Shown piece after piece: positions 1-64,000 of a DNA stretch of 64,000 nt. The DNA is from Amycolatopsis viridis (GTDB taxonomy: Bacteria; Actinomycetota; Actinomycetes; Mycobacteriales; Pseudonocardiaceae). Each line of letters begins with the position of its first letter. Within the stretch, counting starts at the first letter, position 1. The notes beneath the pieces were generated by a model. That model did not search any database, had not been told where the DNA came from, and worked only from the letters and a program-made list of their open reading frames with translations. A program made the translations under genes and the position numbers. The stretch is taken from assembly GCF_011758765.1 (NCBI RefSeq), contig NZ_JAANOU010000001.1, positions 3,224,001 to 3,288,000 on the forward strand. Direction: 5' to 3'.

Positions 1-253
1 GGTTTTCTGTTGCACTGTTCCCGGAGCCTCGGATGAGGTCTGCTCAGAAGGGTGTCGAGGCGGGGGTGTCGCTTGCCGTGGGGTGGCACTTGGACGATGC
101 GGACCGGTGCGGCCGAGGTGTTCGACGGTGTGCGGGGCGTTGGTGAGTTCGGGGTCCGGTCTGCGTCGGGAGCGCGATCGAGGGTGCCGTCCGGACCGGT
201 GGATGTGAGCTTCCGGCGCGGGGCTCTGTGGTGATGGCGAGGGGAGTAGCACA
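1..253. other. No recognisable gene
   Basis: I see no reading frame with a recognisable family, no RNA gene and no clear repeat here. The stretch is GC-rich and leads into a decayed region. Confidence 0.5.
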
Positions 254-376
254 ATGCGCGTGCCGGGCACGCACGAGCTCGGCATCCAGCCCGGGGCTTA
301 CGACCCGGAACTGGACGTCGACTTCACCGCGCTGCGCGAGCAGGATCCGGCCACCCGCACTCGACGTGCGGCGTGA
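254..376 (+). pseudogene. Possible N-terminal remnant of a cytochrome P450
   Basis: A 40-codon frame starts at an ATG preceded by GGGGAG. Its segment DFTALREQDPATRTR resembles the N-terminal region of actinobacterial cytochrome P450s, where an acidic stretch precedes LREQDPV-R-R. The frame stops at TGA immediately after this motif, so no oxygen-binding, ExxR or haem-binding regions remain. It lies in a stretch of other broken genes, which favours a remnant over a functional peptide. The assignment rests on one short motif and could be chance. Confidence 0.3.
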
Positions 377-777
377 ACGTCTCCGGCCCCAGAGGCCGGC
401 CTCGTACGCGCACAGCGCCGCTCGACCCACTCGACGCAGGCCTCGCCGTGCGCGAGCGCGCCGACGCCAAGATCATGCATGACAGTCGCACCGGGTCCCT
501 CTGGCGACGCCCTGACCAGGTGGTTCCGTGCCACGGTGCGGTGGCGCTCTCATCGGCGCCCCGATATGGACGCCATGTTGATCCCCCGGGTGATCCCCAT
601 CCGGCTCTGTAGGGTCCCGATCTGCGTGGCAAATTCTCATTGCTCTTGGCATCCCATTGGCACATGTGCCACCTGGTTGAGACGGCGCGTTACTGTCGTC
701 GGGACGTGGTCGTCTTCGTGTTTCTGGCGGGCTGTGGGGGCTTCGAATGGTGTCGGCGATGCGGGACGCACGGTTGA
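377..777. other. Gene-free stretch
   Basis: No supported gene lies between the P450-like fragment and the TetR gene. The reading frames here are mutually overlapping GC-rich frames with arginine- and proline-rich composition and no recognisable motif. I see no tRNA or other RNA gene. Confidence 0.45.
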
Positions 778-1329
778 TCAGTTGTCGGATGTGCTGGCAG
801 CTGCCTCGATGACGGCCCGGATGAGCTGCGCGGACTGCTCGGCGATCTCCTCGGCTGGGCAGGGCCGGCCGTGTTCGAGCCACCACAGGATGGACTGGAC
901 GAACATCGCCGAAATGACACTGGGCGCCAGCGTGTCGACATCCCGACCGGGGAGATGCTCGCTCGACATGGCGGCGAGCGCCGACCGCATCCGGTCGGCG
1001 AACCACGGGCTGCCCTTGCGCCCCAGCAGTGCGCCGTAGAGCCGGTGATACGTGTCGATGTGGCCGAAGAATTCGGCGAAGCGTTGGCCGGGTGAGCGAG
1101 TGTCGTCCTCGTCGTCGGCGGTCATCTCAGCCATCGCCTCGTCGAAGATCTGCTCGACCAGTTCGTACTTGTCACGGTAGTTGCGGTAGAACGCGGCCCG
1201 GCTGACCATGGCCCGGGAGCACAGCTCGCCGACGGTGACGCGGTCGAAACCGCGGTCCTCGATCAGGTCCACCAGCGCCTCGCGCAGCAGCGCCCGAGTG
1301 CGGCGAACCCGAACATTCGGCTGAGACAT
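778..1329 (-). CDS. TetR/AcrR family transcriptional regulator
   Basis: A 183-aa DNA-binding repressor candidate. Residues about 8-55 form a TetR helix-turn-helix (RVTVGELCSRAMVSRAAFYRNY, seen here in part as TVGELC and RAAFYRNY), followed by a helical ligand-binding domain of usual length. ATG at 1329 is preceded by AAGGAG at good spacing, which fixes the start. It is the only intact gene in the first 4.5 kb. Upstream genes on the same strand are remnants of an MFS exporter, so it may once have controlled that transporter, a common TetR-exporter pairing. Its present target and ligand are unknown. Confidence 0.85.
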   Translation of the reverse strand: MSQPNVRVRRTRALLREALVDLIEDRGFDRVTVGELCSRAMVSRAAFYRNYRDKYELVEQIFDEAMAEMTADDEDDTRSPGQRFAEFFGHIDTYHRLYGALLGRKGSPWFADRMRSALAAMSSEHLPGRDVDTLAPSVISAMFVQSILWWLEHGRPCPAEEIAEQSAQLIRAVIEAAASTSDN

Positions 1330-1816
1330 TCCAGGCTCCTTGTCTCAACGACGGGGTCGGTCGTGCCGCGCTGTGGTGAGGTGTGTCCAGGTCGACGGCG
1401 TGAACGGCGGTCCGGACGATGAGATCCGGCCTGCACGTCCCGCCACCGGTGCATTGGGTGGGATTGCGTGCAGGTGGGAGGCTCCCGGCCGAGGTTGGCC
1501 AAACTCGGCCGGGAGCCCGGTCGTCAACCCCGTGTGAACGTCCCGGTTCCGGTGGGGGTGACATCCACAGCATCCCAGGCGCGGCTCGAGCGCGAATGTC
1601 CGGACGCTCCTCACCGCCCCCTGGTTCGGTGAGGCGCGTTCCGATCTCGCTGCGATGCGCGCGCAGCGACCTCGGCCGGGCACGCGCCCATCGTGGCTCG
1701 CCGATTCCGCGCGATAGCACCTGGTCGTGCCGGGTTGGCTGGCGTAGCGGCAGGCGCGCTGACCCAGCAGCCCTTGGGCATGGAACCTCCAGCGTTGTGT
1801 TGCGTGCATCTGGTTT
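1330..1816. other. Intergenic stretch with one strong hairpin
   Basis: No gene is recognisable. The only clear structure is the inverted repeat at 1480-1517, listed separately. The remaining frames are low-complexity shadows. Confidence 0.45.
1480..1517. terminator. 14-bp perfect inverted repeat, likely terminator
   Basis: Two perfect 14-base arms (1480-1493 and 1504-1517, GGCTCCCGGCCGAG and its complement) are separated by a 10-base loop. It lies downstream of the leftward MFS remnant and upstream of the leftward TetR gene, so it could end transcription of the old exporter gene. No U-tract is visible, which is usual in GC-rich actinomycetes. Confidence 0.5.
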
Positions 1817-2410
1817 TCACGGGTTGGTTTTGGCCGAGCGTCGGCAGGCGAGAGCGAGGCCTGTCAGCGTCGTGATCGCCATGGCGCCGATGCCGATCAG
1901 CGCCGCGGTGGTGTAGGCGCTGTCGTCGGGGAAGAGGTGGCCGGTGCCGGTGCCGCGGCGCGGATGAGGCCGCCGATGGCGCTGCCCAGGGCGTCTCGCT
2001 CTTGACGCTGACGGCCAGGATGACGCCGGGCATCGCGGCCGAGAAGTCGCCGACACCGAAGCCGAGCACGCCCATCGCCGCGGACAGTTCGGCCAGGTCC
2101 GACCGGGCCGCCGCGAACAGGGCGAAGCCGCCGCCGGCCACGACGGCGCTGCCGGCCAGGAGCAGGGGTCGGCGATCCGCGTCCGGACCCGTAGCGCGAG
2201 CTTGCCGGCGACGAACCCCAGCACCGAGAACGCGATGAGGACCAGCCCGGCGACGAACGCCGTCAGCCCGAAGCCGTAGCCGGCGCCGTGCGGCGTCTGC
2301 GCGTACCGGGTGATGAGCGTGAGCAGGAGGCACGGGCCGATGCCGCCGGCGAACATGGCGAGGTTCGCCCCGGCGACCGCCGGGTGCTGCACCGCCCGCA
2401 CGTCCGCTGC
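1817..2410 (-). pseudogene. MFS drug exporter, C-terminal half, frameshifted
   Basis: Reading leftward, one frame gives membrane segments of a DHA2-type MFS transporter (GANLAMFAGGIGPCLLLTLI, then GLTAFVAGLVLIAFSVLGF). The next part is in a second frame (LLLAGSAVVAGGGFALFAAA, then GVLGFGVGDFSAAMPGVILA). The C-terminal helix (YTTAALIGIGAMAITTLTGL) returns to the first frame and stops at 1817. At least two frameshifts and the missing N-terminal half make it nonfunctional. DHA2 proteins export drugs and dyes by proton antiport. A separate forward-strand MFS piece lies at 2723-2985, so the locus has been broken and rearranged. Confidence 0.75.
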
Positions 2411-2424
2411 CACTCCCCGCCCTC

Positions 2425-2670
2425 CGCACTCTCCTGGACGCCGGGCACCCGCCTGGACATCCGCGAAGCGCACGGACTCCTCCTCATCCGCCGCGAAGAC
2501 CACGGCATGTTCACCGTGACCAAGCGGAGCCACCTCCGCCTGCCCGCCACTGTTCGGCACCGCTGCGGCCTAGACCCCGGCAACCGCGTCGTCCTCGTGA
2601 CCGACCCGCAGCGCTCAACGACCTTGTCGCCCATCGCCACACCGAGGTACCGGGCGGTGATCCCACATGA
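2425..2670 (+). pseudogene. AbrB/MazE/SpoVT-like regulator remnant
   Basis: The forward frame reads WTPGTRLDIREAHGLLLIR, then a stretch with HLRLPATVRHRCGLDPGNRVVL. This resembles the AbrB-type swapped-hairpin DNA-binding domain found in small actinomycete regulators. The end of the gene (TEVPGGDPT and a TGA overlapping the next ATG) is in a different frame, so a frameshift near 2610 has broken it. The ATG at 2667 starts MTTPSAADLDAARLLLTRM, which looks like the N-terminus of an integrase-like gene often found next to such regulators. It is cut off by MFS sequence after about 20 codons. The family assignment is from memory of motif style. Confidence 0.5.
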
Positions 2671-2722
2671 CGACACCGTCCGCAGCCGACCTGGACGCCG
2701 CACGCCTGCTGCTGACCCGCAT

Positions 2723-2985
2723 GGCTCCGGCCTCGGCCTGGTCGTCATCGTCGCCGCGCTGCTGGCCGCGTCGCGCTCCATGCCCGAAGCCCCGAAGGCC
2801 GCACCTCCCGCGTGGACGTGGCAGGCGCGCTCGCGCTCGCCGCTGCGCTGCTCCTCGCCGTCGAACGGGATCTGTGGAGCCGGCACCCCGCCGTGGCGGC
2901 GGGCCTCGCCGTCATCGCGGTGGTGCTGCTCTGCGTCGGGGCCGTCATCGAGCTGCGCAGCACGACGCCCTCTGGTCGCGTGCGA
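2723..2985 (+). pseudogene. MFS transporter internal fragment, frameshifted
   Basis: Forward sequence encodes GSGLGLVVIVAALLAASRSM, then, after a frame change near 2812, DVAGALALAAALLLAVERDL and VIAVVLLCVGAVIELRSTTP. This order (a helix ending at a PE-rich loop, then a DVAGA helix, then a helix ending in ELRS-P) matches the middle of DHA2 MFS exporters, about helices 6-8. Both ends are missing. It points opposite to the other MFS fragment at 1817-2410. The two may derive from one inverted and shattered gene or from two. Confidence 0.6.
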
Positions 2986-3179
2986 CAGGTCGTCACGATG
3001 CCGACAGCGGCATGACCACCGCGCGGGAAAGGAGTAGCCGGGATTACCGGCTTGATCACAGCGCCGGTCAAGAGCACCAGCGCCAGAAGACACGCAGACG
3101 CGGCCTACATGCCGCCGTCAGGTTTTGATGTGCACTAGGTCGGCCGCACCGCAGCCGGCACCATCATCGACGAATCCCT

Positions 3180-3821
3180 CGCCGGGGTCGATGCCCGCCT
3201 GGTGCCCGAACTATCTCTATGACGGTGCCGGGCGCCTGGCCGAGGCTTACGTCACTGGCCACCACTACACCTACGACTACACGTCCCCGGCCTCGACGAC
3301 CTGCCCGACCCGCGCCCGGACCCTATGAGCACACCGGTGCGCTGTCGCTGGTCCAGATGGGCGCACGGCCCTACCGCCCGCTGCTGGGCAGGTTCCTGTC
3401 TGTCGACCCGGATGAGGGCGGCTCCGCCAACGACTACGATTACGTCGCCGGCGACCCCATCAACACCCTCGACTTCGACGGACACGGCTGGTTCAGCTCC
3501 ATGGTCAAAGCCGTCACCAAGATCGCCGAAGTCGTCTCCTGGGTCCCCGGCCCCATCGGCGCCATCGCCAGCGGCGTCGCAGCCGCCGGCAACGCCATCC
3601 AAGGCAACTGGGGCGCAGCAGCGAGGTACGCAGCTGGCGCTTTGACCATGGGCGCAACAAAGTACGTCGCCGCAGCCGTGAAGGTCACCAGGTGGGTTAG
3701 GGCCCGCAAGGGTGAATACCCGGTTGGCGGCCAAGGTACCTCGCGTATCCCGGAAGCCGTCGGCAATTCTGAAGATGGCGTTCACCGAGAAGAAGTTGCC
3801 CCTCGACCAAGAAGGCCGTAA
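3180..3821 (+). pseudogene. RHS/YD-repeat protein C-terminal core fragment
   Basis: The first part (NYLYDGAGRLAEA and HHYTYDY) is a YD repeat in one frame. After a shift near 3300 the frame carries the RHS-associated core: MGARPYRPLLGRFLSVDPDE, then SANDYDYVAGDPINTLDFDG. RHS proteins are large secreted or surface toxins whose variable C-terminal tip follows this core. The tip here is about 110 residues, with a hydrophobic Ala/Gly-rich stretch (VPGPIGAIASGVAAAGNAI) and a basic end, and stops at 3821. The shell, signal sequence and most repeats are absent. This is a remnant or silent cassette with no visible immunity gene. Confidence 0.7.
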
Positions 3822-4157
3822 CCCGCACGAGACTGTAAAAGCAAATCGACCCGAGACAAGCATCAAAGTGCTGGATCGCATGGAGGTCGGAGGCCTGTAC
3901 TGGCTGCCCACCGACGCGCTGTCCACCGCGCCCCCGCGTGAATGCCGACGATCCTTCTGTTGCTACGGCAAAACCACTTCTGGTCAGTCGACGTGGGAGC
4001 ACACGGAGGCCTTTACGTCGCGCTCGGCGAGCACCGCGCTGTAGGTTCGTAGAAGTTGCTCGGTCCCCTTGTGAGTGTAGATCGTGACAAACACGTCGTA
4101 GAGGCCCGCGATCGATACAGTGCCCTGTCATCCCAAACCATCGATGAGAGGGCGCCC
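3822..4157. other. Stretch after the RHS fragment, nothing recognised
   Basis: A forward frame runs through this stretch (3712-4044) and overlaps the RHS end. It contains KVLDRMEVGGLYWLPTDAL but no family I recognise. It might be the displaced rest of the RHS toxin tip after a frameshift. No immunity-like gene is seen. Confidence 0.3.
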
Positions 4158-4405
4158 ATGACCGACACCAACCTGCGCCACCTGTCCGCGCTCGCTACGC
4201 CCCCGCGAACGCCGTCACCAGCGGAGGCACCGGCTGTTGCGGCCCCGCCGCACCCGACGTCGACGACTCGTTCGGCGCTGCGTTGTACTCGACCGCCGAC
4301 CGCGACCAGTTGCCCGCCGAGACCATCGCCGACCATCGCGGCCTCCCTGGGCTGCGGCAATCCCACCGCCGTCGCCGAACTCCGGGCCGGCGAGCGCGTG
4401 CGGCT
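4158..4405 (+). pseudogene. Arsenite methyltransferase (ArsM) N-terminal remnant
   Basis: An ATG at 4158 begins MTDTNLR. A second frame then encodes RYAPANAVTSGGTGCCGP and FGAALYSTADRDQLPAETI, and a third segment returns as AASLGCGNPTAVAELRAGER. This is the order in arsenite S-adenosylmethionine methyltransferases, where the CCGP motif and SLGCGNP precede the SAM-binding glycine loop. Two frameshifts and truncation before the SAM loop make it a pseudogene. ArsM normally methylates As(III) and sits with ars genes, but no other ars gene remains here. Confidence 0.75.
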
Positions 4406-4545
4406 GCCAGTCCTGATCCGGCGGAAGGATCACGACGACCTTGGCATCTGGTCAGGTAAGCCTGCGCAGCGACTTCCCCGACCAGAGGCCGATCGACAAT
4501 GAGCCAGTGGAGCTGGGGGCGGGCCGGCCGACCGCCCGGTTCCGG

Positions 4546-5955
4546 TCAGGAGCGGTGCGAGCCGCCCTCGCCGGTGACGGCAATGCGCTCCGCCGCGAGG
4601 ATTTCCCCGGCTGCCCGCACACCCGAGGAGATCGCGCCGTCGATGTAGCCGTTCCAGCCGTCGGCGGTTTCGGTCCCGGCCCAGTGGATCCGGCCGCACG
4701 GGCGCCGCCAGCCGGAGCTGCCGTGAGCCACCCACGCACCGGGCGTGGGGTTGGCCGCGTACCCGCCCTGGGCCCAGGGATCCTCCGGCCAGATCTTCTC
4801 CAGGTACTCCACCGGTTCACCGGCGCGCGGCCCGAACAACCGCGTCAGCGTGGCCAGCACCGCCGCCCGCCGGGCCGGTCCGTCCAAGGTGGACCACACG
4901 CGCAGGCGGTCGCCGTAGACGAATCCCACCAGCACTCCGGGCCCGGGGTCCGGCGGCGAGTTGTCGAACACCACTCCCACCGCGTCCTCCCCGTACAGCG
5001 ACGCGATTCCGGACAGGCCCTCGTTCCGCCAGAACGGCTCCGCGTACACGACGTGCACTTTCGCCACATCGCCCATGACACTGCGCTGCACCCAGCGCGC
5101 CCTGGCCGCGGGCAGCCCGGGCCGGAACCGGATCCCGGCGGTCGCGGGTGGTGGTGTCGCCACGACCACCCGTCCTGCGCGAACGGTTCCGCGCGCGGTG
5201 TGCACCAGCACCCCGTCACCGCCCTGGTCGACCGACTCGACCGGTGTTCCCAGGACGACCGCGTCTCCCAGCCGCCGGGCCGCGGCCAGCGCGGGCGCCT
5301 GCGCCCCCGCGACGAACCGCGCGTCCTGCGCGGCGTTCCGGGTCTGCATCAGCTGGTCGAACCCGCCCGCGCTGGCCGTGTAGAACAGCAGGTGCAACAG
5401 GGAGATCTCGCGTGGCTCCACGGCCCACACGCCCTGCACCGCCAGCGCCAGCCTGCGCCGGGCGTCCGGGCACGCGACCTCTCGCGACAGGTACGACTCC
5501 ACGGTCTCGGCGTCCCACGCCGCGGCGTCGGGACAGCTACCGGGGTCGCTGGTGTCCACCCGGCGGGCCAGTTCGTCCAGCCTCGCCGTCGCGGCAACGT
5601 ACTCAGCGAGGCCGGGCGCACCGTCCGGTCCCTCCCCGGTGTAGCGGCGCAGCGCACCGTCATGCCACAGCTCGAGGTGTGCGCCGGTGTCCCACGTCGG
5701 GAAGGTGGCACAGCCGAACCGTTCCGCCCAGCCGAGCAGGTGCCGTTGGGTCGGCCCGACCCACTGGCCGCCGTGGTCCACGACCACGCCGGAGGACGTG
5801 GACTGCGAGAGGATCCGGCCGCCGACGCGGTCGGCGGCTTCCAGGACGAGAGCGGGTACCCCGGCGTCGTGCAGGGTCAGTGCGGCGGACAAGCCCGCGT
5901 ACCCGGCACCCACGACGACGACGGGGACCTGGGAGGGCAGAGCGGTGACGGTCAT
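4546..5955 (-). CDS. Flavin-dependent monoamine oxidase family protein
   Basis: A 469-aa flavoprotein of the amine oxidase family, expected to oxidise a primary or secondary amine to imine/aldehyde with H2O2 release. The FAD dinucleotide motif GAGYAGLSAAL and DRVGGR lie near the N-terminus, GGQWVGPTQ follows, and the C-terminal flavin segment WAGTETADGWNGYIDGA is intact. ATG at 5955 has GGGAG upstream and gives a normal N-terminus; upstream alternatives (5964, TTG 5991) run into the operator. It is divergent from a permease operon and shares a 20-bp inverted repeat with it. The aldehyde produced would suit the ALDH at 12541. The true amine is unknown. Confidence 0.9.
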   Translation of the reverse strand: MTVTALPSQVPVVVVGAGYAGLSAALTLHDAGVPALVLEAADRVGGRILSQSTSSGVVVDHGGQWVGPTQRHLLGWAERFGCATFPTWDTGAHLELWHDGALRRYTGEGPDGAPGLAEYVAATARLDELARRVDTSDPGSCPDAAAWDAETVESYLSREVACPDARRRLALAVQGVWAVEPREISLLHLLFYTASAGGFDQLMQTRNAAQDARFVAGAQAPALAAARRLGDAVVLGTPVESVDQGGDGVLVHTARGTVRAGRVVVATPPPATAGIRFRPGLPAARARWVQRSVMGDVAKVHVVYAEPFWRNEGLSGIASLYGEDAVGVVFDNSPPDPGPGVLVGFVYGDRLRVWSTLDGPARRAAVLATLTRLFGPRAGEPVEYLEKIWPEDPWAQGGYAANPTPGAWVAHGSSGWRRPCGRIHWAGTETADGWNGYIDGAISSGVRAAGEILAAERIAVTGEGGSHRS

Positions 5956-5971
5956 GTCTCCCATCGTGAAG

Positions 5972-5991
5972 ATTCCTGATCCGCCAGTCAA
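5972..5991. promoter_or_regulatory. Putative TetR operator O1
   Basis: Read on the minus strand this is TTGACTG-N6-CAGGAAT. It sits 17 bp upstream of the amine oxidase start and matches the sites at 6081, 7726 and 8434 in left half-site and spacing. The right half-site is the weakest of the four. A repressor bound here would block the amine oxidase promoter. Confidence 0.65.
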
Positions 5992-6080
5992 CTATCTTCG
6001 CGTCGTCTCGACGCGGTCCCCGACCGATCTTTGCCGCACAATGACTCTTGACAGACGTGTGCACCAGATCACAGACTCCT

Positions 6081-6100
6081 ATAACTAATCCGCCAATCAA
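6081..6100. promoter_or_regulatory. Putative TetR operator O2 overlapping a -10 element
   Basis: Read on the minus strand: TTGATTG-N6-TAGTTAT. It lies 18 bp upstream of the GTG start of the small membrane protein and overlaps a -10-like TATAAC (6080-6085). The position suggests repression of the permease operon by the TetR protein at 7793. Confidence 0.65.
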
Positions 6101-6118
6101 TTATGAGGAGTCCCCGCG

Positions 6119-6289
6119 GTGCCCGAGTCCTCCTTCGAGGCTGAGCTGGAACACCGGCTCGCCCTGCTCGAAAGTCCTGACAGCGACGAGACCTTCCTGC
6201 CCGACCTCCCGTGGCGCGACGTCGTCCTGGCGGCCGTCGTGCTCGCCGTTGTGAGCGTGCTGCTGATCTGGTGGGGGTACCCGGCATGA
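6119..6289 (+). CDS. 56-aa single-pass membrane protein preceding the permease
   Basis: A small gene starting at GTG 6119 with GAGGAG eight bases upstream. The first 30 residues are acidic and soluble (FEAELEHRLALLE). One transmembrane helix follows (DVVLAAVVLAVVSVLLIWWG) and the protein ends at residue 56. Its TGA overlaps the permease ATG (ATGA), so the two are translationally coupled. I do not recognise a named family. The position and shape suggest an accessory or stabilising subunit of the NCS1-type permease, comparable to small partners of some transporters. That role is inference. Confidence 0.75.
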   Translation: MPESSFEAELEHRLALLESPDSDETFLPDLPWRDVVLAAVVLAVVSVLLIWWGYPA

Positions 6290-7740
6290 GCACACCCGCC
6301 AGGACCGGCGGCACGGAGTCAGCCGGCACCGACGCCACCCTCAACGAACTGCCCCTGTTGCGGCGCGAACGACTCTGGGGCTTCTGGGGCTATTCCTCGG
6401 TGAACGTAGGCCTGTCGATCGCCACGTGGGCGTTCCTGCAGGGCGGAGCGGTCGCCCTCTACGTCGGCGCCAAGGCCGGAATCGCCAGTATCGTCGTCGG
6501 CTACGGGATCAGCGTGCTGCTCGTCGCGCTCGCGCCGTGCCTGCCCTGCGCGAAGTACGGTGTCGAGCAGTTCACGGCGCTGCGCAGCGTGTTCGGCTCC
6601 GGCGGCGCACGACTGCTGATGATCACGATGTCGACACTGCTCGCGGCGGCCTGGTCGGCGGTGCTCGCGATCATGTGCGGCCACGCGCTGGGCAACGTCG
6701 CCGAGCAGGTCTTCTCGACCGACATCGACAACTCGGGCATCGTGATCAGCCTGATCGCGCTCGTGGCCGTGCTGCTGTCGTGGCTCGTGCTCGCCCGTGG
6801 CCCGGTGTCGGTGGAGTGGGTCAACCGGATCGTCGCCCCCGGGCTGGTGATCGTCACGGCCGGCATGCTCGTGCTGATCTTCACGCAGACCTCGTGGTCG
6901 GAGCTGGCCGCGATCCCACCGCTGGCGTCCTCGGGCGACACGCAACTGGACTTCGTGCTCGCGGTCGAACTCAACATCGCGGGCGGGTTCGCGTGGTGGC
7001 CCAACGTCGGCAACCTCGCGCGCCTCACGCGCTCCTCCCGCGCGGCGTTCTGGCCCAACATGGTGGGGTTGTTCTTCACCTCGGTCCTCGCTGCCGTCGT
7101 CGGCGCCTTCGCCGCACTGGCGCTGGCCTCCGAGGACCCGACCATGTGGATGGTGCCGCTCGGTGGCGCCGCGCTCGGCGTGCTCGCCCTCGCGTTCGTC
7201 GGTTTCGCGAACATCACCAGCGTCGTGTCGCAGGGTTACTCTTCGCTGGTCGCGCTCAAGGGCGGCGGCGGGGGGCTGCTGCGCCGCGTGCCGTGGGCCC
7301 TGATGGCCGCCGGGATCCTCGCGCCGGCCGCGGTCCTCGTGTTCTTCCCCGCCGCGGTCTACGACAACTACTCGCGGTTCGTCTCCTGGGGAGCGATCCT
7401 GGTCGCTCCACTGTGTTCGGTCCAGGTCGTCGACTACTTCGTGCTGCGGCGCGGGCGGTTGCGCGTACGGGACCTGTACCTGCCCAACCAGGAGTCGTGC
7501 TACGGCTTCTGGCGCGGGTTCAACCCCGTCGCGTTCATCGCCGTGGGGGCGGGCGCGGTCACCTACGCGCTGCTGCTCAACCCGGTGACCTACGAGCCGG
7601 CCGGACCGTTCCGGTACCTGACGGCGTCGTTGCCCTCGGTCGTGGTCTCCGGGGTCCTGCACTACGCCCTGACCGTGCTGATCGTGCGGCGCCGCGCCAA
7701 GGGCGGGTACCTTCCCGTGGAACAACTGACTGATGCGTGA
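6286..7740 (+). CDS. NCS1-type (purine/cytosine permease-like) transporter
   Basis: A 484-aa integral membrane protein with about 12 hydrophobic segments. The N-terminal RRERLWGFWGYSSVNVGLS is typical of nucleobase:cation symporter-1 proteins, which import purines, pyrimidines, hydantoins, allantoin or thiamine with H+ or Na+. An internal NIAGGFAWWPNVGNLARLT corresponds to the NCS1 core substrate region. The start at 6286 is fixed by overlap with the small gene before it. Neighbouring amine oxidase, ALDH and acyl-CoA genes suggest the substrate is an amine or N-containing compound rather than a simple nucleobase, but this is inference from context. Confidence 0.85.
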   Translation: MSTPARTGGTESAGTDATLNELPLLRRERLWGFWGYSSVNVGLSIATWAFLQGGAVALYVGAKAGIASIVVGYGISVLLVALAPCLPCAKYGVEQFTALRSVFGSGGARLLMITMSTLLAAAWSAVLAIMCGHALGNVAEQVFSTDIDNSGIVISLIALVAVLLSWLVLARGPVSVEWVNRIVAPGLVIVTAGMLVLIFTQTSWSELAAIPPLASSGDTQLDFVLAVELNIAGGFAWWPNVGNLARLTRSSRAAFWPNMVGLFFTSVLAAVVGAFAALALASEDPTMWMVPLGGAALGVLALAFVGFANITSVVSQGYSSLVALKGGGGGLLRRVPWALMAAGILAPAAVLVFFPAAVYDNYSRFVSWGAILVAPLCSVQVVDYFVLRRGRLRVRDLYLPNQESCYGFWRGFNPVAFIAVGAGAVTYALLLNPVTYEPAGPFRYLTASLPSVVVSGVLHYALTVLIVRRRAKGGYLPVEQLTDA

Positions 7741-7745
7741 ATCAA
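7726..7745. promoter_or_regulatory. Putative TetR operator O4 (autoregulation)
   Basis: Minus strand: TTGATTC-N6-CAGTCAG. It spans the stop codon of the permease gene and lies about 48 bp upstream of the TetR start, close to a TACACT that could be a -10. It is a weaker match than O2 and O3. The position suits autoregulation of the TetR gene. Confidence 0.5.
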
Positions 7746-7792
7746 CTCCACTACACTGGGTCGCGCTGCCACCGGGGGAAGAAGGAGTACGC

Positions 7793-8389
7793 ATGCCGCG
7801 GCCCAACGTCGAAGCGGAACGGCGTGAGCAGATCCTGCAAGCCGCGTGCCACGTCATCGCCGAGCAGGGGTTCCGCGCGCTGCGGCTCGCCGACGTGGCG
7901 AAGGCGGCGGGGTTGTCCTCGGGCATCCTGCACTACTACTTCACCAACAAGCAGGACCTGGTGCGCGCGGCGTTCGAGCAGAACGTGGCCCGGTCGTTCG
8001 CCCGCCGCACCGCCATCCTGGAGTCCGACACCGACGCCGTCAGCAAGCTGCGCGCCCTGGTCGACGCCTACCTGCCCGCCGACGACGAGACCGTCGAGTC
8101 CTGGCACGTCTGGGCCGAGCTGTGGGTCGAGGCCATCCACGACCCGGACCTGCAGGACCTCAACGAGCGCGCCTACGGCGAGTGGCGACGGCTCATCGCC
8201 GGCATCGTCCGGGACGGGCAGGCGGCGGGCCAGATCGGTGACGCCGACGCGGTCGAGCTCGCGAACCTGCTGGTCGCGGTGCTCGACGGGCTGGCGCTCC
8301 AGGTGCTGGCCGGGTCGCGGAACATGACCCTGGCGCGGATGCGCACCACCTGCCAGTCCTTCATCGATCGCGTCATCCTGCCCCGGTAA
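7793..8389 (+). CDS. TetR family regulator, BetI-like
   Basis: A 198-aa repressor. Residues 10-57 carry the helix-turn-helix (LRLADVAKAAGLSSGILHYYF). The long C-terminal domain with WHVWAELWVEAIHDPDL is of the BetI/TetR_C_6 kind, often linked to choline, amine and nucleobase catabolism. ATG at 7793 has GAAGGAG upstream; the open frame extends farther but without a better ribosome site. It is placed between the permease operon and the acyl-CoA operon, and similar 20-bp inverted repeats lie before every transcription unit of the module (5972, 6081, 7726, 8434). This makes it the likely local repressor, released by the amine or a breakdown product. Confidence 0.88.
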   Translation: MPRPNVEAERREQILQAACHVIAEQGFRALRLADVAKAAGLSSGILHYYFTNKQDLVRAAFEQNVARSFARRTAILESDTDAVSKLRALVDAYLPADDETVESWHVWAELWVEAIHDPDLQDLNERAYGEWRRLIAGIVRDGQAAGQIGDADAVELANLLVAVLDGLALQVLAGSRNMTLARMRTTCQSFIDRVILPR

Positions 8390-8433
8390 CCCGAGCCGCA
8401 CGATCTCGACCGGGCGCCGACCCGTCTGCATTA

Positions 8434-8453
8434 TTGACTGACGCGCCAGTTAT
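8434..8453. promoter_or_regulatory. Putative TetR operator O3
   Basis: Plus strand: TTGACTG-ACGCGC-CAGTTAT, the best-formed copy of the inverted repeat. TTGACT at its left end could itself be a -35 element for the acyl-CoA dehydrogenase operon starting at 8523. Confidence 0.7.
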
Positions 8454-8522
8454 TTATTACCCTGGGAGTCCGGGCGCGGTCCGTGCTCGACCATTCCCTC
8501 CCCGTTTCCGAGGAGCCATCCG

Positions 8523-9689
8523 TTGCGTCTACCCACCGAGCTCGTCGCCCTGACCGATGAGCAGAACCACATCCTGGACCTGTGCCGCCGCTTCGCCGAA
8601 CAGGAGATCCGGCCCATCGCGCGGGAGGTCGACGAGGCCGACACCGAAGTCCCGTGGGACATCTGGTATTCGGCCGCGAAGGTCGGCCTCACGTCGTTCA
8701 TGCTTCCGGAGGCCTACGGGGGTGGCGGTTTCACCGACGTGTTCACGCAGTGCCTCGTGCAGGAGGAGCTGTGCACGGGTGACCTCGCCATCGGGAACCT
8801 GCTGACCGCCAACGGGTTCTTCGCCCACCCGATCCTGGAGCTGGGCACCGGCGAGCAGCGCGAGCGCTTCCTCACCCCGCTGGGGGCGCAGCGTCCGCCG
8901 ATGACCTCCCTCGCGGTGACCGAGCCCGACACCGGCTCGGACGCGGCGAGCCTGACCACGCGCGCCGTCCGCAAGGGCGACCGGTACGTCCTTTCCGGAC
9001 GGAAGGCGTGGATCTCCAACGCCGGTGCCTCCGAGCACTACATCGTGTTCGCCACCGTCGACCCGGCACTGCGTGCCCGTGGGGTGACGGCGTTCGTCCT
9101 GCACCGCGACACTCCCGGGTTCACCGTGTCCGAGCCGTGGAAGAAGATGGGCCAGCGGGCACTGATCAACGCCGAGCTCGTGCTCGACGAGGTGGAGGTG
9201 CCGGAACGCGACCGGATCGGTGCCGAGGGAGAGGGTTTCCGCGGCCTGATGCACACCTTCGACCGGTCGCGCACGATCCTCGCCGCGGCGGCGACCGGTG
9301 TCGCGCGCGCAGCCACCGAGTACGCCACCGAGTACGCGCGCCAGCGCCGTCAGTTCGGCAAGCCGATCATCGAACACCAGGCGGTCGCCTTCCGGCTCGC
9401 GGACATGGCGACCAGGGTGGAGTCCGCGCGGCTCATGACGTGGCGCGCGGCCAAGCGCATCGACGCCGGGCTGCCCGCCGGCCGGGAGTCGGCCATGGCC
9501 AAGCTCGTCGCGTCCGAGACAGCCATGTTCGCCACCTGGGCCGCGGTGCAGACGCTCGGCGGGTGGGGCTACTCGCGGGAGTTCCTGGTGGAGAAGTGGA
9601 TGCGCGACGCCAAGCTCGAGGAGATCGAGGAAGGGACCTCCGACATCCAGCGGCTCATCATCTCCCGGAGCCTCGATGACCGCCGCTGA
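8523..9689 (+). CDS. Acyl-CoA dehydrogenase
   Basis: A 388-aa FAD enzyme that introduces a 2,3-double bond into an acyl-CoA. It has the N-terminal helical domain, AVTEPDTGSDAASL around residue 135 in the FAD-binding middle domain, WISNAGASEHY, the RRQFGKPIIEHQAV helix and the C-terminal EEGTSDIQRLI, whose Glu is the usual catalytic base. The start is a TTG with GAGGAG seven bases upstream, and no better start exists. Its 3' end overlaps the acyl-CoA synthetase start by 14 bases. It probably acts on the CoA ester made by that synthetase. Confidence 0.92.
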   Translation: MRLPTELVALTDEQNHILDLCRRFAEQEIRPIAREVDEADTEVPWDIWYSAAKVGLTSFMLPEAYGGGGFTDVFTQCLVQEELCTGDLAIGNLLTANGFFAHPILELGTGEQRERFLTPLGAQRPPMTSLAVTEPDTGSDAASLTTRAVRKGDRYVLSGRKAWISNAGASEHYIVFATVDPALRARGVTAFVLHRDTPGFTVSEPWKKMGQRALINAELVLDEVEVPERDRIGAEGEGFRGLMHTFDRSRTILAAAATGVARAATEYATEYARQRRQFGKPIIEHQAVAFRLADMATRVESARLMTWRAAKRIDAGLPAGRESAMAKLVASETAMFATWAAVQTLGGWGYSREFLVEKWMRDAKLEEIEEGTSDIQRLIISRSLDDRR

Positions 9690-11748
9690 CACCTTCACCG
9701 GCCGCGTGGAACCGGTGGCGGACGACCTGTCGCCCCTATGGGCCCCCCGTTCGGTCGCCGTCGTCGGTGCGAGCGACAACCCGGCGAAATGGGGTTACTG
9801 GCTCGCGTCCGGCGCGCTGAGCGGGGGCGGCCGCCGCGCGGTGCACCTGGTCAACCACCGGGGTGGCAGCGTGTGCGGGGTGCCCGTCGCACGCAGCCTG
9901 CGTGAGCTGGGCGGGCCGGTGGACCTGACGGCGGTGGTGGTGCCGGCCGCCGTTGTCGAGGAGACGGTGACCGACGCGCTCGACCTCGGATCGCGGGCGC
10001 TGCTCGTCATCAGCGACGGCGTGCAGCGGCTGCCCGGCGGGTCCGCGCTGCTCCGCGACCTCGCGCGGCGCGCCCGAGAGGCGGGAGCCAGGCTGCTCGG
10101 TCCCAGCTCACTGGGCATTGTGGACAGTGCACAGGAGTTGCGGCTGGCCTGGGGCCACTTCACGCCGGGACCCGTCGGGATCGTCACGCAGAGTGGCCAG
10201 GTCGGCTCCGAGCTGGCGCACCTGTTGCACCGGCACGGGTCGGGTGTGTCCAGGTTCGCCTCGGTGGGAGCGCAGGCCGACATCACGTTCGAGGAACTGC
10301 TGGCCGGGCTCGCCGCACACCCGGCCACCACGGCGGTCATCGGCTACCTGGAAGGGGTCCGGGACGCCGCCGGGTTCCTGTCCGCGGCGAGGGCGTTGCG
10401 TGCGGCGGGCAAACCGCTTGTGGTCCTGGCCGTCGGCGACAGCGCGGCAGGCAGCGCCGCGGCGCGGTCGCACACCGGGGCGCTCACCGGCAGCATGGAC
10501 GTGCTCGACGCGGCCTGTCGCGCCGTGGGCGCCGTGCGGGCGCGGACCCCGGCGGAGGCGGCGGCGCTCGCGCACGCCCTCGCCGCGGGTGTGCGCCCGC
10601 GCAGCGACCGGATCGTCGTCGTCTCCGACTCGGGCGGGCAGGGAGCGCTCGCCGCGGACGTCGCCGCCGCGGCCGGTCTGCGCGTCACCCCGCTCGGGTC
10701 CGGTACGCGGGCGCGGCTGGCCGAAGCCTTGCCGGACGGCCCTGCGCCCGGCAACCCGGTCGACCTCGCCGGCGCGGGGGAACAGGACCTGTCGTCCTAC
10801 GCGGCGGCCGCGGAGGCGGTCGCGTCCGATGCGGGCGCTGTCGTCCTGACCGGATACTTCGGACGGTTCGGAGTGGACAGTCCGGGGTTGGGCGAGGCCG
10901 AGTGCGCCGTCGCGCACCGGCTGACCCGCCTCGCACGGACGGTTCCGGTGGTCGTGCACAGCATGGCCGAGGACGGGCCGGCCGTCAACGTGCTGGTCCG
11001 CGGCGGGATCCCGGTGTTCTCCGATGTGGAGACGACCTTGCGCGCGGTCGCCGGGTGCCTGCGGTGGGAGCGCGCGGTAGCGCGGGACGTGCCCGCCCCG
11101 GCCCCGGTCGGGGAAGGTGACCGTTGTTCGTACCCGGCAGCGCGCGAAATGCTGCGCGAGGCGGGGATACCGGTGCCGGAGGCCGGCACCGCGCGGTCGG
11201 CGGAGGAGGCCGTGACACTCGCCGGGAGCTGGCCAGGTGCCACGGTGCTCAAGGCGGACCTCGACCACAAGACCGAGGCGGGCGGCGTCGTGCTCGGGCT
11301 GCGCACCGCCGGGGAGGTGGCTGCCGCGCACCGGGACCTGACCGCCCGGCTCGGCCTGGACTCGGTGGTGGTCGAGCGGATGGACGAGCGCGCCGGGGTG
11401 GTCGAGGTGCTCGTGGGGATGCGTCACGACCCCGTGTTCGGGCGGGTCGTCGTCGTCTCCTCGGGTGGTGTCGAGGCCGAGTTGTGGCGCGACACGGTGC
11501 TGGAACTGGCGCCGGTCGACGAGGCCGGAGCGACGGCCATGCTCACCCGGCTGCGCAGCCATCCCCGGCTGCTCGGCTGGCGCGGCGCGCCCGGCGTGGA
11601 CATCCCGGCGCTGACTCGCGCGATCGCCGCCGTGTCCCGGATGCCGGTCGCGACCTGCGAGATCAACCCCCTGCGGGCCGGTGCCGACGGTGTGCTCGCC
11701 GTCGACGCGCTCGTGTTCCGCGGGCACAGCGAGGAGGAAACGGCATGA
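9676..11748 (+). CDS. ADP-forming acyl-CoA synthetase (acetate-CoA ligase family)
   Basis: A 690-aa single-chain NDP-forming acyl-CoA synthetase. Order: CoA-binding Rossmann domain (VAVVGASDNPAKWGYW, residues about 28-45), CoA-ligase domains with the active-site region RSHTGALTGSMDVLDAACR, then a C-terminal ATP-grasp domain from about residue 480 (VLKADLDHKTEAGGVVLGL). It converts a carboxylic acid, CoA and ATP to acyl-CoA, ADP and Pi through a phosphohistidine. It sits between acyl-CoA dehydrogenase and SDR with ATG overlaps on both sides, so it likely activates the acid made by the downstream ALDH. Confidence 0.9.
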   Translation: MTAADTFTGRVEPVADDLSPLWAPRSVAVVGASDNPAKWGYWLASGALSGGGRRAVHLVNHRGGSVCGVPVARSLRELGGPVDLTAVVVPAAVVEETVTDALDLGSRALLVISDGVQRLPGGSALLRDLARRAREAGARLLGPSSLGIVDSAQELRLAWGHFTPGPVGIVTQSGQVGSELAHLLHRHGSGVSRFASVGAQADITFEELLAGLAAHPATTAVIGYLEGVRDAAGFLSAARALRAAGKPLVVLAVGDSAAGSAAARSHTGALTGSMDVLDAACRAVGAVRARTPAEAAALAHALAAGVRPRSDRIVVVSDSGGQGALAADVAAAAGLRVTPLGSGTRARLAEALPDGPAPGNPVDLAGAGEQDLSSYAAAAEAVASDAGAVVLTGYFGRFGVDSPGLGEAECAVAHRLTRLARTVPVVVHSMAEDGPAVNVLVRGGIPVFSDVETTLRAVAGCLRWERAVARDVPAPAPVGEGDRCSYPAAREMLREAGIPVPEAGTARSAEEAVTLAGSWPGATVLKADLDHKTEAGGVVLGLRTAGEVAAAHRDLTARLGLDSVVVERMDERAGVVEVLVGMRHDPVFGRVVVVSSGGVEAELWRDTVLELAPVDEAGATAMLTRLRSHPRLLGWRGAPGVDIPALTRAIAAVSRMPVATCEINPLRAGADGVLAVDALVFRGHSEEETA

Positions 11749-12551
11749 GCGAGTTCGCGGGACGCGTCGCGGTGGTCACCGGTGGCGGATCCGGCATCGG
11801 CCGCGCCATCGCGCGCCGTTATGCCGCGGGTGGTGGCCGCGTCGCGGTGCTCGGCAGGCGGATCGAACCGCTGACCGAGACGGTGGACCTGATCCGCGCC
11901 GCGGGCGGCACCGCCACCGCGCTGACCGTGGACGTGCGCGACTTCGACCAGGTCAGCGCCGCGATGAACGCGGTGCGCGACCGGTTCGGCCGCATCGACG
12001 CGCTCGTCAACAACGCGGCGGGCAACTTCGTGTGCCCCGGGGAGCGGCTCAGCCCCGGCGGCTGGCGCGCGGTGATCGACATCGTGCTGAACGGCACGTT
12101 CCACTGCACGCGGGCGGCCGCCGACGTCATGCTCGAGCAGCAGTCCGGCAGCGTGCTGTCGGTGATCGCCAGCTACGCGTGGCACGGCCACCCGGGCACG
12201 GTGCACAGCGCCGCGGCCAAGGCCGGGGTCCTCGCGATGACCCGCACCCTGGCCGTCGAATGGGCCGGCCGCGGCGTGCGGTTGAACTGCCTGGCGCCCG
12301 GGCCCACGGAAACCGCGGGCGCGGGAGCGGCGCTGTGGGGCGATCGGGCCAGCCGCGACCGCGTCTTGGCCAGCGTGCCCCAGCGCCGCATGGCCGGGAC
12401 GGACGAGATCGCCGGGACGGCTGCGTTCCTGCTCGGGGACGGCGCCGCCTACATCACCGGCGAGGTCCTGACCGTCGACGGTGGACAGTGGCTGGGTAAA
12501 CAGGTCTACGGACCCGAGCTCGGTGCCGGGGAGGCCGCTGATGCCCGCTGA
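11745..12551 (+). CDS. SDR oxidoreductase, 2,4-dienoyl-CoA reductase-like
   Basis: A 268-aa short-chain dehydrogenase. TGGGSGIGRA binds NAD(P)H. NNAAGNFVCP and the W-x5-VLNGTFHCT pattern are hallmarks of the DECR subgroup, which reduces 2,4-dienoyl-CoA esters. The usual YxxxK is replaced by HSAAAKAG, as in DECR proteins where the Tyr is not at the classical position. ATGA overlap couples it to the synthetase. It suggests the substrate, or an intermediate after the acyl-CoA dehydrogenase, is an unsaturated acyl-CoA, though other enoyl or keto substrates cannot be excluded. Confidence 0.85.
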   Translation: MSEFAGRVAVVTGGGSGIGRAIARRYAAGGGRVAVLGRRIEPLTETVDLIRAAGGTATALTVDVRDFDQVSAAMNAVRDRFGRIDALVNNAAGNFVCPGERLSPGGWRAVIDIVLNGTFHCTRAAADVMLEQQSGSVLSVIASYAWHGHPGTVHSAAAKAGVLAMTRTLAVEWAGRGVRLNCLAPGPTETAGAGAALWGDRASRDRVLASVPQRRMAGTDEIAGTAAFLLGDGAAYITGEVLTVDGGQWLGKQVYGPELGAGEAADAR

Positions 12552-13953
12552 CACGGCTGCCGTGTTCGTCGACGGCGAGTGGCACCGGTCGGCGGCGGCC
12601 ATCCCGGTGTCGAACCCGGCGACCGGGGAGGTCGTCGGGCACGCCGCCGACGGTACCGAACAGGACGTGGCGCGGGCGGTGGCCGCGGCGGCGCGCGCGT
12701 TCCCGGGATGGGCCGAACGCGGGTACGCCGAGCGTGCAGCTCTGCTCGGCGCGCTGGCCGACCGGCTGCGGGACCGGCGGGACGAGCTGGTCGACACGGT
12801 CGTCGCCGAGGTCGGCTGCCCGGTCACGGTGACGCGGGAGTCCCAGGTGGACGTGGCGATCGACGTGGTGCGGTACTACGCCGAGCTCGCCGCGCATCGG
12901 TCACCTATCCGCGAGATGGGCACCTCACTCGTGCATGAGGTGCCCGCCGGTGTGGTCGCCGCGATCACACCGTGGAACTACCCGCTGTACCAGCTGGCCG
13001 CGAAGGTCGCACCGGCGCTGGCCGCGGGGTGCACCGTGGTCGCCAAGCCGGCCGAGCTGACCCCGTTGAGCACGTGCCTGTTCACCGAAGCCGTCGCCGA
13101 AGCCGGCGTGCCGCCCGGGGTGGTCAACGTCGTGCCGGGTCGCGGCCAGGTCGTCGGCACGGCGCTGGCATCCCATCCCGACGTCGACGTGGTGTCGTTC
13201 ACCGGGTCGACCACGGTCGGGCGGGCCGTCATGGCGAGGGCGGCCGAGTCGGTGAAACGCGTGTGTCTCGAGCTGGGCGGCAAGTCGGCGAGTGTCGTGC
13301 TGCCCGGCGCGGACCTCACCACGGCGGTGCGCGCCACGGTCGCTTCGGCGACCCTGAACTCCGGTCAGACGTGCAGCGCCTGGACCCGGCTGCTTGTCCC
13401 GGCCGCGCGACACGACGCCGCGGTCGAGTGCGCGGCCGATGCGATGGCCGCGGTGATCGTCGGTGATCCCCGCGACCCGGCCACCGAGAACGGACCGCTT
13501 GTGTCCGCAGCACAGCGGCAGCGCGTGGAGTCCTTCGTGGAACGCGCCCGGGCCCGCGGCGCGCGGGTGACCGGGAGCGGGCGCGTTCTGCCCCCGCGCG
13601 GGCACTTCACGCCGCCGGTCGTCGTGGCCGGGGCGAGGGAGGACTGGGAGATCGCGCAGGAGGAGGTGTTCGGCCCGGTGCTCGTGGTGCTGCCGTACCG
13701 GGACGAGGGCGAGGCGCTGCGCATCGCGAACGGCACCCGCTACGGCTTGCACGGCGCGGTGTGGGGGGAGCCGGAGCGGGCCCTGGCGTTCGCCGCACGA
13801 ATGCGCACGGGCCAGGTCGACGTGAACGGACCTGCCTTCAGCCTCGACGCCCCGTTCGGCGGGTTCGGCCAGTCCGGGGTCGGCCGGGAGCTCGGCGAGG
13901 AGGGCCTGCGCGAGTACACCGAGACCGTGGCCGTGCAGGGAGTGCTCGGCTGA
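12541..13953 (+). CDS. Aldehyde dehydrogenase
   Basis: A 470-aa NAD(P)+-dependent aldehyde dehydrogenase. It has TPWNYPLYQLAAKVAPALAA, VSFTGSTTVGRAVM, the general-base segment LELGGKSASVVL and the catalytic cysteine in NSGQTCSAWTR. ATG at 12541 has GGGGAGG upstream and overlaps the SDR end by 11 bases. As last gene of the TetR-linked operon it most likely oxidises the aldehyde released by the amine oxidase at 4546, giving the acid for the ADP-forming synthetase. Confidence 0.92.
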   Translation: MPADTAAVFVDGEWHRSAAAIPVSNPATGEVVGHAADGTEQDVARAVAAAARAFPGWAERGYAERAALLGALADRLRDRRDELVDTVVAEVGCPVTVTRESQVDVAIDVVRYYAELAAHRSPIREMGTSLVHEVPAGVVAAITPWNYPLYQLAAKVAPALAAGCTVVAKPAELTPLSTCLFTEAVAEAGVPPGVVNVVPGRGQVVGTALASHPDVDVVSFTGSTTVGRAVMARAAESVKRVCLELGGKSASVVLPGADLTTAVRATVASATLNSGQTCSAWTRLLVPAARHDAAVECAADAMAAVIVGDPRDPATENGPLVSAAQRQRVESFVERARARGARVTGSGRVLPPRGHFTPPVVVAGAREDWEIAQEEVFGPVLVVLPYRDEGEALRIANGTRYGLHGAVWGEPERALAFAARMRTGQVDVNGPAFSLDAPFGGFGQSGVGRELGEEGLREYTETVAVQGVLG

Positions 13954-14147
13954 CCGTGCGTGGCCTCCCGGGTACCGCGCCGGCATCGCGCAACTCGCCG
14001 CACCTGCGGTCGGAGGTGGCCACAGACCGCCAAGGCCCGCAGACCAAGGTCCCAGAAGACCCTGCATGCGGCTCCGTCCCCGCATCGCGAGCGCCAGGGC
14101 CGCGGGGGCAGGTCGGGGGAACGACTTCTCGATCGCTGCGGCGGCGC

Positions 14148-14283
14148 CGGGCAGCCGCTTACCCTCAGCGGCCTTCGCCGGATGTGGGTGCGGACCGGCA
14201 TCCGCCGATCGGTACCCATACCGCGGGCGTCCCCCCGGGAAACGGCCTTCGACGCTCGCCTGCGCTGCCATCGCTGACCGCAC
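14148..14283 (-). pseudogene. Serine recombinase (resolvase) remnant
   Basis: Leftward translation from 14283 gives VEGRFPGGRPRYGYRSADAG followed by PHPHPAKAAEGKRL. This matches the junction between the catalytic domain and the recombinase domain of large serine site-specific recombinases of actinomycetes (GRFLGGRPPYGYR-type motif). The catalytic N-terminal part and the zinc-ribbon/C-terminal parts are missing and the frame is soon lost. It marks an old mobile-element insertion at the edge of the TetR module. Confidence 0.65.
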
Positions 14284-14353
14284 CCGGATCTAGTGGACAC
14301 CCGCCCGTTCCCGCCGGCTCCACGGCGCGCGGCGGCTGAGGGCGGCCGCCCAC

Positions 14354-15028
14354 TCAGTCGCCGCCGAGGAAGACCACCGCGTCGTCGAGCTGGGCCCGGT
14401 CGGTGCGGAACCGGTTGACCGGGTGCGCGGTGTCGGCGTAGCCGAAGGAGACCGCGCAGACCACGAGCCGTTCGGCCGGGATCCCGAGGCACCGGTGGAC
14501 GTGGTCGGCGTGCATCGCGATCGCGGCCTGCGGGATCGTGGCGACGCCGAGCGCGGTGGCGGCGTTGAGGAGGTTCGCCACGTAGCCGCCGCAATCGATC
14601 GCGCCGTAGACGCCCTGCTCGCGGTCGGTGGTGACAACCGCGACGTGCGGGGCGCCGAAGAACTCGAAGTTCCTCAGGCGCTGCGCCTCCCGCGCGTCGC
14701 GGTCCTCCCGCCGGATCCCGAGGCTCCGGTAGAGCGCGTACCCCGCGCCGCGCCGGCGCTCCCGGTACACCCCGTGGTATCCGGCGGGCATCGGCAGGTC
14801 CGGCGCGGGCTCATGGGTCTTCGCGTGCTCGGTCAGGCTGCGCGCGAACCGCCGGGTCGCCTCCCCCGAGGTGACGTACACCTGCCACGGCTGGGTGTTG
14901 CACCACGACGCGGTCCGCTGGGCGATCCCGAACATCTCGCGCACCACCGCGTCCGGGACCGGATCCGGCAGGTAGGCGCGACAACTCCAGCGCTGCCCGA
15001 GCAGCAGATCGAACCCGGTGGCGGTCAC
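14354..15028 (-). CDS. Nitroreductase family flavoprotein
   Basis: About 224 aa, FMN-dependent nitroreductase fold. RWSCRAYLPDPV near the N-terminus, CNTQPWQVYVTSGE and VATIPQAAIAMHADHV are the FMN-binding and dimer motifs of this family, which reduces nitro compounds, quinones or enones with NAD(P)H. I chose GTG 15028 because GAGGAG lies just upstream; an in-frame GTG at 15043 would add five residues. An AT-rich GATATATTC on its strand just upstream is a likely -10. Not obviously linked to the neighbouring operons. The physiological substrate is unknown. Confidence 0.85.
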   Translation of the reverse strand: MTATGFDLLLGQRWSCRAYLPDPVPDAVVREMFGIAQRTASWCNTQPWQVYVTSGEATRRFARSLTEHAKTHEPAPDLPMPAGYHGVYRERRRGAGYALYRSLGIRREDRDAREAQRLRNFEFFGAPHVAVVTTDREQGVYGAIDCGGYVANLLNAATALGVATIPQAAIAMHADHVHRCLGIPAERLVVCAVSFGYADTAHPVNRFRTDRAQLDDAVVFLGGD

Positions 15029-15086
15029 GGAACTCCTCACCACTAGAATATATCATACTTGATTCTGCGTCCCGTGACGGCCGCCA

Positions 15087-15998
15087 CTACCCCGCCAGGT
15101 TCTCCTCGAAGAACGGCGCGGCCTCCTCGACGGCCCGCTTCACGTACTGCGGCACGTCGTAGAAGTCCATGTGCGTGCCGCCCTCGACGACCACCAGCTT
15201 CTTGGCCGACCGCACCCGCGAGTGCAGCTCCGTGGTGTGCCACAGGGAGCCGGCCTCGCTCCCGGCGACCATCAGGATCGGCTGCGTCAGCAGGTCCTCG
15301 ACGAGGTGGAAGGCGTCGTAGGCGAAGATCCGGGAAACGCTCTTGGCGAACAGCTTCTTGTTCTGCGCGTTCGGGTGCTGGGCGCGCGGCGTCAGGTAGT
15401 AGTCGTGCGCCTCGACCATGTCGCGCGGGGTGCTCTCGTCGAGGGCCGGCGGCACGTACGGGATGAACGCCGCCTCGGCACCCTTCGCCTCGGCCGTCCG
15501 CTGCTGGGCGGCGGCTTCCAGCGTGGCCACGGCCGCCGAGTCGGGGTCGGTGCCGAACCAGCCCTTGCGGTACGCGGAGCCGATGTTGACCGCGCTGACG
15601 GTCGTGACGGCCTTGATGCGGTGGTCGGTCATCGCCGCGGTGACGGCGTACCCGCCGCCGGCGCAGACGCCCAGCACACCGATGCGCTCGGCGTCGACGT
15701 AGCCGAGGGTCTGCAGGTGGTCGACCGCGGCGCGCACGTCCTCCACGCGGGCGGCCGGGTCCTCCAGGAACCGCGGCTGCCCGCCGGAGTCACCCTGGCA
15801 GGAGGCGTCGAACGCGAGCGCGACGAAACCCCGCTCGGCCAGCTTGCTCGCGTACCGGCCAGCGGTCTGCTCCTTCACCCCGCCGCCGGGGTGGACGGTG
15901 ACCACAGCCGCGTAGCTGCCCTGCGGGTCGAAGTCCGACGGCAGGTACAGGTTGCCCGCCATGCTGATCGGGCCGTTGGGGAAAGTGATCGTCTGCAC
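15087..15998 (-). CDS. Alpha/beta hydrolase with cysteine at the nucleophile position
   Basis: A 303-aa alpha/beta hydrolase of the dienelactone hydrolase/YcjY type. The oxyanion segment VHPGGG is near residue 35. The nucleophile elbow reads GVCAGGGYA, with Cys112 where serine hydrolases have Ser, as in dienelactone hydrolases. The His region is GGTHMDFYD near the C-terminus. It is divergent from a MmyB-type regulator whose gene starts 147 bp away, an arrangement common for such regulators and their target enzyme. A carboxylic ester, lactone or thioester substrate is plausible. Confidence 0.85.
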   Translation of the reverse strand: MQTITFPNGPISMAGNLYLPSDFDPQGSYAAVVTVHPGGGVKEQTAGRYASKLAERGFVALAFDASCQGDSGGQPRFLEDPAARVEDVRAAVDHLQTLGYVDAERIGVLGVCAGGGYAVTAAMTDHRIKAVTTVSAVNIGSAYRKGWFGTDPDSAAVATLEAAAQQRTAEAKGAEAAFIPYVPPALDESTPRDMVEAHDYYLTPRAQHPNAQNKKLFAKSVSRIFAYDAFHLVEDLLTQPILMVAGSEAGSLWHTTELHSRVRSAKKLVVVEGGTHMDFYDVPQYVKRAVEEAAPFFEENLAG

Positions 15999-16144
15999 TG
16001 GACACTCCCTGGATTCGGTTCCGCCCGGCGGTTCCGGGCTCCGGCATCCACGATGCGGGCGGGCGCGCTCCCGTGGCAGAGGCCGGTTATGGGGGGTACC
16101 GGCAGCCCCTCCATCGCCCGGCTGAACACGCCTAGCCTGGAGTC

Positions 16145-17038
16145 ATGGAAATCGCCAAGGACATCCGGGACTTCCTGATGACCCGCCGCGCGAAGATCAC
16201 CCCGGAGCAGGCCGGGCTCGTGCCCGGGGCACGGCGGCGGGTGCCCGGGCTGCGGCGTGAGGAGGTGGCGCGCCTGGCCGGCGTGAGCACCGAGTACTAC
16301 GTGCAGATCGAACGCGGTCAGATCTCCGGCGTGTCCGACGAGGTCCTGCACGCCATCGCCAGGGCGCTGCAGCTCGACGACGTCGAGACGGCCCACCTGT
16401 TCGACCTGGTGCGCGCCACCACCCGCCGCGCCGGGGCGCGCACGGCGAAACCGCGCGCCGCGCGGCAGCGGGTCCCCGACGGCGTGCAGGCGCTGATGGA
16501 CTCGATGGCCGGCGCCCCGGCGATCGTCCAGAACGGCCACCTCGACCTCGTCGGCGCCAACGCGCTGGGGCGGGCACTGTACGCCGGCGTGTCCGAGCGG
16601 GCCTCCGGGACGCCGAACCTGGCGCGGTTCATCTTCCTGGACGAGCGCGCCGCGGAGGTCTTCCCGGACTGGGAGAAGGCGGCCGACGACTCGGTGGCGC
16701 TGCTGCACGTCGAAGCGGCCCGCTCGCCCTACTCCAAGGTGGTCACCGGTCTCGTCGGGGAGCTGGCCACGCGCAGCGCGGAGTTCCGTGCGCGGTGGGC
16801 CGCCCACGACGTGCGGGCCCACCGGCGCGGCACGAAGCAGTTCCACCACCCGCTGGTCGGCGACCTCACCCTGCGCTTCGAAGCGCTCGAGATCACCAGC
16901 GCGGCCAACCTGACGCTGATCGGCTACACCGCGGAGCCCCGCTCCCCCTCGGCCGAGGCGCTGCAGCTCCTCGCGAGCTGGATCGCGACCGCGCCGTCAC
17001 CGGAGGCGAGCGCGCCCGCGGCGACTGACCGACAATGA
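16145..17038 (+). CDS. XRE family regulator with MmyB-like ligand-binding domain
   Basis: A 297-aa regulator. An N-terminal helix-turn-helix (RREEVARLAGVSTEYYVQIE, residues about 37-56) is followed by the MmyB-like domain (NGHLDLVGANALGRALY and RFIFLDERAAEVFPDW), which binds a hydrophobic ligand, in related proteins a fatty acid. It is transcribed away from the hydrolase at 15087 and probably controls it and itself. The LtrA gene follows after four bases, so both may be on one transcript. Confidence 0.9.
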   Translation: MEIAKDIRDFLMTRRAKITPEQAGLVPGARRRVPGLRREEVARLAGVSTEYYVQIERGQISGVSDEVLHAIARALQLDDVETAHLFDLVRATTRRAGARTAKPRAARQRVPDGVQALMDSMAGAPAIVQNGHLDLVGANALGRALYAGVSERASGTPNLARFIFLDERAAEVFPDWEKAADDSVALLHVEAARSPYSKVVTGLVGELATRSAEFRARWAAHDVRAHRRGTKQFHHPLVGDLTLRFEALEITSAANLTLIGYTAEPRSPSAEALQLLASWIATAPSPEASAPAATDRQ

Positions 17039-17042
17039 CCGG

Positions 17043-18170
17043 ATGCCGGCGTCGAACGCACGGGCCCACCGGGACGTCTCACCACTCGAACTCTTCTTCG
17101 ACCTGGTGTTCGTCCTGGCCATCGGACAGCTCACGCACCACCTGATCGAGCACCTGACCTGGCGGGGCGCCGGCGAGACGCTGATCGCCCTCGTGGCCGT
17201 GTGCGGGGTCTGGGCGTTCACGTCCTTCGAGGTCACCCTGCTCGACATCGAGCGCACGGCCACCCGTGCGATAACGCTCCTGGTGATGGGCCTCGGCCTG
17301 TTCATGAACGCCGGGATCCAACACGCGTTCGACTCCGGGCCGTGGCTCTTCGTCGTGCCGATGCTGCTCGCGCTCGCCGGTCCGGGCGCCTACGCCGCGG
17401 CGACATCGCCCGCGCCCGAACTGCGGCGGCACTTCGGGCGCGTGCTGATCTGGATCGGCGCGTCGACCCCCTTCTGGGTGGCCGGAGCGGCCTCCGCCCC
17501 CGGCGCCCGGATCTGGTGGTGGGCGGGCGGCGCGCTCATCGATCTGCTCGGCACCTGGACCGCGCACCCGACGCCCGGTCGCACGACCCGGACCGAGCGC
17601 CTCCCGTTCGACGCCGAGCACATGCTCGAACGGATGCGGCTGTTCCTCATCATCCTGCTGGGTGAAACCGTGCTCACCCTCGGACGGGTGCTCGCCGACC
17701 ACGCCCAGGACGTCCTGACCCCGCTGATGGCGCTGGGTGGTTTCGTCGCGCTGGTCTGCCTGTGGGCGATCTACTTCGGACGGTCCGAGCAGGAGGTCGT
17801 CAGCCACGCGGCCAGCAGCGCCGACCCGATCCGGTCGGTGCACCTGGGCATCAACGTGGTCTACGGGGTGGTCGCCGGGCTGGTCGTGTTCGCCGCGGGG
17901 ATGGAGCTGGTCCTCGTCCACGCCCACCACCCCTCCGCCGGGATCGCCGGTGTGCTGGTGGCGGCCGGCCCGCTCGTCTACCTCGCGGCGCAGGCCGTCT
18001 ACTTCCGGGCCGGACCGGGCACCGGGTGGCTGCCGCGCGCCCTCGGCGCCGTCGCCCTGGCAATCGTCGCCGCGGCCGCGTACTGGCTGCCGGCGTACGG
18101 GGTGCTGACGCTCCTGGTCGTCGTCCTCGTCGTGCCGACCGCGCACCTCGTGCGGGCCCGGGTGAGGTGA
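17043..18170 (+). CDS. Low temperature requirement protein A (LtrA) family membrane protein
   Basis: A 375-aa membrane protein with roughly ten hydrophobic helices. The N-terminal LELFFDLVFVLAIGQLT is the LtrA signature. LtrA was named for a Listeria cold-growth mutant; its molecular function is still unknown. It starts four bases after the MmyB regulator stop, suggesting cotranscription. Nothing links it to the catabolic operons. Confidence 0.88.
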   Translation: MPASNARAHRDVSPLELFFDLVFVLAIGQLTHHLIEHLTWRGAGETLIALVAVCGVWAFTSFEVTLLDIERTATRAITLLVMGLGLFMNAGIQHAFDSGPWLFVVPMLLALAGPGAYAAATSPAPELRRHFGRVLIWIGASTPFWVAGAASAPGARIWWWAGGALIDLLGTWTAHPTPGRTTRTERLPFDAEHMLERMRLFLIILLGETVLTLGRVLADHAQDVLTPLMALGGFVALVCLWAIYFGRSEQEVVSHAASSADPIRSVHLGINVVYGVVAGLVVFAAGMELVLVHAHHPSAGIAGVLVAAGPLVYLAAQAVYFRAGPGTGWLPRALGAVALAIVAAAAYWLPAYGVLTLLVVVLVVPTAHLVRARVR

Positions 18171-18184
18171 GTCAGACCCGCCCA

Positions 18185-18570
18185 GCCTGGCCCGGCAGCG
18201 GGTCAGCACCTCCGCCGCGGACAGGGCGTTCCCGGGGGGACACGAAGGCGAGATGACGGTTTCGATCTCCCGCGGATACGCGTTGAACCCGCCGGTGATG
18301 ATCATGTCCTTGCGGCGGTCGAGGATGAACAGGAACCCGTCCTCGTCGAGGTACCCGACGTCACCGGTGTGCGCCCACCCACCCGCGAAGGTCTCCGCCG
18401 TCTCCTCGGGCCGGCGCCAGTAACCGGCGCTGACGTGGTCGCCCCGGGTCCGGATCTCCCCCGTCTCGCCGGGCGGCACCGGCCGCCGCGCTCGACGTGC
18501 AACTGCGCCTCGGTGGCGCCGTAGAACTGCTGCATCGCGTCGCCGAACCAGGCGCAGGCCCGCGCCGGGA
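18185..18570 (-). pseudogene. AMP-forming acyl-CoA ligase fragment with internal deletion
   Basis: Leftward, one frame gives FGDAMQQFYGATEAQL (the substrate-pocket TEA motif). A second frame then gives GETGEIRTRGDHVSAGYW, WAHTGDVGYLDEDGFLFILD and RRKDMIITGGFNAYPREIE, the hinge and C-terminal A8-like motifs of AMP-binding ligases. It then jumps to LSAAEVLTRCRARL. About 35 residues that normally lie between these two parts are missing, and the catalytic Lys tail and all of the N-terminal domain are gone. A clear pseudogene of a fatty-acid or aromatic CoA ligase. Confidence 0.8.
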
Positions 18571-19033
18571 CGCCGGGCTGGGGTGAAGTGCCAGGACTGC
18601 ATCACCCATCTGTCGGTGGCCCGGCCCACTCTGTGTCACCGGTCGCGGCCGACAGACCCGGGAAACGCGGGCCGCGGGCACGCGCTGGGGACCGGACCGC
18701 GGGCGCCGGCCGGCTGTTCCCCGGTGATCACCGTCTCCGCCGCCGCGCGGAACGGCCCGCCGGCGAAGTCGGCTCTCCCCGAGCGGAGCGGGAGGCGGCC
18801 GCCCAGCAGGCCGGGCACACCGGCACCACGGCGCCCCTCGTGCCCGGCAACGGCAGCCGGAAGCCGTCCGCGGCGATCCCGCGGCACTCCGACGAGTCGT
18901 GCCCCAGCGGAGCGCACAAGCACTGGCACCGCTCGACACCGGCCCGTCTCCTCGGAACCGGAGGCTTCACCGGCTTCTCCGCCGCCCTCCGATGCGGGTG
19001 CCGCGCGGTCGGCACGGCCGGGCGGGGCGGCAC
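18571..19033. other. Gene-poor stretch
   Basis: Between the CoA-ligase pseudogene and the small gene at 19034-19303 I see no recognisable coding sequence. The frames are Arg/Pro/Ala-rich and overlap each other. The downstream tail of the small gene's frame runs into this stretch. Confidence 0.45.
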
Positions 19034-19303
19034 CCGCCAGGCCGCCGGGCAGGTCAGGTAGGTGCCGAGCACGAACGAGCGCAGCACGTCGAACTCCTCG
19101 GGGCGCGCCTCCCGCAGGGTGGTCAGGTAGGCCCCGGCGTCCGCGGCGGGAACCGCTCGCAGGGCGGACTCCACGACGCCCGGCGAGCGCGCGAGCATCG
19201 CCGCGATCACGTCCTCGCCGGGGACGTCGGCCGCCAGCCCGGGGAGGACGACCTCACCGAGGATGGCCAGTTTGTCCCGCAGTCGTCGGTGATCCGGTGC
19301 CAT
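18728..19303 (-). CDS. Small protein, gluconate-dehydrogenase-subunit-3-like N-part, probably damaged
   Basis: ATG 19303 opens a 191-codon frame. Only the first 90 residues look like a real protein: KLAILGEVVLPGLAADVPGE, SPGVVESALRAV and SFVLGTYLTCPAAW. This is reminiscent of short subunits that accompany GMC-type or gluconate dehydrogenases, but no such flavoenzyme is next to it. After residue 90 the composition turns Arg/Pro-rich, suggesting the native end was lost by frameshift near 19034. It lies 40 bp upstream of the alcohol dehydrogenase stop on the same strand. Function unassigned. Confidence 0.4.
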   Translation of the reverse strand: MAPDHRRLRDKLAILGEVVLPGLAADVPGEDVIAAMLARSPGVVESALRAVPAADAGAYLTTLREARPEEFDVLRSFVLGTYLTCPAAWRVPPRPAVPTARHPHRRAAEKPVKPPVPRRRAGVERCQCLCAPLGHDSSECRGIAADGFRLPLPGTRGAVVPVCPACWAAASRSARGEPTSPAGRSARRRRR

Positions 19304-19342
19304 CGGACAGCGTTTCCCTTCGCGGCTCCAGGAGCCAGGCCC

Positions 19343-20461
19343 TCAGTCGAACAGCACGACTCCCCGGATGTTCTTGCCCTCGTGCATGTCCCGGTACCCC
19401 TGCGCGATGTCGTCCAGCGGGTACGTCCTGGTGATCATCTCGTCGAGTTTCAACGTGCCCTCCTGGTAGAGCCGGAGCAGCCGGTGGACGTCCCGGTTCC
19501 CGCTCGTGGCACCGAAACACGTGCCCTCCAGGCGCTTCTGGAAGAGCGTCAGCTCGAACAGGTCGAGCGGCACGTCGCTGACCCGGTGCGGCCCGACCGC
19601 CGTGGTGACCACGATGCCCGCCTTGCGGACCGCCCCGAGCGCCTGGCCGACGTACTCCGGCCGCATGACCCCGACCGTGATGACGGCGGCGTCGGCACCC
19701 TGCCCATTGGTGAACTGCTTGGCGAGCTCCGTGGCCTCCGCCATCGACTCGACGGCGTGGGTGGCCCCGAACACCGGCGCCTGTTCCCGTTTGAAGGCCA
19801 CCGGATCCACCGCGATGACGTTCGACGCCCCCGCGTGGACGGCACCTTGCAGCGCGCTCGCGCCGATCCCGCCGACGCCCATCACGATCACCGTGTCCCC
19901 CGGCCGGACGCGGGCGGAGTTGACCGCCGAACCCCAGCCGGTGCTGACCCCGCACCCGACCAGGCACGCCTTGTCCAGCGGGATGTCCGGGTCGATCTTC
20001 ACCACCGAGGCCAGCGACACCGTCGTCGTCTCGGCGAAGGTGGAGATACCGCACATCTGGCCGACCGGCGTGCCCTCGGTGGTGTGCAGGCGGTAGGTGC
20101 CGTCGGTGAACCGGGGGCCGGCCAGGATGCCCGCGGCCAGGTCGCACAGGTTCGACGCCCCGGCAGCGCACCAGCGGCAGTGCCCGCACGAGGGAATCGC
20201 GGAGAAGATGACGTGATCGCCTTCCTCGATGCCCTTGGTGTTCGGCCCCGCCTTCGTCACGACGCCCGCACCTTCGTGCCCCAGTGCGAAGGGGTAGGTG
20301 CCGACCGGGATGTCCCCCGTGGCGTGGTGGTCGTCCGAGTGGCACAGCCCCGAGGCGACGAGCCGCACCTGCACCTCGTCCGGATAGGGGTCGTCCAGCT
20401 CGAGGTCGACCACCTCCAGCTCACCGGGCGCCTGCCGGATCACCGCTCCACGTGTGTACAC
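19343..20461 (-). CDS. NDMA-dependent (mycofactocin-type) zinc alcohol dehydrogenase
   Basis: A 372-aa zinc alcohol dehydrogenase. The catalytic zinc site is GLCHSDDH and GHEGAGVV. The structural zinc loop has four Cys (CGHCRWC and the C of NLC). The Rossmann motif is GVGGIG. The whole sequence fits the NDMA-dependent group (Rxyl_3153 type), whose tightly bound NAD is recycled by the redox cofactor mycofactocin; this link is known for the family, not shown here. It ends the importer operon, 13 bases after an ALDH, so alcohol import, oxidation to aldehyde and oxidation to acid are encoded together. A close paralogue is at 49834. Confidence 0.9.
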   Translation of the reverse strand: MYTRGAVIRQAPGELEVVDLELDDPYPDEVQVRLVASGLCHSDDHHATGDIPVGTYPFALGHEGAGVVTKAGPNTKGIEEGDHVIFSAIPSCGHCRWCAAGASNLCDLAAGILAGPRFTDGTYRLHTTEGTPVGQMCGISTFAETTTVSLASVVKIDPDIPLDKACLVGCGVSTGWGSAVNSARVRPGDTVIVMGVGGIGASALQGAVHAGASNVIAVDPVAFKREQAPVFGATHAVESMAEATELAKQFTNGQGADAAVITVGVMRPEYVGQALGAVRKAGIVVTTAVGPHRVSDVPLDLFELTLFQKRLEGTCFGATSGNRDVHRLLRLYQEGTLKLDEMITRTYPLDDIAQGYRDMHEGKNIRGVVLFD

Positions 20462-20474
20462 CGGTTGACCTCCT

Positions 20475-21953
20475 TCATGCGTCGAGCAGCGTGACCACGG
20501 ACTTGGTCTCGAGGTATTCCCCGATCGCCTCGGGTCCGTTCTCCCGGCCCCACCCGGACTGCTTGTAGCCCCCGACGGGCATCTGCACCCCGCCGGCGCG
20601 GTGGACGTTGATGCCGACCCGGCCGGCCCGCAGCCGGCGCGCGATCGAATGGGCTCGTGCGACGTCCCGGGTCCACACGCTCGCGGCCAGCCCGTAGTCG
20701 CTGTCGTTGGCCGCGGCGACCGCCGCGCCGACGTCGTCGAACGCCATCGCGCCGAGCACCGGCCCGAAGATCTCCTCGCGCACGATGCGCATCGACTGGT
20801 CGACGTCGGCGACCACCGTGGGCTGGAAGAAGAAACCCTTGTCCCCGATGCGGGATCCGCCGGTCAGCACCCGTGCGCCCGCCTCGATCCCGCCTTCGAC
20901 GTACCGGCTGACGCGGGCGAGCTGGCGTTGCGAGATCAGCGGCCCCAGATCCACGGACGGCTCCGTGCCGTACCCGACCTTGAGATCGCCCGCGTATTCC
21001 GCGATTCCGTGCACGAGTTCGTCGAACACGTCCCGGTGGGCGAACAGCCGGGTGCCGGACGTGCAGATCTGCCCGGAGTTCCAGAACACGCCCATGGCGA
21101 TGCCCGGAACCGCCGCGGCCAGGTCCGCGTCCGGCAGCACGACGACCGGGGACTTGCCGCCCAGCTCGAGGGAGACCTTCTTGAGGTTGCCGGTGGCGGC
21201 GCGCACGATCTGCCTGCCGACCTCCGTCGAACCGGTGAAGCTCACCTTGTCGATGCCGTCGTGGGCGGCCATCGCCGCCCCGGCCGGCAGCCCGTACCCG
21301 GTGACGATGTTGACCACCCCGTCCGGCACGCCGGCCTCGAGCAGGATCCGTCCGAGTGCGAGCGTGGTGAGCGGCGCCTCCTCCGAGGGCTTCAGCACGC
21401 ACGAACACCCGGCGGCCAGAGCCGGGGCCAGCTTCTGCGACACCGCGATCATCGGCGCGTTCCACGGGACGATCAGACCGGCGACGCCGACGGGTTCACG
21501 GAGCGTGTACCCGTGCAGGCGCCGCTCGGCCGTGCCGGCCTGGACGCTCCGGCCGTCGATCTTGTCCGCCCATCCGGCGAAGTACCGGAACTGGTTGACC
21601 GCCTCGCCGGCCATGGCCCGCGCCTGGGACACCGGCATGCCCACGTCCAGGCTCTCCAGGCGGGCCAGCTCGTCGGCGCTCGCCTCGATCAGCTCGGCGA
21701 CGCGCCACAGGACCACCGCCCGCTGGGCGCCGGACAACCGAAGCCAGCGCTCGTCCTCGAACGACCCGCGGGCCGCTCGCACCGCCGCGTCGACGTCCGC
21801 GACGCCGCCCTCGCCGGCTTCCGCGACGACCTCACCGGTGCCGGGGTCGAGGACCGGGAAGGTCTTCCCGGAAACCGCCGGAACCCAGGATCCGCCGATG
21901 AGCATCCGTCCCGGGTCGACGAGCCGGACGGGGTGCGTGCCGGTACCCGTCAT
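20475..21953 (-). CDS. Aldehyde dehydrogenase
   Basis: A 492-aa aldehyde dehydrogenase with VPWNAPMIAVSQKLAPALAA, VSFTGSTEVGRQIV, LELGGKSPVVVLPDADL and the catalytic Cys in NSGQICTSGTR. The C-terminal GGYKQSGWGRENG is complete. It is one base downstream of the ABC ATPase stop region's opposite end (the genes abut at 21953/21955), so it is within the importer operon. Likely oxidises the aldehyde produced by the neighbouring NDMA-type alcohol dehydrogenase. Confidence 0.9.
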   Translation of the reverse strand: MTGTGTHPVRLVDPGRMLIGGSWVPAVSGKTFPVLDPGTGEVVAEAGEGGVADVDAAVRAARGSFEDERWLRLSGAQRAVVLWRVAELIEASADELARLESLDVGMPVSQARAMAGEAVNQFRYFAGWADKIDGRSVQAGTAERRLHGYTLREPVGVAGLIVPWNAPMIAVSQKLAPALAAGCSCVLKPSEEAPLTTLALGRILLEAGVPDGVVNIVTGYGLPAGAAMAAHDGIDKVSFTGSTEVGRQIVRAATGNLKKVSLELGGKSPVVVLPDADLAAAVPGIAMGVFWNSGQICTSGTRLFAHRDVFDELVHGIAEYAGDLKVGYGTEPSVDLGPLISQRQLARVSRYVEGGIEAGARVLTGGSRIGDKGFFFQPTVVADVDQSMRIVREEIFGPVLGAMAFDDVGAAVAAANDSDYGLAASVWTRDVARAHSIARRLRAGRVGINVHRAGGVQMPVGGYKQSGWGRENGPEAIGEYLETKSVVTLLDA

Positions 21954-21954
21954 G

Positions 21955-23442
21955 TCAGTGCACCGCCGCGAACATCAGCCGCTGGTCGTCGGCCTCGGCC
22001 GGGTCGAACTCGGCCGCGATGCTGCCCTGCCGCGCCACCAGGATGCGGTCGGACAGCGCGCGGATCTCCGGCAGGTAGGACGAGATCACCACCACGGCCA
22101 CGCCCTCGTCGGCGAGCGCCCGGATCATCGCGTGGATCTCCACGATCGTGCCGAGGTCCACGCCGCGGGTCGGCTCGTCGATGATCGCCACCAGCGGCTT
22201 GCGCGTCAGGCCCTTCGCCAGGACCACCTTCTGCTGGTTGCCGCCGGACAGCTCGACGAGCTTCGCCCGGTCGGGCCGCAGGGTGCGCACCTGGAACCGG
22301 TCGACGAACCGCTTCGCGAGGGACTTGCGCTCCCCCGGCCGCAGCAGGAACGGCAGTCGCGCCGAGCCGCAGATGTGGCCCAGGTGGATGTTGTCCGCGA
22401 TGCTGAAGTGGCTGAAGAACCCGGACGCCTTGCGGTCCTCGGTGATGTAGACGACGCCGGCCTTGCGGGCCTGCCGCGGCGTGCGGAACCGGACCTCGCG
22501 TCCGGCGACCCGGACCTTGCCACCGCGCAGCCGCCGCCGCTTCATGATCCCGCTGACGATCATCGCGACCTCGCTGCGCCCCGCGCCGACCAGCCCGTAA
22601 ATCCCGACGATCTCACCCGGGCAGGCCGAGAACGACATGTTGCGCACCACCGGCAGCAGGGTGACATCCTCCACCTCGAGCACCGGGGTGGGGTCCGGTG
22701 CCCGGCCGGGCGGCACCCGGCCGTACTCGACATCGCGTCCCACCATCATCCGGACGACCTCTTCCCGGTCGAACTCCGGTTTGGACAGCGTGCCCTGCAC
22801 CGCGCCGTCACGCAGCACCGTGATCCGGTCGGCCTCGCTGAACGCCTCGTCGAGCATGTGGGTGATGAAGATGACCCCGATGCCGTCCCGCTTGAGCCGC
22901 TGCATCGACAGGAACAGCTGCAGCCGCTCCTCCGGCGTCACCGACGACGTCGGCTCGTCCAGGATGACGACCTTGGCCCTGCGGTGCACCGCGCGCGCGA
23001 TCTCCACCATCTGCTTCTGGGCCACACCCAGCGCGCCGACGGTCACTTCCGGCCGGATGTGGAAGTTGTGCGATTCCAGCAGCTCACGCGCCACGATGTT
23101 GAGGTGCGAGAGGTTGTTGAACACCTTCTCCTGGCCCAGGAACAGGTTCTGGGCCACGGTCATCGACTCGACCAGCGATCCCTCCTGGTAGACCATGGCG
23201 ATCCCGGCCGCGGCGGAGTCCTTCGGCGTCGCGAACCGCCGCTCCACCCCGTCGACGGTGAGGGTGCCGGCATCGTGCGTGATCGCCCCGGAGATGATCT
23301 TCACCAGGGTGGACTTGCCCGCGCCGTTCTCGCCCAGCAGGGCGTGGATTTCCCCGGGGCGGACGTCGAAGCTCACGTCGCGCAGCGCGTAGGTGCCGCT
23401 GTAGCGCTTGCTCACCCCGTCGAGCCTGATGACCGGCTCCAT
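21955..23442 (-). CDS. Sugar-type ABC transporter ATP-binding protein (RbsA-like, two NBDs)
   Basis: A 495-aa ATPase with two nucleotide-binding domains, as in RbsA/XylG/MglA. NBD1 has Walker A GENGAGKST at residues 37-45, the GVAQKQMVEIARA signature region and ILDEPTS. NBD2 has the usual degenerate Walker A (GLVGAGRSE), a proper LSGGNQQKV signature and IIDEPTRGVDLG. ATG at 23442 has AGGAG upstream and follows the propeller gene stop by four bases; in-frame starts upstream would overlap that gene. It energises the importer formed with 24523, 26711 and 27815. Confidence 0.93.
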   Translation of the reverse strand: MEPVIRLDGVSKRYSGTYALRDVSFDVRPGEIHALLGENGAGKSTLVKIISGAITHDAGTLTVDGVERRFATPKDSAAAGIAMVYQEGSLVESMTVAQNLFLGQEKVFNNLSHLNIVARELLESHNFHIRPEVTVGALGVAQKQMVEIARAVHRRAKVVILDEPTSSVTPEERLQLFLSMQRLKRDGIGVIFITHMLDEAFSEADRITVLRDGAVQGTLSKPEFDREEVVRMMVGRDVEYGRVPPGRAPDPTPVLEVEDVTLLPVVRNMSFSACPGEIVGIYGLVGAGRSEVAMIVSGIMKRRRLRGGKVRVAGREVRFRTPRQARKAGVVYITEDRKASGFFSHFSIADNIHLGHICGSARLPFLLRPGERKSLAKRFVDRFQVRTLRPDRAKLVELSGGNQQKVVLAKGLTRKPLVAIIDEPTRGVDLGTIVEIHAMIRALADEGVAVVVISSYLPEIRALSDRILVARQGSIAAEFDPAEADDQRLMFAAVH

Positions 23443-23446
23443 CTCG

Positions 23447-24526
23447 TCACTCCTCATCGTCGACCGCCAGCAGGTTCCGGTAGCCGCGAGCGGCGACCAC
23501 CAGTTCCCCGCCACGCACCGCCACTCCGGTGACCCCGTGCCGCTCACCGTCCACCCGGGACTGCAGGCTCTCCGCCACGCGGCCGCCGGCGTCCATCCGG
23601 AACACCAGCCCGTAGGAGCGGGCCGGCGCCCACGGCTTGAGCACGCCGAGCACCCGCAGCTGCCCCATCTGGGGCGTGTCCGTGTACGGATTGGTGCTGC
23701 GCAGCCGCGGCACGAACCAGTCGCGCGGCGCGACGGTCGCCGTCATGTCCGCCAGGACCTCGGGTTCGTCCAGCAGCAGCTCGGTGATGCGGTTGCGCAC
23801 GTAGGGCGCGGCGGCCCACCAGCCGTCACCCGCGGCCACCAGGCGGCCCGGGTAGACCGGCAGGTTCGCCACGAACGGGCGCGCCGGGCGGGACAGGGAC
23901 GCCACGGCCCGCCGTTCGATCCGGTGGTCCAGGCTCAGGGACACCAGCACGTCGCCACCGGGTGCCGTCTCGATCCCGGAGGGCCAGGCCAGTCCCTCGG
24001 CCTCGACCCGCGCCGCCGCACCGTCCACCCGCACGATCCGGCCCGACCGGTCGCCGCGTACCAGGGCCCGGGCCCACCCGTCGGCCCGCTCCTGGCTCGA
24101 ACCGACCGTCAGCAGCAGGGAACCGTCCGGCAGCGCGGCGATGTCCGTGACACACGACGACACCGCGTCGTCCGTGCAGAGCTCCTCGACGGACCCGGAC
24201 TCGTCCAGCGCGACCAGGCCGGTTCCCTCGACCGCGGCCACGACCCGGCCGCCCACCGCGGTGAGGCTGCCGACGGCACCGCCGAGCTCGGCCACCGTCC
24301 GCACCTGCCCGTCCCGCAGGGCGCAGACCCGGTTGCCGCTGGAGAACACGAGCGCTCCCCAGGCGGGCGCCACGTCGTCCGGCTCGTAGGCGCCGTCCGG
24401 CAGCAGCACCCTGCTCTCGTCCAGGCGGCTGTTGGGGCGCAGCCCCGCCTCCATCGGCGGCACCGTGCGGTGCCGCGCCCACGCCGGGTTGATCCATTCC
24501 TTGATCGCCGCGACCGTCCGGTTCAC
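23447..24526 (-). CDS. SMP-30/strictosidine-synthase-like beta-propeller protein
   Basis: A 359-aa protein built of repeated beta-propeller blades, for example SLTAVGGRVVAAVEGTGLVAL and TDIAALPDGSLLLTVGSS. PSGIETAPGGDVLVSLSLDH matches the substrate-side blade of SMP-30/gluconolactonase proteins, many of which are lactonases or carry metal-assisted hydrolase activity. There is no signal peptide, so it should be cytosolic. The GTG start at 24526 overlaps the preceding gene by four bases (GTGA), so the two are tightly coupled. It is a diverged relative of the propeller fused to the permease. Enzymatic role (lactone hydrolysis of the imported compound) is inference. Confidence 0.75.
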   Translation of the reverse strand: MNRTVAAIKEWINPAWARHRTVPPMEAGLRPNSRLDESRVLLPDGAYEPDDVAPAWGALVFSSGNRVCALRDGQVRTVAELGGAVGSLTAVGGRVVAAVEGTGLVALDESGSVEELCTDDAVSSCVTDIAALPDGSLLLTVGSSQERADGWARALVRGDRSGRIVRVDGAAARVEAEGLAWPSGIETAPGGDVLVSLSLDHRIERRAVASLSRPARPFVANLPVYPGRLVAAGDGWWAAAPYVRNRITELLLDEPEVLADMTATVAPRDWFVPRLRSTNPYTDTPQMGQLRVLGVLKPWAPARSYGLVFRMDAGGRVAESLQSRVDGERHGVTGVAVRGGELVVAARGYRNLLAVDDEE

Positions 24527-26688
24527 CGCTCCACCTCCGCCAACGGCCGGGCGGCACCGGCCGTGCCGGGCACCGCGGCCGGGTCGATCGGCCCGACGTC
24601 CTCGGGGTCGAGCGTGAGGCGGCCGACCCGGTTGTTGTTGACCCCGCACAGGTACAGCCGGCCGTCGCGTTCGTTGATCGAGGTGACCATCGGGTAGTTC
24701 GCCAGCGTCGAGTCCCACAGGACCTTCAGCACCTGTCCGCGCTCGTCGAACTTCAGCACGCACGACACGTTGAGCTGCGGGACCACCCAGCTGTCCAGCG
24801 GCACCTCCTGCGTCATCCGGCGCCGGAACGCCGGGTACTTCACCAGCAGGTCCGACATCGGGGTGCGCATCGACACGAAGGCCATCCAGTAGTTGCCGTC
24901 GGAGGCCCGGTTGATGTTGTCCGGGTGGCCGGGCAGGTTCTCCAGCACCGGCTCGAGCTGTCCCTGCTTCGGGCCGGCGATCCACAGCCGGTCCACCCGG
25001 CACAGCGTGGTGCTGGCGATCAGCACCGACTGTCCGTCGTGGGCGGTGCAGATTCCGTTCGGGAACACCAGGTTGGAGGCGACCACCTCGGTGCCGCCGT
25101 CCGGGTCGACGCGCACGACGCGCCCGTTGGGCCGGGACTCCACCAGCTCGACCATGTACTCGGCGGCGTTGTGCCGGGCCGAGAAGTCCGACACGTACAG
25201 GGATCCGTCCGGGGCCACGTCGAGGTCGTCGACCGCCCGCAGACCCGAATCGTCGAGCAGCGACAGGCGGCTCCGGCGGACCTTGTTGGCGACCAGTTCC
25301 GGCTCGCCGTCCGGGTGGATCCGGTAGACGCCCATCCCGCCGACCGCCACCACGAGGCGGCCTTCGCGGTCCCACGTGTGGCCGAGCGGAAGCCCGCCGG
25401 TGCGGGCGAAGATCTCGCCCTCGGCGTGGTCCGGGCCGGAGAACCGCCAGATCCAGCCGCGGCGGTCACCGCAGTACAGGTTGCCGCCGGGGTCCACCGC
25501 GCAGTCCTCGGCGCCCTCGATCTTCCCGAGGCCGATGGTCGGCGCGTCCGTGAGGCGGTTGTTGATCGTCCACACCGTGCCCGGCTCGGTGACGTCCACC
25601 AGTGGTCCCAGCGTGATCCGTCCCGGGTCGATCTTGAGTTTCTCCGCGGTGCGCTCGCGGTACTTGCCCCACTTCAGGTCGAGGATCGCGAACAGCAGCA
25701 GCACCGCCGCGAGGATCGCGGTGTAGTAGGAGCCTTCGAGCCCCAGCGCCACGGTGGCCTGCAGGATGACGCCGACGACGAGGATGCCGACGGTCGCCCG
25801 CAGCACCGAGCCGCGGCCGCCCTTGAGGCTGACCCCGCCGAGCACGACCGCGGTCAGCGCCACCAGTTCCCAGCCCTGCCCGACGTCGGCGTCGGTCCGG
25901 CCCAGGCGGGCGGCGGTGAGCAGCCCGGCCGTGCCGGCGAGCGCCCCGGACAGGAGGTAGACGCAGAACGTGACCCGGTCCACCGGGATGCCGTTGCGGC
26001 GGGCGGAGCGCCGGTCGGAGCCGACCGCCATGACCCACCAGCCCCAGCGCGACCGGGTCAGTCCCACGTGGACGACGACCAGCACGACGAGGAAGATGAA
26101 CCACCCGGTCGGGATGCCGGCCACCGTGCCCTCGCCCAGGAAGTTCCACACGAGGTCCTCCTTGGGCAGGCCGAGCTCGAAGCTGTAGGAGCTCTGCAGC
26201 GCCGCCGCCGCACCCCCGAAGGCCACCAGTGTCACCAGGGTGGTGATGAACGGCCGCATCTTGAGCCGGGCGATCAGGAACCCGTTCACCGCGCCCAGCC
26301 CGGCCCCGGCCACGATCGTCGCCGGCACCACCAGCGCCATCGGCCAGTTCCAGGCCCGCGACGCGACCATCGCGCCCAGGGAGGCGAGGCCGACGATCGA
26401 GCCGACCGACAGGTCGATCCCGCCGCCCACGAGCACGACGGTGAGCCCGATGGCGAGCAGCCCCTTCTCCGTCGCCTCGTCGAGGATGAGCGGGACGTCC
26501 ACCCCGCCCACGGGCGTGGTCCCCCACACGATGACGCTGAGCACCACGGCCAGGGTCAGCGGGACCGCACCCTCCATCCAGCGCTTTGCGAACAGGTCGG
26601 ACAGGGTGCGCAGCGGCGCGAACCGGGCGCCGCGGCCCTGTCCGGTGAGCGCGAACGCGTCCACGCCCGAGCGGGATTTGATCTTCAT
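24523..26688 (-). CDS. ABC permease (RbsC-like) fused to a strictosidine-synthase-like propeller
   Basis: A 721-aa fusion. Residues about 30-345 form a ribose-type ABC permease with eight to ten helices and the family motifs VVLVGGGIDLSVGSIVGLAS and VVLGGVSLKGGRGSV. A basic linker (about 340-385) leads to a propeller at about 386-705. EGAEDCAVDPGGNLYCGD, VVASNLVFPNGICTA and LPGHPDNINRASDGNYWMAF are typical of strictosidine-synthase/APMAP-like proteins. No stop or frameshift separates the halves. RbsC C-termini are normally cytoplasmic, so the propeller should sit at the channel's inner mouth. ATG 26688 was chosen because upstream codons look noncoding. Confidence 0.88.
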   Translation of the reverse strand: MKIKSRSGVDAFALTGQGRGARFAPLRTLSDLFAKRWMEGAVPLTLAVVLSVIVWGTTPVGGVDVPLILDEATEKGLLAIGLTVVLVGGGIDLSVGSIVGLASLGAMVASRAWNWPMALVVPATIVAGAGLGAVNGFLIARLKMRPFITTLVTLVAFGGAAAALQSSYSFELGLPKEDLVWNFLGEGTVAGIPTGWFIFLVVLVVVHVGLTRSRWGWWVMAVGSDRRSARRNGIPVDRVTFCVYLLSGALAGTAGLLTAARLGRTDADVGQGWELVALTAVVLGGVSLKGGRGSVLRATVGILVVGVILQATVALGLEGSYYTAILAAVLLLFAILDLKWGKYRERTAEKLKIDPGRITLGPLVDVTEPGTVWTINNRLTDAPTIGLGKIEGAEDCAVDPGGNLYCGDRRGWIWRFSGPDHAEGEIFARTGGLPLGHTWDREGRLVVAVGGMGVYRIHPDGEPELVANKVRRSRLSLLDDSGLRAVDDLDVAPDGSLYVSDFSARHNAAEYMVELVESRPNGRVVRVDPDGGTEVVASNLVFPNGICTAHDGQSVLIASTTLCRVDRLWIAGPKQGQLEPVLENLPGHPDNINRASDGNYWMAFVSMRTPMSDLLVKYPAFRRRMTQEVPLDSWVVPQLNVSCVLKFDERGQVLKVLWDSTLANYPMVTSINERDGRLYLCGVNNNRVGRLTLDPEDVGPIDPAAVPGTAGAARPLAEVER

Positions 26689-26710
26689 CCGCCTGGTCCT
26701 CGTCCCCGGA

Positions 26711-27784
26711 TCACTGGCCCTTGTAGCAGGCGATGGTCGTGTTGTCGACGTTCGAGCGGTCCACCACCGCGTGCGAGACGTAGGCCACGCTGTGCGTGCT
26801 GCCCGGCGCCACACCGGTCTGGATCAGCTGCTGCGCCGTCACGACCGCCGCCGCGCCGACGCCCTGGACGTCGTAGGCGACCGAAGCGGTCACCTTGCCC
26901 GCCCGCAGCGCGTCGCACCACAGCGTGTCGGCGGCCATCGTGTAGACGCCGATGGAGTTCGGCCGGATCACGCCGCGGGCCGCCGCCTCGGACACGGCGT
27001 CACCGACGGCCACCGAGTTGAGGTCGTAGGTCACCAGGTAGGCGCAGAGGTTGTCCTTCTGCTGCTGCGTGATCGACGCCGCCGCCTGCTGCGCGGCCGC
27101 GTTCTGCCACTGGGTGTGGGCGGTGGCGACCACCTCGTAGCCGGCCGGGTCGGCCACGTCGTGCACCCCCTTGGACCACTGCAGCGACGCCGCGTCGTTG
27201 CCCGGGCCGTCGATGATCGCCAGGCGCTTGGCACCGCCGTGCTGGCCGCAGTCGGCGATGGCCCGCCTGGTGATGTCCTGCGCCGCGTGCACCACGTCGA
27301 CGCCGATGAACGCGTCACCGAGCTGGCTGGACATCATGTTGACGACGATGGTGTAGATGCCCGCCTTGCGCGCGTCCTCGATCTGCTTGGTGAGCACGCC
27401 GACGTCGGTGTTGTGCAGGATCAGGACGTCGGCTTCCTTCCGCGAGATCAGGTCGTTGACGATCTTGACCATCTTGTCGGGGTCGAAGTTGGCGTCGTAG
27501 ACCTGGAACTGCGCGCCGAGGTTGTCGAACGCGCGCTGCATCGACGCGCCCCAGTTCTGCGTCAGGTTGTAGCCCTTGTACAGGATCGGCACGAACGCGA
27601 CCCGCTTGCCCTTCATGACGTCGTGCGCCTTCTGGTTCGCGTCGAAGAGCTGGGCGGTGTCGCCGAAGGCCTGGTTACCGCCGCCCGGCGCGCTCCCGGA
27701 CGAACCACTGCTGCCGGTGGTGCACGCCGTCATCGCGACGGCCGCGGCGACCGCGGTCAGCAGGGCGGTGATCTTCCTCTTCAT
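26711..27784 (-). CDS. ABC transporter substrate-binding lipoprotein (ribose-type)
   Basis: A 357-aa periplasmic-binding-protein type I. A lipoprotein signal runs from residue 1 with MTAC at 18-21, giving lipidated Cys21, followed by a Ser/Gly-rich linker. The mature part has FVPILYKGYNLTQNWGASMQ, the NDLISRKEADVLILHNTD hinge region and LNSVAVGDAVSEAAARGVI, as in RbsB-like sugar or quorum-signal binders. It delivers ligand to the permeases on either side. The ligand cannot be read; the alcohol and aldehyde dehydrogenases of the operon suggest a polyol, alcohol or similar. Confidence 0.9.
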   Translation of the reverse strand: MKRKITALLTAVAAAVAMTACTTGSSGSSGSAPGGGNQAFGDTAQLFDANQKAHDVMKGKRVAFVPILYKGYNLTQNWGASMQRAFDNLGAQFQVYDANFDPDKMVKIVNDLISRKEADVLILHNTDVGVLTKQIEDARKAGIYTIVVNMMSSQLGDAFIGVDVVHAAQDITRRAIADCGQHGGAKRLAIIDGPGNDAASLQWSKGVHDVADPAGYEVVATAHTQWQNAAAQQAAASITQQQKDNLCAYLVTYDLNSVAVGDAVSEAAARGVIRPNSIGVYTMAADTLWCDALRAGKVTASVAYDVQGVGAAAVVTAQQLIQTGVAPGSTHSVAYVSHAVVDRSNVDNTTIACYKGQ

Positions 27785-27814
27785 CGTTGAAGCTCCTTGA
27801 TCATCGGTGGTGGT

Positions 27815-28831
27815 TCACAGTTCGTCGGTCTTCGCGGTCTCCTCGTCCCGCGGGTGCAGCCAGGCGTCGAGCGCGATCGCGGCGATCAGCACGCCGCCGC
27901 GGACCAGGTCCTGCATGGCGGTGCTCAGGCCGTGCAGGATCAGCAGGTTGTTGAGCACGCCCACGAACAACGCGCCGGCCAGGACGCCGAGGATCGTGCC
28001 CCGCCCGCCGGACAGCGAGACTCCACCGATCACGGTCACGGTGAGCGCGGTGAACAACAGCGGGTCGAACGAGGTGACCGTGGTCTGGACACTGCCCTGG
28101 ATGGACACCGTCACGTACCCGGCCAGCAGGGCCAGCAGCGCGGAGAGCACGTAGGTGAGCATCTGGAGCGGCCGGACGGGCGCGCCCGTCGAGCGCGCGG
28201 TGGCGAAGTTGTCCCCCATCGCGCGGATCAGCCGGCCCGGCGCGGTGAAGGTCACGAACAACCACGCGAGCAGGAAGACGGCCCCGGCGATGAGCACCGG
28301 CCGGGGCACGCCCAGGACCGAACCGTTGCTGAGCGCGGAGATCGCCGATCCCGGCGGCAGCGCGTAGAAGTTCTGGTCGAGCAGGAAGATGTCGACGCCG
28401 CCGATCGTCAGCAGGCCGGTGGCCAGCGTCGCGAACAGCGCGGGCACCTCGAGGTAGGCGACCAGGAGACCGTTGACGACGCCGATCACCAGCGCGAGCC
28501 CGGCGATCAGCAGGATCGCCTGCCATTCGGACATGCCGCCGGACATGAACGCGAGCGTGGCCTGCGCGCACCCGAGTGCGACGCCGGCGACCGACAGGTC
28601 GATGCCCTTGCCGAGGATCACGATGGCCAGGCCGATCGCGAGGATCCCGAACGCGGCCGACAACCGCAGCAGGCTCGCGAAGTTGCCGCCGGTGAGGAAA
28701 CCCTCCGTGGTCACCGCGCCGGCCACGCACAGCACCACCGTGATGACGAGGACGAAGAACCCCTGTTCGGCGCGGGCGAGCCGGTCACGGAGGGACAGGC
28801 CGGGCCTCGCGTCCGCCGCAGCCACTGCCAT
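27815..28831 (-). CDS. ABC transporter permease (RbsC-like)
   Basis: A 338-aa permease, first gene of the importer operon. Motifs: GLAIVILGKGIDLSVAGVAL, VNGLLVAYLEVPALFATLAT and VIGGVSLSGGRGTILGVLAG, standard for BPD_transp_2 permeases that pair with RbsA-type ATPases. It has usual length and about ten helices, so with the fused permease at 24523 the channel is probably a heterodimer. ATG 28831 is chosen. An AT-rich palindrome (28923-28932) lies about 90 bp upstream and is the probable promoter/operator of the whole operon to 19343. Confidence 0.9.
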   Translation of the reverse strand: MAVAAADARPGLSLRDRLARAEQGFFVLVITVVLCVAGAVTTEGFLTGGNFASLLRLSAAFGILAIGLAIVILGKGIDLSVAGVALGCAQATLAFMSGGMSEWQAILLIAGLALVIGVVNGLLVAYLEVPALFATLATGLLTIGGVDIFLLDQNFYALPPGSAISALSNGSVLGVPRPVLIAGAVFLLAWLFVTFTAPGRLIRAMGDNFATARSTGAPVRPLQMLTYVLSALLALLAGYVTVSIQGSVQTTVTSFDPLLFTALTVTVIGGVSLSGGRGTILGVLAGALFVGVLNNLLILHGLSTAMQDLVRGGVLIAAIALDAWLHPRDEETAKTDEL

Positions 28832-28918
28832 TGTGGACCTGCCAATCGTGTCGCGTGGATTTCCGGGGTGAGGGGACTCGCGGCGCGGTCACCGCTGCCG
28901 GATTGCCGGGAAACGTAT

Positions 28919-28934
28919 ATGGAAAATATTTTAT
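28919..28934. promoter_or_regulatory. AT-rich palindromic element S1, importer operon
   Basis: Core AAAATATTTT at 28923-28932. The 16-mer here, read on the minus strand, is ATAAAATATTTTCCAT. It is identical to the element at 46250-46265, 17 kb away. TAAAAT within it could serve as a -10 for the leftward importer operon. The sequence contrasts strongly with the surrounding GC-rich DNA. Confidence 0.7.
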
Positions 28935-29055
28935 GGTCAAGAGCGTCGCCGCGACCCCGGCGCAGTGCACCCGAACGTGGGACGCGGCCGCATGGTGTTC
29001 CAAAGTGGACACTTCGGAATCCCCTCGATCACGGGATTCCGACGGTGACTGCGCG

Positions 29056-29952
29056 TCACCGCTCCAGGTGCTCCCGGAGGAAGCCGGCGATGGCGCGCAG
29101 CCCGCGACGGTGCCCGGGGTGGGTCGGCAGCTGCAGGAACCCGTGGGGCGCGCCCGGCACCGGGACGAACCGGTGCGGGACGGCGGCCGCGGCCAGCCGG
29201 TCCGCGAGCGCGACCGACTCGCCGAAGAGCGGATCGTCTTCCCCGGCCAGCACCAGCGACGGCGGGAAATGCGCGCAGTACCGCTCGGGGTGCAGGCGCG
29301 GGTCGTCGGTCAGCCGCCGCGCGTCGGCCGGTTCCAGGTACTGCTGCGTGTCCACCTCGGCACCGCCGAGGAGGTCGGCCAGGACGGGCAGCGCGCGGTG
29401 GACGTCGTAGATGCCGTAGCACAGCAGGGCCGCCGCGACCCCTGCCCCGTGCCCGGACGCCAATGCGGCGGCGGCCAGGTTCGCCCCCGCGGAATCGCCC
29501 CCGACGAGCACCCGTGCCGGATCGCCGCCGAGACCGGCGGCGTGCTCCCGCACCCAGCCCAGAGCGTGCACGGTGTCCTCGACCGCCGCCGGGAACCGGT
29601 GCCGTGGCGCACGCCGGTAGTCGAGGACGACGGTGAGCAGGCCCAGCGCGGCGAGATCCGCCGCGAGCCTGCGGTGGCTGGCCGGCGCACCGAGCACCCA
29701 CGCGCCGCCGTGCAGGAACAGCAGCGTGGGAAACGGCGGGTCGCCGGCCGGCCGGTACACGTCGGCGGTCACCCGCCAGCCGGCGATCTCCCGCACTGGG
29801 ACGCCATGCGTGACAGCCGCGACCCGGGGCCCCTCGGCGTTGGTGTAGCCGTCGAAGGACGCCAGCAGGTCACGGACCGTTTCCCCATCGCGCACCTTGA
29901 GCGTGCGCTGGAACTCCAGCAGGCGCGCCGGCACGCCGTCCACCGTGGTCAC
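29056..29952 (-). CDS. HSL-family alpha/beta hydrolase (esterase)
   Basis: A 298-aa esterase/lipase of the hormone-sensitive lipase family. The oxyanion motif HGGAWVLG, the nucleophile GGDSAGANLAAAAL, the acid region AGEDDPLFGE and the His GAPHGFLQL are all present. GTG 29952 overlaps the Zn-dehydrogenase stop by four bases. It is last in the operon that begins with MaoC at 34675. Next door is a Baeyer-Villiger monooxygenase (36448) that would make esters or lactones, so this enzyme could hydrolyse its product; that pairing is inference. Confidence 0.85.
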   Translation of the reverse strand: MTTVDGVPARLLEFQRTLKVRDGETVRDLLASFDGYTNAEGPRVAAVTHGVPVREIAGWRVTADVYRPAGDPPFPTLLFLHGGAWVLGAPASHRRLAADLAALGLLTVVLDYRRAPRHRFPAAVEDTVHALGWVREHAAGLGGDPARVLVGGDSAGANLAAAALASGHGAGVAAALLCYGIYDVHRALPVLADLLGGAEVDTQQYLEPADARRLTDDPRLHPERYCAHFPPSLVLAGEDDPLFGESVALADRLAAAAVPHRFVPVPGAPHGFLQLPTHPGHRRGLRAIAGFLREHLER

Positions 29953-31067
29953 GCGCCCGGCGCGATCATCACGTGCACGGCGTCCTCCCCGGGCACGCGG
30001 CCGGCGAGGGTCTCGACGGCCAGCGGCACCTGCTCCAGACCGAACGTGTGCGTGTGCAGCAACTCCAGCGGGTACCGCCGCGACTCGATCAGCCGCAGCG
30101 CGGGCTCGAACGCGCGGATGTCCTGTGACCACAGGCCCTTCACGGTCAGCTCCTTCGTCACGATCCGATCCGGGGCCAGCCCGCTCACCGTCGCGCCCGA
30201 TCCCTTCACCCCGGCCAGCACGACCGTCGCCCCCGGCTTGGCGATCTCGACGGCGTCCACGATCGGCTGGGTCGCCACCGCGGTCACGTCCACGACGACG
30301 TCCGCCCCCTCGCCGCCGGTCGCCTCGGCGACCGCGGCGACGGTGTCCTCGGTGTCGGCGACGACGGTGACGTCCGCACCGAGCCTGCGGGCGAGCTCGA
30401 GCTTGTGCGCGTCCCGGGCGAGCCCGGTCACGATGATGCGGCCCGCCCCGGCCTCCCGTGCGGCGACCACGCCGGCCAGGCCGCGCTGCCCGCAGCCCAG
30501 GACCACGACCGTGTCCCCGGCCCGCAGGCCGGAGTCGAACGCGAACCACCGCAGGCCGGCGGCCATCGGCTGGTAGAGCGCGGCCAGCTCGAGCGGGAGG
30601 TCCGGGTCCAGTTTGTGCAGCACGGTCCGCGGGTCGAGGTACAGGTACTCCGCGTAGCCGCCCCACAGGCCCGGTCCGGCGCTCGTCGGCAGGTAGCCGT
30701 AGGCGTTGATCGCCGCGCCGTGGCGCGAACTGACGCAGCGGCGGTAGTTCCCGGTCAGGCAGGCGCGGCAGGAACCGCAGCCCAGGACCGGTTCGACCGC
30801 GACCCGGTCGCCGACCCGCACCCGCCAGCGCCGCGCCGCCTCGGCCCCGATCTCGGCGATCGTCCCGACCGGTTCGTGGCCGGGGATCAGCGGGTAGGCG
30901 ACACCGAGCGCGGCGAACCCGCCGTCGTACTGCTCGACGTCGCTGCCGCACATGCCGCAGGCGTCGACCCGCAGCAGCGCCTCGTCCGGGCCGATCCGGG
31001 GCAGGGGGAACTCCTGGATCTCGTAGCGGCGATCGGCCACCTGGACCGCGGCCCGCGCCGTGGCCAT
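29949..31067 (-). CDS. Zinc-dependent alcohol dehydrogenase (MDR family)
   Basis: A 372-aa medium-chain dehydrogenase. The catalytic zinc ligands are in ACGMCGSD and GHEPVG; the structural zinc loop is CGSCRACLTGNYRRC; the Rossmann motif is VLGCGQRGLAGV. It resembles threonine/sorbitol-type dehydrogenases, with a GC replacing the classic GAG of the loop. ATG 31067 shares a base with the acyl-CoA dehydrogenase stop (TGATG). Likely oxidises a secondary alcohol or hydroxyacyl intermediate of this operon. Confidence 0.85.
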   Translation of the reverse strand: MATARAAVQVADRRYEIQEFPLPRIGPDEALLRVDACGMCGSDVEQYDGGFAALGVAYPLIPGHEPVGTIAEIGAEAARRWRVRVGDRVAVEPVLGCGSCRACLTGNYRRCVSSRHGAAINAYGYLPTSAGPGLWGGYAEYLYLDPRTVLHKLDPDLPLELAALYQPMAAGLRWFAFDSGLRAGDTVVVLGCGQRGLAGVVAAREAGAGRIIVTGLARDAHKLELARRLGADVTVVADTEDTVAAVAEATGGEGADVVVDVTAVATQPIVDAVEIAKPGATVVLAGVKGSGATVSGLAPDRIVTKELTVKGLWSQDIRAFEPALRLIESRRYPLELLHTHTFGLEQVPLAVETLAGRVPGEDAVHVMIAPGA

Positions 31068-32227
31068 CAGTAGGCCCGCGGCAGGCCGAGGACCTGCGTC
31101 GAGATGTAGTTCAGCACCATCTCCTGCGAGAACGGCGCGTTGCGCAGCAGCCGCACCTCCCGCCACAGCCGTTCGATGTGGTACTCCTTCGCATACCCGA
31201 AGCCGCCGTGCGTGGACAGCGCCCGGTCGCACGCCTGCCAGCCCGCCTCCGCGCCGAGGAACTTCGCGGCCGCCGACTCTGGGCCGCAGGGCTGGTGCGC
31301 GTCGAACAGCCCGGCCGCCTTCATGCACATCAGCTCGGCCGCCTCCAGCCGAATCCAGGCGTCGGCCAGCGGGTGCGCCACCGCCTGGTTCTTGCCGATC
31401 GGCCGGTCGAACACCACGCGGTCGTTGGCGTACTTGGTGGCCAGCTCCAGCGCCGCCCGGCCGAGCCCGATGCCCTCGAGCCCGACCACCGTGCGCTCCG
31501 GGTTCAGGCCGTCGAGCAGGTAGTAGAAGCCCTTGTCGACCTCACCGACCACCTCGTCGTCGCCGACCTCGAGGTTGTCGATGAACAGCTCGTTGGAGTC
31601 GATCGCGGCGCGGCCCAGCTTCTCGATCTCCCGCACCGTGATCCGCTCGCGGTTCAGGTCGGTGAAGAACAGGGTCATCCCGTGCAGCGGCTTGTCCTCG
31701 CGGCGCGGCGAGGTGCGGGCCAGCAGCAGGATCTTGTGCGCGTTCTGCGCGTTGGTGATCCACACCTTCTGGCCGTTGACCACCCAGCCGCCGTCGATCC
31801 TGGTGGCCTTGGTCTTGATGCGCGAGGTGTCCACGCCGGCCGTCGGCTCGGTGACACCGAAGGCCATCAGGATCTCGCCCCTGGCGAGCTTCGGCAGCCA
31901 CTCCCGCTTCATCTCCTCCGAGCCGTGCCGCACGATGGGCGCCGGCGGGAACACGTAGAAGTGGATCGCCGAGCCGCCGCTCATGCCGGCGCCGGACGCG
32001 GCGATCTCGGACATCATCACGCCGGCCTCGGTCAGCCCGAGCCCGATCCCGCCGTACTCCTCGGGGATCATCGCGCCCAGCCAGCCGCCCTCGGCGAAGG
32101 TCTTGACGAACTCCCACGGGTATTCGTGCTTGCGGTCCTTCTCCAGCCAGTAGTCGTTGTCGAACTTCCGCGCCAGCTCACGCGTGGCCTTCCGGACGAT
32201 GTCGACGCTGCTCTCTTCCGCGGTCAT
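31067..32227 (-). CDS. Acyl-CoA dehydrogenase lacking the canonical C-terminal Glu
   Basis: A 386-aa acyl-CoA dehydrogenase. It has PEEYGGIGLG, FGVTEPTAGVDTS, VWITNAQNAHK and DRPIGKNQAVAHPLADAW in proper order. The usual EGTxxIQR near the C-terminus, source of the catalytic Glu in most family members, reads RNAPFSQEMV here. Instead Glu244 in LNPERTVV lies where isovaleryl-CoA and long-chain dehydrogenases place their base. This suggests a branched or bulky acyl-CoA substrate. ATGA overlap couples it to the upstream synthetase. Confidence 0.9.
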   Translation of the reverse strand: MTAEESSVDIVRKATRELARKFDNDYWLEKDRKHEYPWEFVKTFAEGGWLGAMIPEEYGGIGLGLTEAGVMMSEIAASGAGMSGGSAIHFYVFPPAPIVRHGSEEMKREWLPKLARGEILMAFGVTEPTAGVDTSRIKTKATRIDGGWVVNGQKVWITNAQNAHKILLLARTSPRREDKPLHGMTLFFTDLNRERITVREIEKLGRAAIDSNELFIDNLEVGDDEVVGEVDKGFYYLLDGLNPERTVVGLEGIGLGRAALELATKYANDRVVFDRPIGKNQAVAHPLADAWIRLEAAELMCMKAAGLFDAHQPCGPESAAAKFLGAEAGWQACDRALSTHGGFGYAKEYHIERLWREVRLLRNAPFSQEMVLNYISTQVLGLPRAY

Positions 32228-34173
32228 CGGTGGTCCTCCTGCTCGGCGGAAACGGGGATGTCGGTCAGCGGCGTGGCCGGGTCGAGCGAGGACAGGTCGC
32301 CCACCGGCTCGCCCAGGTGCCGGGCCCGGATGGCGCGGCGCATGATCTTGCCGTTCTTGGTCTTCGGCAGCGTCGGCACGACGTGCAGCACGGGCGCGAA
32401 GGAGCGGCCCGCGTTGCGCAGCGCGGTCGCCTCCAGATCGGCCTGGTCGACGGCGCGCTCGCGCAGCACCACGAACGCGACGGCGCGCTGGCCGCGCCGC
32501 TGGTCCGGCACGCCGATGACCGCCGCCTCCGCGATGCGGCTGTCCTTCAGCAACGCCGTCTCGATCTCCGCCGGGCCGACCCGCCGTCCGGAGAGCTTGA
32601 TCGTGTCGTCGGAGCGGCCGTGGATGCGCCAGGTGCCGTCACCGTCCACACTGGCCAGATCGCCGTGCAGCCAGACGCCGTCCCAGCGGCTCCAGTACGT
32701 CTCCAGGTACCGGTCCCGGTCGCGCCAGAAGGCGTGCGTCATGCCGGGGAACGTGTTGCGCACGGTCAGCTCCCCGACCTCACCCACCACCGGGGCGCCG
32801 TCGGCGTCCAGGACGGCCGCGTCGACGCCGGGCAGCGGCCCGTTGAACGAGGCCGGTTTCATCGGCAGGAACGGGTAGCCGACGAGCAGCCCGCCCCCGA
32901 CCTCGGTACCGCCGCTGTAGTTGATGATCGGGCGGGTGGACAGCCCGACCTCCTTGAACAACCACCACCAGGTCGGCTCGTCCCACGCCTCCCCGGTGGA
33001 CACGAAGGCGCGCAACGTGCCCAGGTCGGCGAAGGACCCGTCGCTGCTCGCCATGATCGCCCGTGCGGCGGTGGGCGCGATGCCCTGCACGGTGACGCCG
33101 TTGCGCTCGACGATGTCCCACATCCGGCCGGGGTGCGGGTGGACCGGCACGCCCTCGATCATCACGATCGTGGCCCCGAGCTGGAGCGGCCCCATGATGA
33201 GCAGCGGGCCCACGAGCCACCCCATGTCGGTGATCCAGGAGACCACGTCGTCGTCGTGCACGTCGAAGCCGTAGGCGAAGTCGACCGCGGCCTTCACCGC
33301 CAGGCCGGCGTGGGAGTGCACGATCCCCTTCGGCTTGCCGGTGGTGCCGGAGGTGTAGACGATCGCGAGCGGGTCGTCGGACTCGGTGGCGGCCGTGCCG
33401 ACCGGCTCCGGATCGGCCGCGAGCTCGTCCCAGTAGACGTCGCGCCCGGCACGCATCTCCACGCCGTGCGCGAGGTGGCGGACCACCACCACGTGCCGGA
33501 CCGAGGGCGCCGATTCCAGCGCCTCGTCGGCGACCTCCTTCAGCGGCACGCGCTTGCCGCGCCGGGTGGTGCCGTCGGCCGTGACCAGGAGAACCGCCTC
33601 GGAGTCCTGCAGGCGCGTGGCCAGCGCCTCGGCGCCGTAACCGGTGAAGGCCGGAACGGCCACCGCCCCGATCATCGCGATGCCCAGGAACGCCACCACC
33701 GACTCCGGCACGACCGGCACGTACAGCACCACCCGGTCGCCCGCCCGGACGCCGAGACGCGCCAGGTTGGCGGCGAACCGGCGCACCTGCTGGGACAGCT
33801 GGGCGTAGGTCAGCGAGCGTCGCTGCCCGCTGTCGCCCTCGTAGACCACGGCGGTCTTGCCGGCCCGCTCACCCACCGCGTGGCGGTGCGCGCAGAGCAC
33901 CGCGGCGTTGACCCGGCCGCCGGGGAACCAGCGCGGGAAGGGCTTGCCCTCGCTGTCGTCGCGGACCCGCTCGAACGGCTCGTCGAAGGCGACGCCGAGA
34001 TCCTCGACCACCGCGCGCCAGAACCACTCGGGGTCCTCGACCGACGCCCGGTGCAACTCCTCGACGCTGTCGTGTCCCCAGCGCCGCATCGCCGCCAGGA
34101 GGCGGCTGCGCTCGCGTTCCGCCGCGCCGGGCACCCAGGCGTACGCGGTGCCCGTGTCTTCGGTCACTGGCAT
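32224..34173 (-). CDS. AMP-forming acyl-CoA synthetase, acetyl-CoA-synthetase-like
   Basis: A 649-aa ligase with the N-terminal cap found in acetyl/propionyl/acetoacetyl-CoA synthetases (EWFWRAVVEDLGVAF), P-loop YTSGTTGKPKGIVHSHAG, the NYSGGTEVGGG pocket motif, WLHGDLAS, and the C-terminal Lys motif PKTKNGKIMRR. It forms an acyl-adenylate and then an acyl-CoA. It lies after MaoC (22 bp) and overlaps the acyl-CoA dehydrogenase start, so it probably activates that enzyme's substrate. Short or branched acids are typical of the subgroup. Confidence 0.9.
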   Translation of the reverse strand: MPVTEDTGTAYAWVPGAAERERSRLLAAMRRWGHDSVEELHRASVEDPEWFWRAVVEDLGVAFDEPFERVRDDSEGKPFPRWFPGGRVNAAVLCAHRHAVGERAGKTAVVYEGDSGQRRSLTYAQLSQQVRRFAANLARLGVRAGDRVVLYVPVVPESVVAFLGIAMIGAVAVPAFTGYGAEALATRLQDSEAVLLVTADGTTRRGKRVPLKEVADEALESAPSVRHVVVVRHLAHGVEMRAGRDVYWDELAADPEPVGTAATESDDPLAIVYTSGTTGKPKGIVHSHAGLAVKAAVDFAYGFDVHDDDVVSWITDMGWLVGPLLIMGPLQLGATIVMIEGVPVHPHPGRMWDIVERNGVTVQGIAPTAARAIMASSDGSFADLGTLRAFVSTGEAWDEPTWWWLFKEVGLSTRPIINYSGGTEVGGGLLVGYPFLPMKPASFNGPLPGVDAAVLDADGAPVVGEVGELTVRNTFPGMTHAFWRDRDRYLETYWSRWDGVWLHGDLASVDGDGTWRIHGRSDDTIKLSGRRVGPAEIETALLKDSRIAEAAVIGVPDQRRGQRAVAFVVLRERAVDQADLEATALRNAGRSFAPVLHVVPTLPKTKNGKIMRRAIRARHLGEPVGDLSSLDPATPLTDIPVSAEQEDHR

Positions 34174-34195
34174 GGTTCTCCTCGTCGGGCGCCGG

Positions 34196-34675
34196 TCACG
34201 ACGCGGCGGTGGCGGCCTGATCCGCGGCCGACCGCTTGAGCATCAGGCCGACGCGGGTGGCGTCGCAGACGATCTCGTCACGCTGGTTGATGCCCAGGTG
34301 CCGGAAGACGACGATGCCCGAGTCACCGCGACTCTTGGACTCGCGCTTGCTCACGATCTCGGTGCGCGCGCGGATGGTGTCGCCGTGGAACACCGGGTTC
34401 GGGAACTTGACCTCCTGGAAGCCGAGGTTGCCCAGCGTCGTGCCCTGCGTGGTGTCCGGAACCGTGACGCCGGAGACCAGGCCCAGGATGAACAGGCTGT
34501 TGACCAGCCGCTGGCCGAAGATGGTGTTCTTGCTGTACTCCGCGTCGAGGTGCAGCGGGGCGAGGTTCAGCGTCAGCGTGCTGAACAGCACGTTGTCCGC
34601 CTCGGTGACCGTCCGCCGGGTCGCGTGCTCGATCACCGCGCCGGGCTCGAACTCCTCGAAATACAGGCCGGGCAT
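34196..34675 (-). CDS. MaoC-like (R)-enoyl-CoA hydratase
   Basis: A 159-aa hot-dog-fold protein. FEPGAVIEHATRRTVTEADN and LAPLHLDAEYSKNTIFGQRL fit MaoC-type hydratases, including the Asp-His-type hydratase region, and VNSLFILGLVSG follows. ATG 34675 has GGAGGG six bases upstream; the frame is open to a GTG at 34687, but with worse spacing. It is the first gene of the leftward operon to 29056, directly downstream of the AT-rich element S2. It hydrates enoyl-CoA esters formed by the acyl-CoA dehydrogenases. Confidence 0.88.
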   Translation of the reverse strand: MPGLYFEEFEPGAVIEHATRRTVTEADNVLFSTLTLNLAPLHLDAEYSKNTIFGQRLVNSLFILGLVSGVTVPDTTQGTTLGNLGFQEVKFPNPVFHGDTIRARTEIVSKRESKSRGDSGIVVFRHLGINQRDEIVCDATRVGLMLKRSAADQAATAAS

Positions 34676-34695
34676 GGCACCCTCCACTCCTACCG

Positions 34696-34707
34696 AAAAT
34701 ATATTTT
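34696..34707. promoter_or_regulatory. AT-rich palindromic element S2
   Basis: A perfect 12-base palindrome AAAATATATTTT. On the minus strand it follows CAT and overlaps a TAAAAT -10 candidate placed for a 5' leader of about 20 bases with the MaoC ribosome site. It is one of the members of the window-wide AT-rich family. Confidence 0.7.
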
Positions 34708-34786
34708 ATGTTTACATGGCGGCGCGGCCGGGGTCAACCCCGCCGGCCCGGGAGCCCGCCAGCCGTCCGGCAACCTTGCTCTAACG

Positions 34787-34806
34787 AAGTATTAAATATA
34801 GTATCT
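34787..34806. promoter_or_regulatory. AT-rich element S7 with -10, CoA ligase promoter
   Basis: AAGTATTAAATATAGTATCT contains TATAGT, a good -10 for rightward transcription of the operon starting at 34883. On the minus strand it shares TATATTTAAT with the element at 55208-55222. It is a less symmetric member of the AT-rich family. Confidence 0.5.
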
Positions 34807-34882
34807 CGCCAATCCGGCACGGCTCCCCCCGCGGACGGCCCACTGCACCCGGAAAACCCGTTCACCCACAGGAGGTGCCCGG

Positions 34883-36436
34883 ATGGACTCCGGCCCCACC
34901 GTCGCCTCGGTGCTGCGCCGCGGCTACACCGAATTCGCCGACCTGCCCGCCGTCGTGGACGTGTCCGGGACGACGACCACCTACGCGGAGCTGGGCCGCG
35001 ACGCGCGGCTTCTGGTGACCGGCCTGCGAAACCAGGGTGCCCGCCACGGGGACCGCATCGTCGTCCTGACCAAGAACCGGCCGGAGTGCTTCACCCTGGA
35101 CCACGCGCTGGCGATCGGCGGGTTCGTCCGCGTCGCGCTCAGCTACCGCCTGCACCCGAAGGAGATCGCCGACATCGTCGCCGACTCCGGGGCGCACATC
35201 GTCGTCGTGGACGGCGAGCGCGTCGCCGAAATCGCCGGTGCGGTCGGCGCGGACGTCACGCTGGTGAACTTCGACGGCGACGGGCCGGGCGTCCCCTACG
35301 GCTCGCTGTTCGGCGGTGCGGAAGCCGAACCCGCCGAGGTCTCCCCCGCCGACATCGCGTGGATGCCCTACACGTCCGGCACCAGCGGGCGCCCCAAAGG
35401 CGTCATCCACACCCACCACAGCCTGCTGTCGATCATCCGGAACGTGCTGGTCGAGCTGCCGGGGCTGGGCGATCGCGACGTCCTCGTGCACACCGCCCCG
35501 CTCACGCACCTCAGCGGGTACGCGATGCTGGCCGGCTTCACGCGCGGCGCCCGCCAGATCGCCCTCGGCCGGTTCGAGCCGGCGGAGTACCTCCGCGTCG
35601 TCCAGCAGCACCGCGCGACGGTCCTGCCCCTGGTCCCGACGATGATCAACATGCTGCTGCCGGTCCTGGAGGCGGGCGAGGCCGACGTCTCCAGCGTGCA
35701 CACCGTGCTCTACGGCGGCTCCCCCATCGCACCGGACCGGCTGGCGCGGGCGATCAAGCTGTTCGGCCCGGTCTTCGTCCAGTCCTACGGGCTCACCGAG
35801 ATGCCGTGGTCGTCCTGGCTGTCCAAACCGGACCACGTGTTCGACCCGGACGGCGAGCTGCCCGCCCGCCTCGGCTCGGCGGGCCGGGTGAGCCCGTTCA
35901 TCGAGATGCGCCTGGTCACCCCCGGTGGCCGTCTCGCCGAGGACGGCGAGGAGGGCGAGATCCAGCTGCGCGGCGACGCCCGCATGGCCGGGTACTGGAA
36001 CCTCCCGGACGAGACAGCGGCCGCCATCCGCGACGGCGGGTGGGTGGCCACCGGCGACGTCGGGCGCATGTCCGAGGGCTACCTGCACGTCGTCGACCGC
36101 AAGAAGGACATGATCGTTTCCGGCGGCTTCAACGTCTATCCCGCCGAGGTGGAGAACGCCATCTACACGGTGCCCGGCGTGGCGGAGGTCGCCGTGGTCG
36201 GCATCCCCGACGAGCGGTGGGGCGAAACCGTGCACGCGGTGGTCGTCCCGCGCGGCGGGGCCACGGTGACCCGGGACGAGATCGACCGGGCCTGCCTCGG
36301 CACGATCGCCGCCTACAAGCGCCCGCGCAGCGTCGAGTTCGTCAGCGAACTGCCGAAGACGGGCACCGGCAAGATCATGCGCCGCGCGGTGAAGGAACGG
36401 TACTGGCAGGGCCGGGCCCGGCTGGTCAACGGATGA
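34883..36436 (+). CDS. AMP-forming acyl-CoA ligase
   Basis: A 517-aa ligase of the fatty-acid/aromatic acid type. P-loop MPYTSGTSGRPKGVIHTHHS, the SYGLTEMPWSSW pocket motif, ATGDVGRM, DRKKDMIVSGGFNVYPAEVE, and the catalytic Lys in LPKTGTGKIMRRAVKE. ATG 34883 has AGGAGG upstream. It is the first gene of the rightward BVMO operon. Likely substrate is a carboxylic acid formed after ring or ketone cleavage in this pathway. Confidence 0.92.
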   Translation: MDSGPTVASVLRRGYTEFADLPAVVDVSGTTTTYAELGRDARLLVTGLRNQGARHGDRIVVLTKNRPECFTLDHALAIGGFVRVALSYRLHPKEIADIVADSGAHIVVVDGERVAEIAGAVGADVTLVNFDGDGPGVPYGSLFGGAEAEPAEVSPADIAWMPYTSGTSGRPKGVIHTHHSLLSIIRNVLVELPGLGDRDVLVHTAPLTHLSGYAMLAGFTRGARQIALGRFEPAEYLRVVQQHRATVLPLVPTMINMLLPVLEAGEADVSSVHTVLYGGSPIAPDRLARAIKLFGPVFVQSYGLTEMPWSSWLSKPDHVFDPDGELPARLGSAGRVSPFIEMRLVTPGGRLAEDGEEGEIQLRGDARMAGYWNLPDETAAAIRDGGWVATGDVGRMSEGYLHVVDRKKDMIVSGGFNVYPAEVENAIYTVPGVAEVAVVGIPDERWGETVHAVVVPRGGATVTRDEIDRACLGTIAAYKRPRSVEFVSELPKTGTGKIMRRAVKERYWQGRARLVNG

Positions 36437-36447
36437 AGGAGCACCGC

Positions 36448-38373
36448 ATGCCCCAGGATGACTTCGCGGACCTGGTCCGGCGAGCCGTCCGCGACGCGAA
36501 CGTGCCGACGCTGCTGATGGTCCTGGTCCAGCTGACCGGGGACACGCGGTGGCTGGAAAAGCCCTACCGGCCCACGAGGGGCCGCGGGCTGAGCGAGAAC
36601 GACTCCGGCGGCCTCCCCGGGGACGTGCAGGAGGAGATCCGGCACGCCGCCGCGGACGCGATCATCGCCTGGCACGACGGACGCCCCATGGCGATCCCGG
36701 AGCCGGACGAGTCCCTGCTGACCCGGATGCTGTCCGTGGCGATGGGCGAGGAAATCCCCGGCGAATACGGTCCGATGATCGCCGACGACCTGCGCACCGC
36801 CCTGAACGCCGCGCCCGCCCCGCCGGACGTGCCGCGGCCCCCGGACGGGTCCTCCGCGATCGTCATCGGCGCGGGCATCTCGGGCATGCTCGCCGCACAC
36901 CACCTGCGGCAGGCCGGCATCGCCTGCACGATCATCGAGAGCGGCGAACGCGTCGGCGGAACCTGGTGGCACAACCGGTATCCGGGCTGCGGCGTGGACG
37001 TGCCGAGCCACCTCTACTCCTTCTCCGGCGTCGTCGCCGACTGGCCGTACTACTACGCCACCCGCGACGAGATCCACGCCTACCTGGAATCGGTCGCCGC
37101 CGAATGGGACATCCCCAGCTGTACCCGCTTCTCCACCCGGGCCACCGCGGCCCGGTGGGACGAGGCCGGCCGGCAGTGGTCGGTCGAGATCACCGGCCCG
37201 GACGGCACCCGTGAGGTGCTGCGGGCCGACATCCTGATCAGCGGGGTCGGCGCGTTCGGCAAGCGGAAACTGCCGGACGTGCCAGGGCTCGACCGGTTCG
37301 CCGGCACGTGGTGCCACACCGCGACCTGGCCCGAGGATCTGGACCTGGCCGGCAAGCGCGTCGGCGTGATCGGCAACGGCGCGAGCGCGATGCAGGTCGT
37401 CCCCGCGATCGCCGGTACCGCGGAGTTCCTCACCGTGTTCCAGCGGTCGGCCCACTGGGTGGCGCCGTTCGAGAAGTTCCGGGTGCCGGTCCCGGATCCG
37501 GTCCGGTTCCTGCTCCGCGAGGTCCCGCTGTACCGGTCGTGGTACCGGCAGCGGCTGGCCTGGGTGCTCAACGACACCCTCTACCAGGCGTTGCAGAAGG
37601 ACCCGGACTGGCCGCACCAGGACCGGTCCATCAACGCGATCAACGAGGGCCACCGCCGGTTCTTCACCCGGTACATCTCCGCCGAACTGGCGGGCCGTCC
37701 CGACCTGGTCGAGAAGGTCACCCCGTCCTACCCGCCGTTCGGCAAGCGCATCCTGCTGGACAACGGCTGGTACCGCACGCTGAAGCGGGACGACGTCGAG
37801 CTGGTGACCGACTCGATCGCCGAGATCACCGAGCACGGCATCCGGCTGGTGTCCGGACGCGAGGTGGAACTGGACGTCATCGTGTTCGCCACCGGGTTCG
37901 ACGTGGTGCGCTTCCTGTCGTCGGTGGAGCTGACCGGGCGCGGCGGCCGCACCCTCGGCGACGTGTGGCACGGCGACGACGCGCGCGCCTACCTGGGCAC
38001 GACGGTGCCGGGCTTTCCCAACCTGTTCTGCCTCTACGGCCCCAACACCCAGGCCGGTCACGGCGGCAGCCTGATCTTCTACCTCGAGTGCCAGATGCGG
38101 TACGTGCTGAGCCTGCTCGGGCAGATGTTCGACGCGGGCGCCACGGTCGCCGAGGTCCGCGCCGAGGTCAGCGACAAGTACAACGAGGACGTGGACGCCG
38201 CGCACGAGCGGATGATCTGGACCCAGCCCGGGTTCACCACCTACTACCGCAACTCCCGCGGCCGCGTGGTGGTGGCCAACCCGTGGCGGGTCATCGACTG
38301 GTGGCAGATGACGAAGGAGGCCGTGCTGTCGGACTACCACCTCGACGGCCCCGGAGCGGGAGGTCCGCGATGA
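36448..38373 (+). CDS. Baeyer-Villiger monooxygenase, 4-hydroxyacetophenone type
   Basis: A 641-aa flavoprotein monooxygenase. FAD motif GAGISG at 141-146, NADPH motif GNGASA at 309-314 and the Baeyer-Villiger fingerprint FxGxxxHxxxWP at 284-295 (FAGTWCHTATWP). The N-terminal extension of about 130 residues and the GTWWHNRYPGCGVDVPSHLY segment match 4-hydroxyacetophenone monooxygenase (640 aa), which turns aryl ketones into esters using NADPH and O2. ATG 36448 follows GAAGGAG at six bases; an upstream in-frame ATG (36433) overlaps the ligase stop but lacks a ribosome site. Cyclic or aryl ketones are likely substrates. Confidence 0.92.
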   Translation: MPQDDFADLVRRAVRDANVPTLLMVLVQLTGDTRWLEKPYRPTRGRGLSENDSGGLPGDVQEEIRHAAADAIIAWHDGRPMAIPEPDESLLTRMLSVAMGEEIPGEYGPMIADDLRTALNAAPAPPDVPRPPDGSSAIVIGAGISGMLAAHHLRQAGIACTIIESGERVGGTWWHNRYPGCGVDVPSHLYSFSGVVADWPYYYATRDEIHAYLESVAAEWDIPSCTRFSTRATAARWDEAGRQWSVEITGPDGTREVLRADILISGVGAFGKRKLPDVPGLDRFAGTWCHTATWPEDLDLAGKRVGVIGNGASAMQVVPAIAGTAEFLTVFQRSAHWVAPFEKFRVPVPDPVRFLLREVPLYRSWYRQRLAWVLNDTLYQALQKDPDWPHQDRSINAINEGHRRFFTRYISAELAGRPDLVEKVTPSYPPFGKRILLDNGWYRTLKRDDVELVTDSIAEITEHGIRLVSGREVELDVIVFATGFDVVRFLSSVELTGRGGRTLGDVWHGDDARAYLGTTVPGFPNLFCLYGPNTQAGHGGSLIFYLECQMRYVLSLLGQMFDAGATVAEVRAEVSDKYNEDVDAAHERMIWTQPGFTTYYRNSRGRVVVANPWRVIDWWQMTKEAVLSDYHLDGPGAGGPR

Positions 38374-39119
38374 CGAACCGGTTCACCGGCACGGTCGCGC
38401 TGGTCAACGCCGCCGCGGGGGCGGGGATCGGCGCGGCCGTCACCCGGCGCCTGCTGGCCGAGGACGCCACCGTGGTGATCACCGACGTGAGCGAGCGGCG
38501 GCTGGCCAAGTTCCAGGCGGAGCTGGCCCAGTCCGGCCACGGCGACCGGGTGCTCGCCCGCGTCGCCGACGCGGCCGACGAGCACGCGGTCGACGCGCTG
38601 CTCGCCGAGGTCGCGGCCGTGCACGGGCGGCTGGACGTCCTGGTCAACAGCGTCGGGCTCAACCTGCTGGCGGAGTTCCCCGGCACCGGCCTGGACACCT
38701 GGCGCCGGGTCCTGGACACGTCGCTGACCTCGCACTTCCTGCACGCCCGCGCGGCCTGGCCGCTGCTGCGGAAATCGGCCGCCCCGGCCATCGTCAACAT
38801 TTCCTCGCTCGCGGCCGAAGCCCCGGTGCCCTTCGGTGAGGTCGCCTACGCCGCGGCGAAGGCCGGTGTGCTCGGGCTGACCCGCGCACTGGCGGTGGAG
38901 GGCGCCCAGTGGGGGATCCGCTGCAACGCGGTCATCCCGGGCCTGATCTGGAACGAGCGCCTCACCGCCGGGGTCGCCGCCGAGTACGTCGACGCCTACC
39001 GTGCGCGGCGGCCGCTGGGCCGGGACGGCGAGCCGGACGAGGTCGCCGACGTGATCCTCTTCCTCGCCTCGGGCGACAGCCGGCACGTCACCGGCCAGGC
39101 GCTGCGGGTGGCGTCATGA
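38370..39119 (+). CDS. SDR family oxidoreductase
   Basis: A 249-aa short-chain dehydrogenase. The cofactor motif is slightly unusual (NAAAGAGIGAAV instead of TGxxxGxG) but the rest is normal: NSVGLNLLAEF, the catalytic Ser in NISSLAAEA and YAAAK. It overlaps the BVMO stop by four bases (ATGA) and the next SDR likewise, so three genes are translationally coupled. It probably interconverts an alcohol and the ketone used by the BVMO. Confidence 0.88.
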   Translation: MTNRFTGTVALVNAAAGAGIGAAVTRRLLAEDATVVITDVSERRLAKFQAELAQSGHGDRVLARVADAADEHAVDALLAEVAAVHGRLDVLVNSVGLNLLAEFPGTGLDTWRRVLDTSLTSHFLHARAAWPLLRKSAAPAIVNISSLAAEAPVPFGEVAYAAAKAGVLGLTRALAVEGAQWGIRCNAVIPGLIWNERLTAGVAAEYVDAYRARRPLGRDGEPDEVADVILFLASGDSRHVTGQALRVAS

Positions 39120-39895
39120 CACTGGAGGGAAAGGTCGCGCTCGTCACCGGGGCCGCCGGCGGTGTCGGCGTGGCGATCTGCCGCGCGCTGCGGGAGGCCG
39201 GGGCGCGGGTCGCGCTCACCGACGTCGACGGGTCCGCGCTGGACGAGGTTGCGAGCGGCCTCGGCGACGGCGCGGCCACCTTCGTCACCGATCTCGCCGA
39301 CGACGACGCCGCGGCGGCGCTGCCGGCGCGCGTGCGGGACGAGTTCGGGTCGCTGGACATCCTGGTCAACAACGCCGGGGTCCGCCAGGTCGCCCCGATG
39401 CTCGACCTCACGCCGGCGCAGTGGCGGCGCACGCTGGACGTCGACCTGGTCGCCCCGTTCGTGCTGTGCCGGGCCGCGATCCCGCTGATGGCCGAGCAGG
39501 GCCGGGGCAAGATCGTCAACATCGCCTCGATGGCCGGGCTCGCCGCGTTCCGCGACCGCGCGGCCTACAGCGCCGCCAAGGCCGGCCTGATCATGCTCAC
39601 CAAGAACATCACGGTGGAGTTCGGTGACCGGGGCATCTGGTGCAACGCCGTCGCCCCCGGCGTCGTGGAGACCCCGATGACGAGCTTCTTCTTCGCCAGC
39701 CCCGGCATGACCTCCTCGATCCGCGCGAACACGCCGATGCGGCGCTGGTCGCGGCCCGAGGAGATCGCGCGGCCGGTGGTGTTCCTGAGCGGTCCGGAGT
39801 CGGACTTCGTCAACGGGACGGTCGTCCCGGTCGACGGCGGCTGGACCGCCGGTTACTACGGGGCGGAGCTGTCCCCCCGGCCCGAGGAGGCATGA
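39116..39895 (+). CDS. SDR family oxidoreductase
   Basis: A 259-aa classical SDR with TGAAGGVGVA for NAD(P), NNAGVRQVAPM, catalytic Ser in NIASMAGLA, YSAAK and a C-terminal PVDGGWTAG. ATG 39116 overlaps the previous gene by four bases. Two adjacent SDRs beside a BVMO suggest one makes the ketone and the other handles a later hydroxy or keto intermediate; which is which is not visible. Confidence 0.9.
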   Translation: MTLEGKVALVTGAAGGVGVAICRALREAGARVALTDVDGSALDEVASGLGDGAATFVTDLADDDAAAALPARVRDEFGSLDILVNNAGVRQVAPMLDLTPAQWRRTLDVDLVAPFVLCRAAIPLMAEQGRGKIVNIASMAGLAAFRDRAAYSAAKAGLIMLTKNITVEFGDRGIWCNAVAPGVVETPMTSFFFASPGMTSSIRANTPMRRWSRPEEIARPVVFLSGPESDFVNGTVVPVDGGWTAGYYGAELSPRPEEA

Positions 39896-39896
39896 C

Positions 39897-40427
39897 GTGA
39901 TCTCCAACGCGCGACTGGAGGAGCTGTCGGCCAAGCAGGCGATCGCCGACCTGCTGCTGACCTACTGCCGCGGCATCGACCGGTGCGACGCCGCGCTCGT
40001 CAAGGAGGCGTTCTGGCCGGACGCCTACGACAACCACGGCGCGGACGCCGGCCCGGCGTGGGAGTTCGCCGACCGGATCGTCGCGGCGAAGCTCGCCACG
40101 ACCGAGTGGACCACGCACGCGGTCACCAACCACCTCGTCGAGGTCGACGGCGACCGCGCGTTCTCCGAGGCGATCGTGCTGACCTTCCAGAAGCAGACCG
40201 GCAGCGACCAGGTCAACGTGTTCTGCGGCCGGTACGTCGACCGCGTCGAGCGGCGCGACGGGACCTGGCGCATCGCCTACCGCCAGATGATCCACGACTG
40301 GAGCGGCTCGACCGTGCTCGAACCGTGGGCGCTGTCCGGTGTGGCCAGTGGCGCCTTCGTCCAGGGCGGCCGGCGTGACGGCGACTTCGTCACCGGCGCC
40401 GGCCGCGACGCTCTGATGCACGACTGA
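39897..40427 (+). CDS. SnoaL-like (NTF2-fold) protein
   Basis: A 176-aa protein of the SnoaL_4 type. AKQAIADLLLTYCRGIDRCD, then AFWPDAYDNHG and TEWTTHAVTNHLVEVDGDRA, show the cone-shaped alpha+beta barrel of this group, which includes isomerases, dehydratases and ring-hydroxylating dioxygenase beta subunits. GTG 39897 starts one base after the SDR stop. It closes the BVMO operon. A binding, isomerase or dehydratase role on a pathway intermediate is possible; not determined. Confidence 0.8.
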   Translation: MISNARLEELSAKQAIADLLLTYCRGIDRCDAALVKEAFWPDAYDNHGADAGPAWEFADRIVAAKLATTEWTTHAVTNHLVEVDGDRAFSEAIVLTFQKQTGSDQVNVFCGRYVDRVERRDGTWRIAYRQMIHDWSGSTVLEPWALSGVASGAFVQGGRRDGDFVTGAGRDALMHD

Positions 40428-40434
40428 CCCATCG

Positions 40435-40484
40435 GCGCGGGGAAGGGGCGGAACGGCCGTGGCCGTTCCGCCCCTTCCCCGCGC
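40435..40484. terminator. Bidirectional terminator, 24-bp perfect stem
   Basis: Two exactly complementary 24-base arms (40435-40458 and 40461-40484) are separated by GT. It lies between the convergent SnoaL gene and ALDH, immediately after the ALDH stop at 40485. It should terminate both operons. Confidence 0.9.
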
Positions 40485-41954
40485 TCAGGACGCCAGCGCC
40501 TCCGCCATCTCCGGCGACACGCCGTAGGACTTGATCTCGACGTAGGCGTCGAAGCCCTCCAGACCGGCCTCACGCCCGATCCCGCTGCACTTGAACCCGC
40601 CGATGGGCGCGTGGAACCCGACGACGTTGCCGTTCAGTTCGACCGTCCCGGTGCGGATCCGGCGGGCGAACGCCAGGGCGTGCTCGGGGTCGGCGGTGAA
40701 CACCGAGCCGTTGAGCCCGTAGGTGGAGTTGTTCGCGATGGCGGCGGCCTCGTCCTCGCTGTCGAAGGACAGCACGGACAGCACCGGGCCGAAGATCTCC
40801 TCCTGCGCGATGCGCATGTCCGGGGCGACGTCGGTGAAGATGGTCGGTTCGACGAACCAGCCGCGCTCCAGTCCCGCCGGGCGGCCACCGCCGACCAGCA
40901 CCTTGGCGCCCTCGCCGCGGCCGATCTCGAAGTATCTCTCCACAGTGGCCCGCTGCCGCGCGCTCACCAGGGGGCCGACCTGGGTGACCGGATCGGCGGG
41001 GTCCCCGATCGGCATCTCCGCGACCATCGCGGTCAGCCGCTCCAGCAGCTCCCGCTCCCGGGTGCGCGAGACCACGATCCGGGTCTTGTTGCTGCACGCC
41101 TGGCCGGTGTTGCGCAACGACAGCGCCCGGATCTGCTGCACGGCCAGGTCGAGGTCGGCGTCGTCGAGGATGACCGCGGCGGACTTGCCGCCCAGCTCCA
41201 GCGTCACCCGCCGCAGGTCCTGCCCGCACAGGGCCGCGATCCGCCGCCCCGCGGCCGTGGAGCCGGTGAAGGACACCTTGTCCACGCCGGGGTGGGTGAC
41301 GAGGTACTCGCTCACGTCGCGGTGCGCGGGCACGATGTTGACCACCCCGTCCGGCAGCCCGGCCGACTGCAGCATCTCCGCGAACAGGTAGGAGTCCAGC
41401 GGCGCCTCCGGCGACGGCTTCAGCACGACCGTGCACCCGGACAGCAGCGCGGGCCCCAGCTTCAGCATCGTCACCAGCAGCGGCGCGTTCCACGGGATCA
41501 CCGCTCCCACCACGCCGACCGGTTCGCGCGTCACCAGCGCGTTGCCGGTGGCCGAGCGCCGCACCGTGGTCCACTCGTACCGCGGCGCCAGCTCGAGGAA
41601 GCTGTCCAGCAGCAGCCGCGCGCCGGCGGACTGCATGGTCCGGGAGAGGCTGATAGGGCAGCCCATCTCGTCGCTGACCAGCGCGGCCACGGTGTCCTGG
41701 TGCTCGGCCAGCGCGGCGCTGACCCGCCGGAGCACGTCACTGCGCTCCGCCAGGCTCATGCCGGGCCACGGGCCGCGGTCGAACGCCTCCCGCGCCGCGG
41801 CCACCGCGCGGTCCACATCGGACCGCGACCCCGCGGGCACGCGCGCCACGACCTCTTCGGTGAACGGGGAGATCACCTCGATCTTCTCATCGGTCGCCGG
41901 ATCCACCCACCGGCCGCCGATGAACAGCTTCGCGTAGTTTTCTTGCCAGACCAT
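40485..41954 (-). CDS. Aldehyde dehydrogenase
   Basis: A 489-aa aldehyde dehydrogenase. IPWNAPLLVTMLKLGPALLS, VSFTGSTAAGRRIA, LELGGKSAAVILDDADL and the catalytic Cys in NTGQACSNKTR. The C-terminal GGFKCSGIGREAG is complete. It lies 31 bp after the CitE-like lyase gene and is the last gene of the operon that begins at 45412. It could oxidise an aldehyde released by the lyase or imported alcohols. Confidence 0.9.
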   Translation of the reverse strand: MVWQENYAKLFIGGRWVDPATDEKIEVISPFTEEVVARVPAGSRSDVDRAVAAAREAFDRGPWPGMSLAERSDVLRRVSAALAEHQDTVAALVSDEMGCPISLSRTMQSAGARLLLDSFLELAPRYEWTTVRRSATGNALVTREPVGVVGAVIPWNAPLLVTMLKLGPALLSGCTVVLKPSPEAPLDSYLFAEMLQSAGLPDGVVNIVPAHRDVSEYLVTHPGVDKVSFTGSTAAGRRIAALCGQDLRRVTLELGGKSAAVILDDADLDLAVQQIRALSLRNTGQACSNKTRIVVSRTRERELLERLTAMVAEMPIGDPADPVTQVGPLVSARQRATVERYFEIGRGEGAKVLVGGGRPAGLERGWFVEPTIFTDVAPDMRIAQEEIFGPVLSVLSFDSEDEAAAIANNSTYGLNGSVFTADPEHALAFARRIRTGTVELNGNVVGFHAPIGGFKCSGIGREAGLEGFDAYVEIKSYGVSPEMAEALAS

Positions 41955-41985
41955 GTCGTTCTCCTTTGAACGGTGGGGAGTGGGT

Positions 41986-42876
41986 TCAGCCGTGCCGCGC
42001 CACGGCTTCGGCGAGCTCGATGACGCCTTCGGCCGTCTTCACGTGGGCGAGGTCGATGTGCTGGCCTTCGAAGTCCACCGCCGCGCTGCCTCCGGCCTCG
42101 GCCTTGCGGAACGCGTCGATCATGCGCCGGTAGAACTCCACCTTCTCCGGCGACGGCGTGAAGACCTCGTTGGCCACCGCGACGTGGGAGGGGTGGATGC
42201 AGACCATCCCGCGGTAGCCCAGCCCGCGGTTGTCCTCGCAGAAGCGGCGGAACCCGTCGAGGTCCCGGATGTCCTGCCACACGCCGGCGAGCGGGTGGTG
42301 CAGGCCGGCCGCGCGGGCGGCGAGGACGATGCGGCTGCGCAGGTACAGGGTCTCCAGCCCGGCGGGGGTGAACTCGAACCCGAGCTCGCGCCCGACGTCG
42401 GCGTTGGGACCGGTCGCGCCGAGCAGGCTGGCCACCCGCGGGCTGGCGGTGGCGATCTCCTCGCAGTGAGCCATCGACACCGCGGTCTCGTAGCTCACGA
42501 TCAGCCCGACCGAGCCCGGCGCGAGCCCTTCCCGCTCCTCCAGGTGCGACACCACGGCGTCGATCCGCACGATCTCCTGCGCGTCGAACACCTTCGGCAG
42601 GAACAGCCCGGCCAGCCCCGGCCGCACCACGGCCTCCAGGTCGGCTCCGAGCAGGCCGCTGACGGAGCTGTTGGGCCGGACCCACAGGTCGGCCCGGGCG
42701 GCGTCGGCCAGCCGGTCCAGTGTCTCCACGACCGTCTTGCGGGCGTCCGCCTTGTCCCCGGCCGGCACCGAGTCCTCGAGGTCGAGGATCACCGCGTCGG
42801 TACCCGACGCGAGCGCCTTGTCGGCCCAGGTGGGCTTGTGCCCGGGGACGAACAGCAGGGAACGGTAGGGCTTCAT
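41986..42876 (-). CDS. HpcH/HpaI aldolase, CitE-like CoA-ester lyase
   Basis: A 296-aa CitE/HpcH-type lyase. [18 protein letters not shown], the metal-binding [11 protein letters not shown], and [15 protein letters not shown] are typical of CoA-ester lyases that split 3-hydroxy-3-methylglutaryl-, malyl- or citramalyl-CoA-like esters into acetyl-CoA and a keto acid or aldehyde. ATG 42876 has AAGGAGG upstream and overlaps the enoyl-CoA hydratase stop (ATGA). With the hydratase and CoA-transferase it forms a ring-product or branched-acid cleavage module. Confidence 0.88.
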
Positions 42877-43694
42877 CGGGTGTCCTCCTTGACGGGACGG
42901 GAGAAGTCGGGCTTGCGGCGCTCGCGGTGGGACGCGAGGCCTTCGCGCACCTCGGGTCCGCCGAAGCCGTAGAACTCCAGCGCGAGCGAGGAGTCGAAGA
43001 TGGCCCCGGCGATCTGCCGGTACCACGCGTTGAGGGACTGCTTGGTCCAGCGGATCGCGGTGGGCGCCCCGGCGGCCAGCTCGCGGGCGATCTCCCGGGC
43101 CGTGGGCAGGAGCTCGGACTCCTCGTCGACGCAGAGCGAGACCAGGCCGATGCGCTCGGCTTCCTGGCCGGTGAGGGGCCGGCAGGTCATGAGGTAGTAC
43201 TTGGCCTTGGCCATGCCGCACAGCAGCGGCCAGCACACGGCGGCGTGGTCACCGGCGGCGACGCCGAGGCGGGTGTGGCCGTCGACGATCTTCGCGCTCC
43301 GGGCGACCACCGACACGTCGGCCAGCACCCCGGCGACCAGCCCGGCTCCCACGGCGGGACCGTGGATGGCCGAGACCGTCGGCTTCGAGCAGTCGATGAC
43401 GTTGTAGACCAGGTCCCGCGCCTCGCGCATGGTGCGCGTGCGGGTGTCGTAGTCGGTGGACAGCTTTTCGACCAGGTCGAACGAGCCGCCGGCCGAGAAC
43501 GCCTTGCCCTCGCCGCGGAGCAGGACGGCGGCCACGTCGGGGTCGCGGTCGAACTCGCGCCAGATGTCGGCGAGGTCCGCGTGGGCGGCTTCGCTCACCG
43601 CGTTGAGGTTGGGCGCGTCGAGGACCAGCTCGATGACCCCGTGTTCGTCGGGGCCCTCCACCCGCAGGTGGGGGAAACGTGCGTAGCGGCTCAT
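42873..43694 (-). CDS. Enoyl-CoA hydratase/isomerase family protein
   Basis: A 273-aa crotonase-fold protein. [16 protein letters not shown] and [20 protein letters not shown] form the oxyanion hole. The usual catalytic region near [13 protein letters not shown] lacks the standard pair of Glu seen in hydratases (GAGGTQ-type), so hydrolase, isomerase or decarboxylase activity is also possible. ATG 43694 overlaps the CoA-transferase stop (ATGA). Acts in the same operon as CoA-transferase and CitE-like lyase. Confidence 0.85.
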
Positions 43695-45412
43695 GTGCTT
43701 CCTTTCCTGTCGCGGCCGAGGAAGAGCCCCTCCCGGTCGTGGTCGCGCAGCTCGGCGACGTCCTCGGCGGTCACCGGCCGCAGCTCGCGGACGTCCTCGG
43801 CCACCTTCAGGTCCCAGCCGCAGCGAGCGCGCACGGCGGCGATCCGCTCGGCGAGCGGCTCCGGCCCGGGGGCGACGTGGGTGAGGACGAGGTCGCCGTC
43901 GCGCATGGTCAGCGTGCCGGCGTCGGTGACGACGGCGCGGACGCGGGCGCCGGGGCTGGTGACGTAGTCGCACTGCTCGATGAACCGGCGGGGACTCAGC
44001 GTGCCGACGACGAGGGTTTCGTCGGCGTTGGTGACGACGTCGTTCGCGCCGCCGGACCCGACGAGGTGGGGGCCGCCGGCGATCTTGGTGGTGTTGATGT
44101 TGCCGTGGCGGTCGATCTCAGCCGCGCCGACGCACGCGATCGAGCGGGTGCGCGGCCCGTTGACCAGGGTGCCCAGCACCTGCTCGGTGTCCAGCAGCAT
44201 CGAGGCGGTCGGGAAGTTGGCGAAGCTGAAGATGAACGGGTCGCCGGGGGTGGGGGTGTAGTCCCACAGCCCGAGTTCGGCGGCCAGCGCGACCTCGTGA
44301 CCGGCGGCTTTCGCCCGCGCCACACCGACCCACGCCGCGAGGTTGGCCAGCCCGGCCCCGGCCAGCACGGCGTCCGCGCCGGTGGCCGCGATGCGCTCGC
44401 CCAGCAGGTCGGCCAGCCAGACCGCCGCGCGCTCGGCGGGGGTCGGCGGTCCGCCGTGGCCGTCGCCGCGCGGTACCAGCGACGGCCCGCCGGCCGCGCG
44501 CACCAGTTCCGCCAGCCGGTCGCCGCCGAGTTTCGCCAGGTAGGACTCGTGATCGGCGGGTTCGAGGATCCACTCGCGGATCCAGTCGTCGAACCGCTCG
44601 GAGCGGGTGGCGGTGCGCACGTCGATCCAGAAGGGGACGTCCTCGGCGTAACCCCGCACCGGCAGCGCGGCCCCCGCCGGACCGGCGAACACGCCGCCCG
44701 GGTGGGCCCCGAACGGCGCCTCCACGACGGCGAGTACCCGGTGGGCGGGGATCCGCACCAGCGGCGACCAGGCACGCAGATCGTCGACCACCTTCTCCAC
44801 GGTGGCGAGCACCCCGCGCCGGGCGGCGAACGCACCGATCGAGCCTTCGAACATCGGCGGGGCGATCGCCAGGTTGCCCCGCCGGTCGGCCACCGCGGCG
44901 TGCACCACCGCGATGTCGGGGGCCAGGGGCGCGACCAGGCCGAACCGGCCGAACCGGGTGTCCACTTCGTCGTAGGCGTCGTTGGCGGCCATGGACGAGC
45001 CGCGCACCGAACCGGTCACCACCGCGGGCACCCCGGTGGCGGCGGCCCGCAGCCGCTGGATGAAGCTCAGGAACGACCAGTTCTCCACCTGCACCGCGCC
45101 GCCGCCGTAGGCCTGCTGGAAGACCGGGTTGGGCGTGAACACGGGGAACGAGTCTCCCGAGTAGACGGTGACGACCCGCTCCAGGCAGCCCGCGCGGAAG
45201 AGCACGGCCCCGAGCGAAGACAGGCTCGCCATGATCAGGGTGAAGGCCGACGGCCTGCCCCAGTGCTGCCGCGCGATCTCCCGGACGAGGGCGCTCCACC
45301 GGGAGTGGCCCATCATCACGTGGATCGCGTCGCCCGGCCGGACGTGGCGGGCCACCGCCTCGTCCAGCCGGCAGAAGTCGGTCGCCAAGCCGGCACCCCC
45401 GTTCCTCGCCAC
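43691..45412 (-). CDS. Single-chain CoA-transferase family protein (both subunits fused)
   Basis: A 573-aa protein joining two CoA-transferase-like domains. The N-terminal half (about 1-280) has [20 protein letters not shown] and [10 protein letters not shown]. The C-terminal half (about 330-560) has [20 protein letters not shown] and [11 protein letters not shown], the glycine-rich region of class I transferases and related ring-cleaving hydrolases such as IpdAB. The Glu in AELGL may be the thioester-forming residue. It starts at GTG 45412 with a poor ribosome site, 11 bases after the AT-rich element S3. It could load or unload CoA, or cleave a ring intermediate. Confidence 0.8.
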
Positions 45413-45430
45413 GTTCGCCGCCTGACCATA

Positions 45431-45443
45431 TAATATATTTTAC
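45431..45443. promoter_or_regulatory. AT-rich element S3, CoA-transferase promoter
   Basis: TAATATATTTTAC, identical over 13 bases with the element at 46212-46224. On the minus strand it gives TATTAT as a -10 candidate with a very short leader before the GTG at 45412. The neighbouring GACCATA is also shared with S1. Confidence 0.7.
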
Positions 45444-45475
45444 CTTTCGACGAGTGCGCTGGGCCACACCACCGC

Positions 45476-46171
45476 TCACCCGGCCGCGTCGTCCCAGAAC
45501 CCGCGCTCCTCGAGCAGCGCCACCGCGCGGTTCCCGCCACGCAGGAAGTGGTCCTCGGTGAGCTTGCGGGCCACGTCCCCCGCCCCCGCCCGCACCGCGT
45601 CGATGATCTCCCGGTGGTCGGCGTGCGCCGCGGCCGACCACTGGGCGTGCGATTCGTAGAACCCGTGCGGGATCGCGCTGCCCAGCACCTTCAGCTCCGA
45701 GACGAGCCGGCGCGAGCGCGAGGCCCGGTTGATCACCCGGTGGAACTCGAAGTTGAGCACGTCCAGCCGCTCGCTCGACACCTCCGTCTCCATCCGCGCG
45801 GCGATCTCGTCGAGCGCCTCCAGGCTGGCCGGTGACATCCGCGCCGCCGCCCGCTCGGCCGCCAGGCCGGAGATCACGCCGAGCATCCAGTACTGGTCGC
45901 GGACGTCCTCCCGGGACAGCCGGGCGACGAACGCACCGCGGCGTGGCACGACCTCGATGATCCCCTCGACCTCGAGCGCGATCAGCGCCTCCCGGACCGG
46001 GAGCTTGCTGATCCCGAGCCGCTCCGCCACCGCGTCCTGGTCGATCCGGACCCCTGGGCGCAGCACCCCGGCGAAGACCTGCCGCCGGATCTCCTGGGCG
46101 GCGGCTTCCTTGAGACTGGCCGGGAGAACCACCCGGCGCGACCCCGGGAAGACCGAGTTGTCCAGTGCCAT
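45476..46171 (-). CDS. GntR family regulator with FCD domain
   Basis: A 231-aa regulator. The winged helix (QEIRRQVFAGVLRPGVRIDQ, ERLGISKLPVREALIALEVE) occupies residues 20-85. The all-helical FCD domain follows, with EFHRVINRAS and HADHREIIDAV carrying metal/ligand His residues. FCD regulators sense organic acids or acyl-CoA esters. It is divergent from the acyl-CoA dehydrogenase at 46264 and has AT-rich elements S3 and S4 on both sides. It is the only GntR in the window and is the natural candidate for controlling the AT-element regulon, although GntR sites usually look different (TNGTNNNACNA). Confidence 0.9.
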   Translation of the reverse strand: MALDNSVFPGSRRVVLPASLKEAAAQEIRRQVFAGVLRPGVRIDQDAVAERLGISKLPVREALIALEVEGIIEVVPRRGAFVARLSREDVRDQYWMLGVISGLAAERAAARMSPASLEALDEIAARMETEVSSERLDVLNFEFHRVINRASRSRRLVSELKVLGSAIPHGFYESHAQWSAAAHADHREIIDAVRAGAGDVARKLTEDHFLRGGNRAVALLEERGFWDDAAG

Positions 46172-46211
46172 GCCCGCCCTGCCTTCCGTCGACCACCGCG
46201 GATACCCATCT

Positions 46212-46224
46212 TAATATATTTTAC
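46212..46224. promoter_or_regulatory. AT-rich element S4, GntR promoter
   Basis: TAATATATTTTAC, the same 13-mer as S3. It lies about 40 bp upstream of the GntR start and would overlap its -10 on the minus strand, suggesting autoregulation. Confidence 0.7.
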
Positions 46225-46249
46225 TTCATTCTGTAGCTCTCGCGACGTG

Positions 46250-46265
46250 ATAAAATATTTTCCAT
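46250..46265. promoter_or_regulatory. AT-rich element S5 overlapping a start codon
   Basis: ATAAAATATTTTCCAT, identical to S1. TAAAAT (46251-46256) ends seven bases before the ATG at 46264. There is no ribosome-binding sequence between them. This spacing is what a leaderless transcript needs, so transcription probably starts at the ATG itself. Confidence 0.7.
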
Positions 46266-47436
46266 GACCACTCCCCCGGCCGTGAGCCCCGAGGACTTCC
46301 GCCCGATCCTGGAGCTGGTGCGCGACTTCGTCCGGACGAAGGTCGTGCCCCGTGAGCAGGAGATCGCCGACACCGATGCGATACCGGACGACCTGCGCAA
46401 ACAAGTCGCGGAAATGGGCCTGTTCGGCTACGCCATCCCCCAGGAGTGGGGTGGCCTTGGCCTGGACCTCACCCAGGACGTCGAACTGGCCATGGAATTC
46501 GGCTACACGTCGCTGTCACTGCGGTCGATGTTCGGCACCAACAACGGCATCGCCGGGCAGGTGCTGGTGAACTTCGGCACCGCCGGGCAGAAGGCGGAGT
46601 GGCTGGAGCGCATCGCGTCCGGCGAGGTGGTGGCCTCCTTCGCCCTGACCGAGCCGGGCGCCGGGTCCAACCCGGCCGGCCTGCGCACCCGGGCCGTCCG
46701 CGACGGGGACGACTGGGTGATCGACGGGCAGAAACGCTTCATCACCAACGCGCCGATCGCCGACCTGTTCGTCGTGTTCGCCCGCACCCGGCCGGCCGGC
46801 GAGACCGGGCCCGGCATCGCCGTGTTCCTCGTGCCGGCCGGCACGCCGGGGGTCGAGGTCGGTGTCAAGGACCGCAAGATGGGCCAGGAGGGTGCCTGGA
46901 CGGCGGACGTGGTGTTCTCCGGCGTCCGGGTGCCCGGCTCGGCCCTCGTGGGCGGGGACGAGGCGGCCGGCTACCGCGCGGCGATGACCTCGCTGGCGCG
47001 GGGACGCGTGCACATCGCCGCGCTGGCCGTCGGCACCGCCCAGCGCGCCCTCGACGAATCCGTCGCCTACGCCGCCTCGGCCACCCAGGGCGGCACCCCG
47101 ATCGGCGAGTTCCAGCTGGTCCAGGCGATGCTCGCGGACCAGCAGACTGGCGTGATGGCCGGCCGCGCCCTGGTGCGGGACACCGCGCGGCGTTACGTCT
47201 CCGGCGAGGACCGCCGCATCGGCCCCTCCGCCGCGAAGCTGTACTGCACCGAGATGGCGGGCAAGGTGGCCGACCTGGCGGTGCAGATCCACGGCGGCAC
47301 CGGGTACATGCGCGAGGTGCCGGTCGAGCGGATCTACCGCGACGTGCGCCTGCTCCGCCTCTACGAAGGCACCAGCGAGATCCAGCGCCTCATCATCGGC
47401 GGCGCCCTCATCCGGAACGAAAGGACGGGACGATGA
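46264..47436 (+). CDS. Acyl-CoA dehydrogenase
   Basis: A 390-aa acyl-CoA dehydrogenase. PQEWGGLGLDLTQDVELAM, FALTEPGAGSNPAGL, FITNAPIADLF and C-terminal LYEGTSEIQRLII with the catalytic Glu. ATG 46264 directly follows the S5 element with no ribosome site, indicating a leaderless mRNA; the next in-frame starts would cut into the first helix. It overlaps a second acyl-CoA dehydrogenase gene by four bases. The two could be a hetero-oligomer or act on successive substrates. Confidence 0.92.
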   Translation: MTTPPAVSPEDFRPILELVRDFVRTKVVPREQEIADTDAIPDDLRKQVAEMGLFGYAIPQEWGGLGLDLTQDVELAMEFGYTSLSLRSMFGTNNGIAGQVLVNFGTAGQKAEWLERIASGEVVASFALTEPGAGSNPAGLRTRAVRDGDDWVIDGQKRFITNAPIADLFVVFARTRPAGETGPGIAVFLVPAGTPGVEVGVKDRKMGQEGAWTADVVFSGVRVPGSALVGGDEAAGYRAAMTSLARGRVHIAALAVGTAQRALDESVAYAASATQGGTPIGEFQLVQAMLADQQTGVMAGRALVRDTARRYVSGEDRRIGPSAAKLYCTEMAGKVADLAVQIHGGTGYMREVPVERIYRDVRLLRLYEGTSEIQRLIIGGALIRNERTGR

Positions 47437-48581
47437 AGCTCAACGAGGACGAGGAGCAGATGGTCGCGCTCGTCTCGGAGTTCGTCGACGAGCGGGTGCG
47501 CCCGCGGGTGCGCGAGTTCGAGGAGGACGACATCTACCCCGGCGAGTTCATCGACGAGATGAAGAAGCTGGGGTTCTTCGGGCTCCTGGCCCCCGCCGAG
47601 TACGGCGGCGTGGACGTCAGCACCGCGTGTTTCGCGCGCGTGACCGAGGAGCTGGCCCGCGGCTGGATGAGCCTGGCCGGCGCCATCGGCGGGCACTCCG
47701 TCATCACCTACCTGATCAAGACGTTCGGCACGCCCGAGCAGCGCGAGAAGTACCTGCCCAAGATGGCCGAGGGGACCATCCGCGCGACGATGGCGCTCAC
47801 CGAACCCGGCGGGGGCAGCGACCTGCAGGCGATGCGCACCCACGCCGTTCCCGTCGACGGCGGGTGGTCGATCACCGGGTCCAAGACGTGGATCTCCAAC
47901 GCCGCCCACTCCGGCCTGATCGGCCTGCTGTGCATCACCGATCGTGAGGCGGAGCCGGCCCACCGCGGGATGAGCGTGCTGCTGGTCGAGCCGGGCGACG
48001 GCCTGACCATCTCGAAGAAGCTGCCCAAGCTGGGCTACCGCGGCGTGGAGGCGTGCGAGCTGGTGTTCGACGGCCGAACGGTGCCGGCGGAGGCGGTCCT
48101 GGGCGGCACCCCGCACCAGGGCTGGGCGCAGATGATGCGCGGCCTGGAGGTCGGCCGCATCCAGGTCGCGGCGCGCGCCCTCGGCGTGGGACAGGCGGCG
48201 CTCGACGCCGCCGTGCGCTACGCCCAGGAGCGGGAGTCCTTCGGCAAGCCGATCTGGAAGCACCAGTCCGTGGGCAACCTGCTCGCCGACATGGCCACCC
48301 GTATGCGCGCGGCCCGGCTGCTGACCCTCGACGCCGCGGAGCGGCTCGACGCGGGCGAGCGGGCCGACATGGAGGCCGGCATGGCGAAGCTGTTCGCCTC
48401 GGAAACGGCCATGCAGGTCGCGCTCGACGCCATCCGCGTGCACGGCGGGTACGGCTATTCCAAGGAATACGACGTCGAACGCTACTTCCGCGACGCCCCG
48501 CTGATGATCGTCGGCGAAGGCACCAACGAGATCCAGCGCAACGTCATCGCCGCCCAGCTCATCGCCCGCAACCGGATCTGA
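47433..48581 (+). CDS. Acyl-CoA dehydrogenase
   Basis: A 382-aa acyl-CoA dehydrogenase. APAEYGGVDVSTACFARVTE, ALTEPGGGSDLQAM, WISNAAHSGLIGLL, ESFGKPIWKHQSVGNLLADM and GEGTNEIQRNVIA with the usual catalytic Glu. ATG 47433 overlaps the first dehydrogenase stop (ATGA). Both genes are full length and keep their active-site motifs, unlike the half-size FadE pairs of steroid degradation where one partner has lost the Glu. Confidence 0.92.
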   Translation: MKLNEDEEQMVALVSEFVDERVRPRVREFEEDDIYPGEFIDEMKKLGFFGLLAPAEYGGVDVSTACFARVTEELARGWMSLAGAIGGHSVITYLIKTFGTPEQREKYLPKMAEGTIRATMALTEPGGGSDLQAMRTHAVPVDGGWSITGSKTWISNAAHSGLIGLLCITDREAEPAHRGMSVLLVEPGDGLTISKKLPKLGYRGVEACELVFDGRTVPAEAVLGGTPHQGWAQMMRGLEVGRIQVAARALGVGQAALDAAVRYAQERESFGKPIWKHQSVGNLLADMATRMRAARLLTLDAAERLDAGERADMEAGMAKLFASETAMQVALDAIRVHGGYGYSKEYDVERYFRDAPLMIVGEGTNEIQRNVIAAQLIARNRI

Positions 48582-48590
48582 GGGAGAGAC

Positions 48591-49331
48591 ATGTCCTTGC
48601 TGACCGACCGGACGGCCGTCGTCACCGGCGCCGCCCAGGGCATCGGGTTCGCCATCGCCGAGCTGTTCGCCACCCACGGGGCCCGCGTGGTGATCGGCGA
48701 TCTCGACGGCGACGCGGCCGTCCTCGCCGCCAAGCGCCTCGGCGGCCCGGACGTCGCGCGTGGCATCCGTTGCGACGTGACCGTGGCCGACGACGTGGAC
48801 GCGTTGCTGGCGGCCGCGGAGTCGGCGTTCGCGCCCGTCGACGTCATGGTCAACAACGCCGGCATCACCCGCGACGCGACGATGCGGACCATGACCGAGG
48901 AGCAGTTCGACCAGGTGATCAGCGTGCACCTCAAGGGCAGCTGGAACGGCACCCGCAAGGCCGCCGCGATCATGCGGGAACGCAAGCGCGGCGCGATCGT
49001 CAACATCTCGTCCCTGTCCGGCAAGGTGGGGATGGCCGGCCAGACCAACTACTCGGCGGCCAAGGCCGGGATCGTCGGCCTGACCAAGGCCGCGGCCAAG
49101 GAGCTCGCCCACCACGGGGTCCGCGTCAACGCGATCCAGCCGGGCCTGATCCGCACCGCGATGACCGAGGCCATGCCTCCGAAGGTGTGGGACCAGAAGA
49201 TGGCCGAGATCCCGATGGGGCGTGCCGGCGAGGTGTCCGAAGTGGCCTCCGTCGCCCTGTTCCTCGCCAGTGACCTGTCGTCCTACATGACCGGCACCGT
49301 GCTGGAAGTGACCGGCGGACGGTTCATGTGA
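48591..49331 (+). CDS. SDR family oxidoreductase, FabG-like
   Basis: A 246-aa [53 protein letters not shown] and [13 protein letters not shown] match 3-oxoacyl-ACP/CoA reductases. GAGGGAG precedes ATG 48591. Between acyl-CoA dehydrogenases and a MaoC hydratase, its likely job is oxidation of 3-hydroxyacyl-CoA. Confidence 0.92.
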
Positions 49332-49780
49332 TGCGCGTGTTCGCCGGGATCGGCGAGGTCAAGGCCGCGCTCGGCGAGGAGCTCGGCCCCAGCGAGCCGC
49401 TGGAGATCGGCCAGGACCGGATCGGCGCGTTCGCCGGCGCCACCGGCGACCACCAGTGGATCCACGTCGATCCCGAGCGTGCCGCGAACGGCCCCTTCGG
49501 CACCACCATCGCGCACGGGTTCCTCACGCTGTCGCTGCTCCCGTGGTTCGGGCAGCGGCTGTTCCGGCTGGACTTCGGCACCACGCGGATCAACTACGGC
49601 CTGAACAAGGTCCGGTTCCCCGCGCCGGTGCCCGTGGGATCGCGCCTGACCGCGACGGCGACGTTCACCGACGTCCGCGAGGGCCCGGCCGGTGCCACCC
49701 TCACGGTGCAGTACGCCGTCACCGCCGACGGCGCGGCCAAACCGGCGTGCGTGGCCGAAATGCTCCTGCTGGTCGCCTGA
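49331..49780 (+). CDS. MaoC-type enoyl-CoA hydratase
   Basis: A 149-aa (R)-specific hydratase. FAGATGDHQWIHVDPERA contains the conserved Asp and His of the hydratase 2 motif, and PFGTTIAHGFLTLSLLPWF is typical. ATG 49331 overlaps the SDR stop (TGATG); the GTG at 49328 is an alternative. With the two acyl-CoA dehydrogenases and SDR it provides the dehydrogenation, hydration and oxidation steps of beta-oxidation; a thiolase is encoded at 50977. Confidence 0.92.
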   Translation: MRVFAGIGEVKAALGEELGPSEPLEIGQDRIGAFAGATGDHQWIHVDPERAANGPFGTTIAHGFLTLSLLPWFGQRLFRLDFGTTRINYGLNKVRFPAPVPVGSRLTATATFTDVREGPAGATLTVQYAVTADGAAKPACVAEMLLLVA

Positions 49781-49786
49781 ACACGG

Positions 49787-49823
49787 GAACGGGCCGGGAC
49801 GCGCGAGGTGTCCCGGCCCGTTC
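49787..49823. terminator. Bidirectional terminator hairpin
   Basis: Perfect 14-base arms (49787-49800 GAACGGGCCGGGAC and 49810-49823) with a nine-base loop lie between the convergent MaoC gene and alcohol dehydrogenase stops. Confidence 0.85.
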
Positions 49824-49833
49824 TGCCGCGCCG

Positions 49834-50952
49834 TCAGTCGTGCCGGATGACACCCCGGATGTTCTTGCCCTCGTGCATGTCCCGGTAGCCCTGGGTCACC
49901 TCGTCGAGGGTGTAGGTCCGGGTCACCAGCTCGTCCAGCTTGAGCGCGCCGTCCCGGTACAGCTGCAGCTGGCGCCGGATGTCCCAGGTCGGGTTCGAGT
50001 GGCCGAACAGCGTGCCCTGCAGGCGTTTCTGCGACAGGGCGAGATCGCCGAGCGCCACCTGCGCGCCGACCTCGGCCAGCGGGGCCATCGCGGTCACCAC
50101 GCAGGTGCCGTCCTTGCGGATCGCGGCGAGCCCCTGCCCCACGTGTTCGGCGGTGAGCACGCCCACGGTGAGGATGGCCGAGTCGGCGCCCTGCCCGTTG
50201 GTGAACTGGCGGGCCAGCTCGGCCGCCTCGTCCATCGTCTCCACCGCGTGGGTGGCGCCGAAGGTCGGTGCGTTCTCCCGCTTGAAGGGGACCGGGTCCA
50301 CGGCGATGATCGTCGTCGCGCCCGCGTGCGCCGCGCCCTGCAGGGCGTTGACGCCGATGCCGCCGGCGCCCATCACGATCACCGTGTCGCCCGGCTGCAC
50401 CGCGGCGGCGTTGACCGCCGACCCCCATCCCGTTCCGACGCCGCAGCCGACCAGGCAGGCCTTGTCGAGCGGGATGTCGTCGTCGATCTTGACCACCGAG
50501 TCCAGTGACACCGTGGTCGTGGAGACGAACGTGGAGATGCCGCACATCTGCCCCACCGGCGTGCCGTCCGCGGTCTTCAGCCGGTAGGTGCCGTCCGTCC
50601 AGCGCGGGCCGGCGAGGATTCCCGCCCCCAGGTCGCACAGGGCCTGCCGCCCCGAGGCGCAGAACCGGCAGTGCCCGCACACCGGCACCGCGAGGAAGAC
50701 GACGTGGTCGCCCTCCTTGATCCCCTTGCGGTTCGGGTGCGCCTTGGTCACCACACCAGCGCCCTCGTGGCCGCCGGCGAACGGGTACGTGCCGACGGGG
50801 ATGTCCCCCGTCGCGATGTGGTCGTCGGAGTGGCAAAGCCCGGACGCCACCACCTTCACCTGGACCTCGTCCGGCTGCGGATCGTCCAGCTCGAGGTCGA
50901 CGACCTCGTACTCGCCCGGCGCCTCGCGCACGATCGCCCCACGGGTCAGCAC
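49834..50952 (-). CDS. NDMA-dependent (mycofactocin-type) zinc alcohol dehydrogenase, paralogue
   Basis: A 372-aa alcohol dehydrogenase, by eye roughly two-thirds identical to the one at 19343, with the same zinc sites (GLCHSDDH, GHEGAG and the four-Cys loop CGHCRFC to LC) and Rossmann motif GAGGIG. The C-terminal QGYRDMHEGKNIRGV is shared almost exactly. It is the last gene of the cupin-PaaK operon, 24 bp after the thiolase gene. Having two copies in different operons points to alcohols as central substrates or intermediates. Confidence 0.9.
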   Translation of the reverse strand: MLTRGAIVREAPGEYEVVDLELDDPQPDEVQVKVVASGLCHSDDHIATGDIPVGTYPFAGGHEGAGVVTKAHPNRKGIKEGDHVVFLAVPVCGHCRFCASGRQALCDLGAGILAGPRWTDGTYRLKTADGTPVGQMCGISTFVSTTTVSLDSVVKIDDDIPLDKACLVGCGVGTGWGSAVNAAAVQPGDTVIVMGAGGIGVNALQGAAHAGATTIIAVDPVPFKRENAPTFGATHAVETMDEAAELARQFTNGQGADSAILTVGVLTAEHVGQGLAAIRKDGTCVVTAMAPLAEVGAQVALGDLALSQKRLQGTLFGHSNPTWDIRRQLQLYRDGALKLDELVTRTYTLDEVTQGYRDMHEGKNIRGVIRHD

Positions 50953-50976
50953 AGTCTGGTCTCCTTCGCTCGTCGT

Positions 50977-52185
50977 TCAGGCGGCGACGAGCGTCGCCGC
51001 CAGGCCTTGCCCGCCGCCGATGCACATCGTCGCCAGGCCGCGGCGGCCGCCGCGGCGGCGCAGCTCGTGCAGCAGCGTGGTGACCATGCGCATGCCGGTC
51101 GCGCCGATCGGGTGGCCGAGCGAGATGCCCGAGCCGTTGACGTTGAGCCGGTCGTGGTCGTGCCAGCCCCAGCCCTCCAGGACGGCCAGCACCTGCACCG
51201 CGAACGCCTCGTTGAGCTCCACCAGGTCCACACCGTCGAGCAGGGCCGCGGTGCCGGTGCCGGTGCGCGCCGCCAGCTTGGCGACCGCGGGGACGGGCCC
51301 GATGCCCATCCGGGCGGGATCGCAGCCGGCCGCGGCCCACGCGTCCAGGTATCCCAGTGGTTCCAGGCCGAGCGCCTCCAGCCGGTCCTCGGCGACGACC
51401 AGGCACGCGGCGGCTGCGTCGTTCTGCTGGCTGGCGTTGCCCGCGGTGACGGTGCCGCCGGGCGTCACCGGCCGGAGCCGGGCCAGCGACTCCGGCGTGG
51501 CGTCGGGACGCACGCCCTCGTCGCTGGTGACCAGCAGCGGGTCGCCCTTGCGCCGCGGCACCTCGACCGGCACCACCTCCGCGTCGAACCGGCCGTCCTT
51601 CCACGCGGCCGCGGCACGCTGATGGCTGCGCGCGGCGTAGGCGTCGGCCCGGTCCCGGTCGATGCCGTAGTCCGCGGCCAGGTTCTCCGCCGTCTCGATC
51701 ATCCCGGAGATCCGGCCGAACCTCGCCTCCGGCTGCGACCGCTCCCGGCCCCGGTCGAGGCGGTCGTAGAGCTGCACCGTGCCCGCCCGGGCACCCCACC
51801 GGGTCGCGGTCGAGTAGTACTCGATCCGGCTCATCGACTCGACACCGCCGGCGAGGACCACGTCCGCCGCGCCGGTCTGGACCATCATCGACGCCGTCAC
51901 CAGCGCCTGCAGTCCCCCGCCGCAGCGGCGGTCGAGCTGCATGCCGGGCACGCCGATCGGCAGCCCGGCGTGCAGGGCCACCCAGCGGCCCACGCACGGC
52001 ACCTCGGAGTTGGCGTAGGACTGGGCGAAGACCACGTCGTCGATCCGCTCCGGATCGACGCCCGAGGTGGCGACGACCTCGCGGACCACGGCGGCCGCGA
52101 GGTCTTCGACGGGCAGGTCGCGCAGCGCTCCGCCGAACGAGCCGACGGGGGTGCGCAGGGGGCTGACGATCGCGGCGCGTCGCAC
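50977..52185 (-). CDS. Thiolase (acetyl-CoA C-acyltransferase)
   Basis: A 402-aa thiolase. The nucleophilic Cys88 is in LDRRCGGGLQAL. NEAFAVQVLAVLE, GHPIGATGMRM and the second catalytic Cys in MCIGGGQGLA complete the active site. It cleaves 3-ketoacyl-CoA to acetyl-CoA and a shortened acyl-CoA. It is the only thiolase in the window and should serve both this operon and the beta-oxidation operon at 46264. GGAG-like sequence precedes ATG 52185. Confidence 0.93.
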   Translation of the reverse strand: MRRAAIVSPLRTPVGSFGGALRDLPVEDLAAAVVREVVATSGVDPERIDDVVFAQSYANSEVPCVGRWVALHAGLPIGVPGMQLDRRCGGGLQALVTASMMVQTGAADVVLAGGVESMSRIEYYSTATRWGARAGTVQLYDRLDRGRERSQPEARFGRISGMIETAENLAADYGIDRDRADAYAARSHQRAAAAWKDGRFDAEVVPVEVPRRKGDPLLVTSDEGVRPDATPESLARLRPVTPGGTVTAGNASQQNDAAAACLVVAEDRLEALGLEPLGYLDAWAAAGCDPARMGIGPVPAVAKLAARTGTGTAALLDGVDLVELNEAFAVQVLAVLEGWGWHDHDRLNVNGSGISLGHPIGATGMRMVTTLLHELRRRGGRRGLATMCIGGGQGLAATLVAA

Positions 52186-52224
52186 GGGTTCTCCTCGATG
52201 GTGTCCGATGGGGGTGGTGGCGGG

Positions 52225-53268
52225 TCAGATCTCGAAGACCGCCTTGCCGCCGGTCTGCTTGTCGAACTCCCGGTAGGCCCGCTCGGCGTCGGCGAGCTGC
52301 CACCGGTCGGTGAATAGCTTGTCCACCTCGACGCCGTGCCGGGCGACGAACCGCGCGCAGTCCGCCTGCCCGGCGATGGAGAAGGTGTAGGAGCCGAGAA
52401 TGGTCAGCTGCTTGCGGATGACCTCGGGGCTGACGTTCAGCGTCACCTCACCGCCTTCCCCGACGAACGCGACCCGGCCCCACCGCGCGGCGGCGCGGAC
52501 CGCGGCGGCGCGGGCCGCCGGGGCGCCGGAGCAGTCCAGTGCGCGGGTCACCCCCTTGCCGCCGGTGAGTTCGCGGATGGCCTCGACGGGGTCGCTCCCG
52601 CTGGAGTCGATGGCGTGGGCCGCGCCGAACTCCGTCGCCTTGGCCACCCGCTCCGCGGCGATGTCCACCGCGATCACCTCGGCCCCCATCGCGGCGGCCA
52701 GCTGGACCGCGGACTGCCCGACCGGGCCCTGGCCGAAGACCGCGATGGTGTCCCGCGCGGTGAGGTCCAGCCGGACCAGTGCGCCGAAGGCGGTGCCGGT
52801 CCCGCAGGAGATGGCGGCGCCGGCGGTGAAGCTCAGTTCGTCCGGGAGCGGGACGAGCGTGCGCGCCGGGACCTTCAGGTAGTCGGCGTGGCCACCGTGC
52901 GCGGTCGCGCCGAAGATCGCCGCACCCCGCTCGCACATCTGCGTCCAGCCGGTGCGGCACAGGTCGCAGAAACCGCACCCGTCGTAGTGGAAGACCATGA
53001 CCCGGTCGCCTTCGCGGAAGCGCGTGACGTCCGGGCCGGCCGCCGCGACGACCCCGCACGGCTCGTGGCCGGCGATGATCCGGGCCCCGTCGCCGGAGAG
53101 CCCGAACGCCGCGAGCGCCTCGCCCGCGGGCGCGCGGTAGAACTTGAGGTCGCTGCCGCACATCCCGGAGGCCTTCATCTCCAGGACGACCTCCCCGGGC
53201 TCGGGGACCGGGTCGTCGAACGAGGCGATCTCCAGCTCGCGTTCACCGTTGAACACCACTCCGCGCAT
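52225..53268 (-). CDS. Zinc-dependent dehydrogenase (MDR family)
   Basis: A 347-aa medium-chain dehydrogenase. ASGMCGSDLKFYR and GHEPCGVV carry the catalytic zinc ligands; CGFCDLCRTGWTQMC is the structural zinc loop; FGQGPVGQSAVQLA binds NAD(P). ATG 53268 has GAAGGA upstream, two bases after the ligase stop. It likely oxidises a secondary or ring alcohol. Distinct from the NDMA-dependent group. Confidence 0.88.
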   Translation of the reverse strand: MRGVVFNGERELEIASFDDPVPEPGEVVLEMKASGMCGSDLKFYRAPAGEALAAFGLSGDGARIIAGHEPCGVVAAAGPDVTRFREGDRVMVFHYDGCGFCDLCRTGWTQMCERGAAIFGATAHGGHADYLKVPARTLVPLPDELSFTAGAAISCGTGTAFGALVRLDLTARDTIAVFGQGPVGQSAVQLAAAMGAEVIAVDIAAERVAKATEFGAAHAIDSSGSDPVEAIRELTGGKGVTRALDCSGAPAARAAAVRAAARWGRVAFVGEGGEVTLNVSPEVIRKQLTILGSYTFSIAGQADCARFVARHGVEVDKLFTDRWQLADAERAYREFDKQTGGKAVFEI

Positions 53269-53270
53269 CT

Positions 53271-54641
53271 TCAGTCCTTCCGGGTCGCCACGCGTTCGAC
53301 GAGGGCGACCTTGACGTGGTCCGGTCGTTTCAGTGAGCCCTCGGGCACCAGCTCGACGAGGCACTTGACGTTCAGCGCCGAGCGGAGGCGGGCTTCCAGG
53401 TCCGCGCGCAGCTCCTCCTGACGCGCCGGCGGCAGGTCCGCGGCGTGCTCGACCACCAGCGGCAGCGGCCGCTGCGTGGTGTGCCCGGGGAAGTCCGCGC
53501 GGATGCGCATCTCGCCCGTCGCCGCCGGGACGAACCGCTGCACCAGGTCCTTGACGGCCGAGGGGAACACGTTGATGCCGCGCACGATCAGCATGTCGTC
53601 GGTGCGCCCGACGCAGCGCACTTTGTAGCCGGTGCGGCCGCACGAGCAGCCGGTCCCGGTGACGACCACGTGGTCGCGGGTGCGGAAGCGCAGCAACGGC
53701 GAGGCCCGCCGCCGCAGCGCGGTGTAGACCAGCTCGCCGGTGGCCCCTTCGACGGGTTCGACGCGCTGTCCGGTGCCGGGGTCGATCAGCTCGGCGATCA
53801 TCAGGTCCGGGGACAGGAAGTGCATCCCGTCGCCGGCCTCGCACTCGCCCCAGTAGGTGCAGGCGATGTCGGTGCCGCCGAGCATCTCGCGCACGGTGGC
53901 GCCCCAGAGGCGTTCCAGGTTGCCGCGCACGCTCGGCAGCCCGCCGCCGGGTTCACCGCCGACGCTGATCGTGCGGACGCCGAGTTCGGTGGCCGGGCGG
54001 CCGACGACGCCGGGTGCCTGCTCGGCGAGGTGGGCCAGGAAGTAGGGCGTGCCGATGATCCCGGACGGGCGCTGGTCGGCCTGCACGCGCAGCAGCCGCT
54101 CGGCGCCGGCCTCCGCCCCGATCGGGATGTCGACGACACCCATGTACTGCAGGATCTGCACGATCGGCAGGCCCCCGACGAACCCCTTGCTCATCCCGAA
54201 GGCGTGCAGGACCCGGTCGCCGGGCCGGAACCCGTTGGCGTACAGGGCGCGTGCCCCCAGTTCGCACCACGTGCCCACGTCGCTCGCGGTCAGCCCGACG
54301 TAGGACGGGCTGCCCGTGGTGCCCGAGGACGCCTGGATCTGCACGATCTCCGCGGGGGGCGCGGCCACGTGCCGGCCCAGCGGGGGTGCGGCCGCCAGGC
54401 TGTCGCGCAGCTCCTGCTTCTCGGTGAAGGGCAGGCTCTGGAGATCGTCGACGGTGGCGATGCCGCCCGGATCGACACCGTGTTCGGCGAACTTGGCCCG
54501 GTAGAACTCGCTGTGCGCAGCCAGGTAGGCGATCTGCTCGCGGAGCCGCTCGTCCTGCACGCGCCGCGCCTGCTCCGCGGGGAGCGTCTCGGCCGCGCTC
54601 CAGTGCTCGCCGGAGTGCGGCTGGCGGGGGAAGGTGTGCAC
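53271..54641 (-). CDS. Phenylacetate-CoA ligase-like (PaaK family) protein
   Basis: A 456-aa AMP-forming ligase of the PaaK family: QASSGTTGSPSYVGLTASDV, HAFGMSKGFVGGLPIVQ, GGTDIACTYWGECEAGDGMH and RTDDMLIVRGINVFPSAVK. PaaK-type ligases activate phenylacetate, other aryl acids or coenzyme F390-type substrates. It lies 14 bp after a cupin gene. The C-terminal domain is complete. An aromatic or alicyclic acid is the natural guess for its substrate. Confidence 0.9.
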   Translation of the reverse strand: MHTFPRQPHSGEHWSAAETLPAEQARRVQDERLREQIAYLAAHSEFYRAKFAEHGVDPGGIATVDDLQSLPFTEKQELRDSLAAAPPLGRHVAAPPAEIVQIQASSGTTGSPSYVGLTASDVGTWCELGARALYANGFRPGDRVLHAFGMSKGFVGGLPIVQILQYMGVVDIPIGAEAGAERLLRVQADQRPSGIIGTPYFLAHLAEQAPGVVGRPATELGVRTISVGGEPGGGLPSVRGNLERLWGATVREMLGGTDIACTYWGECEAGDGMHFLSPDLMIAELIDPGTGQRVEPVEGATGELVYTALRRRASPLLRFRTRDHVVVTGTGCSCGRTGYKVRCVGRTDDMLIVRGINVFPSAVKDLVQRFVPAATGEMRIRADFPGHTTQRPLPLVVEHAADLPPARQEELRADLEARLRSALNVKCLVELVPEGSLKRPDHVKVALVERVATRKD

Positions 54642-54655
54642 TGCGCCGGTCCTGG

Positions 54656-55180
54656 TCAGCGCTTGGCCGGGAGCATGGTGGTCACGACGGTGGCCGGCTG
54701 GTCACCGCGGTTGCTCCAGGAGTGCTTGTTGCCCCGGTTGATGATCGTGTCACCGGGCCGCAACAGCGTCTCGCCGGTTTCGAACACCGCGTACAGCTCA
54801 CCCGACACCACGGTGACCACGTCGACCGTCTCGGTGGCGTGCATACCCATGACCTCCGCGTCGCCGGCGTTCGCGTCCTCACCGTGCAACGCGTCGATGG
54901 AAGCGCTGTAGGTTTCCGGGTCGATCTCGCTGTCCGGCGGGAACGTGGCTAGCCGCACCAGACCGTTCGCCGGCGGGTCCAGCTCCACCTCCCCGGTCAG
55001 CGTGTCCCCGTCGTCCACATGGGACGGCAGGCGGTCCACCCGCCACACGTCGTTCACGGTGAACCCGGGCAGTGCCACGCGGGTGGCGGTGTCCTCGTCC
55101 ACCAGGATGGCCGACCGGCCGTTCTCGTCGACCCCGGTCACGACCCGGCGCGCCCGCACGTTCGTGTGTTCACCAGCCAT
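54656..55180 (-). CDS. Cupin domain protein
   Basis: A 174-aa protein with a single cupin barrel in the C-terminal half: VMGMHATETVDVVTVVSGEL and LLRPGDTIINRGNKHSWSNR, including the two conserved cupin motifs with His residues for a metal. It is the first gene of the operon to 49834, with AAAGGAG upstream of ATG 55180 and the AT-rich element S6 at its promoter. Such proteins can be small dioxygenases, isomerases or ligand sensors; no specific role is visible. Confidence 0.85.
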   Translation of the reverse strand: MAGEHTNVRARRVVTGVDENGRSAILVDEDTATRVALPGFTVNDVWRVDRLPSHVDDGDTLTGEVELDPPANGLVRLATFPPDSEIDPETYSASIDALHGEDANAGDAEVMGMHATETVDVVTVVSGELYAVFETGETLLRPGDTIINRGNKHSWSNRGDQPATVVTTMLPAKR

Positions 55181-55207
55181 CGCCCACTCCTTTGTGTCGC
55201 TGTCTCA

Positions 55208-55222
55208 AATTAAATATATTAT
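55208..55222. promoter_or_regulatory. AT-rich element S6, cupin-PaaK operon
   Basis: The minus strand contains ATAATATATTT, shared with S3. It overlaps the likely -10 (TATATT) of the cupin operon and is followed by a leader of about 25 bases with AAAGGAG. Confidence 0.65.
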
Positions 55223-55303
55223 GTCCTGTGAGCGCATGTCAACGTCGCCCGCGGACCGGCATGCCCGCGCCCGTCGAAGTCGGTGAACTGCGGCGAGGGC
55301 CGC

Positions 55304-56095
55304 TCAGGCCGGGTCGAACTCGATCGTCGCCGGGTCGACCACCGCTCCCCCGCCATCGGCGACGAGCACGTGCCCGGTCACGATCGAGGCGTCCGGTGAA
55401 GCGAGGAACGCGCACACCGACGCGATCTCCGCCGGCTCGGCGACCCGGCGCAGCGGAACGTGCGCGGCGACGCGCTCGTAGGCCTGCTCCAGGGTGATCC
55501 CCTCGCGCTGGGCGAGGTAGGTCATCGCTCCCTCACCGAGCGGGGTGCGCACCCAGCCGGGGCACACCCCGTTCACGCGCACGCCCTTCGGCCCGTATTC
55601 GCGGGCCAGCCACCGCACCAGCCCGATCACCCCGGCCTTGGCCGCGCTGTAGCCGGCGGTGCCGGGCGGGCCGGACAACAGCCCCGCCGTGGAGGCGATC
55701 ATCACCAGCGATCCGTGGCGCCGCACCAGGTGCGGCATGACCTCGCCGGCCAGGAAGAAGCCGCCGTGCAGGTTCACGTCGAACGCCGAGAACCACGCCG
55801 GGTCGCCCTTCGGGCTCGCCCCGCCGGAGATCGCGGCACCCTGCGCGGCCACGACCGCGTCGAGCCCGCCCAGTTCCGCGACGGCCTGCTGCACCACCTC
55901 CCGCACGGCGTCGCGCTGGGTGCCGTCGGCGGGCAGTGCGAGGCCGCCGATCTCGTCGGCCACCTCCTTGAGCCGGTCGGCGTTGATGTCGGTGAGGGCG
56001 ACCTTGGCGCCGTCCGCGGCGAAGCGGCGGGCCGTCGCCGAACCCACGCCCCCGGCGGCTCCGCTCACCAGGACCAGTTCCGGTTTCCTGCTCAT
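55304..56095 (-). CDS. SDR family oxidoreductase
   Basis: A 263-aa SDR with SGAAGGVGSATARRFA, a slightly unusual VAAQGAAISGG in place of NNAG, catalytic Ser in IASTAGLLSG, YSAAK and VNGVCPGWVRTPLGE. ATG 56095 overlaps the CoA ligase stop by four bases. It is the last gene of the hydantoinase/acetone-carboxylase-like operon. Likely a 3-hydroxyacyl-CoA or alcohol dehydrogenase. Confidence 0.88.
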   Translation of the reverse strand: MSRKPELVLVSGAAGGVGSATARRFAADGAKVALTDINADRLKEVADEIGGLALPADGTQRDAVREVVQQAVAELGGLDAVVAAQGAAISGGASPKGDPAWFSAFDVNLHGGFFLAGEVMPHLVRRHGSLVMIASTAGLLSGPPGTAGYSAAKAGVIGLVRWLAREYGPKGVRVNGVCPGWVRTPLGEGAMTYLAQREGITLEQAYERVAAHVPLRRVAEPAEIASVCAFLASPDASIVTGHVLVADGGGAVVDPATIEFDPA

Positions 56096-57678
56096 GAGGG
56101 CGTCTTTTCTCCGTCCAGTTCGGATTCGATGTGGGCGAACGCCTCGCGCAACCGGTACTTGAGGATCTTGCCGGAGGCGTTGCGGGGCAGCTCGTCGGAG
56201 ATGAGGAAGTACTTGGGGACCTTGTAGCCGGCCAGCCGTTCCCGGCAGAAGGCGCGCAGCGCGTCCGGTTGCGGCAGCTGCCCGGCCTCGGGCACCACGA
56301 TCGCGCACCCGACCTCGCCGTAGCGCGAGTCCGGGACCGCGACGACCGCCGTCTCCAGCACCTGCGGGTGGGCCGCCAGGACCTTCTCCACCTCGGCCGG
56401 GTAGATGTTCTCCCCGCCGCTGCGGATCATGTCCTTGGCACGGCCGGCCAGGTGCAGGAAACCGTCGGCGTTGACGTACCCGAGGTCGCCCGTGCGGCAC
56501 CACCCGTCGTGGAAGGTGGCGCGGGTGGCGTCCGGGCGGTTCCAGTACCCCTGGCTCACCGCCGGGGACCGCACCTCGATCTCGCCGACCTCGCCCGCCG
56601 CGGCCTCCTGGCCCTCCGGCGTGACGACCCGCGCCTGCGCGAGCGGCAGCGGGCGGCCGATGCTCTTCGGCTGGGCGAGGAAGTCCCGGTCCTCCAGCGT
56701 GGTGGCGATGGCGCCGCCCTCGGTGAGCCCGTAGACCTGGGTGAGCTTGACCTGGGGCAGCCGGCGCTTGACCTCCTCGGCGACCGAGGGCATGACCATG
56801 TCGCCACCGAGGATGAACCGGCGCAGCGACGGCGGCAGCTCCCGCTCCAGGTCGTCCCGGTGCAGCAGCTCGTTGAGCATGAACGGGAACAGCAGGCAGT
56901 CGGTCACCCGCTCCGCCCGCAGCACCGCCAGCAGCCGGTCGACGGTGAAGTTCCCGGAGGGCAGGAAGACCGCCGTGCCGTGCATCAGCAGCGCCGGTGC
57001 GACGAACGCCTCGAACCCGCCGGCGTGGTAGAGCGGCCCCGGCACGAGCGAGACCGTCTCCTCGCTGAACTGCCACCGCAGCGCCTGGGCCGTCGCGATG
57101 GCCACGGTGTTGCCGTGTGTCCACACCGCACCCTTCGGGCTCCCGGTCGTGCCCGACGTGTAGAGCAGGCTCATCGGATCGTGCCCGGTCACCTCGGGCA
57201 GCTCGTCCGGGGTGAGTGGCTCCGCCTCGCGGAACACCTCGAACGGCCGCGCCCAGTCCGGCACCGGGTCGTCCGAGTCGGGCAGCACCACGTACGTGCC
57301 CACGCCCGCCTGGTCGCGCACCGGGGCGAGCCGGCCGGTCAGGCTGCTGTGGACGACGACCACGGAGGTCCCGGAATCCGCCAGGACGAACGCCAGTTCC
57401 GCCGGGGCGAGCCGGAAGTTCAGCCGGACGGTGATCACGCCCAGGCGCGCGGCGGCCAGGATCAACGGCGGGTACTCCGCGTCGTTGAACAGCAGCAGAG
57501 CGAGCCGGTCGCCCTGGCGCAGGCCCAGTTCCCGCAGCGCCCGCGCGTACCGCAGCGTCTTGGCGTGCAGTTCGCCGTAGGTGATCCGGTCCCGGCCGTC
57601 GAAGCTGAACGCGATCCGGTCCGCGCCCGCCGACGGTACCCGGGCGGCCACCGAGTCCAGGATCCAGCTGAAGTTCAT
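56092..57678 (-). CDS. AMP-forming acyl-CoA ligase
   Basis: A 528-aa ligase: LYTSGTTGSPKGAVWTHGNT, QVYGLTEGGAIATTLED, CRTGDLGYVNADGFLHLAGR, AKDMIRSGGENIYPAEVEKV and the catalytic Lys in RNASGKILKYRLRE. Typical of medium/long-chain or aryl acid ligases. Overlap ATGA with the ALDH before it, so the acid made by that ALDH may be its substrate. Confidence 0.9.
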   Translation of the reverse strand: MNFSWILDSVAARVPSAGADRIAFSFDGRDRITYGELHAKTLRYARALRELGLRQGDRLALLLFNDAEYPPLILAAARLGVITVRLNFRLAPAELAFVLADSGTSVVVVHSSLTGRLAPVRDQAGVGTYVVLPDSDDPVPDWARPFEVFREAEPLTPDELPEVTGHDPMSLLYTSGTTGSPKGAVWTHGNTVAIATAQALRWQFSEETVSLVPGPLYHAGGFEAFVAPALLMHGTAVFLPSGNFTVDRLLAVLRAERVTDCLLFPFMLNELLHRDDLERELPPSLRRFILGGDMVMPSVAEEVKRRLPQVKLTQVYGLTEGGAIATTLEDRDFLAQPKSIGRPLPLAQARVVTPEGQEAAAGEVGEIEVRSPAVSQGYWNRPDATRATFHDGWCRTGDLGYVNADGFLHLAGRAKDMIRSGGENIYPAEVEKVLAAHPQVLETAVVAVPDSRYGEVGCAIVVPEAGQLPQPDALRAFCRERLAGYKVPKYFLISDELPRNASGKILKYRLREAFAHIESELDGEKTPS

Positions 57679-59147
57679 CCCGCACTCCCCGTTCCACCGG
57701 AGGGGCCGAGCAGGATCTGCTTGAGCTCGGTGAACTCGCAGATCCCCTCCGGCCCGGCCTCGCGCCCCCAGCCCGACCCCTTCATCCCCCCGAACGGGGC
57801 GGTGAGCGCCGGGCCGAACGCGTTGACCGCGACCGAACCGGCCCGGATCCGGCGGGCGTAGGCGACGCCCTTGTCACGATCCGCCGTGTAGACGCTCGCG
57901 GCAAGGCCGTAGCTGGTGTCGTTCGCCAGGCGCAGGCCGTCCTCGTCGTCGCGGTAGGTGAGCACCGCCGTCACCGGCCCGAACACCTCGTTGCGGGCCA
58001 GGTCGGAGTCCCGCGCCACGTCGGTCACGAGCGTCGGCTCTAAGTACCACCCGGCGTCGAACCCGGCGGGCCGCCGGCCACCCGCCACCACCCGCGCGCC
58101 GTCGGCGACGGCCCGCGCCACGAACCCCTCGGCACGTTCGACCACCGAGGGCGCCGCCACCGGGCCGATCTGCGTGCGCGGGTCCAGCGGGTCCCCGATG
58201 CGCAGCCCCTCCCACGCCTGCCGCAGCAGCTCGACGACCTCGTCGTGGCGCCGCTCCGGCACGAGGATCCGGGACAGCGCGGCGCAGATCTGGCCGGCGC
58301 CGCTGGTCGCGCCGGGCACCAGCGTCTTCAGCACGACGGTGAGGTCGGCGTCGTCGAGGATCAGCGCCGGGGACTTCCCGCCCAGCTCCAGGTGCGTGCG
58401 GGCGAACCGGTGGCGCGTGGACTCGATGATCTGCTGGGCGGCGGCCCGGCCGCCGGTGAGCGACACCATGTCCACGTGCGGGTTCGCGCTCAGCTCACGG
58501 CCGATCTCCACGTCACCGCAGAGGATGCTCAGCGCGCCGGCCGGGAAGCCGGCGACGGCCGCGCACTCGGCGATGATCCGCATGATCAGCTGCGACTCGA
58601 CCGCCGCCTTCACCACCACCGGGCAGCCCGCGAGCAGCGCGGGCAGCGCCTTGCTCGCCATCGTCACCAGCGGCCCGTTGTAGGCCATGATGGCGGCCAC
58701 CACGCCCGCCGGCTCGCGCCGGACCACGACGTCGCCGAGCGCCGATCCGCGGACCGTGTCGCGCAGGACGTCCCCGGCGCTGTCCAGCAGGGTCCGCCAC
58801 GCCCCCACCGCGGCGAAGCGGTGCAGGGTGCGGCTGTAGCGGACTGGCATCCCGGACTCGACCGCCCAGACCGTGCCCATGTCGTCGAGCCGCGCCTCCA
58901 TGGCCGCGCAGAACCGGGCGCAGATCTCGGCCCGGCCGGCCACGGGCATCTCGGCCCACGACGCCAGCCCGTCGGTGCGCGCGGCCTCGACCGCGGCCTG
59001 CGCGTGCTTGACCGAGGGCAGGCCGACGGTCGCGACCGGCCGCCCGGTGCTCGGCGAGACGACCCGGTACTCGCCGTCGGCAGGCACCCACTCCCCCGCC
59101 ACGAACACCTCGTCGGCGTGCGGGACGGTCACCCCGGCGACGTCCAT
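57675..59147 (-). CDS. Aldehyde dehydrogenase
   Basis: A 490-aa aldehyde dehydrogenase: AYNGPLVTMASKALPALLAG, LELGGKSPALILDDADL and the catalytic Cys in GAGQICAALSR. The segment before it reads VSLTGGRAAAQQI instead of the usual VSFTGST, a modest departure. ATG 59147 shares a base with the EthD-like gene stop (TGATG); a GTG at 59150 is possible. Confidence 0.9.
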   Translation of the reverse strand: MDVAGVTVPHADEVFVAGEWVPADGEYRVVSPSTGRPVATVGLPSVKHAQAAVEAARTDGLASWAEMPVAGRAEICARFCAAMEARLDDMGTVWAVESGMPVRYSRTLHRFAAVGAWRTLLDSAGDVLRDTVRGSALGDVVVRREPAGVVAAIMAYNGPLVTMASKALPALLAGCPVVVKAAVESQLIMRIIAECAAVAGFPAGALSILCGDVEIGRELSANPHVDMVSLTGGRAAAQQIIESTRHRFARTHLELGGKSPALILDDADLTVVLKTLVPGATSGAGQICAALSRILVPERRHDEVVELLRQAWEGLRIGDPLDPRTQIGPVAAPSVVERAEGFVARAVADGARVVAGGRRPAGFDAGWYLEPTLVTDVARDSDLARNEVFGPVTAVLTYRDDEDGLRLANDTSYGLAASVYTADRDKGVAYARRIRAGSVAVNAFGPALTAPFGGMKGSGWGREAGPEGICEFTELKQILLGPSGGTGSAG

Positions 59148-59875
59148 CACGCACCCGCCGCCGGGAAGAACGGGCTCACCGGGCGCAGGAACATCGAGCC
59201 GAACGGCGGCCGCATGAACTCCGGGAGCACCATCTCACCGGAGATCAGCTGCCGCTTGACCGACTCCCGCATGGGGTCCAGCGGGCCGGTGGTCTCGTAG
59301 ATCGCCAGGTGGCTGACCTCGGGCGTCACCACCCCGGGCAGCGGTTTGACGTCGGAGAGCACGAACCGCTGGGCGCGCACGAAACCGGGCGCGGACAGGA
59401 CCTGCGGGATGTGCTCCTCGTCGTACCACTTGTCGTAGGTGGCGGCATCCTCCGGCCGGTGGCTGAACACCAGCCACAGGTGCCGGTCGTCGAGGCTGTC
59501 CAGTGCCGCGAAGCGCTCCGAGTGGTGCGGTTCGCTGACCGGGCGCAGGAACAGCGCCGTGAACGGCTGGACCATGAAGTCCGGCAGCACCATCTCCCCC
59601 GACATCAGCATCCGCTTCACCTCCTCGCGGAAGCGCGCCGGGCTGCCGTCGAGTTCGTACAGGGCGGCGTGCCCGAAGTCGACCGGATCGGTGCCGGGCA
59701 GCGGTTTGGTATCCGCGACCACGAACCGCTGGGCGCCGACCATCCCCGGCGAGTCCATCACCTGCGGGATGTGCTCCTCGTCGTACCACTTGTCGAAGGT
59801 GGCGCGCTCGCCGGTGAACGTGGAGAAGGCGAAGAACAGGTTCCGGTCGCCGAAAGCAGGGACAGTTGCAGTCAT
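59147..59875 (-). CDS. Tandem-duplicated EthD-like dimeric alpha/beta-barrel protein
   Basis: A 242-aa protein made of two similar halves of about 115 residues. Each half has the order F-x4-T(Y/F)DKWYDEEHIPQV, then QRFV-x7-PLPG, then an EMVLPDFM or EMVLPEFM segment followed by PFTALFLRPVS or PFGSMFLRPVS. Single-domain EthD/dabb proteins dimerise to form an active cavity, so the duplication would make the pseudo-dimer in one chain. Family members include small monooxygenases, decarboxylases and accessory factors. It sits between the HyuB-like subunit and ALDH genes. Function unknown. Confidence 0.8.
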   Translation of the reverse strand: MTATVPAFGDRNLFFAFSTFTGERATFDKWYDEEHIPQVMDSPGMVGAQRFVVADTKPLPGTDPVDFGHAALYELDGSPARFREEVKRMLMSGEMVLPDFMVQPFTALFLRPVSEPHHSERFAALDSLDDRHLWLVFSHRPEDAATYDKWYDEEHIPQVLSAPGFVRAQRFVLSDVKPLPGVVTPEVSHLAIYETTGPLDPMRESVKRQLISGEMVLPEFMRPPFGSMFLRPVSPFFPAAGA

Positions 59876-59910
59876 CGTCGATCCTCGTCGTCGTTGGGGT
59901 GCACCGGGTT

Positions 59911-61827
59911 TCAGCGCCGGGCGCGCAGTTCCGCGGTGGCCTGCTCGTCGATGCGCAGGCCCTCCGGGTCGTGGTGGGGGTCGCCGATCACCACGACGCC
60001 GTAGTCGCGTGCCGCGCCTTCCACGCTGACGTAGGCGTTGCGCACGTCGGCGAGCACGCGTTCCGGGTCGCGGGCGAGCGGGTCGCCCCACCCGCCACCG
60101 CCGTTGGTCAGGCAGCGCAGGACCGTGCCGGGTTCGGTCCGCCACACCGGCCGGCTGGCGAAGTAGTGGTAGACGCCCTCCGGGTCCGGCGCCTTGCTGT
60201 CCGGATCGAGCACCCCGGCGACCGGGATGCTCCCGGCGTACACCTCGGCGGAGGTGCCGAGCAGCTCCCGTGCGTCCTCCCGCGGCGGGAAGAACCACAT
60301 GGCGCCGTTCGGTCCGGCCTTGCCGCCGTTCGCACCCACCCCGCTGGGCACCTTCGTCCGGAACGGCGACAGGTAGTGGCTCGCCGCGGACAGCCACAAC
60401 GTGTCCTTCAGGTTGGCGGCGCCGCCGCGGAACTCACCGGCCCCGCCGGTGTCGATCGCGTGTTCCTTGCGGAGCATGACCAACGGCGCGTCGTGCTCGA
60501 TGGTCTCGGTGGCCGGGTCGAGGTTGTTCAGGAAGAACAGGACGGTGTAGCTGTCGCCGTCGCCTTCCTTCGTCGCGCCCCACGGCCCGTGCTCGCCGCC
60601 GCACTGGGTGGCGCTCGTCCACGGGGTTCCACCGGCCGTCACCCCGGAGGCGTTGTGGGTGTTGGTCGAGCCGTAGTCGCCGGCCACGCCCTTCTCGCCG
60701 AGCACCGGGTTGAGCGCGTCGAAGATCGCCGACACCACGGCGCCGGATGCCTCCCAGAACATCATGATCCCGCCGTCCGGGGGCAGGGACGACACCAGCG
60801 TGCCGGGTGGCGTGGCGAGGTCGATGGTGCGCCAGGTGCCCGACGTGAACGGCACCTCGGGGTCCAGCAGCATGGTCAGCGCCACGCCGACGGCGGTCTT
60901 GGCGTCCAGGACCCCGCAGTTGATGCAGGTGCGCGCCTGCGGCGAGGTGCCGGACAGGTCCACCTCGATGTGCTGCCCGCGCTTGCGCAGGGTCACCCGC
61001 ACCGTGTAGTCGACGGTGTCGTCCAGGCCGTCGGCGTCGATCAGCGCCGAGCCGGTGTAGTCGCCGTCGGGCACGAGCGCGATCGCGTCGCGCATCCGCT
61101 CGGCCGAGGTGTCACAGGCGTAGGTCAGGGTGCCCAGGTAGGCGTCCAGCCCGTACCGCTCGATGTTCTCCAGCACCAGCTGTTCGCCGAGCTTGAGCTG
61201 CTGGTGGATGCTCTTGAAGTCGGGCAGCAGCATGCCGCCCCAGCGGGTGTTGTCGAAGATCAGGCTGAACGTCGAGCGCACCGGCTGGTCCCGCGACCAC
61301 AGCAGCACGGGCGGGATGACGAGCCCGTTTTCGTACACATTAGACTTGGTGGCGGAGAACCCGCCGGGCACGGTGCCGCCCATGTCGAGCTGGTGGGCGC
61401 GCATGTTCACGAACGAGACGATCTTCCCGCCGGCGAACACCGGACGGATGAAGCAGACGTCGTTGACGTGGGTGCCCCCGCGGTAGGGGTCATTGCAGAT
61501 CAGCACGTCGCCCGGGGACAGGTTCTCCGGGCCGAACTCCTCGACGGCGTTGCGCACGGCGTCGCCCAGCGTGCCGAGGAACACCACCAGGCTGTTGCTC
61601 ACCACGGCCATCGGGTAACCGCGCTCCGGCGGGCCGCTGATGGTGCAGGCGAAGTCGTACCAGTCGCGGATGATCGGCGAGAACGCCTCCCGCATGAAGC
61701 CGGTGGACATGTGCTCGACCGCGTACCGCAGGCGGTTGAGGATCACCGCCGAGGTGAAGCGGTCACTGCCGTAGGCGGCGGTGAACTCGTCGTCGGAGAT
61801 TTCGCGCAGGCGCGCGGGCTCGGTCAT
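59911..61827 (-). CDS. Hydantoinase B/oxoprolinase (carboxylase alpha-like) subunit
   Basis: A 638-aa protein of the HyuB/acetone-carboxylase alpha family. GDVLICNDPYRGGTHVNDVC, FVNMRAHQLDMGGTVPGGFS and CLTNGGGGWGDPLARDPE are signature regions with the metal-binding His/Asp. It starts five bases after the HyuA-like gene, so the two form an enzyme together. Such pairs hydrolyse hydantoins or oxoproline with ATP, or carboxylate acetone/acetophenone. The presence of ketone-processing genes in the island makes carboxylation a realistic option, not proven. Confidence 0.9.
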   Translation of the reverse strand: MTEPARLREISDDEFTAAYGSDRFTSAVILNRLRYAVEHMSTGFMREAFSPIIRDWYDFACTISGPPERGYPMAVVSNSLVVFLGTLGDAVRNAVEEFGPENLSPGDVLICNDPYRGGTHVNDVCFIRPVFAGGKIVSFVNMRAHQLDMGGTVPGGFSATKSNVYENGLVIPPVLLWSRDQPVRSTFSLIFDNTRWGGMLLPDFKSIHQQLKLGEQLVLENIERYGLDAYLGTLTYACDTSAERMRDAIALVPDGDYTGSALIDADGLDDTVDYTVRVTLRKRGQHIEVDLSGTSPQARTCINCGVLDAKTAVGVALTMLLDPEVPFTSGTWRTIDLATPPGTLVSSLPPDGGIMMFWEASGAVVSAIFDALNPVLGEKGVAGDYGSTNTHNASGVTAGGTPWTSATQCGGEHGPWGATKEGDGDSYTVLFFLNNLDPATETIEHDAPLVMLRKEHAIDTGGAGEFRGGAANLKDTLWLSAASHYLSPFRTKVPSGVGANGGKAGPNGAMWFFPPREDARELLGTSAEVYAGSIPVAGVLDPDSKAPDPEGVYHYFASRPVWRTEPGTVLRCLTNGGGGWGDPLARDPERVLADVRNAYVSVEGAARDYGVVVIGDPHHDPEGLRIDEQATAELRARR

Positions 61828-61832
61828 GGGAC

Positions 61833-63872
61833 TCACTTCTTCCGGATGATCAGTTCGCCGTACCGGCCCACGGTGGCCCGCTGCCCCGCGCCCACGTGCG
61901 TCGTGGACAGTCCCTCGTGGACGACCGCCGGACCGTCGAACACGTCGCCGGCGCGCAACGCCGCGCGGTCGTACACCGCGGCCTCCTGCGCGCCCTCGCC
62001 GTCGGCATCGAGGTCGCCGAGGTAGCGCAGCACGGTCGTGCGGGCCGGCGCGAGCGGTTCGGCGTCGCGCCCGGGGATCTCCGGGTAGGTCACCTTCGGG
62101 GTGTCCAGCACCGCCCGCACGCGGAAGGTCACTCCCTCGACCGGCAGCATCTCGAACCGGTTGCCCGACCGGGCCTCGTAGGTGTCGTGGAACGAGGAGA
62201 TCATGGTGCCGATCGCGGCACCGTCGATGGTGCCCGCCGGCACCGGGACGAACGGCGTATCCCAGCTCTGGCCGACCAGGTGGGCGTCCATGCTGCGGTG
62301 GAAGGTCACCCGGGTCCCGGGGTCGAGGCGTTCGGCCAGCTGCGCCTCCATCTCGGTGAAGAGGGCATCGATCCGCGGCGCCGCCTCCGGGGTCAGCACC
62401 AGGTAGGCGCTCCGGTTGGCGGTGAAGACCTGGTCGGCGGAGAGCAGGCCGAGAGCCGAGAACAGGCCCGGGTTGGGCGGCACGATCACCTGCTTGCAAT
62501 GCACCGTGTCGAGCACTGCGGGCAGCAGCATCGGGCCGGCCGCCCCGTAGGCGACGAGGCTGTAGTCGCGCGGGTCGACGCCGTTCTTGATGGCGATGTT
62601 GAACACGCCTTCGGCCATGTTGTTCACGGCCATCTCATAGGCGTAGCGCACCCGCTGCGCGAGCGTGAACTCCGAGTCCAGCGCCTCGAACGCCTGCCGG
62701 GACAGCGCGGGGTCCAGCGTCATCTCGCCGCCGGCGAACCCGTGCGGGTCGATGATGCCGATCATCAGGCAGGTGTCGGTGGTGGTCGGCAGGGTGCCGC
62801 CGCGGCCGTAGCACGCCGGGCCGGGCGCGGCTCCCGCGCTGTCCGGGCCCACCCGGATCTCACCGGCCGGTCCGATCGCGACGATGCTGCCGCCGCCGGC
62901 GCCGATGCTGGAGATGTCGTTGGCCAGCGCGTTGACGACGAGGTCGTGTTCGAGCTCGAAGGTGGTGTTGACGAACGGTTCCCCGCCCGTCACGACGCTG
63001 ATGTCGCAGGAGGTGCCGCCGACGTCCGCGCAGAGCAGGTCCTTCTCCCCGATCAGCTCGCCGAAGTGCGCACACGCGACGGTGCCCGCAGCCGGCCCGG
63101 AGAAGACGATGCGGAAGGGGTGCTCCATCGCCCGTCCGGAGGGGACGAGGGTGGCCGCGCAGTCGGCGAAGTTGAGCTGCCCGGTGAAGCCGAGCTCGGC
63201 GAGCCCCTTCTCCAGCCGGGCCGTGTAGTCCGAGTAGATGATCTTCATGAAGGTGTCGATCACCGTCGTGGACGCCCGCGCGTACTCCTTGGCCAGCGGG
63301 GAGACGTCACTGGAGATCGAGCACGGGACATCACCCAGGACCTCGCGCACGAGCTCGCGCAGGCGCACCTCGTGCGCCGGGTTGACGTAGGCGTTGATCA
63401 GGCAGATCGCCACGCCCGTGACGCCGCAGCGCCGCAGCACGTCCAGCTCGGCGCGCGCCTGGGCTTCGTCCAGTTCGAACAGCACGCCGCCGTCGGCGGT
63501 GATGCGCTCGCGGATGCCCCGGCGCAGGTACCGCTGGACCAGCGGGCGCGCGGCGTCGCCGAAGCTGCGGCGCCAGCGCGGGTCCAGGATGGCCGCCGCC
63601 GGGCGCCACACCCGTCCCATGTCGAGGATGTCCCGGTGCCCCTCGGTGGTGAGGAACCCGATCTTGGGCAGGCGCCGGGTGATCACGGCGTTCAAGCCGT
63701 GCGTGCTGGCGTGATTGAACACCGTGGCGCCCTCGACGCCGAGCGTTGCGGCGCCGGCCAGGACGGGACCGGAGACGTCGGTGTAGTCGGTGGACACCTT
63801 CGCGGTCCGGATCCGCCCGTCCTGCAGGGCTACCACGTCGGTGAACGTGCCGCCCACATCCACTGCGATCAT
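61833..63872 (-). CDS. Hydantoinase A/oxoprolinase (carboxylase beta-like) subunit
   Basis: A 679-aa ATP-binding subunit of the HyuA/acetone-carboxylase beta family. DVGGTFTDVVAL at the N-terminus is the phosphate-binding motif; NHASTHGLNAVITRRLPKIG, the second phosphate motif CADVGGTSCDISVV and AYGAAGPMLLPAVL complete it. ATG 63872 has GAAGGAG upstream, 15 bases after the stop of a CxxC protein. A HyuA/HyuB pair with a small zinc-ribbon-like partner is how acetone and acetophenone carboxylases are often organised. Confidence 0.9.
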   Translation of the reverse strand: MIAVDVGGTFTDVVALQDGRIRTAKVSTDYTDVSGPVLAGAATLGVEGATVFNHASTHGLNAVITRRLPKIGFLTTEGHRDILDMGRVWRPAAAILDPRWRRSFGDAARPLVQRYLRRGIRERITADGGVLFELDEAQARAELDVLRRCGVTGVAICLINAYVNPAHEVRLRELVREVLGDVPCSISSDVSPLAKEYARASTTVIDTFMKIIYSDYTARLEKGLAELGFTGQLNFADCAATLVPSGRAMEHPFRIVFSGPAAGTVACAHFGELIGEKDLLCADVGGTSCDISVVTGGEPFVNTTFELEHDLVVNALANDISSIGAGGGSIVAIGPAGEIRVGPDSAGAAPGPACYGRGGTLPTTTDTCLMIGIIDPHGFAGGEMTLDPALSRQAFEALDSEFTLAQRVRYAYEMAVNNMAEGVFNIAIKNGVDPRDYSLVAYGAAGPMLLPAVLDTVHCKQVIVPPNPGLFSALGLLSADQVFTANRSAYLVLTPEAAPRIDALFTEMEAQLAERLDPGTRVTFHRSMDAHLVGQSWDTPFVPVPAGTIDGAAIGTMISSFHDTYEARSGNRFEMLPVEGVTFRVRAVLDTPKVTYPEIPGRDAEPLAPARTTVLRYLGDLDADGEGAQEAAVYDRAALRAGDVFDGPAVVHEGLSTTHVGAGQRATVGRYGELIIRKK

Positions 63873-63887
63873 CGGTCGGCTCCTTCG

Positions 63888-64000
63888 TTACAGCGAATCG
63901 GACAGCAGCTGGATCGGGCCGAGGCGTGACCACGGCTCGCGTTCGACCGAATACAGACAGCTCTGGCACTTGACGACCTGGAACCAGCCGCCCTCGGACA
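63888..64000 (-). CDS. C-terminus of a CxxC protein, partial at the window edge
   Basis: The last 36 residues of a leftward gene running off the right edge, ending SDSL and TAA. The sequence has one CxxC pair (VVKCQSCLYSVE), a possible half of a zinc ribbon. Position immediately before HyuA/HyuB-like genes recalls the small gamma subunit of acetone carboxylases, which carries CxxC pairs. The visible part is too short to confirm that. Confidence 0.5.
   Translation of the reverse strand, partial: SEGGWFQVVKCQSCLYSVEREPWSRLGPIQLLSDSL

Follow-up and report, generated by a model that had tools for sequence, protein, structure and literature searches.

A conserved ABC importer cassette encoding a permease fused to a hydrolase-like beta-propeller and a second, altered propeller

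ABC importers, to our knowledge, normally keep transport separate from the chemistry of the substrate. An open reading frame of Amycolatopsis viridis raises the question of whether a channel subunit may itself carry an enzyme-like domain and, if so, what that domain contributes to import. An earlier note on the 64,000-nucleotide stretch of DNA analysed here (the window) had described an in-frame join of an RbsC-type permease and a strictosidine-synthase-like (SSL) propeller at 24523 to 26688. We recovered this fusion as an uninterrupted frame of 721 amino acids with an ATG start; the position holds, and the strand is minus, the plus-strand reading of the interval having no Pfam match up to an E value of 1. 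Four Pfam families matched the protein: BPD_transp_2 at residues 76 to 333 (132.8 bits against a cut-off of 26.8), SSL_N at 373 to 416 (44.6 against 18.9), SGL at 423 to 606 (46.3 against 26.3) and Str_synth at 487 to 572 (67.7 against 25). Since all four exceed the curated cut-offs, the domain matches are not due to chance. The fusion stayed under the cut-offs of all NCBIfam equivalogs shown; its best score, for the ribose permease RbsC, was 159.6 bits against a cut-off of 398.

Hydropathy and charge place the membrane permease part at residues 44 to 335 or thereabouts (25684 to 26559, minus strand). It is followed by a basic, presumably cytosolic linker at residues 336 to 372 (25573 to 25683), in which D337, W340, K342, R344 and P355 are invariant in 33/33 fusions, and by a propeller of the SSL/SMP-30 type at about 373 to 697 (24598 to 25572), whose nearest solved sequence relative is rice TGW6 (8kg3; E 1.3e-20). 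The domain limits read earlier, residues 30 to 345 and 386 to 705, were about right. An AlphaFold2 model of the fusion had a mean pLDDT of 43.7 and was kept out of all fold searches. The hydropathy plot resolves only some of the permease helices, and sidedness was judged from charge: the N-terminus carries eight K/R residues, and the loop at 208 to 242 and the tail at 335 to 372 carry seven each, against zero to two in the presumed outer loops. By this charge pattern the propeller probably lies in the cytosol, in agreement with the proposal that it is attached to the inner face of the channel.

The fusion does not stand alone. Immediately after it lies the gene for a second, separate propeller, P0002 (23447 to 24526, minus strand; 359 amino acids, GTG start), which overlaps the fusion gene by 4 bases. 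The remaining importer genes, all on the minus strand, encode a substrate-binding protein with a start that resembles a lipobox by eye (26711 to 27784; Peripla_BP_4, 107.8 bits against 35.1), an unfused second permease (27815 to 28831; BPD_transp_2, 108.1 bits against 26.8) and an ATPase of the AraG/RbsA type with two ABC_tran stretches (21955 to 23457, alternative start 23547), for which the best models were the AraG, xylose and RbsA ATPases. Neither the second propeller nor the five-gene cassette had featured in the earlier note.

Including the window, 41 cassettes were collected, 33 of which entered the first residue columns; the other eight were fetched later from the window's order. The fusion adjoins a second propeller gene in 41/41, drawn from actinobacteria and from the alpha, beta and gamma classes of proteobacteria, and the order permease, binding protein, fusion, second propeller, double ATPase is found in 39/41, the other two running off their contigs. 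Many of the 41 are closely related: L028 and L052 resemble the window at about 98%, five come from Nocardia, and L047 to L051 are another close set. L053, whose contig is exactly as long as that of L028 (Amycolatopsis deserti; 1346353 bases), was left out of all counts. That the cassette reaches from actinobacteria to three proteobacterial classes is an observation that had been missing from the first reading.

Could the fusion nevertheless be an artefact of sequencing, assembly or gene-boundary assignment? We found nothing in favour of this explanation and rejected it as vanishingly improbable. As had been claimed, there is no stop or frameshift near 25650, and the equivalent join is open in the window and in all 40 other cassettes, across both phyla. 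In a 49-sequence tree, built from 21 of the first 33 cassettes and seven stand-alone proteins, the fused propellers form one monophyletic group (100/99 support), which, like the invariant linker residues, argues against an artefact; the partner propellers likewise form one group. Three paralog matches (L044, L045 and L046) were flagged with one TGA, yet none of them has a break in the fused frame anywhere within the aligned part.

The fusion was detected in at least 13/249 genomes of the family (E <= 1e-100, best four candidates per genome scored) and in at least 1/396 genomes of the phylum, the window's own (E <= 1e-60, best two per genome scored); the partner propeller was detected in at least 10/397 genomes of the order (E <= 1e-20, best five per genome scored). 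On plasmids, the second propeller was found in 16 records, and their accessions are those of the fusion matches H1 to H16. The sixteenth, H16 (NZ_CP015745), is not among the 41, because it has the fusion at the end of the record and the partner at its start. Gene names were available for 12 plasmid records; 10 of these label the fusion "SMP-30/gluconolactonase/LRE family protein" and the remaining 2 "ABC transporter permease" or RbsC. Under both kinds of label the fusion is hidden, and recognising it would correct the annotation.

We then compared the fused propeller with the metal-binding members of its fold. In TGW6, PMC10958001 gives Glu59, Asn167, Asn226 and Asn272 as the Ca2+-chelating places. 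The stretch of TGW6 that aligns with these propellers puts the last three on D487 (25228 to 25230), N544 (25057 to 25059) and N591, which with D590 occupies 24916 to 24921; all are on the minus strand, as is E394 (25507 to 25509). The Glu59 match is weak on its own (i-E 0.23); Glu59 aligns with the GPE(D) glutamate of the stand-alone SSL protein L061, which in turn aligns with E394. In the HMMER alignment of the fusion with TGW6 a gap opens close to D487 and Asn167 faces S481, and the placing of D487 rests on the separate TGW6 alignments. In the first 33 fusions E394, N544, D590 and N591 are each kept in 33/33, and the D487 place is D in 28 and N in 5; all five residues are kept in 8/8 of the fusions fetched later. 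Residues matching the Ca2+ ligands of DFPase/gluconolactonase-type hydrolases are thereby present in 41/41. The same paper states that the Ca2+-binding members compared with TGW6 have at least two acidic residues at these places, and the fused propeller has two, E394 and D487 (the latter N in 5/33). It also reports that the TGW6 crystal had no Ca2+ at the site, that TGW6 is nonetheless a hydrolase and that the protein was more stable with added Ca2+ (PMC10958001); because of this crystal, the ligand set alone is no proof of chemistry. The kept pattern fits a fused propeller that binds or hydrolyses the incoming ligand, and our best reading of it is an ester or lactone hydrolase that is probably metal-dependent.

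The site of the second propeller had the opposite fate: judged from the residue columns, the metal set kept in the fusion is mostly lost in the partner. At the five places, 33 partners have D/E (30/3), T/S (32/1), no N, no D and R/K (32/1). The later eight have Arg at the last place in 8/8, and the two preceding ones are never Asn or Asp. Across all 41 partners, three of the five places lack Asn and Asp throughout, a fourth is occupied by T, S or a gap, and the last (the N591 place) is Arg in 40/41 and Lys in 1/41, with Arg228 in P0002. The loss is incomplete, as an acidic residue is retained at the first place in 33/33 and then in 7/8. The partners have conserved residues of their own, T127, H201, R228 and H330 (32/33 each), and a QxG...KPW insert. 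The SGL score of P0002 (18.1) falls below the cut-off of 26.3. Its predicted model (mean pLDDT 73; poor at residues 11 to 29, 268 to 304 and 325 to 329) gave strictosidine synthase (E 7.1e-14), TGW6 (3.4e-13) and paraoxonase (9.2e-11) as best Foldseek matches, which points to an SSL-type propeller fold. The best reading is that the partner is a re-purposed propeller paired with the fused one.

The same gene run, on the minus strand, continues downstream with an aldehyde dehydrogenase (20475 to 21953; Pfam Aldedh), whose closest NCBIfam models are phenylacetaldehyde dehydrogenases, under their cut-off, and an NDMA-dependent alcohol dehydrogenase (19343 to 20461; TIGR03989, 547.8 bits against 440). 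Upstream in the run are an alpha/beta hydrolase (29056 to 29952, scanned over 29056 to 29910; Abhydrolase_3) and, from 29949 to 34173, a Zn alcohol dehydrogenase, an acyl-CoA dehydrogenase and an AMP-binding enzyme like acetate/acetoacetate-CoA ligases, assigned by Pfam and NCBIfam. Neighbours were counted by BLAST with the enzymes of the window as queries, up to set distances from the cassette and as far as the available flanks reached. Aldehyde and alcohol dehydrogenases adjoin the cassette in 11/41 loci, of which three are near copies (the window, L028 and L052) and three belong to one genus (L099 to L101); in 15/41 loci no relative of these two, the acyl-CoA dehydrogenase or the AMP-ligase occurred within the range searched. 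Other loci have thiolase, MaoC, acyl-CoA dehydrogenase, AMP-ligase or CoA-transferase neighbours, the Pantoea flank has sugar-type genes, and MFS or TRAP transporters lie near the Nocardia (L030) and Georgenia (L034) cassettes. The flanking genes vary and indicate no single substrate. The binding protein's solved relatives are weak (best 4.6e-7), and its substrate cannot be read from them.

Taken together, we put at about 50% the probability that the fused propeller is a metal-dependent SSL/SMP-30-type hydrolase tethered to the cytosolic end of a CUT2/RbsABC-like importer, with the re-purposed second propeller as a dedicated subunit. The sequences show the fusion, the cassette and a metal site kept in one propeller and mostly lost in the other; from these we infer the following course. 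The two different channel subunits would probably pair; the lipoprotein-like binding protein would capture the substrate, which would cross the channel on firing of the double ATPase, to meet the tethered propeller at the cytosolic exit. There the propeller may bind metal and hydrolyse an ester, lactone or acyl conjugate, so that the product, as we propose, would be unable to leak back, and the hydrolysed product would pass to dehydrogenases and CoA-linked oxidation. We counted for hydrolysis the fact that the nearest solved sequence relative is an ester (IAA-glucose) hydrolase. The second propeller, its metal site lost and a central Arg gained, would most likely dock beside the fused one or under the other channel subunit, where it most likely binds the carboxylate product or gates the hydrolase. 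More tentatively, the importer might perform vectorial chemistry, the metal hydrolase and the Arg-bearing, non-metal propeller at the exit releasing the substrate only as hydrolysed product. If so, a single machine would carry out both import and the first step of catabolism, with metabolic trapping by hydrolysis instead of phosphorylation and an enzyme/pseudo-enzyme pair spread across phyla as a cassette.

The covalent link between propeller and channel would also suit a ligand-sensing gate, in which the fused propeller binds cytosolic product as it accumulates and, with the Arg propeller, halts the transporter. Importers of methionine or molybdate show trans-inhibition of this kind, exerted there by regulatory domains that the ATPase carries. 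The partner's own conserved residues (T127, H201, R228 and H330) and insert, together with the varied catabolic neighbours, are in line with such a gate; however, it would have no need for the hydrolase-type metal set kept in 41/41, and the regulatory domains of ABC importers that we know of sit on the ATPase. We consider a gate unlikely. Less likely still is a scaffold, in which both propellers, themselves without any chemistry, would hold downstream soluble enzymes such as dehydrogenases and ligases at the importer. Propellers are often docking platforms, and many cassettes have genes for catabolic enzymes next to them, but those enzymes change between loci while the propellers stay, and a scaffold would not need to keep a metal site. 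The tethered hydrolase is the reading that we prefer, and with it the cell may process a nutrient on arrival. A conserved importer with an enzyme-like channel domain and an altered twin would offer a simple system of five genes in which to test import-coupled catalysis.

The statement that no characterised importer is built in this way stands, in that we found no description of the architecture in the open-access literature searched, a scope that makes this weak evidence. Stand-alone bacterial SSL proteins (L014, L020, L023, L061, L062, L063 and L073) are about 30 to 34% identical to the fused propeller, and the three checked (L061 to L063) have the metal residues; unlike the fusions, they fall in a separate tree group (100/98), and the four with annotated flanks inspected have no cassette beside them. 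Strictosidine synthase (2fp8, 6s5u and others) shares its Pfam family with the fused propeller, which scores above the cut-off, and provides the best fold matches of the partner. However, the place of its catalytic glutamate, which we take to be Glu309, is Thr in the fusions (33/33 and 8/8), as located by a second, weakly aligned segment in the HMMER comparison, and Pictet-Spengler activity is unlikely with Thr in all 41. SMP-30/gluconolactonase, DFPase, Drp35 and paraoxonase share with the fused propeller the metal-ligand pattern E, N/D, N, (D)N, and the fused propeller has weak sequence matches to DFPase and gluconolactonase; we know of none of these enzymes as an importer subunit. A plain gluconolactonase is unsupported beyond the metal set, the neighbours being CoA-linked and catabolic at many loci, but sugar-type at Pantoea. 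TGW6, an SSL hydrolase, has the same Ca2+-type places as the fused propeller; in contrast, PMC10958001 gives it only one acidic residue at the site and no Ca2+ seen, whereas the fusion has Asp at the Asn167 place in 28/33, and TGW6 has no transporter joined to it. The CUT2 importers (RbsABC, AraFGH, XylFGH and GguAB) likewise combine BPD_transp_2 permeases, a double-ABC_tran ATPase and a Peripla_BP_4 binding protein; the importer described here differs from them in that its two permeases are unlike each other, one of them ending in a propeller, and in having an extra propeller subunit.

The importer, in which an RbsC-type permease is joined in frame to a strictosidine-synthase-like (SSL) propeller, is real and conserved. 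As the earlier note had described, both parts lie in one frame: a 721-residue open frame with an ATG start runs from 26688 to 24523 on the minus strand, which that note had left unstated. The plus-strand reading of 24523-26688 gave zero Pfam matches up to an E value of 1. The BPD_transp_2 permease occupies residues 76-333, and some 40 linker residues separate it from propeller matches to SSL_N (373-416), SGL (423-606), and Str_synth (487-572), all of these Pfam matches being above the curated cut-offs. On the same strand are an unfused permease (28831-27815), a Peripla_BP_4 binding protein (27784-26711), a second propeller, here called the partner (24526-23447, with a GTG start and a 4-base overlap with the fusion), and an ATPase that ABC_tran matches in two stretches.

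Both the fusion and the partner were found in all 41 cassettes examined (33 first compared and 8 fetched later), and all five genes were present in the same order on one strand in 39 of them. In the two exceptions, L046 and L049, a contig end lies no more than about 350 bases from the fusion, on the side expected for the two other genes. Relatives in bacterial genome contigs (n = 8) came from Amycolatopsis (1), Streptomyces (1), Nocardia (5), and Georgenia (1), and paralogs at about 45% were present in other genomes of the window's genus. A plasmid search with the fusion gave 16 records, 14 of which match 80% or more of the query at a single site; the plasmid records of the second propeller (n = 16) were the same accessions. 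The 12 plasmid records fetched with gene names were alpha-, beta-, and gamma-proteobacterial, and in 11 the annotation runs from the permease through the binding protein, the fusion, and the second propeller to the ATPase; the stretch of the twelfth stops ahead of the ATPase listing. The fusion was detected in 13 of 249 genomes of the window's family and in 1 of 396 genomes of the phylum (E ≤ 1e-60; two candidates per genome scored). The plasmid locations and this patchy distribution suggest that the cassette has spread horizontally. Some genomes of the window's genus have more than one fusion, with three each in genomes G003 and G011 and two in G002 among the cassettes L044-L053. Of the three copies in G003, and likewise in G011, one shares 98-99% identity with that of the window and the other two about 45%, and the paralogs may therefore differ in substrate.

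A striking feature of the cassette is its pair of propellers, which, as judged from their residues, have diverged in opposite directions, with the fused propeller keeping and the partner losing a metal-type site. This pattern was first noticed in the two propellers of the window, and the relatives were tested afterwards. The five places, E394, D487, N544, D590, and N591 of the fusion, lie in the motifs with which SMP-30, DFPase, and paraoxonase bind their metal. Across the 33 cassettes first compared, the fused propellers invariably had E, N, D, and N at places one, three, four, and five, with D (28) or N (5) at place two. In contrast, the partners had D (30) or E (3) at place one, T (32) or S (1) at place two, and R (32) or K (1) at place five; place three was S, A, G, Y, F, T, Q, or C and place four G, A, or S, with N and D, respectively, in none of the 33. 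All five residues were kept in each of the eight fusions fetched later, and all eight partners were without the Asn and Asp and had Arg at place five; in one of them (L098), place one is Gln and place two is a gap.

The partner is not simply in decay but has conserved features of its own. Residues T127, H201, R228, and H330 are each present in 32 of 33 partners, and the partner carries a QxG...KPW insert that the fused propeller is without. A model of the partner, poor in some stretches and with a mean pLDDT of 73.1, gave strictosidine synthase, TGW6, and paraoxonase as fold matches. The partner evolves faster than the fused propeller, since its identity was the lower in all 421 cassette pairs whose fused propellers were <60% identical. 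A tree was built from 21 fused, 21 partner, and 7 stand-alone propellers, and a branch set each kind apart from the rest (support of 100/99, 100/100, and 100/98, respectively), a grouping that fits one fusion event followed by spread of the entire cassette.

Topology was read from hydropathy and charge averaged over the fusion family, in a plot that merges several helices (residues 76-135). The N-terminus is basic (8 K/R), as are residues 136-145, 208-242, and 283-301 and the tail at 335-372 (7 K/R), with 0-2 K/R in the intervening stretches; D337, W340, K342, R344, and P355 of the tail are invariant (33/33). This charge pattern, with the basic tail running into the propeller, would most likely place the fused propeller on the cytosolic side.

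Judged by gene context, the substrates of the importer probably differ from locus to locus and are probably often processed as alcohols, acids, or CoA esters. On the same strand as the fusion, the window encodes an NDMA-dependent alcohol dehydrogenase (19343-20461, minus strand; TIGR03989, above cut-off), an aldehyde dehydrogenase (ALDH), an alpha/beta hydrolase, a Zn alcohol dehydrogenase, an acyl-CoA dehydrogenase, an acetate/acetoacetate-CoA-ligase-like enzyme, and a MaoC protein. The NDMA-dependent alcohol dehydrogenase family is linked to the cofactor mycofactocin; a second relative at about 49836-50976 (minus strand) is 73% identical to the first over the aligned part. By eye, an apparent fragment resembling the C terminus of an AMP-forming acyl-CoA ligase lies inside a long open frame at about 18230-18470 (minus strand). 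Eleven of the 41 cassettes have relatives of both ALDH and alcohol dehydrogenase (ADH) close to the fusion, among which three are near copies of the window's kind and three belong to one genus, and in 15 of 41 no ALDH, ADH, acyl-CoA dehydrogenase, or AMP-ligase was found in range. A Streptomyces locus has a thiolase, MaoC, and SDR, L044 a thiolase and acyl-CoA dehydrogenase, L051 KASIII-type enzymes and an AMP-ligase, and other loci FadA/FadB, CoA-transferases, or HMG-CoA reductase. In L051, the AMP-ligase and a nitronate-monooxygenase-like gene are upstream of the cassette, and a TetR regulator lies directly downstream, followed by the two adjacent KASIII-type genes; L047 and L050 have unannotated frames of about the same sizes as the AMP-ligase, nitronate-monooxygenase-like, and TetR genes. 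A metallo-beta-lactamase-fold protein, which may act as another hydrolase in this pathway, is encoded a few kilobases from the cassette in Streptomyces L029 (15416-16453, plus strand) and Georgenia L034 (2106-3140, plus strand).

Within the open-access literature, no paper on the permease-propeller fusion or the cassette was found by title or beginning of abstract, and as far as we could find, this importer type is undescribed. What is new is the arrangement of known parts, and the mechanism is directly testable. A Pictet-Spengler reaction by the fused propeller is unlikely, because all fusions (33/33 and 8/8) have Thr at the place of the catalytic glutamate of strictosidine synthase, as located through a weak HMMER stretch. 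The nearest solved relative of the fused propeller is TGW6, which hydrolyzes an acyl-glucose ester; our best guess is therefore that the fused propeller hydrolyzes an ester, a lactone, or an acyl conjugate. According to the paper on TGW6, the Ca2+-chelating places of the propeller fold are Glu59, Asn167, Asn226, and Asn272 of TGW6 (PMC10958001). In two MAFFT runs of the TGW6 stretch with all propellers, the three Asn places aligned with D487, N544, and N591 of the fusion and were T, S, and R in the partner. Glu59 aligned with the GPE glutamate of the stand-alone SSL protein L061 (that stretch alone having an i-E of 0.23), which in turn aligned with E394. A direct HMMER alignment of the fusion with TGW6 disagreed at one place, opening a gap and setting Asn167 opposite S481. 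In the TGW6 paper, the Ca2+-binding members compared carry at least two acidic residues at the site, and TGW6 has one, with no Ca2+ observed (PMC10958001); because none was found there, hydrolysis within the SSL family may not need the metal. The fusion differs from TGW6 in having two acidic places, E394 and D487, the latter being N in 5 of 33 fusions.
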